A DNA stretch of 64,000 nucleotides from Streptomyces sp. NBC_00335 (GTDB lineage: Bacteria; Actinomycetota; Actinomycetes; Streptomycetales; Streptomycetaceae): the NCBI RefSeq assembly GCF_036127095.1, contig NZ_CP108006.1, positions 2,976,001 to 3,040,000 on the forward strand. The letters are read 5' to 3'. Position 1 is the first letter of the stretch; each line of letters opens with the position of its first letter. Shown in pieces: positions 1 to 64,000 of this stretch. Both the position numbers and the translations under genes were made by a program. Below the pieces are notes generated by a model. That model was not told the origin of the DNA. It was given only the letters and a program-made list of their open reading frames with translations, and did no database searches.

Positions 1-138
1 GGCCCTTGCCGCTGCGCGGGGCGGAGTCCCCGCTGCGGCCCTTCCACCGTTCCCCGGGCGCTGCCCGGACCCGGTCCTCACACGCCGGACGGGCTGAAAG
101 ATCGCCTCAAACGCCGGCGGGGCTGGATTTTGGATGCG

Positions 139-175
139 CCGGAGCCCCTCCCCCGTGTTCGGGGAGGGGCTCCGG
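139..175 (-). terminator. GC-rich hairpin after the Pro/Gly-rich membrane protein
   Basis: A perfect 15-bp stem (139-153 with 161-175) and a 7-nt loop lie 12 nt past the stop of the gene at 188-2353. No U-tract follows, which is usual for Streptomyces terminators. The first 138 bases of the window hold no gene I can support. Confidence 0.7.
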
Positions 176-187
176 GGGTTCGCTCGG

Positions 188-2353
188 TCAGCTCGGGTTG
201 GTGGGGATGACCGCGGTGCGTTCGGCGGTGGTCTTGCCGCGCAGGGCCTTGCCGAGGACTCCGGCGACGTCCTGCGGGGTGACGGCGGTCTTCTCGCCGG
301 TGCCGCGCATGATGAGGACTCCGTCGAAGGTGTTCCCGTAGGCCGTCTTGAGGGCCTCCAGGTCGTACTTCTCCACGAGGTGGCCGTCCACGGCCTGCAT
401 GCTCAGGATCTTCGGCAGGGACTTGGGGCCGAGGGGGATGGACTTGGTGCCCGCCTTGACGAGGACCGGAGCGGACATCGCGGGCGTGGCGAACTCCTTC
501 ATCGCCCGGTCCAGTTCGGCCTGGCCGATGACCGGGTCCTTGGTGGCGACCGGGAGTGGGACCGGGGAGGCCTGGGCGCCCTCGACCATGTCGTGGAACG
601 CCTTGGTGACCAGGCCGACGGAGGCGTCCACATCGAGCGTGGAGCCGGGCTTGCCGGGGACGGCGATGGCCTTGCCGGTGTCGAAGGTGATGGTGCCCTC
701 GGTGACGGAGCCGGAGGTGCCGGCGAGCTCCTGGAGGGCGACCCGCAGCTTCTCCTCGTCGATGGGCAGGACGGCCTCGGCCTTGCGCTCGCTGCCGAAC
801 AGCGAGCCGATGACCGTGACGGGGTTGTAGTCGCTGCCCGCCGCGTTGCGGACGGTGGTCTGGCTGTCCAGGCTCAGGCCGGCCTTCTCGGGCTTCAGCT
901 CGACCGGCTTGTCGCCGACGGTGAGCTGGAGCGGGGTGGTGGCGCGGTTGCCGAAGGACCTCTGGAGCTTGGCGACGGCCTCGTCGCGGCTGCCGCTGAT
1001 GTCGACGCCCATGACGGTGGTGCCCTTGGGGACGTCGGAGTGGTTGAGGAGCAGACCGGCTCCGTAGGCCACGCCGAACAGCGTGAAGAGGGCACCGCCG
1101 AGCAGGACCACCTTGCTGCGGCCCTTCTTGGCGGGCCGCGCCGGGGCCGGCGCGGAGGCCTTGGCCTTCTTCGCGGGCGCCGCGGCGGGTGCCGGCTGGG
1201 GGTGTCCGGCGGAGCCCATCTCCGGACCGGGCCAGCTCGGCTCCGGTCCGCCGACCGGTACGGAGCCCAGCGCGGGCCCGCCGGTCGGCCCGTCCGGACC
1301 GCGGCCGGTGCCGGTGCCGGGCCAGGCCGGAGCGGGCGGGACCGGGGTTCCCAGGGCCTGGGCCACGGGGCCCGAACCGGGGCCGTACGCGGCTCCGGGG
1401 CCGGGCTGCGGCGCGGGGGGCCCTGCGGGGCCGGGACCCTGCGCGAAGCCCGCGGGGGCACCCGTACGGGGACCGCCGGGTCCGGCGGGCGGTGCGGGAT
1501 AGCCGGCACCCTGCCCGCCACCGGGGCCGGGGCCGCCAGGGCCGGGGCCGCCGGCACCGGGACCGCCGGGGCCCATCGGCGCACCGGGGCGCTGCCCGGC
1601 GGGGCCCTGGGCGAGGCCCTGCTGCGGAGGCCCGTCGAAGCGGGGGCCGCCGGCCTGAGCCGGGGCGGGGCCCGGACCGCCGGGGCGGGAGCCCATCGGG
1701 GCACCGGGACCGGGGCCCATCGGGGCGCCTTGGCCGGGGCCCATCGGGGCACCGGGGCCGGGACCCATCGGCGCACCCGGACCGGGTCCGGGGCCCATCG
1801 GCGCACCCGGGCGCGGCCCGGCCGGGCCCGGGGCGAAGCCCTGCTGCGCGGGCCCGTCGAAGCGCGGGCCGCCGGCCTGAGCCGGGGCGGGGCCGCGCGG
1901 CGGGGCCTGCGCGGGGGTGGGAGTCGGGGCGGGCATCGGGGCGGGCGCGGTGCCCGCCCTGCGCGGGGCGAACCAGTTGCTGGTCGGGTCCTCACCCGGA
2001 GCCGGCTCGGGCTCGGGCACGGGGGCGGCTGCGGGCTCGGGCGCCTGCCCGGCCTCGGCTTCGGGCATGGCCTGGCGTACGACCACGGGCGGAATCGGCC
2101 GCGAACCCGGGATGTTGATCCGGATCCGGGTCGTCAGCTGGGTCTCCGTCTTGGGCCCGTCGGAATCGGGTGTGGACGGCTTCGCGGGCGGTGCGGTCAC
2201 TGAACTCTCCTCCGGGGTGGTCGCCGCGCCCGGACCGGGGGGCACTGTCGTGGACGGATACTGGCCTGATCCATACGGCGGCGTACCCGGGGGGTAGGCG
2301 GCTCCGCCGCGCCCGTTGGGCCCGGAGGACGGACTGTCAGTTTCACGGCTCAA
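188..2353 (-). CDS. Pro/Gly-rich single-pass membrane protein with repetitive cytoplasmic half
   Basis: 721 aa; function unknown. The first ~460 residues are low-complexity Pro/Gly/Ala with many GPGAPMGPG-like units. One transmembrane segment follows (KVVLLGGALFTLFGVAYGAG), then a folded ~290-residue external part. The external half has two similar lobes (GTTVMGVDISG..., GKAIAVPGKPG...) that recall the peptidoglycan-binding/VanW-associated YoaR-like fold. That family link is my inference. I chose the TTG at 2353 because GGGAGA sits 8 nt upstream; the open frame continues further upstream but there looks non-coding (Arg-rich). The repeats make this gene prone to length change. It is the last gene of the mshB side of the window and ends just before a strong hairpin. 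Confidence 0.75.
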   Translation of the reverse strand: MSRETDSPSSGPNGRGGAAYPPGTPPYGSGQYPSTTVPPGPGAATTPEESSVTAPPAKPSTPDSDGPKTETQLTTRIRINIPGSRPIPPVVVRQAMPEAEAGQAPEPAAAPVPEPEPAPGEDPTSNWFAPRRAGTAPAPMPAPTPTPAQAPPRGPAPAQAGGPRFDGPAQQGFAPGPAGPRPGAPMGPGPGPGAPMGPGPGAPMGPGQGAPMGPGPGAPMGSRPGGPGPAPAQAGGPRFDGPPQQGLAQGPAGQRPGAPMGPGGPGAGGPGPGGPGPGGGQGAGYPAPPAGPGGPRTGAPAGFAQGPGPAGPPAPQPGPGAAYGPGSGPVAQALGTPVPPAPAWPGTGTGRGPDGPTGGPALGSVPVGGPEPSWPGPEMGSAGHPQPAPAAAPAKKAKASAPAPARPAKKGRSKVVLLGGALFTLFGVAYGAGLLLNHSDVPKGTTVMGVDISGSRDEAVAKLQRSFGNRATTPLQLTVGDKPVELKPEKAGLSLDSQTTVRNAAGSDYNPVTVIGSLFGSERKAEAVLPIDEEKLRVALQELAGTSGSVTEGTITFDTGKAIAVPGKPGSTLDVDASVGLVTKAFHDMVEGAQASPVPLPVATKDPVIGQAELDRAMKEFATPAMSAPVLVKAGTKSIPLGPKSLPKILSMQAVDGHLVEKYDLEALKTAYGNTFDGVLIMRGTGEKTAVTPQDVAGVLGKALRGKTTAERTAVIPTNPS
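1574..1894. repeat. Intragenic repeat block in the Pro/Gly-rich protein gene
   Basis: Two ~99-bp direct repeats (1574-1672 and 1796-1894) are near identical. Both encode AGGPRFDGPxQQG followed by RPGAPMGPG. Between them lie several copies of a shorter unit encoding GPGxGAPM. The block is in frame, so copy-number changes would lengthen or shorten the protein without breaking it. Confidence 0.8.
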
Positions 2354-2591
2354 GGCAGGTTCTCCCGATCGGCTCCGCCGCCCGTCATAGCGTGCGCGGG
2401 CAGCTCGGCGGCCGGTCCACCATACTGGCCGCCGCCCGCGCACACCCGGCCGCCGGGAACGAAGGGTTCCCCCTCGGCCTCCCGCGCGCCCTTCGCGCGC
2501 ACCCCCCGAGCGTCTGCCGCCCGGCCGCCGGGGGTCCGCGCACGCACTGGCCGAGCCGCTCGTCACGGCGTCGCGAGCGGCCGACGCCTCG

Positions 2592-2984
2592 TCACTTGGC
2601 GTTCCCGGCGGCCGAAAGCGGCCGGTCCTTCGCGATTCTCATCGTGGCGCACATCACAGCGAGCACCACTCCACCCAAAAGGTAGGCGTACATGCCGATT
2701 CCGGACGAACCGAGCAGGAAGTCCCCCTCCGGCCGGGGCACACCGAGGATCACGTAGGCGAGGAACCAGCCGCCGGTGGCCGCTCCCACCCCGATGCCGG
2801 TGCCCAGTGCGATCCGGGCGCCGAGGAACAGGCCGAAGAGCGCGAGGAGGGCGAGGAGCAGTCCGCCCGGGAACCACAGGTCGACGACGAGCCAGCCGGC
2901 GACTCCGGTCAGCGCCCCCGCCGCCAACAGGCCGAGCAGGACGGCGATCCGCCCCGCGTTCCCGATGGCCGCCGGCCCGGTCAT
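2592..2984 (-). CDS. Small four-helix membrane protein, DUF6113-like
   Basis: 130 aa, almost entirely hydrophobic, with about four transmembrane helices separated by short glycine-rich loops and a short basic tail ([15 protein letters not shown]). It matches what I know as the DUF6113 family, which sits next to mshB in Streptomyces; no function is known. Its ATG overlaps the mshB stop codon by 4 nt (ATGA), so the two are translationally coupled and belong to one operon. The coupling is clear; any role in mycothiol metabolism would be guesswork. Confidence 0.85.
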
Positions 2985-3889
2985 GCCCGCACCCCCGCGA
3001 AGAGGTCGTGCTCGCGCTCGCCCGCCGCGGCGCCGGGCAGGCCCGCGGCCAACTCGTAGTACTCGTGGGTGAACAGCGGCTGGGCCAGGTCGTTGGAGAG
3101 CGCGAAGAAGGGCCCGTCCACCGCGATCTGGGTGGCATGGGCGCGCATCGCGGCGGTCTTGGCGGCCACGAACGCCTGCTCCGCCGCCTCGTCCCCGCCG
3201 ATCTCGGCGGTGATCCGCTCGTCGGCCACCACGCCCGGCACGTCGTCCACCGCGGCCGGCGCCGGGAAGGGCACCTCGCTCCCGGCCTCGCGCAGCCGGG
3301 AGAAGCCCTCTTCGACGACCGTGCGCGGGACGCGGTTCCAGTAGAACTTCTGGATGGTGTGCGGCGCCCCGAGGTCACGGCGGTACGTGGGCTCCGCGGC
3401 CAGTTCGGCGGCGCGGGTGGCGACGCGGTGGGCCTGGATGTGGTCGGGGTGGCCGTAGCCGCCGTTCGGGTCGTAGGTGACGAGGACCTGGGGGCGCAGT
3501 TCGCGGATCACCTCTACGAGGTACCCCGCGGCCTCGTCCACGTCGGCGGACCAAAAGGCGCCGGGCCGGCGGTTCTGCTCGGCGCCCATCATTCCGGAGT
3601 CGCGGAAGCGGCCGGGGCCGCCGAGGAAGCGGTGGTCGGCGACGCCCAGTTCGCGCATGGCCTCGGCGAGCTCGCCGACGCGGTGGGCGCCAAGGGTGTC
3701 GTCGCGGTCGGCCGTCAGGTGGGCGAGTTCGGGCGGGATGACCTCACCCTCCTCGCCGAGCGTGCAGGTCACCAACGCGACATGGACGCCCTCGGCCGCG
3801 TACTTGGCCATGGTGACGCCGTTGTTGATGGACTCGTCGTCCGGGTGCGCGTGCACGAGCAGGAGCCGACGGGCGGGAAGACCGTTCAT
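2981..3889 (-). CDS. mshB: N-acetyl-1-D-myo-inositol-2-amino-2-deoxy-alpha-D-glucopyranoside deacetylase (MshB)
   Basis: 302 aa, the usual length. MshB is the zinc deacetylase of mycothiol biosynthesis: it converts GlcNAc-Ins to GlcN-Ins in the cytoplasm. The PIG-L/LmbE-type zinc motif AHPDDE is at residues 14-19 (His15, Asp18) and the third ligand lies in GYGHPDH (His150), with TYDPNGG just before, all as in the Mycobacterium enzyme. TCTLGEEGE (41-49) and RDSGM (96-100) are also MshB-typical. The stop overlaps the start of the downstream DUF6113-like gene. The ATG start at 3889 places the conserved strand LLLVHAHP at residue 9, as expected. Confidence 0.95.
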
Positions 3890-3939
3890 GGGGTCACCCT
3901 ACGAGAAACGGCGGCCCCGCCCCCGGAACCGGAACGCCG

Positions 3940-4134
3940 CTAGAACTTGAGGCCGCTGATCATGCTCGCCACATTGGAGGTCAGCTGGCTGAGCGTCGGA
4001 GCCACGGTCGAGCTCGCCAGATAGAAGCCGAGCAGTACACAGACCACTGCGTGACCCGCCTTCAGGCCCGAACGCCGGACCAGCAGGAAGACGACGACTG
4101 CCAGCAGCACCACGGCCGAGATCGATAGTGCCAC
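3940..4134 (-). CDS. 64-aa small membrane protein
   Basis: Function unknown. The product has an N-terminal transmembrane helix (ISAVVLLAVVVFLLV), a basic turn (RRSGLKAGHA), a second helix, and a Ser/Thr-rich tail. I start it at the GTG at 4134 rather than the ATG ten codons upstream (4164) because a perfect GGAGGT lies 9 nt before the GTG, inside the longer reading frame, while the ATG has no ribosome-binding site. It stands alone between mshB and the second oligopeptide transporter operon. Confidence 0.75.
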   Translation of the reverse strand: MALSISAVVLLAVVVFLLVRRSGLKAGHAVVCVLLGFYLASSTVAPTLSQLTSNVASMISGLKF

Positions 4135-4494
4135 GGCTGTTTCACCTCCACGTCGAGCGGACATCGGGTTCGCGTACTCGCAACTCGGTGCTCGGCAGAG
4201 TCATACCCACCGTGCGCTACGGATCATAACTATCCGTACCGCCACATCGATCGATTCCGGCAGCACGAGGGGCGCACGGCGCGCACGTCCGGGGTCACAG
4301 GAGTACCGGCCGGGGAGGCTGTACGCCTCCCCGGCCGGCCGTCGGCACCCGCACGGCCGCACTGGATCCAGGCTGCCCGGCCCAGATCTCGGGACAGAAA
4401 CGGTCAAGTTGCCTACGTGTAAACCGAGTTGCTCCGAGCCCGCGGTGCCGTTCACAGCTGTGGCGAGAAATGAGCGGTACCGGGGGCCCGCAGC
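4135..4494. other. Intergenic region with terminator, no gene
   Basis: 360 bases between the small membrane protein gene and the ATPase gene. The only clear signal is the hairpin at 4306-4338. The segment nearer 4135-4260 should hold the promoter of the small membrane protein gene, but I see no convincing consensus. Short frames here look non-coding. Confidence 0.5.
4306..4338 (-). terminator. Terminator hairpin of oligopeptide transporter operon 2
   Basis: Perfect 14-bp stem (4306-4319 with 4325-4338) and 5-nt loop, about 155 nt past the stop of the last ATPase gene. No U-tract. Confidence 0.7.
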
Positions 4495-5572
<1,078 letters not shown>

Positions 5573-5580
<8 letters not shown>

Positions 5581-6547
5581 CGAGGCACTCCTTCCAGAAG
5601 AAGCACGCACTGGCGCGGTCCGGTCCGACCTCGGCCAGCGGCGGTACGTCGGTGCGGCAGACGGCCCGGGCCATCGGGCAGCGCGGGTTGAAGGCGCAGC
5701 CGGGCGGGATGGCGAGCAGGTTGGGCGGCAGCCCCTTGATGGCGTACAGCTCCTGGCCCTTCTGGTCCAGGCGCGGGATGGAGTCCAGCAGGCCGCGGGT
5801 GTACGGGTGCGCGGGGTTCTTGTAGATCTCGTGGACGGGGGCCGCCTCGACGATCCGGCCGGCGTACATGACGGCGATCTTGTCGGCCACGTCGGCGACC
5901 ACGCCGAGGTCGTGGGTGATCAGGATCAGGCCCATGTTGAGCTCGCGCTGGAGCTCCGCGAGGAGGTCCATGACCTGGGCCTGGACGGTGACGTCCAGGG
6001 CCGTGGTCGGCTCGTCTGCGATGATGAGCGAGGGTTCCAGGGCCATCGCCATGGCAATCATGATGCGCTGGCGCATGCCGCCGGAGAACTGGTGCGGGTA
6101 GTCCCCCACCCGCTCGCGCGCCGCCGGGATCTTCACCCGGTCCATCAGCTCGACGGCCTTGTTCCGCGCGTCCTTGCGGGACATCCCGCGGTGGACCTCG
6201 TACATCTCGCCGAGCTGCGCGCCGACGCTCAGGACCGGATTGAGGGAGGACAGGGCGTCCTGGAAGATCATGGCCATCTCGGCGCCGCGGACCTTCCTGC
6301 GCTCCTCCTCCTTCATCTTCAGCAGGTCTCTGCCCTTGAAGAGGATCTCGCCGCCCGCGATGCGGCCCGGCGGCATGTCCAGGATGCCCATGACGGCCTG
6401 GGCGGTGACCGACTTGCCGGAGCCGGACTCGCCGAGCACGGCGAGGGTCTCGCCCTCGGCCACGGAGTAGTTGACCCCGTTGACGGCCTTGGCGACTCCG
6501 TCCCGGGTCTTGAATTCCACGTGCAGATCGCGCACTTCGAGCAGCAT
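5573..6547 (-). CDS. Oligopeptide/dipeptide ABC transporter ATPase, OppD/DppD type (operon 2)
   Basis: 324 aa. Partner ATPase of the peptide importer. Walker [10 protein letters not shown]-loop [12 protein letters not shown], signature SGGMRQR, Walker [13 protein letters not shown], switch His in LITHDLG. The C-terminal oligopeptide-family region has [19 protein letters not shown] with the usual cysteines. It starts 12 nt after the permease stop and overlaps the next ATPase gene, so the operon is tightly coupled. It is very similar to the paralogue at 12420-13475, including MYAGRIVE and [16 protein letters not shown]. Confidence 0.93.
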
Positions 6548-6559
6548 GTGCGGGGCTCC

Positions 6560-7576
6560 TCAGCGCAGCTTGGGGTCGAGGGCGTCGCGCACCGCGTCGC
6601 CGAGCATGATGAACGCGAGCACGGTGATGCTGAGCGCGCCCGCCGGGTAGAGCAGCATGTGCGGGGCGTTGCGGATCTGCGAGGCGGCGTTGGAGATGTC
6701 GATGCCCCAGGAGACCGTCGGCGGGCGCAGGCCCACGCCGAGGAAGGACAGGGTGGCTTCCAGGGCGATGTAGGTGCCGAGCGCGATGGTGGCGACGACG
6801 ATGACGGGCGCGATGGCGTTGGGTGCCACGTGCCGCAGCAGCATCCGGCCGTTGCCGGCGCCGAGCGCCCGCGCGGCCTGGACGTAGTCGTTCTGTTTGG
6901 CGGTGATGACCGAGCCGCGGGCGATGCGGGCCAGTTGGGGCCAGCCGAGCAGCACGATGAAGCCGACGACGGGCCAGACGGTGGTGCTGGTGACCACGGA
7001 CAGGAAGACCAGGCCGCCGAGGACCACGGGGATGCCGAAGAAGATGTCGGCGACCCGGGAGAGCAGTGAGTCGCCCCAGCCGCCGAAGAACCCGGCGAGC
7101 CCGCCGAGCGCGGAGCCGAGGAGGGCCGCGCCGAGGGTGGCGCAGATGCCGACGGTGATGGAGGCGCGGGCCCCGTAGACGGTGCGGGTGTACACGTCGC
7201 AGCCCTGGGTGTCGTAGCCGAAGGGGTGGCCCGGGGAGGAGCCCTGCTGCGATTTGGACAGGTCGCACTGGAGCGGGTCGCCGCTCGCGATGAGCTGGGG
7301 CCAGATGGAGATGACCACGAGGAAGAGGATCAGCAGCGTGGAGACGAGGAAGACGGGGTTGCGGCGCAGCTGGTGCCAGGCGTCGGACCACAGGGAGCGG
7401 GCCTTCTCCTGGGGCCCCGCGGGGCCCGCCGGGCCTCCCCCGAGCTCCTTCTCCAGCGACTCCCCCTCCTCCAGGGCGAGATCCATGGCCCCGCCCTGGC
7501 CGGTGGGGGCGATGGACTCGTGGGGGCCGGGTCCCAGCGGATCGTAGGCGGCGCGCTCGGGATCGGGCTCAGGCAT
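6560..7576 (-). CDS. Peptide ABC transporter permease, OppC/DppC type (operon 2)
   Basis: 338 aa. Membrane permease of the peptide importer. It has a ~75-residue cytoplasmic N-terminal tail rich in Gly/Glu/Pro, then the first membrane helix (FLVSTLLILFLVVISI) preceded by LRRNPVF, an external loop with two cysteines (CDLS... and CDVYTR), and a C-terminal binding-protein-dependent permease core of five helices. The EAA-type coupling loop reads AARALGAGNGRMLLRHVAPN. It overlaps the stop of the OppB-type gene by 8 nt. The N-terminal tail is longer than in the paralogue at 13487-14434. Confidence 0.92.
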   Translation of the reverse strand: MPEPDPERAAYDPLGPGPHESIAPTGQGGAMDLALEEGESLEKELGGGPAGPAGPQEKARSLWSDAWHQLRRNPVFLVSTLLILFLVVISIWPQLIASGDPLQCDLSKSQQGSSPGHPFGYDTQGCDVYTRTVYGARASITVGICATLGAALLGSALGGLAGFFGGWGDSLLSRVADIFFGIPVVLGGLVFLSVVTSTTVWPVVGFIVLLGWPQLARIARGSVITAKQNDYVQAARALGAGNGRMLLRHVAPNAIAPVIVVATIALGTYIALEATLSFLGVGLRPPTVSWGIDISNAASQIRNAPHMLLYPAGALSITVLAFIMLGDAVRDALDPKLR

Positions 7577-8492
7577 AACGGATCCTCGGGTCCAGGACCG
7601 CGTAGAGCAGGTCGACGAGCAGGTTCGCCAGCAGGAAGACGATCACGAGGATGGTCACGAAGCCGACCACCGTCGGGGAGTTGTTGCGCAGGATGCCCTG
7701 GTAGAGCTGGTAGCCGACGCCGTGGATGTTGAAGATCCGCTCGGTGACGATGGCTCCGCCCATCAGGGCGCCGATGTCGGTGCCGATGAAGGTGACCACG
7801 GGGATCAGCGAGTTGCGCAGCAGGTGGCGGGTGATGACCCGGCGCCGGGGCAGGCCCTTGGCCACGGCGGTGCGGACGTAGTCGGCCTTGACGTTCTCGG
7901 CGATGGAGGTCCGGGTGAGCCGGGTGACGTAGGCGAGGGAGACCAGCGCGAGCACGATGCCGGGCAGGATCAGCTCGTTGAAGGGGGCGTCCGGGGAGAC
8001 GGTGGGCCGGACCCAGCCCCATTTGACGCCGAAGACGTACTGGAGCAGGTAGCCCGTCACGAAGGTGGGCACCGAGATGACGACGAGGGTGAGCACCAGC
8101 ACGCCGCTGTCGATGGACTTGCCGCGCTTGAGGCCGCTGATCACACCGAGGGTGATGCCGACGACGATCTCGATGGCGATGGCGACGATGGTCAGGCGCA
8201 GGGTCACCGGGAAGGCCGAGGCCATGAGTTCGGTGACCTTCTGGCCGTTGAAGGCGGTGCCGAAGTCGCCCTGGAAGATCTGGCCCATGTAGTGCAGGTA
8301 CTGCTTCCACAGGGGCTGGTCGAGGTAGAGGTCCTTGCGGATGCGTGCGGCGGTGGCGGGGTCGGGTGCCTTGTCGCCGAAGAGGGCGGCGACCGGGTCA
8401 CCGAGCGCGTACACCATGAAGAAGATCAGGAACGTGCTGCCGATGAACACGGGGATCATCTGGAGCAGTCGCCGGATCACATAACGTCCCAT
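7569..8492 (-). CDS. Peptide ABC transporter permease, OppB/DppB type (operon 2)
   Basis: 307 aa. The N-terminal helix carries the OppB hallmark RRLLQMIPVFIGSTFLIF, followed by an external loop and five further helices. The coupling (EAA) loop is VAKGLPRRRVITRHLLRN, and DFGTAF and LDPRIRY are typical. It starts 30 nt after the binding-protein gene and overlaps the OppC-type gene by 8 nt. Unlike operon 1, no hairpin separates the binding protein from this permease. Confidence 0.93.
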   Translation of the reverse strand: MGRYVIRRLLQMIPVFIGSTFLIFFMVYALGDPVAALFGDKAPDPATAARIRKDLYLDQPLWKQYLHYMGQIFQGDFGTAFNGQKVTELMASAFPVTLRLTIVAIAIEIVVGITLGVISGLKRGKSIDSGVLVLTLVVISVPTFVTGYLLQYVFGVKWGWVRPTVSPDAPFNELILPGIVLALVSLAYVTRLTRTSIAENVKADYVRTAVAKGLPRRRVITRHLLRNSLIPVVTFIGTDIGALMGGAIVTERIFNIHGVGYQLYQGILRNNSPTVVGFVTILVIVFLLANLLVDLLYAVLDPRIRYA

Positions 8493-8522
8493 GGACTGCT
8501 CCAGGTTCGATCCGTTGGCGGG

Positions 8523-10151
8523 TCAGCTGACCTTGATCTGGTCGTACACCGGGACGCTGAACTGGTTGAGCTTCACGTCCGAGACGCGCTCCCCGTAGCC
8601 CGCGCTGCCGTTCTGGTACCAGAGCGGGATGGACGGCATCTGCTCGGCGAGGATCTTCTCGGCGTCCTTGAAGGTGGCGGTCGCCTTGGTGGCGTCGGCC
8701 TCGCGGTTCGCCGCGTCGATGAGCTTGTCGAACTCCGGGTTGCTGAACTTGCCGTAGTTAGAGGACGCGCCGGTGTAGTAGAGCGGCTCCAGGAAGTTCT
8801 GGATCAGCGGGTAGTCGGCCTGCCAGCCGGAGCGGAAGGGGCCGGTCAGCTTGAAGCTGCTCTGCTGGTTGCGGAAGTCGGCGAAGGTGCCGATCGGGTT
8901 GACCGTGCAGACCGGGCCCTCGCCGAGCGCGTTGTTGATGCTGTTGCAGACGGCGTCCATCCACTCGCGGTGCGAGCCGGTGTCCACGTTGGAGGTCAGC
9001 GTGACCTTGCCGCCGGGCAGGCCGCCGCCCTCCTGAATGAGCTTCTTGGCCTCGGTGGGGTTGAAGGAGCAGGCCTCGCCGCAGGCGGTGGCGGAGAATC
9101 CGCCCTTGTCGCCGAGGGCCGGGGAGGTCCAGTCCTTGGCCGGGGTGCGGGTCTCGCGGAAGATCTGCTTGGTGATCTCGTCGCGGTTGATCGCCATCGA
9201 GATGCCGCGGCGGACCTTGTCCGTGCCCTCCTTGCTCCACTGCGGGTCGTACAGCGGGAAGGTGAGGGTCTGGATGATGAGGGCCGGCTGGTTGATGTAG
9301 CGGTCGCCGAGGTCGTTCGCGACGTTCTTCAGCTGCTGCGCCGGGACGTCGTCGACCAGGTCGAGGTTGCCGGAGATCAGGTCGGTGTAGGCGGTGTTGT
9401 TGTCGGTGTAGACCTTCAGGTCCACGCCGCCGTTCACGGCCTTGTCCTCGCCCGTGTAGGCGTCCCACTTGCGCAGCTTCATGCCGGTGCCCTTGGTGTA
9501 CGAGTCCACCGTGTACGGGCCGTTGCCGACGGGCTTCTTCAGCCAGGCGTCGTGGTCGGTGAAGAAGGCCTTGGGCAGGGGGGAGAACGCCTGGTAGCCG
9601 AGGGTCTCGGGCCAGGTGGAGAACTTCTCCTTGAGGGCGACCGTGAAGGTCTTGGGGTCCTTGACGACCAGGCCGGACATGGTCTTCGACTTGGGGTCGC
9701 CCTTTTCGGGGTGGACGTCCGCGTAGCCGACGATGTCGGAGAAGAAGGGCGAGTTGTTCTGCTTCTTGGTGACGTCCGCGCCGTAGTTCCAGGCGTCCAC
9801 GAAGGACTGCGCGGTGACCGGCTCGTCGTTGCTGAACTTCCAGCCGTCCTTCAGCGTGATCGTGAAGTTCTGGCTGTCGGTGGTCTCGATCTTCTCGGCG
9901 AGGAAGTTCTTCGCCTCACCGGTCTCGGGGTCGTACCGCTTGAGCCCCCGGAAGATCATGTCGAGGACCTTGCCGCCCTGGACCTCGTTGGTGTTGGCGG
10001 GCTCCAGCGGGTTCTGCGGGTCGCCCCACGAGGAGCTGACGATCCCGTCCGCGCCGCCTCCGCCGCTGTCGCTTCCGCCGCCGCAGGCGGTCGCCGCGAG
10101 GGCGACGGCCGCCGCACATGCGGCCCACTTGGCGTGGGTGGCTCCGCGCAT
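8523..10151 (-). CDS. Peptide-binding lipoprotein, solute-binding family 5 (operon 2)
   Basis: 542 aa extracellular substrate receptor of the importer, lipid-anchored at Cys23 (lipobox LAATAC after an Ala-rich signal peptide). Family-5 features: the N-lobe WGDPQNPLEPANT, the RFQ-like stretch VGNGPYTVDSY, DKVRRGISMAINRDEI, and PSIPLWYQNGSAGYG near the C-terminus. The ATG at 10151 is chosen because GGAGG precedes it at 6 nt and it begins with MRGA, exactly like the paralogue at 15534-17171. The two binding proteins share the same signal-peptide architecture, which supports duplication of the whole operon. Which peptide is bound cannot be read from the sequence. Confidence 0.92.
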   Translation of the reverse strand: MRGATHAKWAACAAAVALAATACGGGSDSGGGGADGIVSSSWGDPQNPLEPANTNEVQGGKVLDMIFRGLKRYDPETGEAKNFLAEKIETTDSQNFTITLKDGWKFSNDEPVTAQSFVDAWNYGADVTKKQNNSPFFSDIVGYADVHPEKGDPKSKTMSGLVVKDPKTFTVALKEKFSTWPETLGYQAFSPLPKAFFTDHDAWLKKPVGNGPYTVDSYTKGTGMKLRKWDAYTGEDKAVNGGVDLKVYTDNNTAYTDLISGNLDLVDDVPAQQLKNVANDLGDRYINQPALIIQTLTFPLYDPQWSKEGTDKVRRGISMAINRDEITKQIFRETRTPAKDWTSPALGDKGGFSATACGEACSFNPTEAKKLIQEGGGLPGGKVTLTSNVDTGSHREWMDAVCNSINNALGEGPVCTVNPIGTFADFRNQQSSFKLTGPFRSGWQADYPLIQNFLEPLYYTGASSNYGKFSNPEFDKLIDAANREADATKATATFKDAEKILAEQMPSIPLWYQNGSAGYGERVSDVKLNQFSVPVYDQIKVS

Positions 10152-10259
10152 GGAGTGCCTCCTACTGGATCCCAAGACTCACTTAGGGCCCAATGTCACC
10201 CTATGTGGGGTCTCGCACACTCCTCGTTGGACCGATTGCACCCCCGCGTCGCGCGCCTG

Positions 10260-11210
10260 TCACCCCTCCGAGTGCAAAGCGGTCCGTCCCAGCGTCAGCT
10301 CCCAGGTGTCCACCGCGTGGTGGGTGGTCATGCCGTGCGCCTCGTACAGCGCGAGCGCTCCGGTCGTGTTGCCCGTGTCCACGCCGAGGCCCAGGGTGGC
10401 GCGGCCGCGGGCGGCGTAGGCGGCGAAGCCGTGGCGCAGCAGGAAGGCGCCGACGCCCCGGCCGCGGGCTTGCGCGCGCACGCCGAGGTGGCTGAGCCAG
10501 CCCATGCTGGTGCGGTCGTCGCGGGTGAGCAGGATGCCTACGTCGCCCAGCGCGGGCAGGCTCGCGATCCATACGAGCGACCAGTCCAGGCCGCGGCCGT
10601 CGATGTGGTCGAGCCAGGGCTCGTACGCCCGCTCCACGTGCCCGAAGTGGTCCGCGAAGGTCTCCTCGACCAGGGCGTGGGCGCGCCGGCGCTCGCTCTC
10701 GCCGCCGTCGCAGGGGCGCAGGGTGAGCCCGGCGGGCGGGGTCGGGGGCAGGTCGGCCGGGCCCAGTGCGCGGGTGAGTACCCGGTAGCGGCGCACCGTG
10801 CGGTAGCCGCGGCCGGGCAGCAGGCCGGGGTCGAGGGTGCGGCCGCCGCTCGGCGCGAGCCACAGGAAGGCGTGCGGGGCTCCGGCGGCCAGCTCGCGGG
10901 CCCTGGCCTCCACCAGGTCGAGCAGCCGGGCGGCGGCCGTACGGCGCCCCGGCAGGACCCGGAAGTGGCAGTCGACGCGGCCGGGGCCCGAGTCGGCCCA
11001 CACCAGGGCGTAGCCGAGGAGCCGGCCGCTCTCGAAGGCCAGGAAGGAGTCGGCTTCCAAGTCGACGTCGGGGTGGTGCAGATCGGCCTCGACGGCGCCG
11101 AGGTCGGTCTCCGGGCGGCCGATCTCGATGCGGTCGATGGCGTTGAGGAGCCCGCAGATGTCCCCGGCGTCGGAGGGCCCGGCGGGCCGTACGGTGAGCA
11201 TGCGGGCCAT
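10260..11210 (-). CDS. Tandem GNAT-family N-acetyltransferase
   Basis: 316 aa made of two GNAT-like halves. The C-terminal half has the acetyl-CoA loop ARGRGVGAFLLRHGF and a closing LALYEAHGM motif; the N-terminal half is degenerate. Tandem-GNAT architecture is also that of mycothiol synthase MshD, and the LYEAHGM ending recalls it, but MshD identity is not supported by anything more, so I leave the substrate open. It lies between the two peptide transporter operons on the same strand: 167 nt after the operon 1 ATPase stop with a hairpin between, and 108 nt before the operon 2 binding-protein gene. It is therefore probably a separate transcription unit. An alternative ATG is three codons downstream. 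Confidence 0.75.
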   Translation of the reverse strand: MARMLTVRPAGPSDAGDICGLLNAIDRIEIGRPETDLGAVEADLHHPDVDLEADSFLAFESGRLLGYALVWADSGPGRVDCHFRVLPGRRTAAARLLDLVEARARELAAGAPHAFLWLAPSGGRTLDPGLLPGRGYRTVRRYRVLTRALGPADLPPTPPAGLTLRPCDGGESERRRAHALVEETFADHFGHVERAYEPWLDHIDGRGLDWSLVWIASLPALGDVGILLTRDDRTSMGWLSHLGVRAQARGRGVGAFLLRHGFAAYAARGRATLGLGVDTGNTTGALALYEAHGMTTHHAVDTWELTLGRTALHSEG

Positions 11211-11321
11211 CAGACCACGGCGGCCGTCGGGGCGGCGTCAGGCGGCGGGCGGCGGGCATCAGGCAGCGGGCCGGCGGACGGCGGACAAGCCGGCCGGCCA
11301 GCCGGACCGCGGAACGACAAA

Positions 11322-11355
11322 GCGCCCGCCGCCGGAGAGATCCGGTGACGGGCGC
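11322..11355 (-). terminator. Terminator hairpin of oligopeptide transporter operon 1
   Basis: Stem of 7 bp (11322-11328 with 11349-11355) continued by 4 bp (11332-11335 with 11342-11345) across a small internal loop, 6-nt apical loop, 22 nt past the last ATPase stop. Confidence 0.65.
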
Positions 11356-11377
11356 CCTGTGGTGTCGCTGCGGGAGG

Positions 11378-12427
11378 TCAGACGGCCAGGACGGCCTTCT
11401 CCTCCGCGAAGTGACAGGCCGACTCGTGCGCGGCCAGCGACTTGACGCCCTTGAACCGCTCCGGGATGGCGAGCAGCGGCTCCTCCACGGAGCACTTCTC
11501 CTCGGCCTTCCAGCAGCGGGTGCGGAAGCGGCAGCCCGACGGCGGGTTGGCCGGCGAGGGGACGTCACCGGTGAGGATGATCCGCTCGCGGCCCTCGCGG
11601 GCGGCCGGGTCCGGCACCGGCACCGCGGAGAGCAGCGCCTGGGTGTACGGGTGGGTCGGGTGCTCGTAGATCTGCTCGTCGGTGCCGATCTCGGCCATCT
11701 TGCCGAGGTACATGACACCGACGCGGTCCGAGATGTGCCGGACGATCGACAGGTCGTGCGCGATGAAGATGTAGGAGAGGTTGAACTCCTCCTGCAGCTT
11801 CTCCATCAGGTTGATGACCTGGGCCTGCACCGATACGTCGAGCGCGGAGACCGGCTCGTCGCAGATGATGATCTCCGGGTTGAGCGCGAGGCCGCGGGCG
11901 ATGCCGATGCGCTGGCGCTGGCCGCCGGAGAACTGGTGCGGGTACCGGTTGATGTACTCCGGGTTGAGGCCGACGACGTCCAGGAGCTCCTGCACCTTGC
12001 GGCGCCGGTCGCCCTTGGGGGCCACCTCGGGGTGGATGTCGTAGGTCTCGCCGATGATGTCGCCGACCGTCATGCGCGGGTTCAGCGAGGTGTACGGGTC
12101 CTGGAACACCATCTGGATGTTGCGGCGGACGGCCTTCAGGGCGCGGCCGGACAGCTTGGTGATGTCCTGGCCCTTGTAGAAGACCTCGCCGGCGGTGGCG
12201 CGTTCCAGGTTCATCAGCAGCTTGGCGACGGTGGACTTGCCACAGCCGGACTCGCCGACGATGCCCAGGGTCTCGCCCTGGTACAGGTCGAAGGAGATCC
12301 CGTCGACGGCCTTGACGGCGCCGACCTGCTTCTTGAACAGGATTCCCTGGGTCAGCGGGAAGTGCTTGACCAGGTTGCGGACCTGGAGGATCGGCTCCCG
12401 CGCGGGGGCGTTGGTGAGCTCAGCCAT
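11378..12427 (-). CDS. Oligopeptide ABC transporter ATPase, OppF/DppF type (operon 1)
   Basis: 349 aa. Walker [11 protein letters not shown]-loop [12 protein letters not shown], signature SGGQRQR, Walker [13 protein letters not shown] (note Cys in place of the paralogue's Ala), switch IAHDLS. The C-terminal Cys segment [16 protein letters not shown] is present. It overlaps the upstream ATPase stop by 8 nt. Nearly all of the core is shared with the operon 2 paralogue at 4495-5580; the main difference is the ordinary C-terminus without a proline-rich tail. Confidence 0.93.
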   Translation of the reverse strand: MAELTNAPAREPILQVRNLVKHFPLTQGILFKKQVGAVKAVDGISFDLYQGETLGIVGESGCGKSTVAKLLMNLERATAGEVFYKGQDITKLSGRALKAVRRNIQMVFQDPYTSLNPRMTVGDIIGETYDIHPEVAPKGDRRRKVQELLDVVGLNPEYINRYPHQFSGGQRQRIGIARGLALNPEIIICDEPVSALDVSVQAQVINLMEKLQEEFNLSYIFIAHDLSIVRHISDRVGVMYLGKMAEIGTDEQIYEHPTHPYTQALLSAVPVPDPAAREGRERIILTGDVPSPANPPSGCRFRTRCWKAEEKCSVEEPLLAIPERFKGVKSLAAHESACHFAEEKAVLAV

Positions 12428-13475
12428 GGAGCTGCTCCTTCCAGAAGTGGCACGCGCTGTGACGGCCGGCCAGTTCGGTGCCGTCCTGCTCGCTGACGAC
12501 CTGGAGGGCGGGGATCTCCGACCGGCAGACGTCCTGCGCGGCGACGCAGCGCGGGCTGAACGAGCAGCCGGAGGGCAGGCGCAGCAGGTTCGGCGGCAGG
12601 CCCTTGATCGCGAAGAGCTCCTGGCCCTTCTGGTCCAGGCGCGGGATCGAGTCCAGCAGGCCGCGGGTGTACGGGTGCGCCGGGCGCTTGTAGATCTCGT
12701 GGACCGGAGCGGTCTCGACGATCCGGCCGGCGTACATGACGGCGATCTTGTCCGCGACGTCGGCGACCACGCCGAGGTCGTGGGTGATCAGGATCAGGCC
12801 CATGTTGAGCTCGCGCTGGAGCTCCGCGAGGAGGTCCATGACCTGGGCCTGGACGGTGACGTCCAGGGCCGTGGTCGGCTCGTCCGCGATGATCAGGTCG
12901 GGCTCCAGCGCGATCGCCATGGCGATCATGATGCGCTGGCGCATACCGCCGGAGAAGTGGTGCGGGTAGTCGTCGACCCGCTGCTTCGCCGCCGGGATCT
13001 TGACCTTCTCCATCAGCTCGATGGCCTTGAGCCGGGCGTCCTTCTTCGACATGCCCTCGTGGACGCGGAACATCTCGCCCAGCTGGTAGCCGACGGTGAG
13101 CACCGGGTTCAGGGAGGACAGGGCGTCCTGGAAGATCATGGCGATCTTCCGGCCGCGCAGCTTGCGCCGCTCCTCGAAGCTCATCTTGAGCATGTCCTGG
13201 CCACGGAAGAGGATCTCGCCCTGCGGGATCTTGCCGGGGGGCATGTCCAGGATGCCCATGATGGCCTGGGCCGTCACGGACTTGCCGGAGCCGGACTCGC
13301 CGAGCACGGCGAGGGTCTCGCCGGCGCTCACGGAGTAGTTGACGCCGTTGACTGCCTTGGCGACACCGTCGCGGGTATGGAACTCGACGTGCAGGTCGCG
13401 CACTTCGAGGAGCGGCGTCTGCGGGTCCCCGTCACGCGGGGAGGGAAGGCTGGAGGTGTTGTCCATGGTGATCAC
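12420..13475 (-). CDS. Oligopeptide ABC transporter ATPase, OppD/DppD type (operon 1)
   Basis: 351 aa. Walker [10 protein letters not shown]-loop [12 protein letters not shown], signature SGGMRQR, Walker [13 protein letters not shown], switch LITHDLG, and the C-terminal GLPPNLLRLPSGCSFSPRC region. The GTG at 13475 is preferred over the ATG three codons later, because GAGGAGG lies 6 nt before the GTG but 15 nt before the ATG. It follows the permease stop by 11 nt. Confidence 0.92.
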   Translation of the reverse strand: MITMDNTSSLPSPRDGDPQTPLLEVRDLHVEFHTRDGVAKAVNGVNYSVSAGETLAVLGESGSGKSVTAQAIMGILDMPPGKIPQGEILFRGQDMLKMSFEERRKLRGRKIAMIFQDALSSLNPVLTVGYQLGEMFRVHEGMSKKDARLKAIELMEKVKIPAAKQRVDDYPHHFSGGMRQRIMIAMAIALEPDLIIADEPTTALDVTVQAQVMDLLAELQRELNMGLILITHDLGVVADVADKIAVMYAGRIVETAPVHEIYKRPAHPYTRGLLDSIPRLDQKGQELFAIKGLPPNLLRLPSGCSFSPRCVAAQDVCRSEIPALQVVSEQDGTELAGRHSACHFWKEQLHG

Positions 13476-13486
13476 TTACGCCCTCC

Positions 13487-14434
13487 TCAGCGCAGCTTGG
13501 GGTCGAGGGCGTTGCGGACCGCTTCGCCGAGCATGATGAAGGCGAGGACGGTGATGCTGAGGATGATCGAGGGGTACAGCAGGATGTACTGCGCCACTCG
13601 GATCTGCGAAGCACCGGCGGAGATGTCCACGCCCCACGAGATGTTCGGGGCCGCGAGACCCAGACCCAGGTAGGACAGGGTCGCCTCGGCCGCGATGTAG
13701 CCGCCGAGCGCGATCGTGGAGACCACGATCACCGGGGCCATGGCGTTCGGCAGGATGTGCCGGATCAGGATCCGCGTGGTGCCGGCGCCCAGCGCCTTGG
13801 CGGCGTGCACGTAGTCGGCCTGCTTCACGGTGATGACCGCACCGCGCATGACGCGGTTGATCTGCGTCCAGCCGAGGAAGGCCAGGGCGAAGACCACCGT
13901 CGACACCGTGCGCTCGGTGAAGGCCTGCAGGACGACCATCGCGCCGAGCAGGAACGGGATGCCGAAGAAGACGTCGGTGATGCGCGACATGATCGCGTCC
14001 GTCAAGCCGCCGAAGTAACCGGCGATCATGCCCGTGATGCCGCCGACGATGGTGACGATCGCGGTCACCGCGACGGCCACGATGATCGAGGCCCTGGTGC
14101 CGTAGATGAGGCGGGCGTAGACGCTGCGTCCCTGACCGTCGTAGCCGAGCCAGTCCGGCGAACCGACCTTGGACAGCTCGGGGTGCTGGAGGAAGTGGTG
14201 GACCAGGTCGCCCTTGGTGGGGTCGGCACTGGTGAACCAGCTCGGGAAGGCCGCGATCGTCAGCAGGATGAAGATCAGCACCGAGGAGACGATGAAGTAC
14301 GGGTTGCGCCGCAGGTCGGCCCAGGCGTCGCCCCAGAGGCTGCGTGCCTTCTCGGCCTTCACCGGGTCCACCGGGGCGACGGGCGCCGAGGTGTCCTCGG
14401 GCGTCGTGGCTTCGGTCTTGGTCATGTCAGGCAT
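13487..14434 (-). CDS. Peptide ABC transporter permease, OppC/DppC type (operon 1)
   Basis: 315 aa. A ~40-residue cytoplasmic tail, then LRRNPYFIVSS and the first helix, an external loop (DPTKGDLVHHFLQHPELSKV), and a five-helix permease core with the coupling loop AAKALGAGTTRILIRHILPN. It ends NALDPKLR, as does its paralogue at 6560-7576. The start overlaps the OppB-type gene's stop by 8 nt. Confidence 0.92.
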   Translation of the reverse strand: MPDMTKTEATTPEDTSAPVAPVDPVKAEKARSLWGDAWADLRRNPYFIVSSVLIFILLTIAAFPSWFTSADPTKGDLVHHFLQHPELSKVGSPDWLGYDGQGRSVYARLIYGTRASIIVAVAVTAIVTIVGGITGMIAGYFGGLTDAIMSRITDVFFGIPFLLGAMVVLQAFTERTVSTVVFALAFLGWTQINRVMRGAVITVKQADYVHAAKALGAGTTRILIRHILPNAMAPVIVVSTIALGGYIAAEATLSYLGLGLAAPNISWGVDISAGASQIRVAQYILLYPSIILSITVLAFIMLGEAVRNALDPKLR

Positions 14435-15359
14435 ACCGGATCCTCGGGTCCATGACCGCGTAGAGGAGGTCGACGAGCAGGCTGGCTATCAGGTAGACGA
14501 CGACGAGGACGGTGACGACACCGACCACGGTCAGGCCTTCACGGCGCAGGACCGAGTCGTAGATCAGACCACCGACACCCTTGACGTTGAAGATGCCTTC
14601 GGTGACGACCGCTCCACCCATGAGGGCGCCGATGTCGGTACCCAGGAAGGTCACCACGGGGATCATCGAGTTGCGCATCAGGTGGACACCGATGACGCGG
14701 CGCTTGGGAAGACCCTTGGCCACGGCGGTGCGCACGTAGTCGGCGCGCAGGTTCTCGGCCATCGAGGTGCGGGTCAGGCGGGCCACGTAGGCGAGCGAGA
14801 GCGATCCCAGCACGATGGCCGGTGCGACCAGCTCGCCCCAGGTCTCCTCGTTGCTGACCGTGGGCGTGATCCAGCCGAGCTGGAAGGCGAACACGGCCTT
14901 GATGATGAAGCCGAGGACGAAGACCGGCATCGAGATGATCAGCAGGGTGAGGATCAGGATGACGTTGTCCGCCAGCTTGCCGGCCTTGAGGCCGGCGACG
15001 ATCCCGAGGGCCAGACCGAGAACGATCTCGATGGCGAACGCCAGGAAGGCCAGCCGGAGCGTGACCGGGAAGGCGGCACCGATGACTTCGGTGACCTCAC
15101 GGCCACTGCGGATCTGCGTTCCGAAGTCGAAGTGGAACAGGATCCCGGTGATGTAGTCGAAGTACTGCTTGCCGATCCACTGGTCCAAGCCGTGCTCGTG
15201 CCTCAGTGCGGCCAGTGTGGCGGGGTCAGTGCCCTTGTCTCCGAAGAGTCCGGCCACGGGATCGCCGGGCAGGCTGTAGACCATCAAAAAGATGAGCAGG
15301 GTCGTCCCGAAGAAGACCGGGATCATCTGGAGCAGTCGTCGTGCGACATAGCGCCCCAT
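14427..15359 (-). CDS. Peptide ABC transporter permease, OppB/DppB type (operon 1)
   Basis: 310 aa. OppB hallmark RRLLQMIPVFFGTTLLIF, an external loop with FDFGTQI, a coupling loop VAKGLPKRRVIGVHLMRN, and the C-terminal end MDPRIRYA. Two consecutive ATGs occur at 15362 and 15359. The second is chosen because GGAGG ends only 1 nt before the first, and because the paralogue also starts MGRYV. A 174-nt gap with two strong hairpins separates it from its binding-protein gene. Confidence 0.92.
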   Translation of the reverse strand: MGRYVARRLLQMIPVFFGTTLLIFLMVYSLPGDPVAGLFGDKGTDPATLAALRHEHGLDQWIGKQYFDYITGILFHFDFGTQIRSGREVTEVIGAAFPVTLRLAFLAFAIEIVLGLALGIVAGLKAGKLADNVILILTLLIISMPVFVLGFIIKAVFAFQLGWITPTVSNEETWGELVAPAIVLGSLSLAYVARLTRTSMAENLRADYVRTAVAKGLPKRRVIGVHLMRNSMIPVVTFLGTDIGALMGGAVVTEGIFNVKGVGGLIYDSVLRREGLTVVGVVTVLVVVYLIASLLVDLLYAVMDPRIRYA

Positions 15360-15396
15360 CATGCCTCCGTAGAAGATGCGGCAGGCGCAGCCGGAC

Positions 15397-15453
15397 GGGC
15401 CCTTTCGCCACGCACGCGCGTGACGGGATCGTCACTGCGTCGCGAAAGGGCCC
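15397..15453 (-). terminator. Intra-operon inverted repeat (outer of two)
   Basis: Perfect 12-bp arms (15397-15408 with 15442-15453) around a 33-nt loop. It lies between the operon 1 binding-protein gene and its first permease gene. As RNA it may act as a partial terminator or processing signal. Confidence 0.5.
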
Positions 15454-15474
15454 CCCGGGCGCTGCATGTAGGCC

Positions 15475-15509
15475 CGGATGTGGGCCGGCTCCCCGCCGGC
15501 CCACATCCG
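15475..15509 (-). terminator. Strong hairpin just after the operon 1 binding-protein gene
   Basis: Perfect 15-bp stem (15475-15489 with 15495-15509), 5-nt loop, 24 nt past the binding-protein stop and inside the operon. It probably lowers read-through into the permease genes or protects the 3' end of the binding-protein mRNA, giving more receptor than transporter. Confidence 0.65.
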
Positions 15510-15533
15510 TCGAAAGGAATTACGCGGTAGGAC

Positions 15534-17171
15534 TTACTTCTTGACCTCGACCTGGTCGAGGATCGGGTCGCCGTCCTGGGCGTACTTCACGTTCTGGACC
15601 TTCTCGGAGTAGCCCGCGTTGACCTTGTAGTACCAGAGCGGGATGGAAGGCATGTAGTTGACGAGGTCCTTCTCGATGGCCTGGTAGGCCTTCACGGACT
15701 CGTCGAGGGTCGCGGCGCTGTCGGCCGCGGCGATCTTGGCGTCGAGCTCGGGGTTGGTGAAGCCACCCTGGTTGCCGCCGGCGCCCGTACGGAACAGGTC
15801 GCTGATGAAGTTGGCGTTCACCGGGTAGTCGAGGACCCAGCCGGAGCGGTAGATCGACTTGACCTGCTTGGACTTGCGGGCCTGGAGGTCGGCCTGGAAG
15901 TCCGGCTTGGCGTCACCGGTGCACTTGACGCCGGTGGCCTGGGTGATGCTGCCGCAGACGGCCTCGACCCATTCCTTGTGACCGCCATCCGAGTTGAACT
16001 GGATGAAGATCTCGTTGTTCGGGACGCCGCCGCCCTCGGCGATGAGGGCCTTGGCCTTCGCCGGGTCGAACTTGGTGACGTCACCGGAGCCGGTCGGCGT
16101 GTAGCCGAGGACGCCCTTGGCGACCCAGCCGGTCGCCGGCTCACGGGTGCCCTGGAGCACCGTCTTGGTGATGGTGTCGCGGTCGATCGCCATCGACAGG
16201 CCCTGGATGACCTTGGGGTCGACCTTCTTCGGGGTCTTCCACTGGTCGGCGTAGTACGCGATGGCCAGCGTCTGGATGGCCGAGTAGGCCTGGTCCACGG
16301 CGCGGTCGCCGAGGTCGGCACGGTAGACCGGGAGGTCCTTCGGGCCGATCTGACGCAGGACGTCGACGTTGCCGGCCTTCAGGTCCTCGTACGCGGCCTC
16401 GACGCCGGTGTAGTTCTTGAGAATCACACCGCCGTTCTTCGCCTTGTCCGCACCCTTGTAGTCGTCGAAGCGCGTGAGCTCGATCTGCTTCTTGTGCTCC
16501 CACGACTTGAACTTGTACGGGCCGTTGCCGACCGGCTTCTCACCGGCGGCCGCGGGGTCCGCGTAGAACGAGGCGGCGAGCGGGGAGAAGACCTCGTAGC
16601 CGAGCTTGTACGCGAAGTACGGAACCGCGCTGTTGAGCTCGATGGTGAAGGTGTTCTCGTCGACGATCTTCAGGCCTTCGAGCGCCTCGGCGGTGGGCTT
16701 GGCGCCCTCGGCCTCGGGGTGAAGAGCCTCGAAGCCCTTGATGTCGGCGAACCAGGACGCGTTGCCCTGCTTGTTGTTGATGTTCGCGGCCCAGTTCCAC
16801 GCCTTGACGTAGGACTCGGCGGTCACCTTGGTGCCGTCGTGGAAGGTCCAGCCCGGCTTGAGCTTGACGGTCCAGAGCTTGCTGTCCGTGGTCGTGACCG
16901 ACTCGGCGTTGACGTTGACGATCTTGCCGTCGGCGTCGTAGTCGACGAGCTGGGAGAACAGACCGGACATCGCGATCGAGCCGTTGGACTCCATCGTGTC
17001 GGCCGGGTGCAGGAGCTTCTCCGGCTCACCGACCTCGATCGAGTAGATGCCGTTCGGGTCAACCTCACCCTTGGCGCCGGCGTTCTTGCCACCACCGCCG
17101 CCACAGGCAGTCGCTGCCAGGGCGACGACAATCGCGCCCGTTACCCACTTGGCGCTCTTGGCACCGCGCAT
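15534..17171 (-). CDS. Peptide-binding lipoprotein, solute-binding family 5 (operon 1)
   Basis: 545 aa extracellular receptor. The signal peptide ends LAATAC with the lipidated Cys at residue 23, followed by a Gly-rich spacer. Family-5 features: VGEPEKLLHPADT near the mature N-terminus, PVGNGPYKFKSW, GLSMAIDRDTIT, and PSIPLWYYKVNAGYS near the end. The ATG at 17171 is preceded by GAGGAGG at 6 nt; the open frame extends 39 codons upstream but lacks that signal. The gene arrangement next to typA resembles the bldK/Opp region of other Streptomyces as I remember it, but the sequence alone does not show that this is BldKB. Confidence 0.92.
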   Translation of the reverse strand: MRGAKSAKWVTGAIVVALAATACGGGGGKNAGAKGEVDPNGIYSIEVGEPEKLLHPADTMESNGSIAMSGLFSQLVDYDADGKIVNVNAESVTTTDSKLWTVKLKPGWTFHDGTKVTAESYVKAWNWAANINNKQGNASWFADIKGFEALHPEAEGAKPTAEALEGLKIVDENTFTIELNSAVPYFAYKLGYEVFSPLAASFYADPAAAGEKPVGNGPYKFKSWEHKKQIELTRFDDYKGADKAKNGGVILKNYTGVEAAYEDLKAGNVDVLRQIGPKDLPVYRADLGDRAVDQAYSAIQTLAIAYYADQWKTPKKVDPKVIQGLSMAIDRDTITKTVLQGTREPATGWVAKGVLGYTPTGSGDVTKFDPAKAKALIAEGGGVPNNEIFIQFNSDGGHKEWVEAVCGSITQATGVKCTGDAKPDFQADLQARKSKQVKSIYRSGWVLDYPVNANFISDLFRTGAGGNQGGFTNPELDAKIAAADSAATLDESVKAYQAIEKDLVNYMPSIPLWYYKVNAGYSEKVQNVKYAQDGDPILDQVEVKK

Positions 17172-17610
17172 GGGTTTCCTCCTCATGAGTCCACTGTCTG
17201 ATGTGAAGGACACAGGTGTGCTTCGCCGACACCCCTGACGGCGATAGGACCGGTGTCCCGAGTGTGCTCGTGAGTCGACGCTCCCCACAGCGTGTGACCC
17301 ATTGACCCGAGCTCAATGGAGCCATCCTCAGGGACTGCCTGACCGTAAACCACACTTAAGTGGTCTCGTTTTCACAACATCGCACTACGGCTAAAACCCG
17401 AAATCCGGACAAACGGATAGGAGACAGACATGAACGAAACGGACTGTTAGCTCTTCTTCCGGAGTGTCACGGTCGGTATGCGGACACCGGACCGAAACAA
17501 TCCGCTTGACAAAAGCGAACAGCCCCCTTCGTCACGGTGTACGTGACGAAGGGGGCTGTTCACAAAAGCCGGTACCGGCAGGACCCAGGTGTGACCTAGG
17601 TCCTACGCGA
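17172..17610. other. Intergenic region between typA and transporter operon 1
   Basis: 439 bases without a gene. The typA terminator hairpin is at 17517-17561. The remaining ~290 bases upstream of the binding-protein gene are less GC-rich than the surroundings and should hold the operon 1 promoter and leader. I cannot place a convincing -35/-10 pair. Confidence 0.5.
17517..17561 (-). terminator. Rho-independent terminator of typA
   Basis: Perfect 20-bp stem (17517-17536 with 17542-17561), 5-nt loop, followed on the minus strand by GCTTTTGTC. This is the most classical intrinsic terminator in the window, with a real T-run. It lies 49 nt past the typA stop. Confidence 0.92.
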
Positions 17611-19515
17611 CTACTTGCCGGACTTGGCGCGCGAAGCGGTGCGCGAGCGGTCCTTCTGGTCCAGGACGACCTTGCGGATGCGGACGGCCTCCGGGGTCAC
17701 CTCGACGCATTCGTCGTCGCGGCAGAACTCCAGGGACTGCTCCAGGGAGAGCCTGCGCGGGGGCACCACGTTCTCGGTGTTGTCCGCGGAAGCCGCACGC
17801 ATGTTGGTGAGCTTCTTCTCCTTGGTGATGTTCACGTCCATGTCGTCGGCGCGCGAGTTCTCGCCGACGATCATGCCCTCGTACACCTCGGTGCCGGGCT
17901 CGGTGAACAGGACACCGCGCTCCTGCAGGTTGATCATCGCGAACGGCGTGACCGAACCGGAGCGGTCGGCGACCAGCGAACCGTTGTTACGGGTCACCAG
18001 CGGGCCGAACCACGGCTCCAGGCCCTCGTGGATCGAGTGGGCGATGCCCGTGCCGCGCGTACCGGTCAGGAACTCGGTACGGAAGCCGATGAGGCCGCGG
18101 GACGGGACGACGAACTCCATGCGGACCCAGCCGGAGCCGTGGTTCGACATGTTGTCCATGCGGCCCTTGCGGACGCCCATGAGCTGCGTGACCGCGCCCA
18201 TGTGCTCCTCGGGGACGTCGACCGTCATGCGCTCGACCGGCTCGTGCACCTTGCCGTCGATCACCTGGGTGACCACCTGCGGCTTGCCGATGGTCAGCTC
18301 GAAGCCCTCGCGGCGCATCTGCTCGACCAGGATGGCGAGCGCGAGCTCACCACGGCCCTGGACCTCCCAGGCGTCGGGACGCTCGGTGTCCAGGACGCGG
18401 AGCGAGACGTTACCGACCAGCTCGCGGTCCAGACGGTCCTTGACCTGGCGGGCGGTGACCTTGCGGTCCTTGACCGCGGACTTGGCGTCCGCGCCCTTGC
18501 CGCTGCCGCCTCGGCCGACCATCGGGGAGGTGTTCGTACCGATGGTCATCGAGATCGCCGGCTCGTCGACCGAGATCAGCGGAAGCGCGATCGGGTTCTC
18601 CGGGTCGGCCAGGGTCTCGCCGATCATGATGTCGGGGAAACCGGCCACCGCGCAGATGTCACCCGGGCCCGCCACCTCGGCCGGCTTGCGGGTGAGCGCC
18701 TCGGTCATCATCAGCTCGGTGATGCGGACGTTGGAGATGGTGCCGTCACGCTTGATCCACGCGACGGTCTGGCCCTTGCGGAGCTCGCCCTGCTCGACGC
18801 GCACCAGCGCGATGCGGCCGAGGAAGTTGTCCGCGTCCAGGTTGGTGACGTGGGCCTGGAGAGGGGCCTCCTCGTCGTACACCGGGGCCGGGACGTGGGC
18901 CAGGATGGTGGAGAAGAAGGGCTCCAGGCTGTCGCTGTCCGCGGGGACGGTGCCGTCCTCGGGCTTGGTCAGCGAGGCCACGCCGTCACGGCCACAGGCG
19001 TAGACGATCGGGAACTCGATCTGGTCCTCGTCGGCGTCCAGGTCGAGGAAGAGGTCGTACGTCTCGTTGACGACCTCGTCGATCCGGGAGTCCGGACGGT
19101 CCGTCTTGTTGATGCAGAGGATGACCGGCATCTTCGCCTGCAGGGCCTTGCGCAGGACGAAGCGGGTCTGGGGCAGGGGACCCTCGGAGGCGTCCACCAG
19201 CAGGACGACGGCGTCCACCATCGACAGACCGCGCTCGACCTCACCACCGAAGTCGGCGTGGCCGGGGGTGTCGATGATGTTGATCGTGATCGGGGCCGAC
19301 CCGTCCTTCGGGTGGTACTTCACCGCCGTGTTCTTGGCGAGGATCGTGATGCCCTTCTCACGCTCCAGGTCGTTCGAGTCCATCATGCGGTCGTCGAGGT
19401 GCTGGTGGGCGGCGAAGGCACCGGCCTGCTTGAGCATGGCATCGACGATGGTCGTCTTGCCATGGTCGACGTGGGCGACGATGGCGACGTTACGGATGTC
19501 GTGGCGCGTGGGCAC
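17611..19515 (-). CDS. typA: Translational GTPase TypA/BipA
   Basis: 634 aa, close to the family norm. A ribosome-associated GTPase of the EF-G/LepA superfamily, implicated in ribosome assembly and stress adaptation. G1 is AHVDHGKTT near residue 14, switch I holds EREKGITI, G3 is DTPGHADFGGEVER, and G4 is NKTDRPD. The BipA-type C-terminus contains HGSGWVRMEF, RGLIGFRTEFLT and GTGIAHS, and it ends with a basic tail. It is monocistronic: a clean terminator follows and a 318-bp gap precedes. Confidence 0.97.
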   Translation of the reverse strand: MPTRHDIRNVAIVAHVDHGKTTIVDAMLKQAGAFAAHQHLDDRMMDSNDLEREKGITILAKNTAVKYHPKDGSAPITINIIDTPGHADFGGEVERGLSMVDAVVLLVDASEGPLPQTRFVLRKALQAKMPVILCINKTDRPDSRIDEVVNETYDLFLDLDADEDQIEFPIVYACGRDGVASLTKPEDGTVPADSDSLEPFFSTILAHVPAPVYDEEAPLQAHVTNLDADNFLGRIALVRVEQGELRKGQTVAWIKRDGTISNVRITELMMTEALTRKPAEVAGPGDICAVAGFPDIMIGETLADPENPIALPLISVDEPAISMTIGTNTSPMVGRGGSGKGADAKSAVKDRKVTARQVKDRLDRELVGNVSLRVLDTERPDAWEVQGRGELALAILVEQMRREGFELTIGKPQVVTQVIDGKVHEPVERMTVDVPEEHMGAVTQLMGVRKGRMDNMSNHGSGWVRMEFVVPSRGLIGFRTEFLTGTRGTGIAHSIHEGLEPWFGPLVTRNNGSLVADRSGSVTPFAMINLQERGVLFTEPGTEVYEGMIVGENSRADDMDVNITKEKKLTNMRAASADNTENVVPPRRLSLEQSLEFCRDDECVEVTPEAVRIRKVVLDQKDRSRTASRAKSGK

Positions 19516-19833
19516 TTCGGCGCTTCTCCCGGGATCGTGGATGGCGACGCGTACGGTCCGGCACGCGCGCCTCGACCGGGCGGAAAACCTGCCACGGCCT
19601 TACCCCATCGTACGTCGGCTGGCGGGAACTGCCTGCCGGGGGGTCTGTCAAGAGGCCGGACGACTGAGCGGGGCCGGGTCCTGGGTGGGGGGACCCGGCC
19701 TGGGGTGGAACCGGTAAACATGCGGGTCAACGGGTACGCACGACCTTGCCCGCCGGGTATCCGGCGGGCAAGGGACTTGAGTCACATCTGAGGTTGAGGC
19801 CTTCGAATCAACCCCCGATGCACCCCTTCGTCA
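19516..19833. other. Intergenic region upstream of typA
   Basis: 318 bases between the typA start and the stop of the next lipoprotein gene. It contains the hairpin at 19744-19773 and must carry the typA promoter. No gene seen. Confidence 0.5.
19744..19773 (-). terminator. Terminator hairpin after the atypical binding protein
   Basis: Perfect 13-bp stem (19744-19756 with 19761-19773) with a 4-nt GTAT loop, 60 nt past the stop at 19834. No U-tract. Confidence 0.65.
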
Positions 19834-22197
19834 TCACTTCTTCTCGTTCTTGTTCTTGGCCGCGGCCGCCTTCTTCCAGCCGATGTCCTGGTAGCGCGGG
19901 GCTCCGAGGCCGAAGGCGCCCGCGTTGGCGAGGCCGGGCTTCACGGCCACCAGCTCGGGACGCTGGTAGAGCGGGATGGAACCGGCCGTCGCCCAGATCC
20001 GGGCGTCCGCCTTGCGCATCAGGTCGCGGGAGGCCGCCTCGTCCAGCTCGCCGAGCGCCTGGTCGAAGAGCTGGTCGATGTGGTCGGTGCCGACCCGGGT
20101 GTAGTTCTGTTCGACCAGCAGCGAGCCGTCGGCGGCCGGCTCCGGCTTGGCGAAGATGGGCCGGGCGTCGGTGGCCGGGTAGGCGGTCGCGGGCCACGAG
20201 TAGAGCGCCAGGTCGTACTGGCCCGAGGCGATGTGGTCCTTGAAGAAGCTCTCGTCGGCCACCTTGGTCAGCTCGGTCTGCACGCCGACCTTCTGGAGCA
20301 TCTGCGAGATCCGCTCGCCGACCGTGCGCAGCGCCTCCGCACCGGGGCCGGCCGGCAGGACGAAGCGCAGGGCGAGCGGCTTGCCGTCCTTGGCGAGGAC
20401 GTTGCCGGAGGTGCGCACGGCCTGCTTCGCGGGGGCCGGGGCGGGGCTCGCCCCGTCCTGGGCCGCCGGTTCGGCCGCGGCTTCGGCGTCCAGGGCCGGG
20501 CTGCGCTTGCCGTCGTCGGCGGAGCCGTCGGCGGAGCCGTCCACGGCGTCGGCCTGGGCCTCGGCCTGGGTGCGCAGGTGCTGCTCCTGGAGGGCCGCGA
20601 ACGGGGCCGGGGCGAGCACCGGGGAGGGGTCGCTGCGGCGGCCCTGGCCGTCCTCCGCGAAGGCGTCGGCGTCGACGATCTCCCCGTCCTGGCCGGGCTG
20701 CCCGTCGCCGCCCAGCCCGTCGTCCTGGCCGACGATGTAGAGGCCGTCGTTCCCGGTGCCCGGGCCCGAGGCCGGCGCCGCCGCGGCCGCCGGGGTCTTG
20801 GAGTCGTCCGTCTCCTTGGCGGCCTCCGAGCCCGCCTTGGCGCCCGCCGGCGCGGTGATCTTGCCGCCGCGGCGCCAGCCGGCGTCCGCGAGCAGGGCCT
20901 GCGAGGCCTGGGTGTCCTGGCCGCCGAGGGCGTCGCTGTTGTCGGCGTACGCCTGCTGCCCGGCCAGCGCGAGGTGGCTGCCCACCGGCTTCGCGGGCAG
21001 GCCCAGGGGCTTGAGGACGATGTCGGCGAGCGCCTGGCGGTCCAGGGCGCGGGCCACGGCGCGGCGCACCCGCTCGTCGGCGAGCGGGCCGCTCGCGCCG
21101 TTCATCGCGAGCTGGGTGTAGGCGGGCTCCAGGGACTTGCGGACGGTGAAGCCGCGCAGGGCGCCCTGCTCCTCGGCGTACCGCTTCACCGACTCCGTGT
21201 GCTTCTGGCGGACGGCCTGCGCTTCCTTGGCCTTGTCCTCGTCCAGTCCGAAGGCGAGCGCCCACGACAGGGTGGCCTGCGCGGCCGTCACCGAGGCGGC
21301 CGGGCCGTGGGACCCGTCCGCCTTGGCGGCCGCGCGGCGGGCCAGGGCGATCCGGTCGGCCCCGGTGCGGTCGATCTCCGCCAGGTCGAGCTTGCCGGCG
21401 GCCAGCGCGGCCGGGCGTTCGGAGCGGGGCACCGCGGTCAGGACCAGGGTGTCGAGCTTGGCGGGGCTGCCCCACCAGCGCGGGTTGCGGGTCAGGGAGG
21501 CCGTACCGGTCTTCTTGTCGATGGCGCCGAGCCCGAAGGGGCCCGCGGTGACCTTCAGGGCGCCCCGGGCCCCCTCGTTGAAAGCCTCGGGGGTGCCGGT
21601 GACCTGCTTGGGGTAAAGGGGGCTGAAGAGGGAGCGCCAGTCGGCGTACGGCCTGACGAAGGTGACCTTGACCTCCAGGTCCGTCTTGCCGCGCTCGATC
21701 TTCTCGATCCGGTCGTAGCCGGCGTTGCGCGCCGTCCAGTACGCCGAGTCCTTGCCGTTCAGGGCCCGCCACTGGGCGACGAAGTCGGCGGCGCCGATCT
21801 CGCGGCCGTCGCTCCAGACCGCCTGCTGGTTGAGCTTGTACAGGACGACCTGCTTGGGCTCCCGCTCGACGACCTCGGCCTTCTCCAGGTAGTCGGGATT
21901 GGCCACCGGCCGCCCCTTGCCGTCCAGCACGAACAGCTGGGGCAGTACCGCCCCGGCGATCCGGTTGGTGGTGGCGTCCGCATCGGCCTGGAAGGCGTTG
22001 AGGGTGCCCGGCATGGAGTCCACGGCCCACCGCAGCACCCCGCCGTCGGCGACCTTGTCGCGGGTGGCGGCCGCGATGTCCTGCCCGGCGGCCGCCGGGC
22101 CGCCCTCGTCTTCACCCGCGCCGCAGCCCGCGAGCAGCGGCAGTGCAAGAACTCCCGAGGTCAGGAGCGCCAAGGACCTGCGCCTTCTCTGGGACAT
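19834..22197 (-). CDS. Atypical solute-binding family 5 lipoprotein with a disordered insertion
   Basis: 787 aa, much longer than the usual ~550. The signal peptide ends in lipobox LAGC (Cys25). Residues ~50-445 and ~600-780 look like the two parts of a family-5 peptide-binding protein (NRIAGAVLPQLF, PFGLGAIDKKTG, NPRWWGSP, DERVRRAVARALDRQAL, SIPLYQRPELVAV). Between them, residues ~450-595 are a low-complexity Ala/Asp/Gly/Pro-rich stretch with no family counterpart. It sits alone, with no permease or ATPase genes beside it, upstream of typA and divergent from the sdh operon. It may work with one of the two nearby transporters or have lost transport function; both are inference. Confidence 0.85.
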   Translation of the reverse strand: MSQRRRRSLALLTSGVLALPLLAGCGAGEDEGGPAAAGQDIAAATRDKVADGGVLRWAVDSMPGTLNAFQADADATTNRIAGAVLPQLFVLDGKGRPVANPDYLEKAEVVEREPKQVVLYKLNQQAVWSDGREIGAADFVAQWRALNGKDSAYWTARNAGYDRIEKIERGKTDLEVKVTFVRPYADWRSLFSPLYPKQVTGTPEAFNEGARGALKVTAGPFGLGAIDKKTGTASLTRNPRWWGSPAKLDTLVLTAVPRSERPAALAAGKLDLAEIDRTGADRIALARRAAAKADGSHGPAASVTAAQATLSWALAFGLDEDKAKEAQAVRQKHTESVKRYAEEQGALRGFTVRKSLEPAYTQLAMNGASGPLADERVRRAVARALDRQALADIVLKPLGLPAKPVGSHLALAGQQAYADNSDALGGQDTQASQALLADAGWRRGGKITAPAGAKAGSEAAKETDDSKTPAAAAAPASGPGTGNDGLYIVGQDDGLGGDGQPGQDGEIVDADAFAEDGQGRRSDPSPVLAPAPFAALQEQHLRTQAEAQADAVDGSADGSADDGKRSPALDAEAAAEPAAQDGASPAPAPAKQAVRTSGNVLAKDGKPLALRFVLPAGPGAEALRTVGERISQMLQKVGVQTELTKVADESFFKDHIASGQYDLALYSWPATAYPATDARPIFAKPEPAADGSLLVEQNYTRVGTDHIDQLFDQALGELDEAASRDLMRKADARIWATAGSIPLYQRPELVAVKPGLANAGAFGLGAPRYQDIGWKKAAAAKNKNEKK

Positions 22198-22558
22198 GGG
22201 TGGTACCTCCGGGACGGGGCGTGGGGGGCCGTGAAAGCGGATGTTTCGATCACGTTCGGCGGTATATGGAGCTGATCACACTGGGTGCCGAAACCCACTG
22301 AAATCGACGCCCCGCCACAGCCGTCGCAGCCGACCCTCGCCACGCCGCGAACCCCACCCGTGCGGACCAATCCGGCTTGCTTTCCGGACGGGCGTTCCCC
22401 CGTAAGAGGGATGAAAATGGGGGCAGGGAGGGGCGCACAGTTCGCGCCTGCGCGCCCGCAATCGCTGCACGTCCCTTCACAACCGGGGACGGGAGGCGCG
22501 ACACTCGCAGGCGCACATGAGCGTTGCCACCGCACCCAAGGTGAAGTGAGGGCAAATC
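22198..22558. other. Divergent intergenic region
   Basis: 361 bases between the binding-protein gene (minus) and the small gene that begins the sdh side (plus). It must hold both promoters. A GATCAC hexamer recurs at 22248 and 22274; I attach no function to it. No gene seen. Confidence 0.45.
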
Positions 22559-22780
22559 ATGTCCCTGCAAGACGATTTGACCGCCGTACGGCGCAACCTG
22601 AACGAGCTGGTCCGCTCCGTGGAGCAGCTGGAGAAGGATGTCGCGCGGCAGGCGCCGGCCGCCTCCCGGCCCCCCGGCGCGGGCGCGATGGTCAGCGTCC
22701 CGGACACCCCGTACGACAGCGCGCTGTGGACGGATGCCGACGACGAAGGTCTCGGCGCCCGCGACCGCCGCGCTCCCTGA
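22559..22780 (+). CDS. 73-aa hypothetical protein with an N-terminal coiled coil
   Basis: Residues ~4-32 show heptad spacing (LTAVRRNLNELVRSVEQLEKDV) and should form an amphipathic or coiled-coil helix. The rest is Pro/Gly/Ala-rich and ends acidic then basic. The ATG has GTGAGGG about 7 nt upstream. It lies 104 nt before the succinate dehydrogenase membrane subunit gene on the same strand and may be the first gene of that transcript. No function recognised. Confidence 0.6.
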   Translation: MSLQDDLTAVRRNLNELVRSVEQLEKDVARQAPAASRPPGAGAMVSVPDTPYDSALWTDADDEGLGARDRRAP

Positions 22781-22884
22781 CCCACCCCCTCCCGTACACC
22801 CCACCGCTCCACCGGACCCGGTCACCCGCAGCGACGGCGGCCGGGTCCCCGGGGCACCCCTCATCACTCCACTCGGAGTCCCTC

Positions 22885-23709
22885 TTGGCCACAGGCACCC
22901 AACCACCGGCACAGCGGCCCGGCGGCGTCCACGACGCCTCGCGGGCCGCGATCGCAGCCCGGCACCTGCGCACCGACCGGTGGTGGCTCTCCCCCGCCGG
23001 CACCGCGGCCGGGCTGCTCGCCTTCATCGTCTACTCGACCTGGCGGGCCTTCGCCAACGCCGACTACTACGCGGCGCCGTACGTCTCGCCCTTCTACTCC
23101 CCCTGCCTGGCGGAGAACTGCCAGGAGATGCGCGGCGGCCCGAACCTCGACCTCTTCGGCAGCTGGTGGGGCCTGTCCCCCGCGCTGCTGATCCTGGTCT
23201 TCCCGCTCGGCTTCCGGCTGACCTGCTACTACTACCGCAAGGCCTACTACCGGGGCTTCTGGGCCTCGCCGCCCGCCTGCGCGGTCGCCGAGCCGCACGC
23301 CTCGTACAGCGGTGAGACCCGCTTCCCGCTGATCTTCCAGAACATGCACCGGTACTTCTTCTACGCGGCGCTGCCGGTGGCGGGCATCCTCACCTACGAC
23401 ACCGTGCTGACCTTCCGCGACGAGCACTACGAGTGGGGCCACATGGGCCTCGGCACCGTGCTGTTCGTCGTCAACATCGCGCTGATCTGGGCCTACACCC
23501 TGTCCTGCCACTCCTGCCGGCACATCATGGGCGGCCGCCTCAAGCACTTCTCCAAGCACCCGGTGCGCTACCGCCTGTGGGGCTGGATCAGCCGTCTCAA
23601 CACCCGTCACATGCAGCTCGCGTGGGCCTCCCTGATCAGCGTCGCCGCGTGCGACTTCTACGTCTACCTGGTGGCCAGCGGCGCCTTCTCCGACCCGAGG
23701 ATCTTCTAG
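22885..23709 (+). CDS. Succinate dehydrogenase/fumarate reductase membrane-anchor subunit (SdhC-like)
   Basis: 274 aa membrane protein with about five helices. It matches the actinobacterial cytochrome-b-like anchors encoded just before sdhA/sdhB (the Sdh1 type of mycobacteria). Notable segments are CYYYRKAYYRGFWASPPAC, HRYFFYAALP and LSCHSCRH; the histidines are candidates for heme or quinone-site residues. I start it at the TTG at 22885, with GGAG about 7 nt upstream; the open frame continues far upstream but becomes Pro/Arg-rich and non-coding. Its stop overlaps the sdhA start by one base. Whether it binds heme cannot be decided here. Confidence 0.88.
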   Translation: MATGTQPPAQRPGGVHDASRAAIAARHLRTDRWWLSPAGTAAGLLAFIVYSTWRAFANADYYAAPYVSPFYSPCLAENCQEMRGGPNLDLFGSWWGLSPALLILVFPLGFRLTCYYYRKAYYRGFWASPPACAVAEPHASYSGETRFPLIFQNMHRYFFYAALPVAGILTYDTVLTFRDEHYEWGHMGLGTVLFVVNIALIWAYTLSCHSCRHIMGGRLKHFSKHPVRYRLWGWISRLNTRHMQLAWASLISVAACDFYVYLVASGAFSDPRIF

Positions 23710-25622
23710 TGACCCAAGTGGAACGGCAGCAGTGGGACGTGGTCGTGGTCGGCGCGGGCGGCGCCGGGCTGCGGGCCGCGATCGAGGCGCGCGAGCGGGG
23801 CGCCCGTACGGCCGTGATCTGCAAATCCCTCTTCGGCAAGGCCCACACCGTGATGGCGGAGGGCGGCATCGCCGCCTCCATGGGCAACGTCAACGAGGGC
23901 GACAACTGGCAGGTGCACTTCCGCGACACCATGCGCGGCGGCAAGTTCCTGAACCAGTGGCGGATGGCGGAGCTGCACGCCAAGGAGGCCCCGGACCGGG
24001 TCTGGGAGCTGGAGACCTGGGGCGCGCTCTTCGACCGCACGCCCGACGGGAAGATCTCCCAGCGCAACTTCGGCGGGCACGAGTACCCGCGGCTCGCGCA
24101 CGTCGGCGACCGGACCGGGCTGGAGCTGATCCGCACGCTCCAGCAGAAGATCGTCCAGCTCCAGCAGGAGGACTTCAAGGAGTACGGGGACTACGAGGCC
24201 CGGCTCAAGGTCTTCCAGGAGTGCACGGTCACGCGGATCCTGAAGGACGGCGAGCGGGTCTCCGGGACCTTCTGCTACGAGCGCGAGACCGGGCGGTTCT
24301 TCGTCCTGGAGGCTCCGGCGGTGGTGCTGGCCACGGGCGGGATCGGGAAGTCCTTCAAGACCACCTCCAACTCCTGGGAGTACACCGGCGACGGCCACGC
24401 GCTCGCGCTGCTCGCCGGGGCCCCGCTGCTGAACATGGAGTTCGTGCAGTTCCACCCGACCGGCATGGTCTGGCCGCCCTCGGTGAAGGGGATCCTCGTC
24501 ACCGAGTCGGTGCGCGGCGACGGCGGGGTGCTGCGCAACAGCGAGGGCAAGCGGTTCATGTTCGATTACATCCCGGACGTGTTCAAGGAGAAGTACGCGC
24601 AGTCCGAGGAGGAGGGCGACCGCTGGTACGAGGACCCGGACCACAACCGGCGCCCGCCCGAGCTGCTCCCCCGCGACGAGGTGGCCCGCGCCATCAACTC
24701 CGAGGTCAAGGCCGGGCGCGGCTCCCCGCACGGCGGGGTGTTCCTCGACGTGTCCACCCGGATGCCGGCCGAGAAGATCAAGCGGCGGCTCCCGTCGATG
24801 TACCACCAGTTCAAGGAGCTGGCGGACGTGGACATCACCGCCGAGGCGATGGAGGTCGGCCCGACCTGCCACTACGTGATGGGCGGCATCGCGGTCGAGT
24901 CCGATACGGCCGCCACCCTCGGGGTGCCGGGCCTGTTCGCCGCCGGTGAGGTCGCGGGCGGGATGCACGGCTCGAACCGGCTCGGCGGGAACTCCCTCTC
25001 CGACCTGCTGGTCTTCGGCCGGCGGGCCGGGCTGCACGCCGCCGAGTACGCGGCACGGGACGCCCCGGCCGTCGGCGGGCGGCCCGAGGTGTCCCAGGCG
25101 CAGATCGACGCGGCGGCGGAGGAGGCGCTGGCCCCCTTCCATGCCGCCGAGGGCGCGGAGAACCCGTACACCCTCCACCAGGAGCTCCAGACGGCCATGA
25201 ACGACCTCGTCGGGATCATCCGCCGCGAGGGCGAGATGGCCCAGGCCCTGGAGAAGCTCGCGACCCTGCGCGTACGGGCCTCCCGGGCCGGGGTCGAGGG
25301 GCACCGGCAGTTCAACCCGGGCTGGCACCTGGCGCTGGACCTGCGCAACATGCTGCTCGTCAGCGAATGCGTGGCCCGCGCGGCCCTGGAGCGCACCGAG
25401 AGCCGGGGCGGGCACACCCGCGAGGACTGCCCGGCGATGGAGCGTTCCTGGCGGCCGGTGAACCTCTTGTGCCGGCCCGTCGCCCCGGCCCCGTCGGACC
25501 CCGCGGCGGACCGGATCGAGCTGACCCGGGTGCGCACCGACCCCATCCGATCCGACCTGCTCGCGCTCTTCGAGAAGGAAGAGCTGGTCAAGTACCTCGC
25601 CGAAGAGGAGCTGTACGAGTGA
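23709..25622 (+). CDS. sdhA: Succinate dehydrogenase/fumarate reductase flavoprotein subunit
   Basis: 637 aa. Catalytic FAD subunit that oxidises succinate to fumarate and feeds electrons to the iron-sulfur subunit. The FAD-binding GAGGAGLRAA is at residues ~15-24. HTVMAEGGI carries the His usually linked covalently to FAD; the substrate-site residues are in QFHPTG and ESVRGDGG; the C-terminal family motifs MGGI and GSNRLGGNSL are present. The GTG at 23709 overlaps the preceding stop (TAGTG), with GAGG 8 nt upstream. The stop overlaps the sdhB start, so all three subunits are translationally coupled. Confidence 0.95.
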   Translation: MTQVERQQWDVVVVGAGGAGLRAAIEARERGARTAVICKSLFGKAHTVMAEGGIAASMGNVNEGDNWQVHFRDTMRGGKFLNQWRMAELHAKEAPDRVWELETWGALFDRTPDGKISQRNFGGHEYPRLAHVGDRTGLELIRTLQQKIVQLQQEDFKEYGDYEARLKVFQECTVTRILKDGERVSGTFCYERETGRFFVLEAPAVVLATGGIGKSFKTTSNSWEYTGDGHALALLAGAPLLNMEFVQFHPTGMVWPPSVKGILVTESVRGDGGVLRNSEGKRFMFDYIPDVFKEKYAQSEEEGDRWYEDPDHNRRPPELLPRDEVARAINSEVKAGRGSPHGGVFLDVSTRMPAEKIKRRLPSMYHQFKELADVDITAEAMEVGPTCHYVMGGIAVESDTAATLGVPGLFAAGEVAGGMHGSNRLGGNSLSDLLVFGRRAGLHAAEYAARDAPAVGGRPEVSQAQIDAAAEEALAPFHAAEGAENPYTLHQELQTAMNDLVGIIRREGEMAQALEKLATLRVRASRAGVEGHRQFNPGWHLALDLRNMLLVSECVARAALERTESRGGHTREDCPAMERSWRPVNLLCRPVAPAPSDPAADRIELTRVRTDPIRSDLLALFEKEELVKYLAEEELYE

Positions 25623-26392
25623 GTACCTACGATGCCGCGTTCCGGATCTGGCGGGGCGACGCGGAGGGTGGCGAGCTGCGCGACTTCACCGTGGAGGTGC
25701 ACGACGGGGAGGTGATCCTGGACATCGTCCACCGGCTCCAGGCCACGCAGGCCTCCGACCTCGCGGTGCGGTGGAACTGCAAGGCGGGCAAGTGCGGTTC
25801 GTGCAGCGCGGAGGTCAACGGGCGGCCGCGGCTGATGTGCATGACGCGCATGTCGACCTTCTCCCGCGAGGAGACGATCACGGTGACCCCGCTGCGGGCC
25901 TTCCCGGTCGTCCGCGACCTGGTGACGGACGTGTCCTTCAACTACCAGAAGGCGCGCGAGGTGCCCGCCTTCGTGCCGCCCGCCGGGGTGGCGCCGGGCG
26001 AGTACCGGATGCAGCAGATCGACGTGGAGCGCTCGCAGGAGTTCAGGAAGTGCATCGAGTGCTTCCTGTGCCAGGACACCTGTCACGTGGTGCGTGACCA
26101 CGAGGAGAACAAGAGCGCCTTCGCCGGTCCGCGCTTCCTGATGCGGGTGGCGGAGCTGGACATGCACCCGCTGGACGCGGCGGCCGAGGCGGGCCTGGAC
26201 CGCAAGCGCACGGCGCAGGAGGACCACGGGCTCGGCCTCTGCAACATCACCAAGTGCTGCACGGAGGTCTGCCCCGAGGGGATCAAGATCACCGACAACG
26301 CCCTGATCCCGCTGAAGGAGCGGGCCGTGGACCGCAAGTACGACCCACTGGTATGGCTGGGGAGCAAGATCGGGCGCCGTTCCGGCTCGTAG
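25619..26392 (+). CDS. sdhB: Succinate dehydrogenase/fumarate reductase iron-sulfur subunit
   Basis: 257 aa. It carries electrons from FAD to the membrane quinone site through three clusters. The [2Fe-2S] cysteines are in CKAGKCGSC with a fourth Cys in RLMC; the C-terminal ferredoxin-like domain has CIECFLCQDTC and CNITKCCTEVCPEG. The GTG at 25619 overlaps the sdhA stop by 4 nt (GTGA). The spacing CNITKCC, with adjacent cysteines, should be compared with other family members. The operon ends in the hairpin at 26426-26463. Confidence 0.95.
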   Translation: MSTYDAAFRIWRGDAEGGELRDFTVEVHDGEVILDIVHRLQATQASDLAVRWNCKAGKCGSCSAEVNGRPRLMCMTRMSTFSREETITVTPLRAFPVVRDLVTDVSFNYQKAREVPAFVPPAGVAPGEYRMQQIDVERSQEFRKCIECFLCQDTCHVVRDHEENKSAFAGPRFLMRVAELDMHPLDAAAEAGLDRKRTAQEDHGLGLCNITKCCTEVCPEGIKITDNALIPLKERAVDRKYDPLVWLGSKIGRRSGS

Positions 26393-26425
26393 CCGCCCCC
26401 GGCTGTTCACTTCGCACGACAGAAT

Positions 26426-26463
26426 GCCCCCTGAGCAACGTCGTTGACGTCATGTCAGGGGGC
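26426..26463 (+). terminator. sdh operon terminator overlapping the kinase ribosome-binding site
   Basis: Outer stem of 9 bp (26426-26434 with 26455-26463) with a 5-bp inner stem (26438-26442 with 26446-26450), followed by a short CTTTCTC run, 34 nt after the sdhB stop. The 3' arm contains the GGGGG that is the likely Shine-Dalgarno of the downstream kinase gene. Confidence 0.75.
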
Positions 26464-26470
26464 TTTCTCG

Positions 26471-29400
26471 GTGCGGGTGGGGGATCAGCTGGCGGGCCGG
26501 TACCGCCTCGAACAGCGGCTCGGCCAGGGCGGCATGGGCGAGGTGTGGCGGGCGCGGGACACGGCGCTGGAGCGGGCCGTGGCGGTGAAGGTACTGCTGG
26601 AGGCGGCCACGAACGACGAACTGGTCGCCCGCTTCCGGCGCGAGGCCACGATCGGGGCGCGGCTCCAGCACCCCGGCATCACCGTGGTGCACGACGTGGG
26701 CCAGGAGGACGGGCGGCTCTTCATCGTCATGGAGCTGCTCGCCGGCGAGGATCTGCGCACGGCGCTGATCCGGGCCCCGGGCGGGATGCCGGTGGCGGTC
26801 GCGCTGGACCTCGCCGCGCAGACCGCCGAGGCGCTGGCCGCAGCGCACGAACTCAAGGTGATCCACCGGGACTTGAAGCCCGCCAACCTCTTCCTGCTGC
26901 CCGGGGGCCGGCTGAAGATCTGCGACTTCGGCATCGCGCACTCCTCGGACGCCACGGCCGGCTGGACGGTGACCGGCCGGATCTTCGGCAGCCCGCCGTA
27001 CATGGCCCCCGAACAGTGGCGGGGCGAGCGGGTGGACGCCCGGTGCGATCTGTACGCGCTGGGGGGCGTGCTGTACGCGCTGCTGAGCGGGGAGCCGCCC
27101 TTCGGGGAGGCCGAGAGCCCGTACGTCCTGATGCGCCGGCACATCGAGGATCCGCCGCTCCCGCTGCGCGTGGCCGGCGCCCAGGTCGCGCCGGAGGTGG
27201 AGCGGCTGGTGCTGCGGCTGCTGGAGAAGGCCCCGGCGGACCGGCCGGAGTCGGCGGAGGTGGTGGCCGGGGAGCTGCGGGCGCTGCTGCGGGCGGGGGC
27301 GGGGTCGGGGTCTCCGGTGGGCTCGGAGGCGCCCGTGGGGCGTGCGGCCGTGACGGCTCCGGGCGGTACGGCGGCCTCGGGGGGCCCGGGTTCGCCGGGG
27401 TCGCCTGCGTCGCAGGCGTCGCCGGAGCCCGTGCCGTACCGGGCGGAACCGGTCGGGGTTCCCGGGGGCTCCTTCGGGCCGGTCTCCGTGCCCGCGCCGG
27501 ACACCGGGGGCGGGATCGGGCCGGTCTCCGTGCCGGACACCGGGGGCAGTTTCGGGCCGATCCCCGCTCCGGACACCGCAGGTGTCTTCGGGCCCGCCGC
27601 GCCGGATGCCGGGGGCTCTTTCGGGCCCGCCGCCGTGCCGGACACCGGGCCCGTTCCCGCTCCCGTACGGGAGTTCGTACGGGAACTGCTGCTGGAGGCC
27701 GAGGAGTCGCTGCGCGCGCTGCCCGCCGGCGCCGAGGCGCGGATCGAGGTGCTGGCCGTCGCCGCCGATGCCGCGGCACGCTTCGACGGCGGGCTCGCCG
27801 GGCGGCTGCTGGCCGAAGCCGAGGCGGCGGCGTGGGAGGGCGGCGGGGGCGACGGCGCGCGGTCGGCCCGGTTGCTGACCGAGCTGGCCAAGGACACCTC
27901 CACCCACGCCCCGGCGCGGGCCCGGCGACTGCTGACCGACGCGCAGCAGGCGCTGTTCACCGTGTTCGGATCCAACCGGTCGGGCCCGCTGCGCGCGGTG
28001 GCGGAAGAGCTGGCCAGGGTCGCGCCGGAGCGGGCCGCGCAGATCGCGGCGGACCACTTCGCGGACGGTCCGGCCGAGAAGCGGCTCGCCGCCCGCATCG
28101 CCACGGCCGTCGCGGCGGCCGATCCCGCCGAGGCCGAACTGGGCCTCGCGCTGATCCGGGACGCCGGGCTGCGCGGGGCCGCCACCTACGACATGGTGCT
28201 GGCCGTCGCCCCCAACGACCTGGCGGCGGCCCTGCGCCTGAGCGAGCGCATCGGCTCCGCCGGGGGCCGGCTGCTGGCGCTGTGCCAGGTGGCGCGCGAC
28301 CGTGCCGGTGCCGGGGACCCGGCGGGCGGGGCCCGGGCGCTGGCGCAGGCCGAGGAGGAGCTGCCCCGGTTCCTGGAGGAGCGGGCGGCCTGGCTGCGCG
28401 AGGAGGCCGCGCACCACGCCGAGCGGGGGCAGCTCGTACAGGCGGAGCGGCTGCGCAACCAAGCCGCCGGGCTGCTGCGCCGCCACCCGCAGGAGGCCGA
28501 GGACGAGAAGGCCGACCACGCCCTGGCCTCGCTGGCCCGGGCCCGGGCCGGCGTCGAGCGGGAGGCGCGGCCGCCGCTGGACCCGGCGGCGGCGCGGGAG
28601 CGCGCCGGCCGGGCCCGCAACCTGCCGAACGCGGAACAGCGGGCGCGCGCGCTGGCCCGGATCGCCCGGGAGTGCGTGGCGGCGGGCGGGACGCCCTGGC
28701 TGGCGGAGGCCGCCGCCGACCCCGGGAGCCCTCCACCGCCGGGGGCCACGGTCCTGAGCGGCCCGGCCGCCACCGGGAAGGCCGGCGGGGGGAGGGCGCC
28801 GGCAGGGGTGCGCGCCTGGCACACCAGTGCCCGGCCGGACGCCCTGTACGCGGCCGGCGCCCATGTGGTGTGGCGGTCGGGGCCCGAGGTGGGCTGCGTA
28901 CGGGCCGACGTGGGCGCGACCCGCTGGACGGCCCACGGCGACGAGGGCGCGGCCGCGCCGCCCCTGCCCGGAGCCGGGCCGGTCCTGGTGTCCTGCACGG
29001 CGGACGCCGGCACGGTCTACGTCGAAGTGCGGCGGCGGGGCACGCCGGAGGTACGGCTGCTGGCGCGCGAGCCGCGGGACGGCCGGGTGCGCTGGTGGCG
29101 GGACCTGCCCGGCACGCAGCCGGTGCCCGGCACCGCGGGCGCGGGCCTTGCCGGGCCGACCCTGCGCAGCGCCGGGCCGGTGCTGGTGCACGGGGCGCCG
29201 GGGGACCTGACCGCACTGCGGGCGGCGACGGGCGAGATCCTGTGGCAGCGGCCCGTTCCCGACCCGGCGACGCGCTCCCCCGCCGCAGTGGGCGACTGCC
29301 TGGTCCTCGCGGACGATCTGCGGCTGCGGGCGCTGCACCTGCCGACCGGCCGCCCGGTGTGGTCCTTCCAGCGGTCCCGCCCCACGGCGCGCACGCTGCA

Positions 29401-29908
29401 CGACCCGCGGCTCGCCGGGAGCGGCCTGGTCCACCTCCTGGACGGGGGCGCGCTGCTGGCCCTGGACCAGGGCTCCGGCCGGGAGGTGTGGCGCTGCGCG
29501 CCGGGCGCCCTGGCGCAGGGCCTGCTCCGGGAGAGCCGCACGGTGTACGCGGCCTCGCACGCGGCGGAGGGCCGGGACGGCCGGGACGGCTCGGACACGG
29601 TCCTCGCGCTCGACGCGGCGACGGGCGCGCTGCGCTGGCAGCGCCAGGTGGCCCGGTGCGCCGGGGCGGGGTGCGGGCTCGAACTGCTGGGGCTGCGCCC
29701 CGGCGGCCTGTACGTCAAGGTCCCCCAGGGCGGGCGGCGCGGTCTCCTCGGCCGCTCCTCGGATCCGTACGTGGCGGTCCTGGACCCCTCCTCGGGCAGG
29801 CCGCGCCGGCACTGGGACCACCCGCCGCCGGCCACGTCCGAGGCCCTGCTGATCGGGGACCACCTGGTGCTCTCCCGCCCGGAACTGGCGGCGTACGGCC
29901 TGCCGTAG
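26471..29908 (+). CDS. Serine/threonine protein kinase with a C-terminal PQQ/beta-propeller-like domain
   Basis: 1145 aa. Residues ~10-275 are a Hanks-type kinase: glycine loop GQGGMGEV, Lys40 in VAVKV, catalytic HRDLKPAN (Asp134), DFG (Asp152-Gly154), APEQW. A linker (~280-400) has imperfect PDTGGSFGP repeats. An Ala/Glu-rich helical region (~400-760) follows, recalling repeat-solenoid folds. The last ~370 residues contain blades with tryptophan-rich strands (RWWRDLPG, EILWQRPV, EVWRCAPG, LRWQRQVA) and resemble PQQ-like propellers. No membrane helix is seen, so it is probably cytoplasmic. I take the GTG at 26471, which follows GGGGG; an upstream TTG at 26444 lies inside the sdh terminator. 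It is close upstream of a TPM-domain gene and pspA. Confidence 0.9.
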   Translation: MRVGDQLAGRYRLEQRLGQGGMGEVWRARDTALERAVAVKVLLEAATNDELVARFRREATIGARLQHPGITVVHDVGQEDGRLFIVMELLAGEDLRTALIRAPGGMPVAVALDLAAQTAEALAAAHELKVIHRDLKPANLFLLPGGRLKICDFGIAHSSDATAGWTVTGRIFGSPPYMAPEQWRGERVDARCDLYALGGVLYALLSGEPPFGEAESPYVLMRRHIEDPPLPLRVAGAQVAPEVERLVLRLLEKAPADRPESAEVVAGELRALLRAGAGSGSPVGSEAPVGRAAVTAPGGTAASGGPGSPGSPASQASPEPVPYRAEPVGVPGGSFGPVSVPAPDTGGGIGPVSVPDTGGSFGPIPAPDTAGVFGPAAPDAGGSFGPAAVPDTGPVPAPVREFVRELLLEAEESLRALPAGAEARIEVLAVAADAAARFDGGLAGRLLAEAEAAAWEGGGGDGARSARLLTELAKDTSTHAPARARRLLTDAQQALFTVFGSNRSGPLRAVAEELARVAPERAAQIAADHFADGPAEKRLAARIATAVAAADPAEAELGLALIRDAGLRGAATYDMVLAVAPNDLAAALRLSERIGSAGGRLLALCQVARDRAGAGDPAGGARALAQAEEELPRFLEERAAWLREEAAHHAERGQLVQAERLRNQAAGLLRRHPQEAEDEKADHALASLARARAGVEREARPPLDPAAARERAGRARNLPNAEQRARALARIARECVAAGGTPWLAEAAADPGSPPPPGATVLSGPAATGKAGGGRAPAGVRAWHTSARPDALYAAGAHVVWRSGPEVGCVRADVGATRWTAHGDEGAAAPPLPGAGPVLVSCTADAGTVYVEVRRRGTPEVRLLAREPRDGRVRWWRDLPGTQPVPGTAGAGLAGPTLRSAGPVLVHGAPGDLTALRAATGEILWQRPVPDPATRSPAAVGDCLVLADDLRLRALHLPTGRPVWSFQRSRPTARTLHDPRLAGSGLVHLLDGGALLALDQGSGREVWRCAPGALAQGLLRESRTVYAASHAAEGRDGRDGSDTVLALDAATGALRWQRQVARCAGAGCGLELLGLRPGGLYVKVPQGGRRGLLGRSSDPYVAVLDPSSGRPRRHWDHPPPATSEALLIGDHLVLSRPELAAYGLP

Positions 29909-29995
29909 CCGCCCCGGCTCCCTGCCCGGTTTCCCGCTCCCGCACCCGTAGGTCTCCGGATGCGGGGGTGGGAAACCGCCCATACCCTCCCAAAT

Positions 29996-32137
29996 GTGAC
30001 TCCGCCGAGAAGCAGCACGAAGAGACGCACCACCGCCGCGATACCCGTCCGGACCGGCCTCGCCCTCGCCGCCGCGCTGCTCGCGCTCACCGGCTGGACG
30101 ACGGCCGCCGCCCCGGCCGCCCGGGCCGACGATCCCGTCACCCTGTCCCAGCAGGGGCAGATCACCGACCGCGTGGGCGCCCTGGGCGACCGGGGGCCCG
30201 AGGTCACCGCCGCGCTGGACAAGCTGTACGCCGACCGGAGGGTCCAGCTGTTCGTCGCGTACGTGCGCGACTTCTCCGGCCGGTCCGCGCAGAGCTGGGC
30301 CGATGCCACCGCCCAGAAGAACGGCCTCGGCCAGAACGACGTCCTGCTGGCCGTCGCCACCGGGGCCAGGCAGTACGCCTATTCGGCCGATGTCGACTCA
30401 GGATTCACCGAGGAGCAGCTCGCGGCGGTCGCGCAGACCGCCATCGAGCCGGCCCTCAAGCAGAACGACTGGGCGGGCGCCGCGATCGGGGCCGCGCGCG
30501 GCTACGACGCCGTCCTGGGCGGACAGCCGGTACCGGTGCCGGCCGTCGTCCCCGGCGAGGCCGACCCGGGAGGCGCCGCGGCGAGCGGCGAGAGCGGCGC
30601 CGGGGACTTCGTCCTCCCGGTGGTCGCGGTCGGCGCGGCCGGCGCCCTCGGGGCGTACGCGTACACCCGCCGCAAGCGCAAGCAGGCGGGCGGCGGCAGC
30701 GGCGGCTCGAAGACCACCGGCTGGTCGGGGCCGGGCCCCGCCCCGCTCGCCCTGCCGGAGCTGGACGCCAAGGCCAAGGCCCTGCTGGTGGAGACCGACG
30801 ACGCGATCCGCACCAGCACCGAGGAACTCGGCTTCGCCACCGCCCAGTTCGGCGAGGAGGCGGTGGCGACCTTCACGCAGGCGGTGGAGTTCGGGAAGGG
30901 CGAGCTGACGGCCGCCTTCCGGCTGCGCCAGCAGCTCGACGACGCGTACCCGGAGGACGACGCCACCCGCCGCCGGATGCTCGACGAGATCGTGGCCCGC
31001 TGTACGGAGGCGAGCCGGCGGCTCGACGCCGAGTCGGCGGACTTCGACCGGCTGCGGGACCTGGAGAAGAACGCCCCTCAGGCGCTCGCGACCGTCGAGG
31101 CGCATTTCCGCGCCCTGACGGGCCGTACGACCACGGCGGAGGCCACCCTCACGGCGCTCGGCCGCCAGTACGCGGACTCCGCGGCGGCGCCGGTGGCCTC
31201 CAACCCCGAACAGGCCAAGGACCGGCTGCTGTTCGCGACGACCAGCCTCGGCGAGGCCCGCGCCGCGATCGACACCGGCGACAACGGCAAGGCCGCCGTG
31301 CACGTCCGGGCGGCCGAGGGCGCCGTGGACCAGGCGGCGACCCTGGTCGACGCGGTGGAGCGGCGCGCGCAGGAGCTGGCGGAGGCGGCCGGGAAACTGA
31401 CGGGCGCGCTCAACGAGACGGACACCGACCTCGCCGACGCGAGCGGGCTGCTGACCGGCACCACCGAGGGCACCTCGACGGCCGATCTGCGCGGCCGGAT
31501 CAGCCGGGCGCAGGCCGTACTGGCCGACGTGCGCCAGGAGCAGGGCGCCGGCCGGTACGACCCGCTGGACGCGCTGCGCCGCGTGGAGGAGGCCGACGCG
31601 GCCCTCGACGAGGCGCTGGCCGGGGCCCGCGAGCGGGAGTCGGGCCGGCAGCGGGCCGCGGCCCTGCTCGACCAGGCCCTGCTGACGGCCCGCAGCGCGA
31701 TCGGCGCGGCCACGGACTACATCACCACCAGCCGGGGCGCGATCGGCAGCCAGGCCCGCACCCGGCTGGCGGAGGCCCAGCGCCACCTGGAGCGGTCCAC
31801 GTCCCTGGCGGGCTCGGACCCGGCGGGCGCGCTCGCCGAGGCCCAGCAGGCGGACTCGCTCGCGCGCCAGGCGCAGCAGCTGGCCGAACAGGACGTACGG
31901 GGCTACCAGAACCCGTACGGCGGTGGCGGCCGGCAGCAGGGCGGCGGCATGGGCGGCGCGGTGCTCGGCGGCATCATCCTCGGCGAGATCCTGGGCGGCG
32001 GCCGCGGCGGAGGCGGCTTCGGGGGCGGGGGCGGGGGCGGCTTCGGCGGCGGCTTCGGCGGGGGCGGCGGACGCGGCCCCGGCTCCTTCGGCGGCGGGGG
32101 CACCCGCGGCCGCATGGGCGGCGGCGGCCGCTTCTGA
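29996..32137 (+). CDS. Secreted/membrane TPM-domain protein with coiled-coil body and Gly-rich tail
   Basis: 713 aa. Signal peptide (TGLALAAALLALTGWTTAAAPAARA), then a TPM (TLP18.3/Psb32/MOLO-1) domain at ~45-175, a transmembrane helix near 200-220 followed by KRKQ, a ~400-residue helical region rich in Ala/Glu/Arg, and a C-terminal tail that is almost pure Gly with Phe/Arg (GGGGFGGGFGG). The GTG at 29996 is chosen because it gives a clean signal peptide. No ribosome-binding site precedes it and TACCCT lies about 10 nt upstream, so a leaderless mRNA is possible. It sits 51 nt before pspA; the pairing suggests an envelope-stress role. Confidence 0.85.
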   Translation: MTPPRSSTKRRTTAAIPVRTGLALAAALLALTGWTTAAAPAARADDPVTLSQQGQITDRVGALGDRGPEVTAALDKLYADRRVQLFVAYVRDFSGRSAQSWADATAQKNGLGQNDVLLAVATGARQYAYSADVDSGFTEEQLAAVAQTAIEPALKQNDWAGAAIGAARGYDAVLGGQPVPVPAVVPGEADPGGAAASGESGAGDFVLPVVAVGAAGALGAYAYTRRKRKQAGGGSGGSKTTGWSGPGPAPLALPELDAKAKALLVETDDAIRTSTEELGFATAQFGEEAVATFTQAVEFGKGELTAAFRLRQQLDDAYPEDDATRRRMLDEIVARCTEASRRLDAESADFDRLRDLEKNAPQALATVEAHFRALTGRTTTAEATLTALGRQYADSAAAPVASNPEQAKDRLLFATTSLGEARAAIDTGDNGKAAVHVRAAEGAVDQAATLVDAVERRAQELAEAAGKLTGALNETDTDLADASGLLTGTTEGTSTADLRGRISRAQAVLADVRQEQGAGRYDPLDALRRVEEADAALDEALAGARERESGRQRAAALLDQALLTARSAIGAATDYITTSRGAIGSQARTRLAEAQRHLERSTSLAGSDPAGALAEAQQADSLARQAQQLAEQDVRGYQNPYGGGGRQQGGGMGGAVLGGIILGEILGGGRGGGGFGGGGGGGFGGGFGGGGGRGPGSFGGGGTRGRMGGGGRF

Positions 32138-32188
32138 CGCACTCTCCCAACCTCCCTTTCCCCCTTCGTTCCCAAGGAGACACCGCAC

Positions 32189-32917
32189 ATGAGCAAGCAG
32201 AGCATCCTCGGCCGCGTCACCCAGCTCGCCAAGGCCAACATCAACTCCCTGCTGGACCAGGCGGAGGACCCGCAGAAGATGCTGGACCAGCTGATCCGCG
32301 ACTACACGAACAACATCTCCGAGGCGGAGCAGGCCGTCGCCACCACCATCGGCAACCTGCGGATGCTGGAGGCGGACCACAAGGAGGACGTGGACGCGGC
32401 CGCGGAGTGGGGCGGCAAGGCCCTGGCGGCGAGCAAGAAGGCCGACGAGCTGCGGACGTCCGGGTCGGCCGCCGACGCCGACAAGTTCGACAACCTGGCG
32501 AAGGTCGCCCTCGGCCGCCAGATGCAGTCGGAGAAGGAGGCGAAGACGGCCGCGCCGACGATCGCCTCCCAGACCGAGGTGGTCGACAAGCTGAAGTCGG
32601 GCCTGGACTCGATGAAGATCAAGCTGACGGAGCTGACGGCGAAGCGCGACGAGCTGGTCTCGCGGGCCAAGACCGCTCAGGCGCAGAACACGATGATGGA
32701 CGCGGTCAAGAACATCGACGTGATGGACCCGACCAGCGACATCGGCCGCTTCGAGGAGAAGGTCCGCCGCGAGGAGGCCATGGCCCTGGGCAAGCAGGAG
32801 CTGGCCGCCTCCTCCCTGGACGCCCAGTTCGAGTCCCTGGACGACCTCGGCAAGACCTCGGAGATCGAGGCCCGCCTGGCCGCCCTGAAGACCGGCAGCC
32901 TGAGCAAGCCCTATTAG
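32189..32917 (+). CDS. pspA: PspA/IM30 family phage-shock protein A
   Basis: 242 aa, coiled coil nearly throughout, as in PspA/Vipp1, which bind and stabilise stressed membranes and can regulate transcription partners. The N-terminal amphipathic helix SILGRVTQLAKANINSLLD and the following AEDPQKMLDQLIRDY are diagnostic. AAGGAG lies 8 nt before the ATG. It is most likely co-transcribed with the TPM-domain gene upstream. The transcript ends at the hairpin shared with the convergent phosphatase gene. Confidence 0.95.
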   Translation: MSKQSILGRVTQLAKANINSLLDQAEDPQKMLDQLIRDYTNNISEAEQAVATTIGNLRMLEADHKEDVDAAAEWGGKALAASKKADELRTSGSAADADKFDNLAKVALGRQMQSEKEAKTAAPTIASQTEVVDKLKSGLDSMKIKLTELTAKRDELVSRAKTAQAQNTMMDAVKNIDVMDPTSDIGRFEEKVRREEAMALGKQELAASSLDAQFESLDDLGKTSEIEARLAALKTGSLSKPY

Positions 32918-32943
32918 AGCCTCCCCCGGACCTCCCGGGACCT

Positions 32944-32972
32944 CCCCGGGCCTGGCCGCGGCCGGCCCGGGG
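32944..32972. terminator. Bidirectional hairpin between pspA and the SpoIIE phosphatase gene
   Basis: 9-bp stem (32944-32952 with 32964-32972) with an internal GGCC/GGCC pairing in the loop, lying between two convergent genes 60 bp apart. Confidence 0.6.
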
Positions 32973-32977
32973 GCGCA

Positions 32978-35614
32978 CTACCCGTACATGCTCAGCAGCT
33001 GCTCCGCCGACAGTTCCGTCACCGATTCCGCCACCGCGCCCGGAAGCGGGAGTTCGAACCAGACCGTCTTGCCCCGGTGGGTGCGGCGGGTGCCCCAGCC
33101 GGCGGAGAGCAGGCCGACCAGCTGGAGGCCGCGGCCGCCCTCGTCGGTGTCCCGCGCCCGGCGGCGGCGGGGCTGGACAAGGTTGGCGTCCCAGACCTCG
33201 CAGACCAGGGTCCGGTCCAGCAGCAGGCGCAGCCGGATCTCGCCCTCGCCGTAGCGCAGGGCGTTCGTGACGAGCTCGCTCACCAGCAGCTCCGTGGTGT
33301 CGAGCAGTCCCTCCAGACCCCACGCGGGCAGCTTCGCCCGGGCCAGCTCGCGGGCCCGGCCCACCGAGCGGGCCTCGCGCGGGAGCTGCCAGTCGCCGAC
33401 CGCGTCCACCGGAAGGCCCTGGACCCGGGCCATCAGCAGCGCGATGTCGTCTTCGCCGTGCCGGGTGTCCAGGGTGTTCAGGACGTGGTCGCAGACCTCC
33501 TCCAGGGGGCGCGCGGGGTCGGCCAGCGCGTCCCGCAGGCCCCGTAGGCCTTCCTCCAGCGGGTGGGTCCGGGATTCGACGAGGCCGTCGGTGTAGAGCG
33601 CGAGCAGCGCCCCCTCGGGGAGTTCGACCTCGACCTCCTCGAAGGGTTCCCCGCCGACGCCCAGCGGCATCCCCGTCGGTATCTCCAGCAGCAGTCCGGG
33701 GCGGGGCGTACCGCCCTCCTCCACGGGCTCCACCAGCACCGGCGGCATGTGGCCGGCGTTGGCGATGGTGCAGCGCCGGGTGACCGGGTCGTAGACGGCG
33801 TAGACGCACGTCGCGAGGTACACCTCGGAGCGGTCGGCGTCCCGGGAGTGCAGGGCGGCCCGGGAGGCCTGCTGGGAGCCGCCGGGCGCGCCGAGGCCCC
33901 GGGCGATCTCGTCCAGCGCGGTCAGCACCTCCGCCGGTTCCAGGTCCAGCAGCGCGAGGGTCCGTACGGCCGTGCGCAGTTCGCCCATGGCCACGGCGGC
34001 CCGCAGTCCGCGGCCCATGACGTCGCCGACGACCAGCGCCGTGCGGTGCCCGGGCAGCTCGATGACGTCGAACCAGTCGCCGCCGACCTCGGTGGCGGCG
34101 TTGCCCGGCAGGTAGCGGCAGGCGATGTCGAGTCCGGCGGCCTCCGGGTCGCCGGGGGGCAGCAGGCTGCGCTGGAGAATCAGCGCGCGCTCGTGTTCGC
34201 GCCGGTAGAGCCGGGCGTTGTCGATGCAGACGGCGGCCCGTGCGGCGAGCTCGACCGCGACCGCCCGGTCGCGTTCGCCGAAGGGCTCGCTGCCCTTGGT
34301 GCGGGAGAACTGCGCGAGTCCGACCACCGTGTCGTGGGCGACCAGCGGGACCACGAGCGTGGACTGCACGAGGTCCCCGGACTCGGGTCCGCCGCCCTCC
34401 ACCAGCCGCGGCCGCGCCGTGCGCAGGGCGAAGGCCCCCGGCGATCCGGCCGGGTACCGGTGCACCTCCCCTACGGAGACCAGCGCGCCCGGACCGGACA
34501 GCGGCGCGTCCGACACGGCCGAGGAGAAGGCCACCCGCCGCAGCGGCGCCGAGGGCGCCCGGCCGGGGCCCTGGCCGGGCAGGCTGGGCACGCCGGGGCC
34601 CTGCGGGCGGGCGGGGCGGTCGTCGTCGCCGAGCAGCAGCCCCTGGTAGAGGTCGACGGCGGCCAGGTCGCAGAAGCCGGGGACGGTGACGTCGAGGAGT
34701 TCGCGGGCGGTGGTCTCCAGGTCGAGGGAGTTGCCGATGCGGTGTCCGGCCTCGTTCAGCAGGGCCAGGTTGCGCCGGACCCCGGCGGCCTCGCGGGCGG
34801 CGAGGTGGCGGCGGGTCACGTCGATGCCGATGCCGGCGACCCCGATGGGGCGGCCGGTGCCGCCGTGGACCCGGTAGAGGTTGATGGACCAGTGGCGGTT
34901 GTCCCGGCTGCCGGGGGCGGCGCCGGTGATCTGGAGGTCGTTGACCGAGTCCCCGGTCTCCAGGACCCTGCGCAGCGCTTCGGCCATCCGGTCGGCCTCG
35001 TGCGCGGGCAGGTAGTCGTGGACGGTGCGGCCGCGGTGTTCCTCGGCGGCGCCGCCGAAGACGGTGGCGAAGCGGCGGTTGGCGCGCTGCACGGTGAGGT
35101 CCGTGCCGAAGAGCAGGAATCCGAAGGGAGATTGACCGAAAATCGCCTGCGAGGCGGCCAGATCGGATTCGATCCGGCGCAGCGCGCGGACGTCGACCAC
35201 GACGCAGAGCGCGGCCCGCTCGGCGGTTTCGGTCTGGGTGGGCATCACATAGATCTCGGCCACCCCGTGCGCACCGTCGCCACCGGGGATCCGGAAGGGG
35301 ATCAGGCCGGTCCATTCCTTGCCGTCGAGAATCTCGGCCACCCTGCGGTGGGCGCCGGCGCGCAGCTCCGGGGGCATGAAGGCGTCGACGGGGTCCCGGC
35401 CGACGGCCTCGGCCGCGGTCAGCCCGAAGAGTTCCTCGGCGCGCAGGCTCCACTGGTCGATCAGCCCGTCGGGTCCGATCGAGAAGGAAGCGACCTTTAT
35501 GTAGTCATATATCGAGCCAGGCGGGCTGCTGTGCCACAGGGAGTCGCGCCAGGTCTCCCCGGACGCTTCCCCGGGCACACGGGCCTGATGTGCCTGTACA
35601 GGTATCTCGCTCAC
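32978..35614 (-). CDS. PAS-GAF-SpoIIE (PP2C) phosphatase fused to an anti-sigma-type ATPase domain
   Basis: 878 aa cytoplasmic sensor-phosphatase. Two PAS domains (~40-135 and ~150-265), a GAF domain (~285-475), a SpoIIE/PP2C serine phosphatase (~490-720, with VGGDWFDVIELPG, VVGDVMGRGLRAA, NAGHMPP and YTDGLVESR), and a GHKL/HATPase_c_2 domain (~745-865, with ELVTNALRYGEG and DEGGRGLQLV). These proteins dephosphorylate anti-anti-sigma factors to control alternative sigma factors; the fused ATPase may act as the kinase side. The GTG at 35614 has GGAGGGG at 8 nt. The ATPase domain resembles the free protein at 35764-36192 in its last ~40 residues. Confidence 0.9.
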   Translation of the reverse strand: MSEIPVQAHQARVPGEASGETWRDSLWHSSPPGSIYDYIKVASFSIGPDGLIDQWSLRAEELFGLTAAEAVGRDPVDAFMPPELRAGAHRRVAEILDGKEWTGLIPFRIPGGDGAHGVAEIYVMPTQTETAERAALCVVVDVRALRRIESDLAASQAIFGQSPFGFLLFGTDLTVQRANRRFATVFGGAAEEHRGRTVHDYLPAHEADRMAEALRRVLETGDSVNDLQITGAAPGSRDNRHWSINLYRVHGGTGRPIGVAGIGIDVTRRHLAAREAAGVRRNLALLNEAGHRIGNSLDLETTARELLDVTVPGFCDLAAVDLYQGLLLGDDDRPARPQGPGVPSLPGQGPGRAPSAPLRRVAFSSAVSDAPLSGPGALVSVGEVHRYPAGSPGAFALRTARPRLVEGGGPESGDLVQSTLVVPLVAHDTVVGLAQFSRTKGSEPFGERDRAVAVELAARAAVCIDNARLYRREHERALILQRSLLPPGDPEAAGLDIACRYLPGNAATEVGGDWFDVIELPGHRTALVVGDVMGRGLRAAVAMGELRTAVRTLALLDLEPAEVLTALDEIARGLGAPGGSQQASRAALHSRDADRSEVYLATCVYAVYDPVTRRCTIANAGHMPPVLVEPVEEGGTPRPGLLLEIPTGMPLGVGGEPFEEVEVELPEGALLALYTDGLVESRTHPLEEGLRGLRDALADPARPLEEVCDHVLNTLDTRHGEDDIALLMARVQGLPVDAVGDWQLPREARSVGRARELARAKLPAWGLEGLLDTTELLVSELVTNALRYGEGEIRLRLLLDRTLVCEVWDANLVQPRRRRARDTDEGGRGLQLVGLLSAGWGTRRTHRGKTVWFELPLPGAVAESVTELSAEQLLSMYG

Positions 35615-35763
35615 GCGACCGTCCCCTCCAGCTCACCGCAACCGGACCGGCCATGACCGAAGTATTCAGCACCACGGCGCTCTACGACACGGCCTTCGCG
35701 ATCACAAAAAGATCCCGTTGTTTTCCAGCCAAGCTGTGTGATCGTCGACTGCCCCTCACCTTG

Positions 35764-36192
35764 TTACTCACCAGGAAGAGCCAATTCGAACCACACGGTC
35801 TTGCCCGACTTCCCGTGGCGGGTCCCCCAGCGCTGTGCGGAGACCGCCACGAGGTGGAGTCCGCGGCCCCCTTCGTCGTCGGCCGCGGCGACGCGTTCGC
35901 GGGGTGGATCCGGAAGCGGATCCGAAACCTCCACGAGAAGCGCCCGACCCGAGGGGGCGTCGGCGACGGCTGGATTGCGCCGTACGAGACGGACTCCGAT
36001 CGGGCCGGAGGCGTACCGCAGGGAGTTGGTGACCAGCTCGCTGACCAGCAGGACGGTGACGTCTCCGACGGAGTCGAGCCCCCAGTCGCGAAGGGCGCCG
36101 CGCACCGCGTGGCGGGCGGTGCGGACGGCACCCGGTTCGGCAGGAAAGGCCCATTCGGCGCATTCACCGTCTGTGTCGATCACGCCGATCAC
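35764..36192 (-). CDS. Anti-sigma-type ATP-binding protein (RsbW/HATPase_c_2 family)
   Basis: 142 aa, a single GHKL fold: N box SELVTNSLRY, G box DEGGRGLHLV, and a C-terminal GKTVWFELALP. Streptomyces has many such small kinases that bind sigma factors or anti-anti-sigma factors. It lies upstream of, and on the same strand as, the SpoIIE phosphatase, separated by ~150 bp. The start is uncertain: the GTG at 36192 is adjacent to GGGAA, while the GTG at 36183 has that sequence at a workable distance. Confidence 0.85.
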   Translation of the reverse strand: MIGVIDTDGECAEWAFPAEPGAVRTARHAVRGALRDWGLDSVGDVTVLLVSELVTNSLRYASGPIGVRLVRRNPAVADAPSGRALLVEVSDPLPDPPRERVAAADDEGGRGLHLVAVSAQRWGTRHGKSGKTVWFELALPGE

Positions 36193-36359
36193 TTCCCGGG
36201 CCGGCTGGCGACCCCAGTCCGGTTCGACAGGGGGAACAGAACCTCGTGGACGAGTACGAGATGGGGATTAATAGCGACATACCCGATATTCGGGGCGTCG
36301 TACCACTCGACCACCCACGGACCGGCGCACTGTGGCGCAGACGGCCCAGCGCGTGCGCG

Positions 36360-36830
36360 TCACGCGCCCCCGCGCACCCCGTCGCGGCCATCCGGGCCGG
36401 CGCCCGCAGCGGCGCCCGCACCGGCGACGGCATCGGCATCGGCGCTCAGCCGGCGGCCCGCCTCGGCGACGGCCGGGCGGTCCTGGTCGAGCCAGTCCAC
36501 CGAGTCCAGCTCCCCGGGGCCGAGCCAGCGCAGCTCGTCGTGGTCCTCCAGCGGGAGCGGATCGCCCGAGAGCAGCCGGGCCGTCCACACGTGCAGGACG
36601 AGGCCGGGCTTCAGCGGCCACTCCCCCGGGATCCGCTCCAGCGCCTCGGTCTCCACGCCGAGCTCCTCGCGCAGTTCCCGTACGAGCGCCTCGGGTACGG
36701 ATTCGCCCGGCTCGGCCTTGCCGCCCGGGAGCTCCCAGCGGCCGGCGAGCTCCGGGGGCGCGCTCCGGCGGGCGGCCAGCAGGCGCCCCTCATGACAAAG
36801 GGCTCCGCCCACGACCACTCGTACAGTCAT
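36360..36830 (-). CDS. Nudix hydrolase (MutT-like)
   Basis: 156 aa. The complete Nudix box runs from GGKAEPGES to REELGV (residues ~36-59), with the REXXEE metal-binding glutamates intact. These enzymes hydrolyse nucleoside diphosphates linked to another moiety, for example oxidised nucleotides; the substrate is not evident. The C-terminus is an Ala/Gly-rich tail. The ATG lies in the loop of an 11-bp inverted repeat (36801-36811 with 36830-36840), and no Shine-Dalgarno is apparent. Confidence 0.9.
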   Translation of the reverse strand: MTVRVVVGGALCHEGRLLAARRSAPPELAGRWELPGGKAEPGESVPEALVRELREELGVETEALERIPGEWPLKPGLVLHVWTARLLSGDPLPLEDHDELRWLGPGELDSVDWLDQDRPAVAEAGRRLSADADAVAGAGAAAGAGPDGRDGVRGGA

Positions 36831-36840
36831 GGGCGGAGCC
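36801..36840 (-). promoter_or_regulatory. Hairpin spanning the Nudix start codon
   Basis: Perfect 11-bp arms around an 18-nt loop. In the minus-strand RNA the 5' arm is leader and the 3' arm is codons 7-10. The ATG is at the stem-loop junction. It could be the terminator of the SPOR-domain gene (stop at 36872) or a translational control element for the Nudix gene. Confidence 0.5.
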
Positions 36841-36871
36841 TATGGCAGCGGCGACGGGTGAGCCGCACGGC

Positions 36872-37084
36872 TCAGTTCCTCGTGCCGGTCCGGCCGGCGG
36901 TGCTGTCCTGGCCGAGCTGACCGAGCCGCTCGATCCAGTAGAGCTGCTTGTGCCCTCTGCTTTCGAGGCTGTCGGCGACCTTCTGGGCCTCGGCCCGGGT
37001 GGAGTACCGGCCCACCCGGTAGCGGTTGCCGTTGTCGTCCTCACGTATGACCAGCCACGGGAGCAGGGCACCGCTGTCGTTCAT
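36872..37084 (-). CDS. SPOR-domain-like small protein
   Basis: 70 aa. Most of the length resembles a SPOR-type repeat (WLVIREDDNGNRYRVGRYSTRAEAQKVADSLE in pieces), a fold that binds denuded peptidoglycan in larger division proteins. Here it has no signal peptide or membrane helix, so any wall role is doubtful. GGAGGGTGA lies upstream of the ATG. It precedes the Nudix gene by ~40 bp on the same strand. Confidence 0.75.
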   Translation of the reverse strand: MNDSGALLPWLVIREDDNGNRYRVGRYSTRAEAQKVADSLESRGHKQLYWIERLGQLGQDSTAGRTGTRN

Positions 37085-37244
37085 CGCGTTTCACCCTCCG
37101 CCGACGTACCTGCCCGGGAAACCGCATTGCGCATATGCCCGAGCCTACGCCCGACCTTTACTCAGCGGATACGGTTTTTCACGAAGAGGTACCTCGCAGG
37201 CGTACGCATCCGGCCATGCGTACGAGTGGGCCGTGCGCGCCGGT

Positions 37245-37755
37245 TCAGACCCCGCGCACGGTCGGCAGCGGCAGGATCACGGCGCCGCCCGCGTTCTCCT
37301 TCCTGCAGACGTCCCCGCAGGTCGCGTCGAGGGAACAACAGAGCGAGCAGATCGGGCCGGACTGGACGGGGCAGTCGGCGATGTCGGGGAGCTCGTACGC
37401 GGACTCGCAGACGGCGCAGAGGTGCGTGGCGGTGACGTCCTCCACGACGACGTCCGGGCCGTTGACCGTGTTCGGCCTGGCCAGGTAGTACTTCCCCTTC
37501 GTCGCCCAGGCGATCAACGGGCAGAGGACGAGCGCGAGTCCGGCCGCGATGAAGGTGGAGAAGGCTTCGGCGTATGTCCCGAAAAGGCCGAAGAAAGCGA
37601 GGATCGAGACGGTGGAAGCGATGACCATCGAGCCGAAACCGGCCGGATTGACCGAGTAGAGGTAGGCCCGCTTGAACTCGATGTACGGCGGGCTGAGCCC
37701 GAGCCGCTTGTTGATCACGAGGTCGGCGGCGATGGAGCGCGAAGAAGATGAAGTT
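37245..37755 (-). pseudogene. C-terminal remnant of a membrane permease with a Cys-rich tail
   Basis: The surviving frame (from ~37718) encodes two or three membrane helices (STVSILAFFGLFG, FSTFIAAGLALVLCPLIAWATKGKYYLARP), then a cytoplasmic tail with nine cysteines in CAVC, ICSLCC and TCGDVC patterns, likely metal-binding. It looks like the end of a large permease, possibly NCS1-like; that is my inference. The N-terminal part is missing. Upstream, NFIFFAL is readable in another frame, and deleting one C at ~37734 would join it in frame to IAADLVINK. So the remnant carries a frameshift as well as a 5' truncation exactly at the end of the tnpB element. No promoter or proper start is visible. 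Confidence 0.65.
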
Positions 37756-37786
37756 GAATCCTCCCCTCCCTAAAGGGTGGGGATTC
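37756..37786 (-). repeat. Right-end hairpin of the tnpB element
   Basis: Imperfect hairpin: left arm 37756-37770, TAAA loop, right arm 37775-37786, with one T-T mismatch and a short bulge. The tnpB stop codon lies within it, and TTCAAC follows on the minus strand, as is typical of IS200/IS605-family right ends. Confidence 0.75.
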
Positions 37787-38996
37787 CTGGCTCACGTGGG
37801 CTGTGGACCTCCGGTCCGCCAGCTCTTACACGATCGGCACCAGCCGGGTTGAGACCAGCCCGGACCAGCATGACGCGGGCGGAGTTCTTGTCCCTGGGGG
37901 ACACGGCTCCGCAGGCGGTGCAAGTGTAGGTACGTTCCGAGAGAGGTAGTGCGTGCTTGGTTCTCGCTCCGCACTGCGCGCAGTCCATGGTGGTGTGCGC
38001 GGGATGGACAAGGTGCACGATGCGCCCGTGCTTGCGGGCCATGGCGATCAGTTCACGCTTGGTCGCGCCGATCGCGGCGTCGGCTGCCTTGCGAGCCATG
38101 GTGGACTTGGCCAGGAACTTCGGGCGGAAGTCCTCCACGGCGAGGGCGTCGTGGTCGCGGACGACGGTCTTGGCCCACTTGCGGCCGATGTCCTGGCGCT
38201 GCCGGGCCACCTTCTTGTGGAGCCTCGCAGCCAGCCTTCGAGCCGTCCGGTAGCCCTTCGAACCAGGCTTGCCCTTCGCTGGCTTCCGTCGGGCCATCAT
38301 CCGCTGATAGCGGGCGAGCCCGGTAGCCGCCTTCCGCCCGTGCTCGGCGTGCGGGAGGTCATGTGCGTCGCTGGTGGTGGTCGCCGTCTCCTTCACACCC
38401 CAGTCGATGCCGATCACCGCGCCCGTCTCCGAGAGCGGCTGGGCCTCGGCGGGGACGACGAAGGAGGCGTACCAGTGCCCGAGGCTATCGCGGTAGATCC
38501 GTACCGATGACGGGTCCGACGGAAGGGCGCGCGACCACACCACGGTCAGGACGATGCCCCCCGCGAGATGCAGGCGGCCATCCTTGATCCGGAAGCCCCG
38601 ACGGGTGTAATTGAGCGTCGGATAGGCTGCGTGCTTCTTCCTGTACTTCGGCATCCCGGCCCGCTGCCGCATCGGCAACCGGGCCTTGATGTCCTTCAAG
38701 GCCTTGGCACGGGACTTCCCGAAGTCCCGAATCAGCTGCTGCTGCGGAACGCTGCTGCCATCACGCAACCAGGTGTTGTGGTTGCGTGCTTCGGTCAGCA
38801 TCTTGTCCAACCGGGCCGGCCCACACTTCTCGTCCTCATCGTGAGCCTTCTTCGACCGAGCGGCGCATTCGTTCCACACCCACCGGCACCGGTCCCACTC
38901 ACCCAACAGCTTGGCGAGCGCGGTGGACGACAGACGAAGACGGAAAGCGAACCGGGCATGCCCGGCACCGTCCGCCACAGCAGCCGTCGTCATCAT
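37770..38996 (-). CDS. tnpB: IS200/IS605-family TnpB (RNA-guided nuclease ancestor of Cas12)
   Basis: 408 aa. N-terminal helical part (LAKLLGEWDRCRWVWNEC), then the RuvC-like core: first Asp in GIDWGVKETATT, Glu in LAVEDFRPKF, last Asp in SPRDKNSARV. A zinc ribbon (CAQC...CTAC) lies between the last two. All catalytic residues are present, so the protein may be active. No tnpA is nearby, so this is a solo tnpB element that could move only in trans. Adjacent ATGs occur at 38996 and 38993; an upstream TTG (39026) is also in frame. The 3' end of the gene should encode the guide (omega) RNA, ending at the right-end hairpin. Confidence 0.9.
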   Translation of the reverse strand: MMTTAAVADGAGHARFAFRLRLSSTALAKLLGEWDRCRWVWNECAARSKKAHDEDEKCGPARLDKMLTEARNHNTWLRDGSSVPQQQLIRDFGKSRAKALKDIKARLPMRQRAGMPKYRKKHAAYPTLNYTRRGFRIKDGRLHLAGGIVLTVVWSRALPSDPSSVRIYRDSLGHWYASFVVPAEAQPLSETGAVIGIDWGVKETATTTSDAHDLPHAEHGRKAATGLARYQRMMARRKPAKGKPGSKGYRTARRLAARLHKKVARQRQDIGRKWAKTVVRDHDALAVEDFRPKFLAKSTMARKAADAAIGATKRELIAMARKHGRIVHLVHPAHTTMDCAQCGARTKHALPLSERTYTCTACGAVSPRDKNSARVMLVRAGLNPAGADRVRAGGPEVHSPREPGIPTL

Positions 38997-39084
38997 GCGC
39001 CGACCGTAGCGACACGCCCTTCGCAACCCTGTCCGGATTCTCCGGCGATCCCACGAACGAGTGAACGGAGCCCCCGGGCGACGG

Positions 39085-39837
39085 CTACCTCACCGGTAGG
39101 TGGTACGCGAGGCGGTAGCGGTCGGCCGGGACGATGACGTCGGCGGTTTCCACGGCGCGGCCGGACGCGAAGTAGGTGCGCCCGATCACCAGGACCACGT
39201 GCCCCGGCACCCCGCCGAGCTGCATGCTCTCCTCCGCCAGGCCCGGCCGCGCGCCGACCTCCTCCACCACGTTGTCGACGACCACGTCGATCGCCGCCAT
39301 CCGGTCGACGACTCCCGCGCCCCCGAGCGGCCCCTCCTCCGGCAGCATCACCGGCGTCCGCCCGGTCACCGTCAGCGGCTCCCACGAGGTCGACAGCATC
39401 ATCGCCTCGCCCGCGTCCCGGTAGACGTACCGCGTGCGCATCACCCGCTCGCCCGGTTCGATGCCGAGCCGTTTCGCGATGTCCTCCGGGGCCGGGGCCT
39501 GTTCGCTGTTGGAATCCCAGGTGCCGCGCGCCCCCGCCTCCGCCTGCTCCTGCCGGAAGGGGGTCGAGACCCCGCCCGTGCGGTAGCCGGAGCGGGCGAC
39601 GCGCCGCGGGACCGGTTGTTCGCGTACGTACGTGCCGGATCCGGACCGGCCCTCGACCAGTCCCTCCGCCATGAGGACCTTGCGCGCCTCCAGGGCCACC
39701 GTGTCGGAGACCCCGTACTCCTCACGGATCCGGGCCTGGGAAGGGAGCCGGGCGTGCGGAGGCAGGGACCCATCGACGATCTTCCGTCGCAGATCCCCGG
39801 CGACGCGCAGATAGGCCGGCTGCTCGCCGAAAGTCAC
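39085..39837 (-). CDS. GntR-family transcriptional regulator (HutC/UTRA subfamily)
   Basis: 250 aa. N-terminal winged helix (YLRVAGDLRRKIVDGSL, LPSQARIREEYGVS, AEGLVEGRSGSGTYV) and a C-terminal UTRA ligand-binding domain (~85-245, with DIAKRLGIEPGERVMRTRYVY). The effector is unknown. GGGAG lies 7 nt before the GTG start. It sits alone between the tnpB element and a septum-formation-type gene; such solitary GntR proteins often autoregulate. A partial palindrome 38-50 bp upstream is a candidate operator. Confidence 0.92.
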   Translation of the reverse strand: MTFGEQPAYLRVAGDLRRKIVDGSLPPHARLPSQARIREEYGVSDTVALEARKVLMAEGLVEGRSGSGTYVREQPVPRRVARSGYRTGGVSTPFRQEQAEAGARGTWDSNSEQAPAPEDIAKRLGIEPGERVMRTRYVYRDAGEAMMLSTSWEPLTVTGRTPVMLPEEGPLGGAGVVDRMAAIDVVVDNVVEEVGARPGLAEESMQLGGVPGHVVLVIGRTYFASGRAVETADVIVPADRYRLAYHLPVR

Positions 39838-39876
39838 AGGCCACTCCCATCAGGTTGACAGACAGCTACACCCTGG

Positions 39877-39889
39877 CAACCGACGGTTG
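39877..39889. promoter_or_regulatory. Candidate GntR operator
   Basis: CAACC-GAC-GGTTG palindrome located ~40 bp upstream of the GntR start codon. The position suits autoregulation. A further GGTTG half-site occurs about 30 bp nearer the gene. Confidence 0.35.
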
Positions 39890-39963
39890 TCCATCGCAAG
39901 CAAGGGCCAGAGTTTCACCCGAAGTGATGAAGCCAGGTCACCCAAACCCACGCGTCCCACCCG

Positions 39964-41181
39964 TTACACGGACTCCCTGGAAGGGCTCCGCCCGGGACCG
40001 GGCGAGGTGCCCGGCGGACCCGACCCGTCCCCCTCGTTCCCCTCGTTCCCCTCGTTCCACTCGTTCCCCTCGGACTCCGCCAGCCACTCGGGAACCGTCG
40101 TCGCGAGCCCGTACGCCCCGCGCAGCGCCTTCTCCAGCTCGACCGGCAGCGCGGCGACCGCCCGGTCCCACGAGTCCAGGAACGCGTCCTCGGTCGTCGC
40201 CCGCGCGGCCTGCTGCCACGCGAGCCGCGCGACCTCCAGCCGCTCCCGCTGCACCCCGGCCGGACCGGCCAGCTCGGGCCGCCCCTTCATCACGTCCAGG
40301 AGCCCCGCCTCGGCGCCCAGCGCCTGGTCCATCTTCCTCGCCCAGGACTGGTGGGACGGCAGGTCCTCGCCCACTTCCTCGTCCGGTTCCGCCGCCAGCG
40401 CCTCGTCCACCCCCCTCATGACCCGCAGGAAGGCCACCTGCTCGGGCGTCAGCATGCCGGCGTCGTTGCGCAGGCTGCCGCGCTGCTGCCCGCGCTCCGT
40501 GCCGATCACGCACACGATCCGCCGGTCCCCGTCGCGCCAGCTCCCGGGCGAGGGCGCGAAGTAGTACATCCCCGCGTACGAGGGCAGGGCCCACGTGTCC
40601 ATCGCGTACGCGTCCTGCGCGCTCCAGCAGTCCCGTACCGCGGTGGCCCGCACCTGCCCCGCGCCCGGGAACCGCTCCTCGGTCATCGAGGTCGCGGAGG
40701 TGACCTCCGCGTCGTGGACCTCGGCGCAGTCGATCCGGTAGACGGGGGCCTCCTCGGCCAGCAGGCCCCCGTCCGGGACGTTGAAGCAGTGCCCGACGCG
40801 CAGTTCGGACGCGTCCACGAGGGTGCCCTCCACCTCCTCGTAGGCCCCCGCCCCGCCCCGGTAGCGGCTCCGTTCGTCGAGCGCGTCCGCGGCCCGTACG
40901 GCCACGGGAACCGCGAGGACGGCGGCGATGCTGATCACCAGCGACACCACCAGCCCCCAGACGGCGAGCGCCGCGCCCCGCTCGCCCTTCTTCTTGATCT
41001 GCACGAGGGCCACGATCGCGAAGACGATGCCCAGCGGCGGGAAGCAGAGCAGCCCGACGAGCAGGGAGGCGAGCGCGAACCCGTTGAGCGGGGGCGGGGA
41101 CGGGGGCGGCCCGTACGGGTACCCGTGCGGGTACCCGTGCGGGGGCGGGGCGGGCCAGAGGTGCGGGGGCTGGGTGCTCAC
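39964..41181 (-). CDS. DUF4190/septum-formation-domain membrane protein
   Basis: 405 aa. A Pro/Tyr/His-rich cytoplasmic N-terminus, a DUF4190-like double helix (NGFALASLLVGLLCFPPLGI, ...IVALVQIKKKGERG), a second membrane segment, then an external domain with the Septum_form-type pattern VGHCFNV...DCAEVHDAEVTS and paired cysteines. The C-terminus ends in a short repeat (NEGNEGNEG) before a Ser/Pro tail. The name is a family label; a role in septation is not shown. The GTG start has GGAG 4 nt upstream. Confidence 0.85.
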   Translation of the reverse strand: MSTQPPHLWPAPPPHGYPHGYPYGPPPSPPPLNGFALASLLVGLLCFPPLGIVFAIVALVQIKKKGERGAALAVWGLVVSLVISIAAVLAVPVAVRAADALDERSRYRGGAGAYEEVEGTLVDASELRVGHCFNVPDGGLLAEEAPVYRIDCAEVHDAEVTSATSMTEERFPGAGQVRATAVRDCWSAQDAYAMDTWALPSYAGMYYFAPSPGSWRDGDRRIVCVIGTERGQQRGSLRNDAGMLTPEQVAFLRVMRGVDEALAAEPDEEVGEDLPSHQSWARKMDQALGAEAGLLDVMKGRPELAGPAGVQRERLEVARLAWQQAARATTEDAFLDSWDRAVAALPVELEKALRGAYGLATTVPEWLAESEGNEWNEGNEGNEGDGSGPPGTSPGPGRSPSRESV

Positions 41182-41225
41182 GGGGCTCCAGGAAGCGGGG
41201 CGAACGAATGCGCGAATGGTACGCA

Positions 41226-41257
41226 GCGGGGGCGACCGTCGAAACGGTCGCCCCCGC
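41226..41257 (-). terminator. Terminator hairpin of the subtilase gene
   Basis: Perfect 14-bp stem (41226-41239 with 41244-41257) and a 4-nt loop, 30 nt after the subtilase stop. Confidence 0.8.
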
Positions 41258-41287
41258 CGGGTTCATCACGTCACCGACCGCACCGGG

Positions 41288-42862
41288 TCAGAACTGGAGG
41301 GCCCAGGAGTCGATCTTTCCGGTGTCGATGTTCGCGTTGTCGTTGACCCGGAGCTTCCACACGCCGTTGGCGACCTCGGAGGAGGCGTTGACCGTCACGG
41401 ACTTGACGATGTTGTCCGCGCTGCCGCCACTGCGGTTGTGCAGGTTGTACAGGGTGCCGTCGGGGGCGACGAGGTCGACCTTCAGGTCACCGATGTACGT
41501 GTGGAGGATGTTCAGGTCCACCTTGAGCGTGCTCGGGGCGTTGCCGGAGATCCCGCTGACGGTGATCGGCGAATCGACGGTGGAGTTGTCGGCGATCGCG
41601 TAGTCCGCGGTGTTCTCGAAGCGGGTGCCCGGGTTCGGCGGGGTCGTGGTGCCCCCGACGTAGAGCAGGCGGTTCGGGGAACCGGTGCCGGGGCTGGTCA
41701 CGACGTTCGGCGTGGCCGCGTTCACCAGGGCCGTGGAGACCTGGGCCGGGGTGGACGCCGGGTTGGACGCGAGGTAGAGGGCGGCGGCGCCGACCACGTG
41801 CGGGGTCGCCATCGAGGTGCCCGAGATGGTGTTCGTCGCGGTGTCGCCGGTGCCCCACGAGGAGGTGATGGAGGAACCGGGGGCGAACAGGTCCAGGATC
41901 GTGCCGTAGTTGGAGTAGCTCGCCTTGGCGTCGGTGTTGGTCGTGGCGCCGACGGTGATCGCCTCGGCCACGCGGGCCGGGGACTTGGTGTTGGCGTTGG
42001 TGGACTCGTTGCCCGCCGCGACCCCGTACGTGATGCCGCTGGCTATGGAGTTGCGCACGGCGGTGTCCAGCGCGGAGTCCGCGCCGCCGCCCAGCGACAT
42101 GTTCGCCACGGCCGGCTTGACGGCGTTCCGCGTCACCCAGTCGATGCCGGCGACGACCTGGGCGGTCGTACCGGAGCCGTTGTTGTCGAGCACGCGGACG
42201 CCGACGATCTTCGCCTTCTTGGCCACGCCGTACGAGGTGCCCGCGACGGTGCCGGCGACGTGCGTGCCGTGGCCGTGGCCGTCCTGGGCGGTGTTGTCGT
42301 TGTCGATGGCGTCGAAGCCGTCGGAGGCGCGGCCGCCGAAGTCCTGGTGTGTCTTACGGACGCCCGTGTCGATGATGTACGCCGTCACACCCTCGCCGGC
42401 CTTGTCCGGGTAGGTGTAGCTCTGGTTCAGCGGGAGGGCCGTCTGGTCGATCCGGTCCAGGCCCCAGGAAGGCGGGTTGGGCTGGGTGGCGTCGACGGTG
42501 AACACCCGGTTCTGCACGACGGACTTGACCGCGGGGTCGGCGGCGAGCTTCTTGGCCTGCGCCTCGGAGACTTCTACGGAGTAGCCGTTGAGGGCCGCGC
42601 TGTAGGTCCGGTCGATCCGCGCGCCGTACCGCTTGGCCACGGCCTTGCCGCTGGCGGCGGTGGAGCGGGCGGCGGAGTCGTTCAGGGTCACGATGTAGCT
42701 GCCGGAGACGGTGCCTTCGGCGCCGGCGTTCTCGATGACGCCCTGCGGGGCGAGCGGGGACGCGGAAGCGGGTAAGGCGAGTGCGGCTCCGAGGGCGAGG
42801 GCCAGTGTGGCGGTCGCTCCGATGCCGGTGATCCTCCGGCGGGTGTGACGCGTCGCAGACAT
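41288..42862 (-). CDS. Secreted subtilisin-like serine protease (S8) with P-domain
   Basis: 524 aa preproenzyme. Signal peptide to about residue 35, inhibitor I9 propeptide (~50-125, starting GSYIVTLND), and an S8 catalytic domain (~130-395) with Asp165 (IIDTG), His198 (GHGTHVAG) and Ser350 (GTSMATP). A Thr/Pro linker and a C-terminal proprotein-convertase P-domain (~420-524, FENTADYAIADNSTV to WALQF) follow. The ATG at 42862 has GAGGAGG upstream; the longer frame to 42931 lacks a signal. Likely monocistronic, divergent from the threonine-synthase-like gene. Confidence 0.95.
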   Translation of the reverse strand: MSATRHTRRRITGIGATATLALALGAALALPASASPLAPQGVIENAGAEGTVSGSYIVTLNDSAARSTAASGKAVAKRYGARIDRTYSAALNGYSVEVSEAQAKKLAADPAVKSVVQNRVFTVDATQPNPPSWGLDRIDQTALPLNQSYTYPDKAGEGVTAYIIDTGVRKTHQDFGGRASDGFDAIDNDNTAQDGHGHGTHVAGTVAGTSYGVAKKAKIVGVRVLDNNGSGTTAQVVAGIDWVTRNAVKPAVANMSLGGGADSALDTAVRNSIASGITYGVAAGNESTNANTKSPARVAEAITVGATTNTDAKASYSNYGTILDLFAPGSSITSSWGTGDTATNTISGTSMATPHVVGAAALYLASNPASTPAQVSTALVNAATPNVVTSPGTGSPNRLLYVGGTTTPPNPGTRFENTADYAIADNSTVDSPITVSGISGNAPSTLKVDLNILHTYIGDLKVDLVAPDGTLYNLHNRSGGSADNIVKSVTVNASSEVANGVWKLRVNDNANIDTGKIDSWALQF

Positions 42863-43082
42863 CTGAGGGGTCCTCCTCATAGGTGGTGCGTTGCGGGGGG
42901 TGCGCGGCCGTCGGGCCTGTCGCCAGGGCATGGCTTTTAGTCATGCCCATGACAATCAATTCGGCCCAACGATGCGCCGCTGACGAAAGGTTGACCCACG
43001 GAGTCGCTCCACCACAAGAGGACAACGAACGCGTAACATCCGTGCCATACCTCAGCCATGAACGAGCAAAGGCTCACCGCAC

Positions 43083-44204
43083 ATGACGCACGCACTACCC
43101 GGCTACGTCTGTGCCGAAGACGGCACCCGCGCCGACGCGCGGACGGCCCCCTGGTGCTGCCCGGTGTGCGGTGGCCCCTGGGACCTGGACTTCACCCCCG
43201 ACCCGGCCGCCGTGCTGGATCCCGCGGCCGGCCCGCACTCGCTCTGGCGCTACGGCTGCGCACTGCCGCTCACCGGGGCCTTCGCCGTCACGCTGGCGGA
43301 GGGGAACACCCCGCTCGTGCCGCTCGCGGAGCGGGTGCACGCCAAGCTCGACTTCCTGATGCCCACGCTGTCCTTCAAGGACCGCGGCGCGGTGATGCTC
43401 GCGGAACTGGCGCGCCGGCTGGGCCCGGAGCGGGTGGTGGCGGACAGCAGCGGCAACGCCGGGACGGCCTTCGCGGCCTACTGCGCGCGGGCCGGACTGG
43501 ACTGCGAGGTCTTCGTGCCGGAGGGCACCTCGGCGAAGAAGACGGAGCAGATGCGCGCGCACGGCGCGACGGTGACGGTGGTGCCGGGCGGCCGCGAGGC
43601 CGCGGCGGTGGCGGCCCGCGAAGCGGCGGACCTGCCGGGGGTGTTCTACGCCAGTCACGTCTTCAACCCGTACTTCCTGCACGGCACCAAGACCTACGTC
43701 TACGAGATCTGGGAGGCGATGGGCGGCCACCTGCCCGAGGTGATCGTCGTCCCGGTCGGCAACGGCACCCTGCTGCTGGGGGCCGCGCTGGCGGTGGAGG
43801 AGCTGGCCCTGCGCGGGGTCCGCCCGCCGACGCTGATCGCCGTCCAGTCGGCGGCCGTCGCCCCGCTGGCCTCCGCCTTCCGCGCGGGCGCCGAGAACGC
43901 CGATCCCGTACCCCAACTCCCCACCCTGGCCGAGGGGATCGCCATCCCGGCGCCGCCGCGGGCCCGGCAGATCCTGGCGGCCGTCCGCAAGTCCGGCGGG
44001 ACCTTCCTCACCGTCACCGACGACAGCGTCCGCGCGGCCCAGCTCGACCTGGCCCGGCGCGGCCTCTTCGTGGAACCCACCGCCGCGGCCTGCTGGGCCG
44101 CGGTCGGCCCCACGGCCCCCGACGACCCCCTCCAGGGCCGCACCGCTGTCGTCCCGCTGTGCGGCGCGGGCGCCAAGACGGGACTGGCGGCGCCGGCGGT
44201 CTGA
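43083..44204 (+). CDS. Threonine synthase-like PLP-dependent enzyme
   Basis: 373 aa fold-type II PLP enzyme. The PLP lysine is in PTLSFKDRGA and the phosphate-binding loop is SSGNAG; the catalytic chemistry is probably beta-replacement or elimination of a phospho- or acyl-serine/homoserine-type substrate. An N-terminal Cys-rich knuckle (CAEDG...CCPVCGG) is present, as in many archaeal/bacterial threonine-synthase-like proteins. Housekeeping threonine synthase is usually with hom/thrB, which are absent here, so this is a paralogue of unknown substrate. A weak AAAGG precedes the ATG. Confidence 0.88.
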   Translation: MTHALPGYVCAEDGTRADARTAPWCCPVCGGPWDLDFTPDPAAVLDPAAGPHSLWRYGCALPLTGAFAVTLAEGNTPLVPLAERVHAKLDFLMPTLSFKDRGAVMLAELARRLGPERVVADSSGNAGTAFAAYCARAGLDCEVFVPEGTSAKKTEQMRAHGATVTVVPGGREAAAVAAREAADLPGVFYASHVFNPYFLHGTKTYVYEIWEAMGGHLPEVIVVPVGNGTLLLGAALAVEELALRGVRPPTLIAVQSAAVAPLASAFRAGAENADPVPQLPTLAEGIAIPAPPRARQILAAVRKSGGTFLTVTDDSVRAAQLDLARRGLFVEPTAAACWAAVGPTAPDDPLQGRTAVVPLCGAGAKTGLAAPAV

Positions 44205-44328
44205 CCGGGGCTGCCGGGGGGCGACGGGGACGGCGCCGACGGGGACCCGGCGCGGCCGGCCCGACCGGAGCGGCCCGGTCCGGGGACCCCCCGATTGGTG
44301 TAGACGCCAAGGACATAGGCTCCGCGTC

Positions 44329-45219
44329 ATGCGCACCCCAACGGCCCGTGTCTGGATCGCCCTCTCCCTCGTCTACGTCGTCTGGGGTTCGACCTACCTC
44401 GGCATCCGGATCGTCGTCGAGACCATGCCCCCGTTCCTCTCCGCCGGGGCCCGCTTCATCACCGCCGGCCTCCTCCTGGCCGGCCTCGTCGCCTGGCGCG
44501 ACGGCCCGGCCGCCCTCAAGGCCACCGGCGCCCAGGTGCGCTCCGCCGTCCTGGTCGGGCTGCTGCTGGTGCTCGGCGGCAACGGCCTCGTCGTCCTCGC
44601 CGAGACCTCGATCCCCTCCGGGCTCGCCGCCCTCCTGGTGGCCGCCGTGCCGATGTGGCTGGTCGTCCTGCGCGCCGGCTCCGGCGACCGCCCCTCCCGT
44701 CGCACCGTGTCCGGGGTCCTGCTGGGACTCGGCGGACTCGCCGTCCTGACCAGCCCGGGGCTCGGCGGGGAGATCGCGCTCGGCGGGGTGCTCCTGGTGC
44801 TGGCCGGCTCGGTGTGCTGGTCGCTCGGCTCCTTCTCGGCGTCGAAGCTGACCCTGCCCGCGAACCCCTTCACCGGCAGCGCGTACCAGATGCTCGCGGG
44901 CGGGGCCGGCGGGATCCTCGTCGGCCTGTGCCGCGGCGAGCAGCACGGACTGGACCTGACCTCGTACTCCACCGCCTCCTGGCTGGCCCTCGGCTACCTC
45001 GTGCTGTTCGGCTCGCTCGTCGGTTTCACCGCGTACGTGTGGCTGCTGCGCGCGGCTCCGCTCTCGCTGGTGGCCACGTACGCCTACGTGAATCCGGTCG
45101 TGGCCGTCGCCCTGGGATGGCTCGTCCTCGACGAGGCCCTGACCTGGCCGATCCTGCTCGGTGGTGCGATCGTCGTGGCGGCGGTGTGCGTGATCGTGAG
45201 CACGGAGCGCCGCAGCTGA
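44329..45219 (+). CDS. EamA-family (DMT superfamily) transporter
   Basis: 296 aa with ten predicted membrane helices in two EamA repeats, beginning LVYVVWGSTYLGIRIVVE and closing PVVAVALGWLVLDEALTW. These are typically metabolite or amino-acid exporters. It is convergent with the serine protease gene downstream, 39 bp apart. Substrate unknown. Confidence 0.92.
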   Translation: MRTPTARVWIALSLVYVVWGSTYLGIRIVVETMPPFLSAGARFITAGLLLAGLVAWRDGPAALKATGAQVRSAVLVGLLLVLGGNGLVVLAETSIPSGLAALLVAAVPMWLVVLRAGSGDRPSRRTVSGVLLGLGGLAVLTSPGLGGEIALGGVLLVLAGSVCWSLGSFSASKLTLPANPFTGSAYQMLAGGAGGILVGLCRGEQHGLDLTSYSTASWLALGYLVLFGSLVGFTAYVWLLRAAPLSLVATYAYVNPVVAVALGWLVLDEALTWPILLGGAIVVAAVCVIVSTERRS

Positions 45220-45258
45220 GGGGCGCGGGGCCTCGGTCCGCGACCGCGGTCCGCGGCC

Positions 45259-46068
45259 TCAGTCCGCGGCCTTCGCCGCCCGTTCGTACAGGGCCTTCGC
45301 CCGGTCGTCGAACAGCGCGGCCGTGGAGTCCACGTCCGTGTCCCCGCCGCTCAGCACCCCGATGAGCTGCCCCGGCCGCCCCGGCCCGCCCCGGTCGGCG
45401 ATCCACGGGCTGCCGCTCGTCCCCGTCCAGAAGCCGGAGCAGTTGATGTAGAGCATGGCGGGGTCGTCCTCGTCGTGCCGGCTCTGCGTCGTACAGGCGA
45501 CGGGCTTGTTCTCGGGGTTGTGCTCGGACTCCGGATAGCCGACGACGGTCACCTCCCGCTCGTAGCCGGAGGTCCAGACGGGCTTCGGTGCCTCCCGGCG
45601 GCCGACGACCTCCTGCAGGCTGCGCCCCTCCGCGTCCGGTTCGACGCTGAGGAAGGCGAAGTCGGCGGTGTCCTCGCCCCACTTGGTCCAGCGGTCGTCG
45701 ACCTGGACGGAGCGCACCTTCCACAGCCCGAGGGGCTGCTGCCCCGAGCCCTCGCCCGAGAAGGCGGGGGCGAAGGAGAGCTCGCCGATGGCCAGGCCGT
45801 CGTGCGCAGCCTCGCCCGGCACGCCGTCCTCTCCGGCGGGGGCCACGCAGTGCGCGGCGGTGGCGACGACATTGCCCTGCGGGCTGTCGACGACGCTGGC
45901 CGTGCACCAGTGCTCGCCGTTCGCCATGAGGACGCCGACGGTGGGAAAGGGGAGCACCGCGCGGTCCTCGTAGCCGCCGGAGTCCTTGACGAAGACCACG
46001 GCGAGCAGCGCGGCGACGCCCGCGAGGGCGGCCGAGCCGATCCAGATCCCCTTGATGCCGGGGCTCAC
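45259..46068 (-). CDS. Membrane-anchored trypsin-like serine protease
   Basis: 269 aa. One N-terminal membrane anchor (WIGSAALAGVAALLAVVFV), then a chymotrypsin-fold domain with His in ATAAHC, Asp in DTADFAFL and Ser in GTSGSPW. Two cysteine pairs are plausible (HWCTA/AAHC and VACTT/INCSG). The GTG start at 46068 overlaps the esterase stop by 4 nt (GTGA), so the two genes are translationally coupled. Substrate unknown. Confidence 0.9.
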   Translation of the reverse strand: MSPGIKGIWIGSAALAGVAALLAVVFVKDSGGYEDRAVLPFPTVGVLMANGEHWCTASVVDSPQGNVVATAAHCVAPAGEDGVPGEAAHDGLAIGELSFAPAFSGEGSGQQPLGLWKVRSVQVDDRWTKWGEDTADFAFLSVEPDAEGRSLQEVVGRREAPKPVWTSGYEREVTVVGYPESEHNPENKPVACTTQSRHDEDDPAMLYINCSGFWTGTSGSPWIADRGGPGRPGQLIGVLSGGDTDVDSTAALFDDRAKALYERAAKAAD

Positions 46069-47300
46069 TGCGGGGCGGCGCTGCTCGCGCCGCCGCTCGG
46101 GGCCCCGCCGCTCGGGGCCGGCCGGGGCTTCGGGGTGGGGGCGGACATCACCTTGCTGATCCACTCCAGTGAGCCCTCCCTCATCCCGCGTACGTACGAC
46201 TTTCCGTTGTGCTGACCATCCTGGATCACCTGCAGCCTGGTGTGCACGGCACCCTTGCCGTAGTCCCTCATGAACCCCTCGGCCGCCTCCCGGCCGGATT
46301 CGGCGGTGCCGATCTGGAAGTTCACGTAGACGTCCGGGCCGCCCGCCGCGATCAGCTTCGCGGCGAGCTTCCGGGGGTTGTTCTCGTCCATGGCCTGCGT
46401 GTTCCCCTTCCACAGCGGGGAGTCGGGGACGACGTCCACCCCGCTCGCGATGACCGCCTTGAAGCGTTCGGGGTACTTCAGGACGTGCTTGAGGGCTCCG
46501 AATCCGCCCGACGAGGAGCCCATGAAGGCCCATCCGTCGCGGGAGGTGAAGGTGCGGAAATTGGCCTTCGCGAAATCCGGGACGTCCTCGGCCATCCAGG
46601 TGCCCATCTTGGGCTGGCCGGGGATGTCGGAGCCGTCGAAGTGGTGCTTGGTGTCGGCGTTGATCACCGGCATGACCAGGATGAAGGGCAGGTTCTTTCC
46701 GGACTTCGCCCCGTCGCTGACGGCCTGCTGGAGGCCGAGGCCGGGGCCCGTCCCCCAGTAGTTCGTGGGGTAGCCGCGGCCGCCGGGCAGGGAGATCAGG
46801 ACCGGGAAGGCGCTGTCTGCGTACGCCGGGTCGTCGTACTGCTTCGGCACCCACACCCACACGTCGCCCTTGAACCCGGACTTCTTGCCCGTCAGGGTGG
46901 TCTTGCCGATCTGGGTGCCGTCCGGCAGCCGGGAGGTCCGGACGAAGGAGGCCTTCGGCCCGGTCGGCATGAGCACGCCGGGCGCGGCGTCGGGGGCGGT
47001 GGAGGCCGCCGCCCGCGGCTCCCCGAAGGAGACGGGATCGCCTATGTCCGTGAAGACGCGGTAGTGGTACGCGGCCGCCCCGCCGCCCGCCAGGAGGGTG
47101 AGGCCGAGACCGCCGCCGATCAGGATCCGGCGCAGTCGGCGCTTGGGGCGGCGGCCCCCGGTCCCGGCGCGGTCCCCGGTCCCGGTGTCGCGGTCCGCGG
47201 TCTCGGCGGCGCGGTCCGCGGTCTCGGCGGCGCGGTCCCCGGTGGCCGCGCCGGCGTCCTGGGCCGTGGCGACGGCGTCACCCTGCAGGTCTTGGTGCAC
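46065..47300 (-). CDS. Membrane-anchored esterase (alpha/beta hydrolase, esterase D/antigen-85-like), copy 1
   Basis: 411 aa. A charged Ala/Asp/Arg-rich cytoplasmic tail with near repeats (AAETADR), a basic stretch (RRPKRRLRR), one membrane helix, then an alpha/beta-hydrolase domain with nucleophile motif GSSSGG and the conserved MPVINAD and QDGQHNGKSY segments. The C-terminus is Pro/Gly/Ser-rich. The GTG at 47300 is chosen because it yields MHQD, the same beginning as the paralogue upstream, with GGAACGGGA before it. Coupled to the downstream protease gene. Confidence 0.88.
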   Translation of the reverse strand: MHQDLQGDAVATAQDAGAATGDRAAETADRAAETADRDTGTGDRAGTGGRRPKRRLRRILIGGGLGLTLLAGGGAAAYHYRVFTDIGDPVSFGEPRAAASTAPDAAPGVLMPTGPKASFVRTSRLPDGTQIGKTTLTGKKSGFKGDVWVWVPKQYDDPAYADSAFPVLISLPGGRGYPTNYWGTGPGLGLQQAVSDGAKSGKNLPFILVMPVINADTKHHFDGSDIPGQPKMGTWMAEDVPDFAKANFRTFTSRDGWAFMGSSSGGFGALKHVLKYPERFKAVIASGVDVVPDSPLWKGNTQAMDENNPRKLAAKLIAAGGPDVYVNFQIGTAESGREAAEGFMRDYGKGAVHTRLQVIQDGQHNGKSYVRGMREGSLEWISKVMSAPTPKPRPAPSGGAPSGGASSAAPQ

Positions 47301-47430
47301 GGATCGTTCCCGTTCCTTGTCCGGCGCCCTCTGGGAGCGTGGGGTGGACCGTTTGGTCCCCCTTACATCCATAACAGAGGTATGAACGACCGGATGGGTT
47401 GCCTGGGACGGGTGGACGTGGCGAGGGCCA

Positions 47431-47468
47431 CGCGGGGGACGCCGGCCTACGACGGCCGCTCCCCCGCG
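47431..47468 (-). terminator. Hairpin between the two esterase genes
   Basis: 9-bp stem (47431-47439 with 47460-47468) with an inner GGCC/GGCC pairing, 19 nt after the stop of the copy 2 esterase gene. Confidence 0.6.
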
Positions 47469-47487
47469 CGGGTGCGTCCGATCGCGG

Positions 47488-48810
47488 TCAGCCCGCTTCG
47501 GGCTTCGGCCCCTTGAGCACCTTGCTGACCCACTCCAGCGAGCCTTCCTTCATGCCGCGCACGTAGTGCCAGCCGTTGTGCTCGCCGTTCTGGATGTCCC
47601 GGATGGTCATCTTGACCGGGCCCTTGGCGTACTTCTGCCGGAACTGCGTCATGCGCTCCTTGCCGCTCTCCTTGGTCCCGATCTGGAAGTTGATGTAGAC
47701 GTCGGGGCCGCCCGTGTCGATCAGCTTCTGGGCGAGCTTCTCGGGGTTGTTCGCGTCCATCTCCGCCTGGTGGCCCTTCCAGAACGGGGAGTCGGGGACG
47801 ATCTCGCCGCCGCTGGCGATCACGGCCTTGAACTTGTCCGGGTGCTGGAGGACCTGCTTCATGCCGACGAAGGCGCCGGAGGAGGAGCCCATGAAGGCCC
47901 AGCCGTCGCGGGACTTGTACGTACGGAAGTTGGCGCGGGTGAAGTCCGGGACGTCCTCGGCGATCCAGGTGCCCATCTTGGGCTTGCCGGGGATGTCGGA
48001 GCCGTCGTAGTAGTACTTCGGGTCCGGGTTGAGCACCGGCATGATCACGATGAACGGCAGGCTGGTACCGGCCTTGACGCCCTCGCTGATGGCCTTCTGG
48101 AGGCCGAGGCTGCGGTCGGCCCAGTAGTTGTTCGGGAAGCCGTTGCCGCCGGGGAGCGCGATGAGCACCGGGAAACCGCTCTTGGCGTACTTCGGGTCGC
48201 CGTACTCCTTCGGCGTCCACACCCAGACGTCGCCCTCGAAGCCGGACTTGGCGCCCTTGAGGCGGGTCTTGGCGATGATCGTGCCGTCGTCGAGCTTGGT
48301 GGTCTGCTTGAACGCGGAGGCCGGGCCGGTCGCGAACTGCACGTCCGGGTCGCCGCTCGGCGCGGGCGGGCTCGCGGGGACCTCGCCCGGGCTGCCCTGC
48401 GCCGCCCCGGGGTCGGCGGAGGGCGGGGTCTTGCCGAAGCTCACCGTGGAGCCGTTGCCGGAGAACCAGTCCAGCTTCCAGGCGGCGAAGCCACCGCCGC
48501 CGAGGAGGAGCACGAAGGCCATGGCCGCACCGGTCCACAGCACGCGGCGGGAACGGGAGCGGCGCGGGGGCTCGGGTATGTGCGGGGGCTCGGGTATGTG
48601 CGGGGGGACGTACGCCTCGTTGCCGTACGCCTCGTTGCCGTAGGCCTGGTTGCCGTACGCCTCGTTGCCGTACGCCTGGTGGCCATCGGGTCGGTACGGC
48701 TGGCCCTGCCGCTCCTGTTGGTACGACTGGTCCTGCCGGTACGGCGGGTACGGCGGGTGGGACTGGTACGGCTGGTCATCGGGCCGCGGGCGCTGCGGGT
48801 CCTGGTGCAC
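47488..48810 (-). CDS. Membrane-anchored esterase (alpha/beta hydrolase), copy 2
   Basis: 440 aa, paralogue of the gene at 46065-47300. It has a Tyr/Gln/Pro-rich cytoplasmic tail with YGNEA pentapeptide repeats (residues ~46-67), a basic stretch, one membrane helix, and a hydrolase domain with GSSSGAF and matching MPVLNPD and QNGEHNGWHY. The conserved core is highly similar between the two copies while the cytoplasmic tails differ completely. The GTG start has GGAG 8 nt upstream. Confidence 0.9.
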   Translation of the reverse strand: MHQDPQRPRPDDQPYQSHPPYPPYRQDQSYQQERQGQPYRPDGHQAYGNEAYGNQAYGNEAYGNEAYVPPHIPEPPHIPEPPRRSRSRRVLWTGAAMAFVLLLGGGGFAAWKLDWFSGNGSTVSFGKTPPSADPGAAQGSPGEVPASPPAPSGDPDVQFATGPASAFKQTTKLDDGTIIAKTRLKGAKSGFEGDVWVWTPKEYGDPKYAKSGFPVLIALPGGNGFPNNYWADRSLGLQKAISEGVKAGTSLPFIVIMPVLNPDPKYYYDGSDIPGKPKMGTWIAEDVPDFTRANFRTYKSRDGWAFMGSSSGAFVGMKQVLQHPDKFKAVIASGGEIVPDSPFWKGHQAEMDANNPEKLAQKLIDTGGPDVYINFQIGTKESGKERMTQFRQKYAKGPVKMTIRDIQNGEHNGWHYVRGMKEGSLEWVSKVLKGPKPEAG

Positions 48811-48941
48811 GAACTTCGCTCCGAACGGTCATGACTGCCCCCCGGCGGGACAGAAGGGACTGGGCTCCCCCTAGTCCTGATGTGTGAATCCCCCGGAAAG
48901 TTCCAAATCAGCGCAAAATCATGATCCGAATCCCGGGCGCC

Positions 48942-49379
48942 TCACTTCAGTGCGTCGAGGACCCCCGCGCACCGCCCGAGCAGTGCGATCAGCAGCTCCC
49001 GCTCCTCGCCGCTGAACTCGGCGGCGAGCGCCCGCTCCACCGCCACCGCCCCCGCGTCGGCCAGCTCCATCACGGAGCGCCCCTCCTCGGTGAGCCGGGT
49101 CTCCAGGACGTTGCGGTGCAGCTCGTGCGGGGTCCGCTCGATGAGGCCGCGCTCCGAGAGGTTCTTCAGCACGGTGTTCATGGTCGGCGGCGTCACCCCG
49201 CACAGGCGGGCGAGCGAGGCGGCGGAGATCCCGGGCTTCTCGGCGAGCCAGAGCAGGGCGGCGTACTGCGGAACCGTTACTGCGGCCGGCTTCACCGCCG
49301 TGTTCTTGGCCCCGAGGAGCGCCTGCTCGGCGCGCTTGATGTGGGAGCCGATGCGCTCCTCGGCGGGCATGGAAGTCAT
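48942..49379 (-). CDS. MarR-family transcriptional regulator
   Basis: 145 aa from the ATG at 49379 (another ATG at 49367 has GGGGA 8 nt upstream). Winged-helix elements: TVPQYAALLWLAEKPGISAASLARL, the recognition region GVTPPTMNTVLKNLSERGLIER, and a C-terminal dimer helix. An in-frame ATG at 49403 is rejected because it falls inside the palindromic operator. It is divergent from the secreted beta-propeller gene and probably represses it and itself. Confidence 0.92.
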   Translation of the reverse strand: MTSMPAEERIGSHIKRAEQALLGAKNTAVKPAAVTVPQYAALLWLAEKPGISAASLARLCGVTPPTMNTVLKNLSERGLIERTPHELHRNVLETRLTEEGRSVMELADAGAVAVERALAAEFSGEERELLIALLGRCAGVLDALK

Positions 49380-49397
49380 CCCCGCATCATAAAGCCC

Positions 49398-49426
49398 TTG
49401 CATGCATTAGAGCTCTAACTTAGATT
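49398..49426 (+). promoter_or_regulatory. Promoter with overlapping palindromic operator
   Basis: TTGCAT (49398-49403) and TAGATT (49421-49426) are 17 bp apart, a good vegetative-type -35/-10 pair for the plus-strand gene. Between them lie two adjacent perfect palindromes, TGCATGCA (49399-49406) and TTAGAGCTCTAA (49407-49418). A MarR dimer bound here would block the promoter and also cover the region before its own gene. Confidence 0.75.
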
Positions 49427-49456
49427 CGTGCACATCCAGAGAGAAGAGGACGTCCG

Positions 49457-50461
49457 ATGGCGAAGAAGTTCCTGCCCGCCACCCTGCTCACCCTGACCGC
49501 CGCCCTCACCCTCGGCGCGGCCCCCGCCGCCACGGCCTCGGGCGGCGGAGCCCCGGACGGCGCGGGCTCGCGTACCCGGATCGACACGGCCTTCACCCTG
49601 CCCGGCGAGCAGGTCTTCCCGGAGGGCATAGCCGCCGACCCCCGCACCGGCACGGTCTACGTCGGCTCCTACAAGGACGGCACCGTCTACCGGGCCCGCT
49701 CCGGCGGACGCGCGGCGGAGGTCTTCCTGCCGCCGGGCACCGACGGGCGCCACACCGCGAACGGACTGCGGGTCGACGGGCACGGCCGGCTCTGGGTGAC
49801 CGACTCCACCTCGGGCGTCTGCGTCTACGACACCCGCTCGGGGGCCCGTACGGCCCGCTTCGAGATACCCGGGAGCGGGCCGCGCTTCCTCAACGACCTG
49901 GCCGTGACCCCGGACGGCACCGCTTACCTCACCGACAGCGTCCGCGCGGTGGTCTACCGGGTCACCCCGGAGCAACTGGCCTCAGGATCCGGCCCCTTGC
50001 AGGTGGCGTACGACCTGAGCGGGCGGCTCACCCCCTCCCCGGCGGGCAGCTTCAGCCTCAACGGCATCACCGCGGACCCGGCCGGGCGGTTCCTGCTCAC
50101 CGTCGACATGACGGCCGGGGACCTGTACCGCATCGACCCGGCCTCCGGCGCGGTCTCCCGCGTGACGCTGACCGGCGGCGATCTGAAGACCGCCGACGGG
50201 CTCGACCTCGCACCCGGCGGGGTGCTGCGCGCGGCCCAGAACACGCGGAACGCCCTGAGCCGCTGGCAGGTGTCGGCCGACGGCACCCGGGCCCGCCTGG
50301 TCCGCACCGTCACGGATCCCTCGCTCCAGATCCCGACCACGCTGGTCCGGGTGCCGGGGCGGACCCTGGTGGTGCGGTCCCAGTTCGACAAGGACGGCGG
50401 GGTGCTGCCCTCCACGGGCGCGCCGACCGGGTTCACGGTCGCCTCGGTCCGCGGGTTCTGA
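49457..50461 (+). CDS. Secreted SMP-30/NHL-type beta-propeller protein
   Basis: 334 aa with an N-terminal signal peptide (LPATLLTLTAALTLGAAPAATA) and repeated blades of the SMP-30/gluconolactonase type (EGIAADPRTGTVYVGS, GLRVDGHGRLWVTDS, DLAVTPDGTAYLTDS, GLDLAPGGVLRAAQN). It might be a lactonase or a binding protein; metal-site residues cannot be assigned with confidence. GAAGAGGA lies before the ATG. It is controlled by the divergent MarR operator-promoter. Convergent with the response regulator gene. Confidence 0.88.
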   Translation: MAKKFLPATLLTLTAALTLGAAPAATASGGGAPDGAGSRTRIDTAFTLPGEQVFPEGIAADPRTGTVYVGSYKDGTVYRARSGGRAAEVFLPPGTDGRHTANGLRVDGHGRLWVTDSTSGVCVYDTRSGARTARFEIPGSGPRFLNDLAVTPDGTAYLTDSVRAVVYRVTPEQLASGSGPLQVAYDLSGRLTPSPAGSFSLNGITADPAGRFLLTVDMTAGDLYRIDPASGAVSRVTLTGGDLKTADGLDLAPGGVLRAAQNTRNALSRWQVSADGTRARLVRTVTDPSLQIPTTLVRVPGRTLVVRSQFDKDGGVLPSTGAPTGFTVASVRGF

Positions 50462-50470
50462 CCCGCGGGT

Positions 50471-50487
50471 CCGGCGGGTCCCGCCGG
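50471..50487. terminator. Short inverted repeat between convergent genes
   Basis: 8-bp arms (50471-50478 with 50480-50487) around a single base; the real loop would be wider. It sits between convergent genes 35 bp apart. Confidence 0.35.
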
Positions 50488-50496
50488 CGGGATCCG

Positions 50497-51186
50497 TCAG
50501 CCCCGCAGGTAGGCCAGGACGGCGAGGACCCGGCGGTGGGACTCCTGCGCGGGGGGCAGGTCGAGCTTCATCAGGATGTTCCCGATGTGCTTGCCGACCG
50601 CCGCCTCGGAGACGGTGAGCCGGCGGGACACCTCGGCGTTGGAATGCCCCTCGGCCACCAGGGCGAGGACCTCCCGCTCGCGGGCCGTCAGCCGCTCCAG
50701 GGGGTCGCGCCGGCGGCTGATGAGCCGGCGCACCACCTCGGGATCGACCACGGTCCCGCCGGCCGCCACCCGCGCGACCGCGTCGAGGAACTCCTCCACC
50801 TGCCCGACGCGGTCCTTGAGCAGGTACCCGACGGCCGTCCCGTCGCCGGAGTCGAGCAACTCGGTTGCGTACGAGCGCTGCACGTACTGGGAGAGGACCA
50901 GGACGGGCAGGTCCGGGCGGGTCTCGCGCAGCCGCACGGCCGCCCGGAGCCCCTCGTCGGTGTGGTCCGGGGGCATCCGCACGTCGGTGACGACGATGTC
51001 CGGCCGGTGCTCGGCGACGGCCGCTTCGAGCGCGGCGGCGTCGCCCACGGCCGCCACCGTGCGGTGCCCGAAGCGGGCGAGCAGCCCGACGAGGCCCTCG
51101 CGCAGCAGCACGGAGTCCTCGGCGAGGACCACGCGCAGGGGCGGCCGGGAGGCTCCGGCGGGGGTGGCCTCCCTCGCCGGGTTCAC
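50497..51186 (-). CDS. LuxR/NarL-family response regulator
   Basis: 229 aa. Receiver domain: acidic pocket AEDS, phospho-acceptor Asp in DIVVTDVRMPP, Lys in YLLKDRV. Output domain: LTAREREVLALVAEGHSNAEVSRRL with the LuxR recognition helix. The GTG at 51186 overlaps the kinase stop by 4 nt (GTGA). Paired with the sensor kinase upstream and probably regulating the divergent FtsX-type permease. Confidence 0.93.
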   Translation of the reverse strand: MNPAREATPAGASRPPLRVVLAEDSVLLREGLVGLLARFGHRTVAAVGDAAALEAAVAEHRPDIVVTDVRMPPDHTDEGLRAAVRLRETRPDLPVLVLSQYVQRSYATELLDSGDGTAVGYLLKDRVGQVEEFLDAVARVAAGGTVVDPEVVRRLISRRRDPLERLTAREREVLALVAEGHSNAEVSRRLTVSEAAVGKHIGNILMKLDLPPAQESHRRVLAVLAYLRG

Positions 51187-52505
51187 GCCGCCCCCTGGGT
51201 ATTCGGCGTCTTCGCCGTCTTCGGTGCCTTCGGTGCCTTCGGAACGCAAGGGATCTCCACACGCAGCAGGGTCGGACCTCCGGGAGGACTGGTCAGGGTC
51301 AGTCTGCCGTCCACGACGGACACCCGGTCGGCGAGCCCCGTGAGCCCGCTCCCCCGTCCGGCGTCCGCGCCGCCCCGGCCGTCGTCGGCCACCTCCAGCG
51401 CGAGGCGGGTTCCGTCGTGTCGGCCGGTGACGGTGATCCGGCCCGCCCCGCTGTGCTTGGCCGCGTTGGCCAGGGCCTCGCTGACGAAGAAGTACCCGGC
51501 GGACTCGGCCTGTTCGGGCAGCCGGCCGGGGAGGTCGACGTCGGTGTCGACGGGGATCGGCGAGCGGTCGGCGAGGTCGGCGACGGCGTCGGGCAGGCCC
51601 CGGTCGGTGAGCACCTGAGGGTGGATGCCGTGGACGAGCTCGCGCAGCGAGGTCAGCGCCTGCCCCGCCTCGGCGTGCGCGGCGGCCAGTTGCCCGGCGA
51701 GCGCACTGCCCGGCGGGGCGTCCAGCCGGGCCAGGCCCAGGGTCATGGACAGGGCGACGAGCCGCTGCTGCGCGCCGTCGTGCAGGTCCCGTTCGATACG
51801 CCGCCGCTCGGCGTCGAAGGCGGCCGCCAGCCGGGCCCGGGAGCTGGTCAACTCCGTTACCTGAACGGCCAGATCGCCCTGTGCCGGGCCGAGCATCAGC
51901 CGGGCCAGGGCCGCGCGGGCCGCTGCCGCCGCGCCGAGCCCGTAGAGGAGGAGCGGGAGGAGCAGCAGGCCGGCGGCGGCGCACAGCAGGGCCTGGGGGT
52001 AGCCGGTGATGCCGTGGATCTTGAGCGGGTTGACCCGTTCCCCGTCGAGGGCGAGCAGGACGGGGGTCGCGAGGAGGTCGACCGGCAGCAGGAGCGCACC
52101 GACGGCCAGCAGTTCCAGCGGCCACAGCAGGGTGGCGGCGAGCACCGCGTAGCCGAGCTCCCGCCAGGTCGCCTGCTCGCGGAAGCGGGTGCGGGCCCAC
52201 GCCGCGAGCCCCGTACGGTCCGGATCGCGGTGCGGGTCGGGCAGCGGCGCGGAGCCGGGGTCGAGCAGCCGCAGCCGGCGGCGCTCGACGGCCGCGAAGG
52301 GTACGCCGGCCAGCGCGAGGGCGCCGAGCAGCGGAAGCCCCACCAGGACGACGGCGAGCGCCGTCCCGCAGACGGCGAGCAGCGTCAGCAGGGTCAGCGC
52401 GAGGGCTCCGGTGACGGCGCCGCCGAGCAGATAGCCGACGGCGCGCCAGGGCCGGGCGGAGCGCAGGTAGCGGCCCGGGAACGGGACGGGGAAGTTGGGC
52501 GGCAT
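51183..52505 (-). CDS. Sensor histidine kinase (NarL-partner, HisKA_3 type)
   Basis: 440 aa. Four membrane helices in the N-terminal half (a sensor domain of two helix pairs separated by a ~70-residue cytoplasmic loop). Dimerisation/phospho-acceptor helix RRRIERDLHDGAQQRLVAL with the acceptor His, and an ATPase domain with ALANAAKHSGA and DDGRGGAD...GSGLTGL. A Lys/Pro/Ala repeat tail (KAPKAPKTAKTPNT) ends it. Start uncertain: the ATG at 52505 begins at the first conserved segment; the ATG at 52553 would add 16 residues. Divergent from the permease gene with a very short gap. Confidence 0.9.
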   Translation of the reverse strand: MPPNFPVPFPGRYLRSARPWRAVGYLLGGAVTGALALTLLTLLAVCGTALAVVLVGLPLLGALALAGVPFAAVERRRLRLLDPGSAPLPDPHRDPDRTGLAAWARTRFREQATWRELGYAVLAATLLWPLELLAVGALLLPVDLLATPVLLALDGERVNPLKIHGITGYPQALLCAAAGLLLLPLLLYGLGAAAAARAALARLMLGPAQGDLAVQVTELTSSRARLAAAFDAERRRIERDLHDGAQQRLVALSMTLGLARLDAPPGSALAGQLAAAHAEAGQALTSLRELVHGIHPQVLTDRGLPDAVADLADRSPIPVDTDVDLPGRLPEQAESAGYFFVSEALANAAKHSGAGRITVTGRHDGTRLALEVADDGRGGADAGRGSGLTGLADRVSVVDGRLTLTSPPGGPTLLRVEIPCVPKAPKAPKTAKTPNTQGAA

Positions 52506-52614
52506 GGGTTCACGGTAGGCGGCGAGCGCGGGCGGCGCGGTAGGGCTGGCCATACCTTCGGGACTCGCCCCTGCCCCGCTGACCGGGGGCCGTGCGGCCG
52601 GTTGGCTGGGGACC

Positions 52615-54534
52615 ATGCTGAAGATCGCGTTGAAGTCGCTGCGGCGGCGCTGGACGACACAGGTGGGAACCTTCGTGGCGGTGGCCCTGGGGGTCGCGCT
52701 GATGACGGTCATGGGACTGGGGCTCGCCGCGTCGGCGGCGCTGCCGGCGGGGGCCGAGGTGGTGGGCCTCAACTCGATGCTGGGCACCGCCGGCGGGGTG
52801 AGCTCCTTCGTGGCGGCCTTCGTGGTGGCGTCGACCTTCTCGTACGCCGTGGCCGCGCGGCGCCGCGAGCTGGGGCTGCTGCGGCTGAGCGGGTCGACGC
52901 CGGGGCAGCTGCGGCGCCTGGTGATGACGGAGGCGGCGGCCGTCGGGCTGGCCGGATCCGCGGCCGGGCTCGCCCTGGGCCGGGAGGGTGCCCCGCTGAT
53001 GGCCCGCTGGACGGTGGCGCAGGGGCTGGCGCCCGCCGGGTACGCGATCGGGGATCAGACCTGGCCGCTGCACGCGGCGTTCTGGACGGGACTGCTGGTC
53101 GCGCTGTCGGGTGCGTACGCCGCTTCCCGGCGGGCGGGCCGGGTCGGTCCGCTGGAGGCGCTGCGCGAGGCCGTGACCGACGAGCGGCCCATGACCCCGG
53201 GCCGCTGGGTGGCCGGGGGCGGGCTGCTGCTGTGCGCGGTCGCCTTCGTGGGGTGGCGGCTCGGGTCGGACCCGGGCGCGCTGCTCAAGCGCAAGACGTA
53301 CACCGTGCAGCCGATGCTGCTGATCTCCGCGTGCGGGCTCCTGGCGCCCGTGCTCGTACGGCCCGTCGTACGGCTGCTGATGTGGCTTCCGGCCCGGCTG
53401 ACCTCCTACGCGGGCCGGCTGGTGCGGGCGAACGCGTCCGCCGGGATCCGCCGGACGGCCGCGGTGGCGGCCCCGGTGCTGGTGATGGTCGCGCTGACCG
53501 GATCGCTGCTGGGCTCGGCCTGGACCCTGAAGGAGGCCAAGGCCGCTGAGGCCGGTGCCCGGACCGGCGCGGACTACGTACTGACCGGAGGGCGGCTGCC
53601 GGACTCGGCGGGATTCTCCGGAGTCCCGGGGGCGAGCGCCCTCGCGGTGGCCGATACCCGGCTGACGGTGCTGGAGGAGGGGTTCGTGAAGGTGCCGACG
53701 GAGGCCTTCGCGGTCGATCCGGCGGCGCTGGCGGAGGTCTCCCGGCTGCCGGTGGTGGCGGGCTCGGTCGCGGACCTGGACGACGGCGGCATCATCGTCA
53801 CGCAGGAGTGGTGGCAGCACCGGGTCGGGGACTTCGTACCGCTGTGGCTGGCGGACGGCACCGCGGTCCGGCTGCGGATCGTGGCCGTGATGCGGACGGG
53901 CACCGGCGACAACGGGGCCTACGTGACCCCGCGCAACGCGCCCGGCGCCGAGGTCTCGCGCATCGAGGTCAAGGTCCCCGCGTCCGCGTCCGCGTCCGCG
54001 GCCGCGTCGGTCCGCGGGGCGGCGGCCCGGTACGGGGCCACGGCCCACACCAAGGAGGAGTGGCTGGCGGCGACGCACCCGCGCATCAACCGCTTCACGG
54101 TGCTCGGCTACGTCCTGGTCCTGGGCATCGCCCTGCTCTACACGGCGATCGCGCTGGCCAACACCCTGCTGATGGCCACCTCCGACCGGGGCGGCGACCT
54201 GCGCCTGCTCCGGCTGGCCGGGGCCACCCGCGGCCAGGTGCTCGCCGTGACGACGGCCGAATCCCTGCTGGCCGCCGGGGTCGGCGCCCTCCTGGGGACG
54301 GCGGTGACCGCGGTCAACCTGGCGGGCATGCGCGCCGCCCTCGCGGTCCTCGGGGTCGACTCGCCGGTGGTCGTGCCCTGGCTGGCGATGGGCGCGGTCG
54401 CCGGTGTCTGCGCCGCGCTCTCGGTCTTGTGCACGCTGCTGCCGGCGGCCCGCGCCCTGCGCCGCCGGGCGGGGCGGCGCAGGGTGCGGGCGGGTGAAGT
54501 GCCCGCCATCGCGGCCGGGTTGACCTCGGGCTGA
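52615..54534 (+). CDS. FtsX-like ABC permease, without adjacent ATPase
   Basis: 639 aa. MacB/FtsX-type permease: N-terminal MLKIALKSLRRRWTTQVG, several membrane helices, cytoplasmic loops with RRRELGLLRLSGSTPGQLR and RGGDLRLLRLAGATRGQVL (two copies of the FtsX coupling motif), and an external domain with a run of Ser-Ala repeats ([12 protein letters not shown]). Normally such permeases pair with a LolD/MacB-like ATPase encoded beside them; none is present between the two-component genes and the SARP gene. The two-component system next door probably senses an envelope-active compound. Confidence 0.88.
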   Translation: MLKIALKSLRRRWTTQVGTFVAVALGVALMTVMGLGLAASAALPAGAEVVGLNSMLGTAGGVSSFVAAFVVASTFSYAVAARRRELGLLRLSGSTPGQLRRLVMTEAAAVGLAGSAAGLALGREGAPLMARWTVAQGLAPAGYAIGDQTWPLHAAFWTGLLVALSGAYAASRRAGRVGPLEALREAVTDERPMTPGRWVAGGGLLLCAVAFVGWRLGSDPGALLKRKTYTVQPMLLISACGLLAPVLVRPVVRLLMWLPARLTSYAGRLVRANASAGIRRTAAVAAPVLVMVALTGSLLGSAWTLKEAKAAEAGARTGADYVLTGGRLPDSAGFSGVPGASALAVADTRLTVLEEGFVKVPTEAFAVDPAALAEVSRLPVVAGSVADLDDGGIIVTQEWWQHRVGDFVPLWLADGTAVRLRIVAVMRTGTGDNGAYVTPRNAPGAEVSRIEVKVPASASASAAASVRGAAARYGATAHTKEEWLAATHPRINRFTVLGYVLVLGIALLYTAIALANTLLMATSDRGGDLRLLRLAGATRGQVLAVTTAESLLAAGVGALLGTAVTAVNLAGMRAALAVLGVDSPVVVPWLAMGAVAGVCAALSVLCTLLPAARALRRRAGRRRVRAGEVPAIAAGLTSG

Positions 54535-54553
54535 GGTACCGGAGATACCCGGA

Positions 54554-55693
54554 TCAGTCCAGGGTCGGGGCCTGGCGCAGGATCTCGACCTCGAGGCGCT
54601 GGAGCGCGGGGCTCGACGAGATGCCCAGGTCCTCGGCCATGCGCCGCTGGTGCATCCGCAGCACCGAGAGCGCATCGGCCTGCCGCCCGGCCCGGTACAG
54701 GGCCAGGCTGAAGAGTTCGCAGCCGTATTCGCGGAGCGGATGGGCCTGGGTGAAGCCCGCCAGTTCCGAGACGGCCACTTCGTGGGCGCCCACGGCGATC
54801 AGGGCCGCGCAGCGACCCTCGACCACCGAGAGCCGCAGCTCTTCCAGGCGTACGACCTCGGGCGACACGTGGGTGGCGTCGGAGACTTCCGCGTACGCCT
54901 CCCCCCGCCACAGGGCCAGCCCGGCCTCGAACTCTTCGAGGGCCCGCTGCGGGTCGCACCGGTCCAGTGCCTGCCAGCCGGCGGTCGCGCATGTGCCGAA
55001 CCGGTGGGCGTCTACGTCGACGGCACTGCTGTCGAGTAAGTAGCCGCGCCCCCGGGTGCGCAGTACCTTCGCGGGCTTGCGCGGCGCGCGGTCGGGCTCC
55101 AGCACCCGACGGAGGTTGGCGATGTAGGCGTGCAGCGAGGAGATCGCCGACTGGGGCGGCTGTCCGTCCCACAGCGCTTCCACCAGCACGTCGACCGACA
55201 CGGGCTGGCCCACCTGGCTGACCAGCAAGGTGAGCGCCGCGCGCTGCTTGGTCGCCCCGAGGTCGACGTACCGGCCTCCGATGGTGGCCTCGATCGGACC
55301 CAGCACCCGGAACTCCACCTTGGTCGGGGTTGCGTCCCTGGTCTCCTCGGGGTCCTCCTGCGCCCACCGGACCCCGCCGTGCGGCCGTGGTGCGGGCGAC
55401 CGGGGCGCGACGGCGTGCGCACCGGTCCGCTCGCGCGCCATCTCGAAGACGGCGGCCGGGGGCGGGGACTGGAGATCGAGCTCCAGTGCCATCGTGAAGT
55501 ACATCTTCAGGGTCTCGTTGGCCTGCCGGAGTTCGCGTACTTCCCGCTCCAGCTCGGCGACGCTCCGGGTGCTCCTGCTACTGCCTCCCAAACGCTGTCC
55601 GACGACAATGTCCGTACCGCGTCTACCGCCGCCCCTGAGGTCTGCGGTCAACACACCGAAATCAATTTCTTCGTTCACTGCCTCTGTACTCAT
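54554..55693 (-). CDS. SARP-family pathway regulator (AfsR/DnrI type) with N-terminal coiled coil
   Basis: 379 aa. Residues ~125-215 form an OmpR-like winged helix (EFRVLGPIEATIGG, LGATKQRAALTLLV, LRTRGRGYLLD). The bacterial transcriptional activation domain follows (~220-375, VDVDAHRF, ALALWRGEAYAEV-like, VRLEELRLSVVEGR). The first ~100 residues are unusual for SARPs: a predicted coiled coil, VAELEREVRELRQANETLK, resembles the leucine-zipper end of IS3-family OrfA transposases. A TTA leucine codon (minus strand of 55037-55039) in GYLLD implies bldA dependence. GGGGGAG precedes the ATG at 55693. It probably activates the cluster to its right. Confidence 0.9.
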   Translation of the reverse strand: MSTEAVNEEIDFGVLTADLRGGGRRGTDIVVGQRLGGSSRSTRSVAELEREVRELRQANETLKMYFTMALELDLQSPPPAAVFEMARERTGAHAVAPRSPAPRPHGGVRWAQEDPEETRDATPTKVEFRVLGPIEATIGGRYVDLGATKQRAALTLLVSQVGQPVSVDVLVEALWDGQPPQSAISSLHAYIANLRRVLEPDRAPRKPAKVLRTRGRGYLLDSSAVDVDAHRFGTCATAGWQALDRCDPQRALEEFEAGLALWRGEAYAEVSDATHVSPEVVRLEELRLSVVEGRCAALIAVGAHEVAVSELAGFTQAHPLREYGCELFSLALYRAGRQADALSVLRMHQRRMAEDLGISSSPALQRLEVEILRQAPTLD

Positions 55694-55990
55694 CAAGCTC
55701 CCCCGAAAGATGCGTACGTCCCGGCCTGAGCCGGATGACGAGTGTCGTCACCTCTGCACGAGGAAGGATCCAGCATCCCGATCAAGAATGACAACCCCCG
55801 TTGAAAATCTCGTGAGTTGAACATTGGCCAGCCGGATCCCGTATGCCCGGGGAAGTAGATCCGGGCAGCGTTCGCAATCCACCGGGCCCTCGTGCGGTGG
55901 CGTTCCGCCCGTCAGTGATCATGCCGGGAGCGCCGGGGTGGGGCCCAATCCGCTTCCCCTCCGTCCGGCGCTCCGCAAAAGAGCCGTCGA
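55694..55990. other. Intergenic region upstream of the SARP gene
   Basis: 297 bases, lower in GC than the surroundings near 55740-55830. It should carry the SARP promoter; GTTGAA occurs twice (55800 and 55816). The methyltransferase terminator is at 55927-55974. Confidence 0.45.
55927..55974 (-). terminator. Hairpin after the methyltransferase gene
   Basis: 10-bp perfect stem (55927-55936 with 55965-55974) with a 28-nt loop, 16 nt past the methyltransferase stop; a TTTT precedes it on the minus strand. Confidence 0.6.
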
Positions 55991-56989
55991 CTACCGCGCG
56001 AAGATCAAAGTGGTCGGCGAAGGCGTGCTCTGGAAGGTGATTTCCCCGAAGCCGGCCTTGGTGAGCCAGTCGTGGTAATCGGCTCGGCGCCAGGTGCCCC
56101 CGTGCCTGCTCTTGAGCAGCATTTCCGAGGCGAAGGTCAGCGCGAAGGGAGGGCCGCTGCGGTCGTCCTCGACGATGTAGTCGGAGATGATCAGCGTGCC
56201 GCCGGGCTTCAGGGCACTGCGGGCTTTGGCGAAGATCGCGATGTTGTCCTCCGGCCCCTCCTGATGGGCGATGTTGGAGTACATCACGATGTCGTGCGCC
56301 GAGTCTCCGAAGCCGGTGGTGTGGAAGTCCCCGTCGATGTAACTGACGCGGTCGCCCACGCCCCGTTCGGCGAGCAGGCGGCGGGCGATCGAGTTGATCG
56401 GCTCCCAGTCGAGCTGGGTCGAGCGCGCCTCGGGGTTCAATTCCAGCCAGATGCCCGAGCAGATGCCCGATCCGCCGCCGATGTCGAGGATCGAGATCTC
56501 CCCGGCCTCCGACAGCCGCAGCGTCTCTGCGGCGATCTTCGCGACCGGAACGGACTGCGCGGCGATGGCCTGGACGAGGTTCTCCCAGTGCGGGTTGTCG
56601 GCCACCTCCACGACCGCGTCCGCCAGCGGGCCGCCGGCGCGGACCACCTCGGGCAGCACCGCAAGGCTGCCCATGTGGGCCATCTTCAGCTTGGCGAACC
56701 CGCTCAGCGATTCGGCCCGTCCCTCCACCAGGAAGGCGGACGCCTCGATGGTGTTGCGGTAGCCGTTCCCGTCCACCTCGACCAGGCCGATGCTGACCAG
56801 ACCGTCGAGGAGGGCCTGCGCGCCGCGCTCGGATATCCCGGCCCGTTCGGCCAGTCGGGCGGCGGAGCCGGCGCCGTCCTCCAGGTGCGTGAACAGGGAG
56901 TGGTGCGCCGCCGTACCGAGGATGCCGGTCGCCCAGTACCCCGTGATGAGCCGCATGATCCGATCCGACGTCGGCTTGCTGTCCGTCAT
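55991..56989 (-). CDS. SAM-dependent methyltransferase (plant-type O-methyltransferase fold)
   Basis: 332 aa. Residues 1-120 form a winged-helix dimerisation domain (LLDGLVSIGLVEVDGNGY). The Rossmann domain follows, with SAM-binding motif ILDIGGGSGICSG, LDWEPI, and the DIVMYSNIAHQEG region where the family often has a catalytic His/Glu. It ends TPSPTTLIFAR. The ATG at 56989 overlaps the THN synthase stop by 4 nt (ATGA), so the two are translationally coupled and it most likely methylates the naphthalene product on carbon or oxygen. Furaquinocin-type clusters contain methyltransferases of this kind. Confidence 0.9.
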   Translation of the reverse strand: MTDSKPTSDRIMRLITGYWATGILGTAAHHSLFTHLEDGAGSAARLAERAGISERGAQALLDGLVSIGLVEVDGNGYRNTIEASAFLVEGRAESLSGFAKLKMAHMGSLAVLPEVVRAGGPLADAVVEVADNPHWENLVQAIAAQSVPVAKIAAETLRLSEAGEISILDIGGGSGICSGIWLELNPEARSTQLDWEPINSIARRLLAERGVGDRVSYIDGDFHTTGFGDSAHDIVMYSNIAHQEGPEDNIAIFAKARSALKPGGTLIISDYIVEDDRSGPPFALTFASEMLLKSRHGGTWRRADYHDWLTKAGFGEITFQSTPSPTTLIFAR

Positions 56990-58116
56990 GCCGTCCCCAC
57001 CATGCTTCCCGAGAGCTGACGCGGCACCGACAGGGCGGCCGGCTTCGCTTCCGTGTGCTGCGGGGCAGCCGGAACCCAGCTCCCCAGGACCATTTCGGCG
57101 GTGATTCCGGGCCCGAATCCGGCGATCACACCGGTGGATCCCGTCGTCAGGCGCTCGGCTTCCTCGAACTGCCGGCGAAGGGCGTCGAAGACGACCGCGC
57201 TGGCGATGTTCCCGTATTCGGTCAGCGTGGACCAGCTGTGACGGAAGACCGTCCGGTCCACGCCCAGGAACTTGGCGAGGTCGTCCAGAATGCGGGGGCC
57301 GCCGGCGTGGATGATGTAGAAATCCAGATCGCCGATGTCCCAGCCGTGGAGCGTGGCCAGATCGCCCAGCACCGGAGCGATCGGTTCCATCGTCCCGGGA
57401 ACTCGGCGGTCGAGCTGGAAGTGGAATCCGGTGTCGCGGACGGAGTACGAGATCCAGTCCTCGGTGTTCGGAATGAGGTAGGAGGCGTTGCGCTCCAGCA
57501 GAACGCCGGCGCCGCCGCTGCCCCGCACCACCGCGGCCGCGACCGCGTCGCCGAACAGCCCGTCCGACAGGAGTGAGCCGACGTCGTCGGCATCGGGCTG
57601 GTAGCACAGCGAGCACAGCTCACAGGAGACGATCAGGACGTTGCTCTCGGGGTGTGCCACGCAGAAGTCGTGGGCGCGGTTGATGGCCGCGCCGCCCGCC
57701 GCGCAGCCGAGCTGCGCGATGGGGAGCTGCCGGGTGTCGTAGCGGAATCCCATCTCGTTGATCAGCCATGCCGTGAGCGAGGGCATCATGAACCCGGTGC
57801 ACGAGACGTAGATGATCGCGTCGATGTCCGTCGCCATCAGACCCGCGTTCTCCAGGGCCTTCTCTATGACTTCCGGGCACCGCTTCTTCGATTCCAGCTC
57901 GTAGATGCGGTTGCGTTCCTGGAATCCTGGGTGGCGCAGCGTCTTTTCGATCGGCTGGACCAGGTGCCGCTTTCGCACCCCCGTGTTCTCTATCAGTCGA
58001 AGGGCCAGCGGAAGCTGCGGCTTGCCCGCGTGCGCTTCCCTGGCGAATGCCAGAGTGTCTTCCATCGTGATGATGTGTTCCGGCACGCTCACCGAAGGCT
58101 TACATAGAATTGGCAT
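56986..58116 (-). CDS. rppA: 1,3,6,8-tetrahydroxynaphthalene synthase, RppA-type type III polyketide synthase
   Basis: 376 aa from the ATG at 58116 (a second ATG is three codons upstream, 58125). It condenses five malonyl-CoA units to THN. With this start the catalytic triad falls at Cys138 (QLGCAAGG), His270 (IIHAGG) and Asn303 (YGNIAS), the numbering known for Streptomyces RppA. The RppA-specific Cys106 (SCTGF), Tyr224 and Ala305 also match, and the N-terminus reads MPILCKPSVSVPEH like RppA. The Shine-Dalgarno is poor for both starts. It leads a two-gene coupled unit with the methyltransferase; the intergenic region upstream should hold its promoter. Confidence 0.95.
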   Translation of the reverse strand: MPILCKPSVSVPEHIITMEDTLAFAREAHAGKPQLPLALRLIENTGVRKRHLVQPIEKTLRHPGFQERNRIYELESKKRCPEVIEKALENAGLMATDIDAIIYVSCTGFMMPSLTAWLINEMGFRYDTRQLPIAQLGCAAGGAAINRAHDFCVAHPESNVLIVSCELCSLCYQPDADDVGSLLSDGLFGDAVAAAVVRGSGGAGVLLERNASYLIPNTEDWISYSVRDTGFHFQLDRRVPGTMEPIAPVLGDLATLHGWDIGDLDFYIIHAGGPRILDDLAKFLGVDRTVFRHSWSTLTEYGNIASAVVFDALRRQFEEAERLTTGSTGVIAGFGPGITAEMVLGSWVPAAPQHTEAKPAALSVPRQLSGSMVGTA

Positions 58117-58401
58117 ACCTGGCATCTATCTCTCTGACGTAGAGAATTTCTGCTGCCCTCACAGCGTGTACGTTCCCCAACATCGCGTATGGCGCTTGCT
58201 GCTGGCTTGGCGGCGACTTGCCGTTCACCGGGGCCTTTCGGCGTGCGGATTGAGGCGGATCGGCCCGTAAGCACTTTGGCCGAAACCCGTCGCCCCGACC
58301 CCGGAAACGACGGAGCCCCGGCCGGGGACGGCGACCCCTGAGGTCGTCCGCCCCCGGCCGGGGCTTCCTCGCGCCGCCGGGTGGACCCGGCGGCGCCCCG
58401 C
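58117..58401. other. Region upstream of rppA
   Basis: 285 bases. The half nearer rppA (58120-58270) is AT-richer than the neighbourhood and should carry the rppA promoter. TGGCAT recurs at 58111 and 58121, across the start codon. The other half contains the lyase terminator at 58315-58364. Confidence 0.45.
58315..58364 (-). terminator. Terminator hairpin after the CreD-like gene
   Basis: 13-bp perfect outer stem (58315-58327 with 58352-58364) and a 5-bp inner stem (58332-58336 with 58342-58346), 37 nt after the lyase stop. Confidence 0.75.
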
Positions 58402-59898
58402 CTACCGCGCCCGCGCGTGCGGGGTTCCGTCCGGGCCGGCCAACTCCTGGTCCACCAGGGCCGGTGCGGCGCCGGTGTAGCCCTCCGGGTCCAGCAGCCG
58501 GCCGATCTGGGCATCCGTCAGGTGCCGCTTCACCTTGGGCAGGGCGCCCAGGATGTCGGCCAGTGAGCCTCCGGTGCGGTCCGCCTCGGCGGATGCCCGG
58601 GTCAGCAGTTCCTTGGCCTCGGCCTTGCCGAGCCGGGGTGCCAGCACGGCGGACATCCGCTCCGAGACCACTTGGCTTCCCGTCAGCATCAGGTTCTCCC
58701 GCATCCGTTCGGGCCGTACGACCAGCCCCTCGGTCAGTTCCACGGCGGTGTGCGCGGCGCCGCCGGCCAGCCGCAGGCACTCGCGCAGCAGCTGCCACTC
58801 GGCGTGCCACACGCCGGCCGAGCGCTCGTCCTCACAGACCAGACACTGCGTCACCCCGGCCGCCAGCAGGGGCACTTGGAGTGCGGCACTGCGGATGAGG
58901 GTGGCCAGTACGGGATTGCGCTTGTGCGGCATCGCCGAGGACGCGCCGCGCCCTTCCACCGCGGGCTCGGAGACCTCTCCGACCTCGGTCCGGGTCAGCG
59001 ACTGCACGTCCACGGCGATCTTGCCCAGGGCTCCCGTGACGAAGGCCAGGGCGCCGGCGAGGTCGGCCATCGGGGTGCGCAGCGCGTGCCACGGCAGCGG
59101 CGGGCGGGCCAGGCCGGTCTCGGTGGCGTAGGCGTCCAGGAGGCGATCCACGTAATCGTGCCCCGCTCCGGGCTCGGTGGACTCCTGCGGGGCGGACTCC
59201 TGTAGGGCGGACTCCTGCGGGGCGAACTCCAGGTATCCGGCGAGGGTGCCGGCGGCCCCGCCCAGCGATACCGGCAGGCCTCCGTCGAGTACGGCTGCCA
59301 CCCGGTCCCGGGCGTCCAGCAGGAGCCTGCGCCAGCCGGCCGCCTTCAGGCCGAAGGTGGTGGGTACGGCGTGCAGGGCGAGGGTGCGGCCGGCCATGGC
59401 GGTGTCGCGGTGCCGGGCCGCGAGGGCCGCGAGGGCTTCGGCGGACCGCTCCAGGTCCGCGCGGATCAGCCGCAGCGTGCGGTCGGCGACCAGCATGGCG
59501 CCGGTGTCGAAGACGTCCTGGCTGGTGGAGCCGTGGTGGACGAACTCGGCGGCTCGCGGGGACTCGGCGGCGACCAGCCGGGTGAGTTCCCGGACCAGTC
59601 CCACCACCGGGTTCGCGGTCTCGCGCGCGACCAGCGCGAGTGCGCGCACGTCCAGCAGTTCGGCCCGCGCCACGCGGGTGATGACCGCGGCCGCCTCGGC
59701 GGGCACGCTGCCGGTCTTGGCCTGGGCGCGGGCGAGGGCCGCCTCCGCGTCGAGCATGGCCTGCAGCCAGGCCAGGTCGGAGGTGACGGCCTCGGCGGGC
59801 GTACCGGCCCTGACTGGGGAGAGCAGCCCGGCGTCGGGTCCGTACCCGGCCGGGTCCCGCGCCGTGCCCGGCGCGCTCGCGGTGGGGTCTGCGCTCAT
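58402..59898 (-). CDS. CreD-like nitrosuccinate lyase (fumarase/aspartase superfamily)
   Basis: 498 aa. Superfamily signature SSAMPHKRNP (residues 320-329) and the substrate loop HHGSTSQD (121-128) place it with adenylosuccinate lyase and carboxymuconate cycloisomerase. A short QES repeat (227-241) interrupts the helical core. Because it is coupled (ATGA overlap) to a CreE-like flavoenzyme, I read it as the nitrosuccinate lyase that releases nitrous acid and fumarate in the aspartate-nitrosuccinate pathway described for cremeomycin. The superfamily is seen directly; the specific reaction is inferred from the pair. Alternatives are a pcaB- or purB-like enzyme, but no partner genes for those pathways are present. 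Confidence 0.85.
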   Translation of the reverse strand: MSADPTASAPGTARDPAGYGPDAGLLSPVRAGTPAEAVTSDLAWLQAMLDAEAALARAQAKTGSVPAEAAAVITRVARAELLDVRALALVARETANPVVGLVRELTRLVAAESPRAAEFVHHGSTSQDVFDTGAMLVADRTLRLIRADLERSAEALAALAARHRDTAMAGRTLALHAVPTTFGLKAAGWRRLLLDARDRVAAVLDGGLPVSLGGAAGTLAGYLEFAPQESALQESAPQESTEPGAGHDYVDRLLDAYATETGLARPPLPWHALRTPMADLAGALAFVTGALGKIAVDVQSLTRTEVGEVSEPAVEGRGASSAMPHKRNPVLATLIRSAALQVPLLAAGVTQCLVCEDERSAGVWHAEWQLLRECLRLAGGAAHTAVELTEGLVVRPERMRENLMLTGSQVVSERMSAVLAPRLGKAEAKELLTRASAEADRTGGSLADILGALPKVKRHLTDAQIGRLLDPEGYTGAAPALVDQELAGPDGTPHARAR

Positions 59899-61883
59899 GC
59901 GTTCACCTCGATGTGGTCGGTGGGCGAGTGCCGGTACCGTCCGGGCGGACCGGCTGTCCGAGGGGCGACGGGCAGGGCGAGCACGGCGCAGGCGATGGCG
60001 TCCGCGTCGCCGAGCGTCATGGAGTTGACCCCGGGGCGGCTCCCGGCGGCGGTCACCCAGTGCACCGCCTCGGTGGGCACCCCGTAGGCGAACCGGCGCG
60101 GGTGGGCCCGGCCGCCGGCGTCGACGAGCCGGTAGGGGCGCTCGGTCACGGCCAGGCCCTTGGTCTCGTACGCGATCCCGCAGGCGCCCTCGATGCGGTG
60201 GCGGGCGGCCTGCCCGCTCTCCAGCAGGTCCCGCAGCAGCGGTTCCGCCGTGCGCGGCAGGTCGGGCTCCGGGAGCCGGGCCTCGACGAGGGCCGTGGCC
60301 GCCACCGGGGCGCCGGGAACCACGTCGGAGGTGACCGTGAAGACGGCCTCGCGGTCGTCCGCGGCCGGGGCGTGCAGCCGTACGCCGGGTCCGAGGACCT
60401 CCACGACTCCCGCCTCGATCAGCGCGATCAGTTCCTCGATGCGCGAGGCGGGCGGCCCGATGGAGAGGAACGCGTTGAGCGGGGTGTACCAGCTCTGGAG
60501 GTCGTCCCGGTAGGAGGCGCCCTCCAGCTTTCCGTGATCGACGGCCAGGCGTATCTCGTTGCGCAGGTCGCGCAGCACGTCCAGGGCGGACTTCAGCGGG
60601 CCGTGGACGTTTCCGGCCCTGGCCTGGCGCACGTCCTCGGCCAGGTGCGCGAGGAGCCAGGCCCGGTGGTCGGCGCGGCCTCGCAGGACGTGGTCGCGGT
60701 AGGGCCGGGCGAGCCTCTCCCAGTCCCAGCGGTCGTGCGGGGCGATGCCGGCGGAGTCCAGCAGCCGGCCCTCGGACGCGGGGTCCGGCGCGGCCAGGTA
60801 GTGCTCGACGAAGGATGCGCGCTGCCGCTCCCGCCCCCGGGCCGCGAGCAGGGCGCCGTAGTAGACGCCCTCGACCTCCTTGGCGATCAGCGGCCACAGG
60901 TCGGTGAGGAAGTGCAGCCGCTCGCCGTCCTGCGCTCGCCGGTGCAGCCGGTCGATGGCCCGGGGCGTGAGCAGCCGTGGCTCGTGGCGCTCGTACGGGC
61001 CCTTCTGGTTCTCGCCGCGCGCGTGGTACGGGACGCCGCGCCGGGAGCCGGCGACGATGTTCGGCTCCCGGCCCGAGGGCAGGTAGCGCAGGGCGCCGCC
61101 CTCGCGGGCGAAGGTGCCGCCGCGGCCCTCGGTGAGCAGCGCGAGCACGTCGAAGCAGTTCAGTCCGAGGCCGCGGACGAAGACCGTCTCGCCGGGCGCC
61201 ACCACGGAGAAGTCCACGTCGGCCGGGTTCGAGGGACCGATGTACGTCAGCCCGTGCGCGGCGGCGGCCCGCGCGAGCGCGCTCTCGCCGCGGGTGGGCC
61301 GGGCGGGCACGTGGCCCAGGGAGAGGACCACGGCGTCCAGGCCGGTGAGCCGTGTGCCGTCCGCCAGCTCCAGGGTCTGCGGGCCGCCGTGACCGGCCTC
61401 GTCGGTCAGGGCCACGGCGCGGGTGCGGTGCTCGACGATGGTGACGTGCCCGGGCGCGGCCTCGGTCACCGCGCGGAAGGCGTCCTCCAGGTAGGCGCCG
61501 TAGAAGGCGCGGGTGGGGTAGTCGTCGGGGCCCAGCCGGCGGGCCTCGGCCAGCGCCTCGGCGGGCAACCGGTCGCGTACCGCGGGCTCTTCGGCGTCGC
61601 GGGCGAGGGCGGCCGCCCACTCGTACAGGCTGGGGCCCTCCTCGACGGGGCCGTCCATCAGCACGCTGTGGTCGGTGTAGACGGTGACCTGCGAGGCCAC
61701 GGTGTTCATCAGCAGCTGGCGCGGCTGCTCGGTGCGCCACACCCTGCCGGGGCCCGGTGCGTGCGGCTCGACGACGTGCACGGTCACCGCTCGGTGGGAC
61801 GGGGATTTGCGCTCGTTGGCACAGAGCCGCTCCAGGACCGCGAATCCGCGCGGCCCCGCGCCGACAAGGGAGACCGTAAGCAC
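59895..61883 (-). CDS. CreE-like flavin-dependent L-aspartate N-monooxygenase
   Basis: 662 aa. N-terminal dinucleotide-binding motif VSLVGAGPRGFAVLERL (residues ~3-20), LLMNTVASQVT, a second nucleotide-binding region FVRGLGLNCFDVLALL, and a long C-terminal part with NSMTLGDADAIA, all as in the FAD/NAD(P)-binding proteins that pair with CreD-like lyases. CreE oxidises L-aspartate stepwise to nitrosuccinate. The GTG at 61883 is chosen because GAGGAG lies 5-6 nt upstream; a GTG at 61889 abuts it. Coupled to the lyase by a 4-nt overlap. Function is inferred from family plus pairing. Confidence 0.85.
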   Translation of the reverse strand: MLTVSLVGAGPRGFAVLERLCANERKSPSHRAVTVHVVEPHAPGPGRVWRTEQPRQLLMNTVASQVTVYTDHSVLMDGPVEEGPSLYEWAAALARDAEEPAVRDRLPAEALAEARRLGPDDYPTRAFYGAYLEDAFRAVTEAAPGHVTIVEHRTRAVALTDEAGHGGPQTLELADGTRLTGLDAVVLSLGHVPARPTRGESALARAAAAHGLTYIGPSNPADVDFSVVAPGETVFVRGLGLNCFDVLALLTEGRGGTFAREGGALRYLPSGREPNIVAGSRRGVPYHARGENQKGPYERHEPRLLTPRAIDRLHRRAQDGERLHFLTDLWPLIAKEVEGVYYGALLAARGRERQRASFVEHYLAAPDPASEGRLLDSAGIAPHDRWDWERLARPYRDHVLRGRADHRAWLLAHLAEDVRQARAGNVHGPLKSALDVLRDLRNEIRLAVDHGKLEGASYRDDLQSWYTPLNAFLSIGPPASRIEELIALIEAGVVEVLGPGVRLHAPAADDREAVFTVTSDVVPGAPVAATALVEARLPEPDLPRTAEPLLRDLLESGQAARHRIEGACGIAYETKGLAVTERPYRLVDAGGRAHPRRFAYGVPTEAVHWVTAAGSRPGVNSMTLGDADAIACAVLALPVAPRTAGPPGRYRHSPTDHIEVNA

Positions 61884-61970
61884 CAACACTCCTCACACAC
61901 AGGTTCCGGCTCGGTCAGGGACGTACGGGGGCGGGCGCGGGCGTGGAAGTGGGGACGCGCTTCGCGGGAC

Positions 61971-62003
61971 GGCGCGGCAGCAGCCGAGTCCTGCTGCCGC
62001 GCC
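61971..62003 (-). terminator. Intra-cluster hairpin after the aminotransferase gene
   Basis: Perfect 13-bp stem (61971-61983 with 61991-62003), 7-nt loop, 6 nt past the aminotransferase stop and 87 nt before the CreE-like gene on the same strand. It may attenuate expression of the nitrous-acid genes or split the cluster into two transcripts. Confidence 0.65.
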
Positions 62004-62009
62004 GGGGGT

Positions 62010-63146
62010 TCAGCGGCCGCGCGCGTGGGTGCGCAGCTCGGTCCGCAGGACGCTGACGACCCGCTCGACCTGCGCCTCGGTCAGCTCGGCGTGCATCGGG
62101 ATGGCCAGGTTGCGCTGGAAGAGGTCGGCCGAGACCGGGCAGCGGCGCTTGGACTGGTACACCGGCTGCACGTGGGTCGCCCACGTGCCGTGTCCGCAGC
62201 CGATGTCCTGGGCGCGCAGTGCGGCGGCGAGGCCGGCGCGGTCCACGCGCGGGTCCAGGGTCACCATGTAGGACTGCCAGGCGTGGGTGCGGTCCTCGGG
62301 GACGTGGGGCAGCGTCAGGAGCTCTTCCTGAGCGAGGAGTTCGCCGTACCGGGCGGCGACGGCGCTCCGGCGGACCAGCAGTTCGTCGATGCGGCCCATC
62401 TGCACCCGCAGGATCGCGGCGGCGATGTCCGACATCTTGTAGTTGTAGCCGATGTCGGTGAACTCGGGGATCGGCAGGCCGACGACCTGCGACTGGTCGA
62501 AGATGCTGCCGATGCCGAAGGAGGACCGCAGTCGCGCGTCCTGCCCGATCACGGGATCGGCGGAGAGCAGCGCGCCGCCCTCGCCGCTGGTGGCTCCCTT
62601 GCGTCCGTGGAAGGACAGGCAGGCCACCGGTGCCAGGGTGCCGGCCTGGCGCCCCTGGTAGGTGGCGCCGACCGAGCAGGCGGCGTCCTCGACCACGAAC
62701 AGTCCGTGGCGGTCGGCGATCGCGTTCAGCTCGGCGTAGTCGGCGGGCAGGCCGACCGTGTCCACCGCGATGATGCCGACGGTCCGCGGCCCGATCAGGC
62801 TCTCCACCGCCTGCGGGTCCACGGTGCCGGTGTCGGCGCGCACGTCGGCGAAGACGGGGACGGCGTCGACGTAGCGCACCGCGTGGGCGGGGGCCGGGAA
62901 GGTGTAGTCGGCGACGATCACCTCGTCGCCGGGTTCGACGCCGAGGGCGAGCATCGCCAGGTGGAGGGCCGCGCCGCAGTTGCTGAGCGAGACGGCGTCG
63001 CCCACCCCGTAGCGCTCGACGAGCTGGGCCTCCAGCGCCTTGCCCTGCGGGCCCTGGCCGGCCGGCCAGCCCGAGGAGAACACCTCGGCCACGGCGGCCA
63101 GTTCCTTCTCTCCCAGACTCGCGTGAACGAGGGGAATCCTGTCCAT
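62010..63146 (-). CDS. DegT/DnrJ/EryC1/StrS-family PLP aminotransferase
   Basis: 378 aa. Fold-type I, the sugar-aminotransferase family: PLP Lys183 in LSFHGRKGATSGEGG, Asp154 in VEDAACSVGA, and cofactor-phosphate contacts in LSNCGAALHL. In this cluster the likely acceptor is not a sugar: related enzymes in THN-derived pathways (Fur3, as I recall) aminate a hydroxynaphthoquinone to an 8-amino-flaviolin-type product. The ATG at 63146 is chosen because GAGAGGTG lies 8 nt upstream; a GTG at 63155 is too close to it. The cupin gene precedes it by 15 bp. Confidence 0.9.
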   Translation of the reverse strand: MDRIPLVHASLGEKELAAVAEVFSSGWPAGQGPQGKALEAQLVERYGVGDAVSLSNCGAALHLAMLALGVEPGDEVIVADYTFPAPAHAVRYVDAVPVFADVRADTGTVDPQAVESLIGPRTVGIIAVDTVGLPADYAELNAIADRHGLFVVEDAACSVGATYQGRQAGTLAPVACLSFHGRKGATSGEGGALLSADPVIGQDARLRSSFGIGSIFDQSQVVGLPIPEFTDIGYNYKMSDIAAAILRVQMGRIDELLVRRSAVAARYGELLAQEELLTLPHVPEDRTHAWQSYMVTLDPRVDRAGLAAALRAQDIGCGHGTWATHVQPVYQSKRRCPVSADLFQRNLAIPMHAELTEAQVERVVSVLRTELRTHARGR

Positions 63147-63161
63147 GGTGGTCACCTCTCG

Positions 63162-63719
63162 TTACGCCGTGCGGTCGGTCGCGGACCGAAGATTCGCAAG
63201 GGCGGGCGGTTCGAAACGCAGGGGCGTGATCTGGTTGACGTCATAGCGTTCGCGCATCAGCCGGACGGCCTCGGCGTCCACCGAGGGGCCGGCGGAGAAG
63301 ATCTCGACGATCTCGTCGAAATAGTGCTCGTGATCGGGTGAGGGATAGCTCTGGAAGAGCATCCGCGCCGGTTCGTCCGAGGCATTGCGAAAGGCGTGCG
63401 GGGTGCCCGGGGGGACGAACATGCAGCTGCCGGCGGTCGCGCGGACGGCCTTGTCCCCGGCGGTGGATTCCCAGGTGCGCCACGTGTCCGTCGTGCGTTC
63501 GGCGGGCTCGAACGCCAGAAGTTCCAACTCCCCTTCCAGGACGTAGAAGAACTCCTGCGACTTGGTGTGGGTGTGCGCGCCGACGTCGAATCCCGGCGGC
63601 ACGATCACTTCGAAGACCGAGAAGGAAGAGCCGTCCGCCGCGGTGACCTTGAAGGTCACGTCCTGTGCCTTCGTGACCAGCTTTCGCCCCTGGCCGGGTG
63701 GAACAATTAGCCCGCTCAT
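63162..63719 (-). CDS. Cupin-domain protein, candidate THN oxidase
   Basis: 185 aa, one cupin barrel. Metal ligands fit cupin motif 1, GAHTHTKSQEFFYVLEG (His49, His51, Glu56), and motif 2, MFVPPGTPHAF (His108). Cupin-type oxygenases such as MomA oxidise THN to flaviolin-type quinones, so this gene could supply the quinone that the aminotransferase next to it uses. That is inference from context. GAGGAA lies 9 nt before the ATG. It is the first gene of this run in the window; the cluster is likely to continue to the right. Confidence 0.85.
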   Translation of the reverse strand: MSGLIVPPGQGRKLVTKAQDVTFKVTAADGSSFSVFEVIVPPGFDVGAHTHTKSQEFFYVLEGELELLAFEPAERTTDTWRTWESTAGDKAVRATAGSCMFVPPGTPHAFRNASDEPARMLFQSYPSPDHEHYFDEIVEIFSAGPSVDAEAVRLMRERYDVNQITPLRFEPPALANLRSATDRTA

Positions 63720-64000
63720 GTGATTGGTTTCCTCGTAGTCGCTGCGAATTCCCGCTCGAACGCGAGCGGCCCGACGGCCTCTGGCGCGGGCCGGCCGGGT
63801 ACGCCGAGGCCCGCCCGCTTCAAGCCGGTTGACTGGAGGGGGCAGAGGTTCCTCCCCCGTCCCCCGCGAGGGCCGCGCCGCGCGCCGGACGGACGGAATT
63901 GCGTGCGGTGCGGTGCGAAGACATTCAGGAGGAACGGCCCGACCCGTCTGACGGCTTTGAGCCGCCCCCTCTGTTTACTGACCTCGGAACTCCTGCTTCC
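63720..64000. other. Region upstream of the cupin gene, window end
   Basis: 281 bases without a gene I can support. It includes a small 7-bp hairpin (63752-63758 with 63763-63769) in the probable leader of the cupin mRNA. The cluster promoter is probably here, but no clear -35/-10 is visible. Confidence 0.4.

Follow-up and report, generated by a model that had tools for sequence, protein, structure and literature searches.

A probable THN meroterpenoid cluster of the furaquinocin and marfuraquinocin kind in Streptomyces sp. NBC_00335

The right end of the analysed window, a stretch of 64,000 nucleotides from Streptomyces sp. NBC_00335, combines genes for a predicted THN synthase with others predicted to produce nitrous acid and to aminate the resulting scaffold, which raises the question of what compound is made by this locus and whether the nitrogen is retained in it. 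By our analysis, these genes probably form part of a complete cluster for a THN meroterpenoid, akin to those of furaquinocin and marfuraquinocin, whose product would be a naphthoquinone-sesquiterpene that is aminated and subsequently deaminated.

Layout of the cluster and its early pathway

The seven gene families named in the first-pass annotation were all recovered in profile and PDB matches, with all seven genes residing on the minus strand. A SARP-family activator (54554..55693; BTAD 123 bits, Trans_reg_C 42 bits) is followed by a SAM methyltransferase of 332 aa (55991..56989; Methyltransf_2 and dimerisation domains), a proposed O-methyltransferase of the Fur4/MfqH type, whose ATG overlaps the stop codon of a type III polyketide synthase (56986..58125), the putative THN synthase of the Fur1/RppA type. 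The latter matches PDB entry 1u0m, which we take to be a Streptomyces THN synthase, with 576 bits, compared to 142 bits for the next structure, and it contains the Cys, His and Asn motifs. Further along are CreD, a predicted nitrosuccinate lyase of the Fur17 type (58402..59898), its ATG overlapping the stop codon of CreE, a predicted flavin L-aspartate N-oxygenase of the Fur16 type (59895..61889), a DegT-family PLP aminotransferase of the Fur3/NapB3 type (62010..63155; DegT_DnrJ_EryC1, 318 bits) and, at a distance of 6 bp, a cupin of 185 aa assigned as THN oxygenase of the Fur2 type (63162..63719; Cupin_2, 68 bits). Catalytic motifs are present in the proteins tested, except that one of two cupin patterns was unmatched.

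The interval from 54554 to 64000 described in the first pass contains these genes but comprises only the left half of the cluster, which continues for about 12.3 kb beyond position 64000, as found in sequence fetched from the window's own genome. This part encodes a polyprenyl synthase, an MMPL exporter, a class II terpene cyclase, a berberine-bridge-type oxidase, an aromatic hydroxylase, an ABBA prenyltransferase and an AMP-ligase-type (Fur5/NapB4-like) enzyme, and it ends at the housekeeping gene ychF. The prenyltransferase sought to the right of the window is thus present, together with a prenyl-diphosphate synthase, but the scan of the cluster genes revealed none of the mevalonate genes that were also sought; for HMG-CoA synthase, the genome yielded two fragments in a single 812-aa frame at 0.8 Mb distance, which also matches a chalcone-synthase N model. 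The left flank (49457-54534) was considered and not included in the cluster: within 102 loci and regions, many of which are too short to reach the flank, its FtsX gene was not detected beyond the own region, G277/L077 and L078, and its kinase was detected outside this set solely, and weakly (46%), in L140.

The association of the core genes recurs in other loci. The aminotransferase is found at identities of at least 76% in 22 of 295 genomes, with the following matches at 42% or below. In 67 named loci, it is neighboured by a THN synthase and by a cupin (64 loci each), by an AMP-ligase (55) and by a methyltransferase (47), and the presence of THN synthase and cupin beside this aminotransferase is more than chance. 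At one step of the locus collection, the best 80 of 130 loci were retained. Counterparts of fur1, fur2, fur3 and fur5, assigned by family and by the 1u0m match, reside together in one cluster, and the order fur1-2-3-4-5 (PMC9686526 Table 3) is kept in 15 of the 67 loci. Judged by sequence, the genes in the window and in the fetched part correspond to the furaquinocin early-pathway kit (fur1-5, fur16/17), and homology lends good support to the early pathway.

Along this pathway, the polyketide synthase would generate THN, which the cupin would oxidise to a quinone, and the DegT enzyme would install the nitrogen to yield 8-aminoflaviolin. Nitrous acid, made from aspartate by CreE and CreD, would be used by the AMP-ligase-type enzyme to diazotise this intermediate, whose reduction with loss of N2 would lead to pentahydroxynaphthalene (PHN), the proposed substrate of O-methylation by the methyltransferase. 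A prenyl diphosphate, most likely C15, would be cyclised by the class II cyclase with its DVDD motif and attached to the naphthalene ring through the ABBA prenyltransferase, with cyclisation and transfer in either order, before the hydroxylase and the berberine-bridge-type oxidase complete the molecule and the MMPL protein exports it. The SARP would turn the cluster on, and in the mfq system product formation requires overexpression of the SARP MfqF (PMC12814520 section 7). What the sequences show directly is gene content, homology, motifs and conservation. We infer the chemistry up to O-methyl-PHN from published relatives; for the terpene reactions, the order in which they occur, the product and the reductant for the loss of N2, our proposal has no precedent in the literature consulted.

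Supply of nitrous acid and fate of the nitrogen

CreD scores 776 bits against the nitrosuccinate lyase model NF052556 (cut-off 650) and stays below the cut-offs of three 3-carboxymuconate-cycloisomerase (PcaB-type) models, and its best PDB match is CreD (5xny, 569 bits, followed by 262 bits). Since it exceeds the curated cut-off, the grouping with lyases unrelated to nitrous acid, named at the outset as evidence against the pathway, did not occur. CreE was matched by no NCBIfam model at E<=0.001; it contains NAD_binding_9 (137 bits), and its sole PDB match is 8cp2 (662 bits), a code named in an excerpt of a paper on an L-aspartate N-hydroxylase (PMC10404684).

CreE and CreD might nevertheless provide nitrous acid for another purpose and be located here by chance, which we consider highly improbable. 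This view would account for the sister clusters G294, G051, G766, G768, L119 and L128, where the pair is not found at this place, and for the frequency of CreD-like genes in the genus (192 of 295 genomes at E<=1e-90). It is opposed by seven clusters, sister or own, with both genes between THN synthase and aminotransferase, by the correspondence to fur16 and fur17 (PMC9686526 Table 3), and by the enrichment of CreD in genomes with the aminotransferase (20 of 22, compared to 62 of 273 genomes without it, at a threshold of E<=1e-150 that was picked after the list had been seen). Moreover, 10 of the 12 aminotransferase genomes whose fetched locus is devoid of CreD carry it elsewhere. Five genomes with the kit, some of them drafts (G766, G778, G779, G270 and G155), showed no CreD homologue at E<=1e-100, and nitrous acid derived from CreD is thus not always required. 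Sister clusters without the pair, some with CreD elsewhere and a few with none, offer a natural test of the need for enzymatic nitrous acid.

A candidate for the diazo-processing enzyme, also sought beyond the window, is present: the AMP-ligase is of the kind proposed for diazotisation, but a dedicated diazo-reducing enzyme or other reductase for the loss of nitrogen was not recognisable among the scanned cluster genes. The ligase scores 85 bits against NF058622, the model of AvaA6-type arylamine diazotases (cut-off 975), as does its marfuraquinocin-type counterpart, and among general families and structures it resembles acyl-CoA ligases most. Both observations would suit an ordinary acyl or aryl ligase accompanied, if at all, by spontaneous diazotisation, a view that we regard as very unlikely in light of the conservation of the gene, which is found in the 55 named loci mentioned above, in 15 of them at the place of fur5, and at 19 of 22 genus loci. 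Excerpts of the literature describe NapB4 as a putative diazo-forming enzyme (PMC11705231) and such an enzyme as conserved across fur, naphterpin, furanonaphthoquinone and nap clusters (PMC12670698). Alternatively, identical early steps could lead to a diazo, hydrazone or amino product, with precedents, each in an excerpt of its source, in diazo-napyradiomycins (PMC10897937), in furaquinocin L with its acetylhydrazone (PMC9686526) and in amino-flaviogeranins such as flaviogeranin B (PMC7463872). We think such retention unlikely, though it would agree with the missing recognisable reductase, since marfuraquinocin, the nearest relative, is proposed to proceed via PHN, past the loss of nitrogen, with MfqH acting on PHN (PMC12814520 section 11), and the own methyltransferase is 78% identical to its counterpart in the marfuraquinocin cluster. 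The amination of a THN-derived quinone and its diazotisation by pathway nitrous acid, as originally proposed, fits everything tested. With its own nitrous-acid supply and a prenyl synthase in a compact and apparently complete cluster, this single locus could serve to rebuild the whole detour of amination, diazotisation and deamination.

Terpene cyclase and prenyltransferase

The squalene-cyclase-like protein carries the class II DxDD motif as DVDD at residues 315-318, aligned with the DVDD of 7xq4, presumably SsDMS, to which it scores 238 bits. Relatives at identities of at least 70% are present in 6 of the 22 genomes with the aminotransferase and in none of the 273 without it. The clade comprises 87 proteins listed ahead of a drop to 50% identity plus one 69% fragment. 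In a class-wide sample of 394 genomes only the own genome carried this clade, so that the evidence for its occurrence outside Streptomyces comes from Actinomadura and Actinoplanes loci and from protein matches. The cyclase motif (DVDD or DVDC) and the lineage of the prenyltransferase are concordant in 18 of 19 assignable loci. All trees were calculated quickly and without bootstrap. The prenyltransferase tree contains 65 of 74 extracted sequences and two from the cluster NP-1717, leaving out L079 and loci regarded as duplicating G genomes; L081, mistaken for such a duplicate, is additionally missing from the cyclase and AMP-ligase trees.

Within our preferred explanation, it is quite possible, although we lean against it, that the cyclase acts on the prenylated naphthalene instead of the free diphosphate, as the marfuraquinocin prenyltransferase MfqW has been proposed to attach farnesyl in its linear form (PMC12814520 section 11). 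Conversely, the class II drimenyl diphosphate synthases to which the cyclase is akin in sequence (7xq4) use FPP itself, as stated in an excerpt of PMC11035983, and the prenyltransferase lineage shifts along with the cyclase motif, as expected if the donor had changed. More tentatively, and as something less likely than not, the cluster may belong to a sister line to the marfuraquinocin clusters, where a DVDD cyclase that starts by protonation and a separate prenyltransferase lineage would fuse a drimane-type bicyclic sesquiterpene to the deaminated THN core; we found no description of this line. If true, the replacement of D by C as the last motif residue would constitute a natural switch in cyclisation, which would be triggered by an alkene with DVDD, as here, and by an epoxide or in some other altered way with the DVDC of the marfuraquinocin type, and the prenyltransferase would have changed alongside. 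Through the concerted change, it can be tested how bacteria exchange the terpene portion of THN compounds.

Relation to known systems

Among more distant systems, napyradiomycin and azamerone clusters (nap) share a napB1-B4-type core reported as common in an excerpt of PMC12670698; an identity with them was rejected, as a vanadium haloperoxidase was not found among the scanned cluster genes. The avenalumic and p-coumaric acid clusters (ava, cma) similarly combine CreE/CreD with an ATP-dependent diazotase and loss of nitrogen (PMC10777205, in excerpt), but act on another scaffold, and the own cluster has an AMP-ligase far below the AvaA6 cut-off and no recognised AvaA7-type reductase. In contrast to class II drimenyl diphosphate synthases, the own cyclase falls into a separate clade and is located beside THN genes and an ABBA prenyltransferase, and the neighbours scanned include no Nudix hydrolase. 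Streptoquinoline and other drimane-quinoline compounds were also dismissed, being quinolines without THN core in the excerpted text of PMC12862604.

The resemblance to furaquinocin biosynthesis initially suggested holds with respect to the shared early kit. By family, counterparts of fur1-fur5, fur7, fur16, fur17 and fur19 are present (PMC9686526 Table 3), but their order differs, and the own cluster adds the class II cyclase, the oxidase and the hydroxylase. Mevalonate genes and a Fur6-type C-methyltransferase are absent among the scanned genes, the latter judged by family rather than by comparison with Fur6, as the sole methyltransferase belongs to Methyltransf_2.

By sequence, the closest described cluster is instead that of marfuraquinocin (Streptomyces niveus SCSIO 3406, Streptomyces sp. 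S4.7). NP-1717, whose gene order fits the mfq table in an excerpt of PMC7987185, is related to the own cluster in its cyclase (71%), exporter (77%), cupin (81%), aminotransferase (85%), methyltransferase (79%), THN synthase (79%), SARP (65%), oxidase (66%), AMP-ligase (81%) and hydroxylase (70%), and G344 agrees over the part fetched. Across marfuraquinocin-type clusters the values are 85-86% for the aminotransferase, 78-79% for the methyltransferase and 80-81% for the cupin, and both kinds have in common the class II cyclase, FAD oxidase, a 588-aa FAD hydroxylase, exporter, methyltransferase, SARP and THN kit. The own 35-kb region differs by the lack of phenazine genes (no phzE, phzB or phzG match) and of matches to the quinone oxidoreductase and the Pur8-like transporter, and by the inclusion of CreE/CreD and the prenyl synthase, which are not part of the 24-ORF mfq table. 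Its prenyltransferase, at 44-45% identity, occupies a separate place in the tree outside of the MfqW lineage, and its cyclase carries DVDD instead of DVDC. Amination, diazotisation and loss of nitrogen have been published for furaquinocin, as cited in excerpts of PMC12670698 and PMC12814520, which also give the intermediates of the traceless route. While this chemistry is thus already published for relatives, the branch described here combines it with another pairing of terpene cyclase and prenyltransferase.

Content and boundaries of the cluster

The investigated window (G000:C1:2976001-3040000) is located in a genome of 9.0 Mb, which named relatives at 94-96% identity assign to Streptomyces. 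The seven genes listed in the first-pass annotation, from the SARP activator to the cupin, are all found on the minus strand, and the couplings proposed for THN synthase and methyltransferase, and for CreE and CreD, the aspartate N-oxygenase and nitrosuccinate lyase making nitrous acid, are reflected in overlaps of the ATGA type. An ABBA prenyltransferase, which the annotation had suggested seeking further to the right, is encoded in the continuation (L005, starting at window position 64001) at 9480-10424 on the minus strand. In the same continuation, a polyprenyl synthase on the plus strand (540-1643; 160 bits, scored on the longer frame 96-1643), whose gene is divergent from that of the cupin, is followed on the minus strand by an MMPL exporter (1792-3900), a class II terpene cyclase (4106-5743), a berberine-bridge type FAD oxidase (5882-7426), a FAD aromatic hydroxylase (7617-9383), the prenyltransferase and an AMP-binding enzyme (AMP-ligase, 10641-12257), beyond which lies ychF (12508-13596). 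The oxidase contains an N-terminal stretch resembling a twin-arginine export signal as well as GGH and GxC motifs, which we take to be marks of a doubly bound FAD, and it may thus work outside the cell.

On the left, genes for a histidine kinase and an FtsX-type permease (window 51183-54534) adjoin the SARP gene. Since the sole other clusters seen to have these genes as neighbours are those of close relatives (G277/L077 and L078, with G denoting sampled genomes and L fetched loci), with a weak kinase match also in L140, the cluster probably ends at SARP.

The THN core and its nitrous-acid genes

Among 295 genomes of the genus, 22, including our own, encode the DegT-family aminotransferase (window 62010-63155) at 76% identity or higher, and the next matches do not exceed 42%. 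The fetched loci of these genomes, several on short contigs, contain THN synthase in 22/22, the cupin in 21/22, the AMP-ligase in 19/22 and CreD in 10/22 cases. A search of named loci, of which the best 80 of 130 were retained at a length of at most about 21 kb each, revealed 67 with the aminotransferase at 75% identity or above, accompanied by THN synthase and cupin (64 each), AMP-ligase (55), methyltransferase (47), ABBA prenyltransferase (36), CreD (16) and cyclase (11). The order fur1-2-3-4-5, as given in PMC9686526 (Table 3), is kept in 15 of these 67 loci. The same table lists fur16 as FAD-binding protein and fur17 as 3-carboxymuconate-cycloisomerase-like protein, which we read as counterparts of CreE and CreD.

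Our genome contains a second, distant aminotransferase relative (G000:C1:395964-397082, 42% identity) and, at G000:C1:2196406-2197296, a single 812-aa frame matching models of the HMG-CoA synthase C-terminus and the chalcone synthase N-terminus. In G068, two aminotransferase copies of equal score (C1:199784-200917 and 11923893-11925026) lie near both ends of a 12.1-Mb contig, and its cluster is thus probably contained within terminal inverted repeats.

CreE and CreD are both located between THN synthase and aminotransferase in seven cases (G000, G277, G151, G016, G764, G765 and L078, from the strain of G321), CreE without CreD occupies this position in G767, and the pair is absent from it in G294, G051, G766, G768, L119 and L128. 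In G773, CreD shares a contig with the cyclase. Of the 12 aminotransferase genomes whose fetched locus lacks CreD, 10 carry it elsewhere. At E<=1e-150, a threshold chosen after inspection of the list, CreD homologues are found in 82/295 genomes, 20/22 with the aminotransferase compared to 62/273 without (one-sided Fisher 1.7e-10, genomes counted as independent of descent), whereas with the search's own cut-off of 1e-90 they amount to 20/22 and 172/273 (p 0.005, same assumption). Counter to this link, no CreD homologue was found at E<=1e-100 in G766, G778, G779, G270 and G155, although all five contain the THN kit, which points either to a different source of nitrite or to a gene missed by the assembly.

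Cyclase motifs and two prenyltransferase lineages

Residues 23-530 of the cyclase align with 7xq4, with its DVDD motif placed on DVDD. Within 87 proteins of the clade, 50 contain DxDD and 37 have C, S or T as the residue after DxD, while the first and third Asp are retained in all; a Cys at the fourth position is also found in 4/33 proteins outside of the clade among the matches listed. The residue at the third position acts as general acid. In oxidosqualene cyclases, which open epoxides, the corresponding residues are Asp-Cys, and this parallel offers a lead, by analogy, for the DVDC enzymes. Members of the clade with at least 70% identity are present in 6/22 genus genomes with the aminotransferase compared to 0/273 without, and in 10/392 genomes of an enlarged sample, one of which (G356) shows no THN genes within the 40 kb fetched around its cyclase. 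The neighbours of that protein (70%, DVDC; L211-L212) include a gene weakly matching phzE (53%) and one for an ABBA prenyltransferase (49%).

A quick tree built from 67 sequences places our prenyltransferase in a group of eight, all from cyclase-bearing clusters (SH-aLRT 99), whereas the one resembling MfqW, the marfuraquinocin prenyltransferase, is found elsewhere with that of strain Ru71 (SH-aLRT 97), giving two lineages. Among 20 loci, 15 contain our lineage (at least 64% identity), with DVDD in 14 and DVDS in one (G773), four contain the MfqW lineage, all with DVDC, and G356 contains neither. The motif thus tracks the lineage in 18 of 19 assignable loci (DVDD in 14/15 versus 0/4; Fisher 0.0013, loci counted as if unrelated). 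Our literature search, which did not extend to most subscription papers, found no description of a THN cluster combining a DVDD class II cyclase with this prenyltransferase lineage, tentatively suggesting that the combination is new.

Predicted product and relation to known pathways

The route of amination, diazotisation and nitrogen loss was reportedly described for furaquinocin in a primary report by Noguchi in 2025. In PMC12814520, a recent study is cited for 8-diazoflaviolin and a diazonium as intermediates, and the same logic on a different scaffold underlies AvaA6/CmaA6 with AvaA7 (PMC10777205). The 'traceless' amination of the first-pass annotation thus fits the published route and is already known. 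According to PMC12814520, deletions demonstrate a requirement of marfuraquinocins for the methyltransferase MfqH and for MfqW, and most remaining steps are termed hypothetical. What the sequences themselves show is the gene content and probable limits of the cluster, matches to curated models, the conservation and co-occurrence of its genes, the two prenyltransferase lineages and the variation of the motif. By analogy to published relatives, the chemistry would proceed as far as O-methyl-pentahydroxynaphthalene. That the donor is C15, which of cyclisation and transfer comes first, how the product is finally oxidised and exported, and that nitrogen is presumably lost and not kept are points that we infer independently of these relatives. 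A reductase for such a loss is not evident in the cluster. Our prediction extends to a THN-derived sesquiterpenoid and no further.

Among described clusters, that of marfuraquinocin is the nearest relative. Its table of 24 ORFs in PMC7987185 contains the same tailoring set, and the cluster of NP-1717 agrees with it in gene order and sizes. Identities to NP-1717 amount to 71% for the cyclase, 77% for the exporter, 81% for the cupin, 85% for the aminotransferase, 79% each for methyltransferase and THN synthase, 65% for SARP, 66% for the oxidase, 81% for the AMP-ligase and 70% for the hydroxylase, but only 44-45% for our prenyltransferase compared to both of its counterparts. The fetched part of G344, another marfuraquinocin-type cluster, shows the same pattern, with values for cyclase (71%), exporter (77%), cupin (81%) and THN synthase (79%) as in NP-1717, and with 86% for the aminotransferase and 78% for the methyltransferase. 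Our AMP-ligase is closer to that of NP-1717 than to those of other DVDD Streptomyces clusters beyond the closest kin (73-76%), and this kinship, together with a cyclase tree in which DVDD members are not all joined in a single supported group, argues for the mosaic nature of these clusters.
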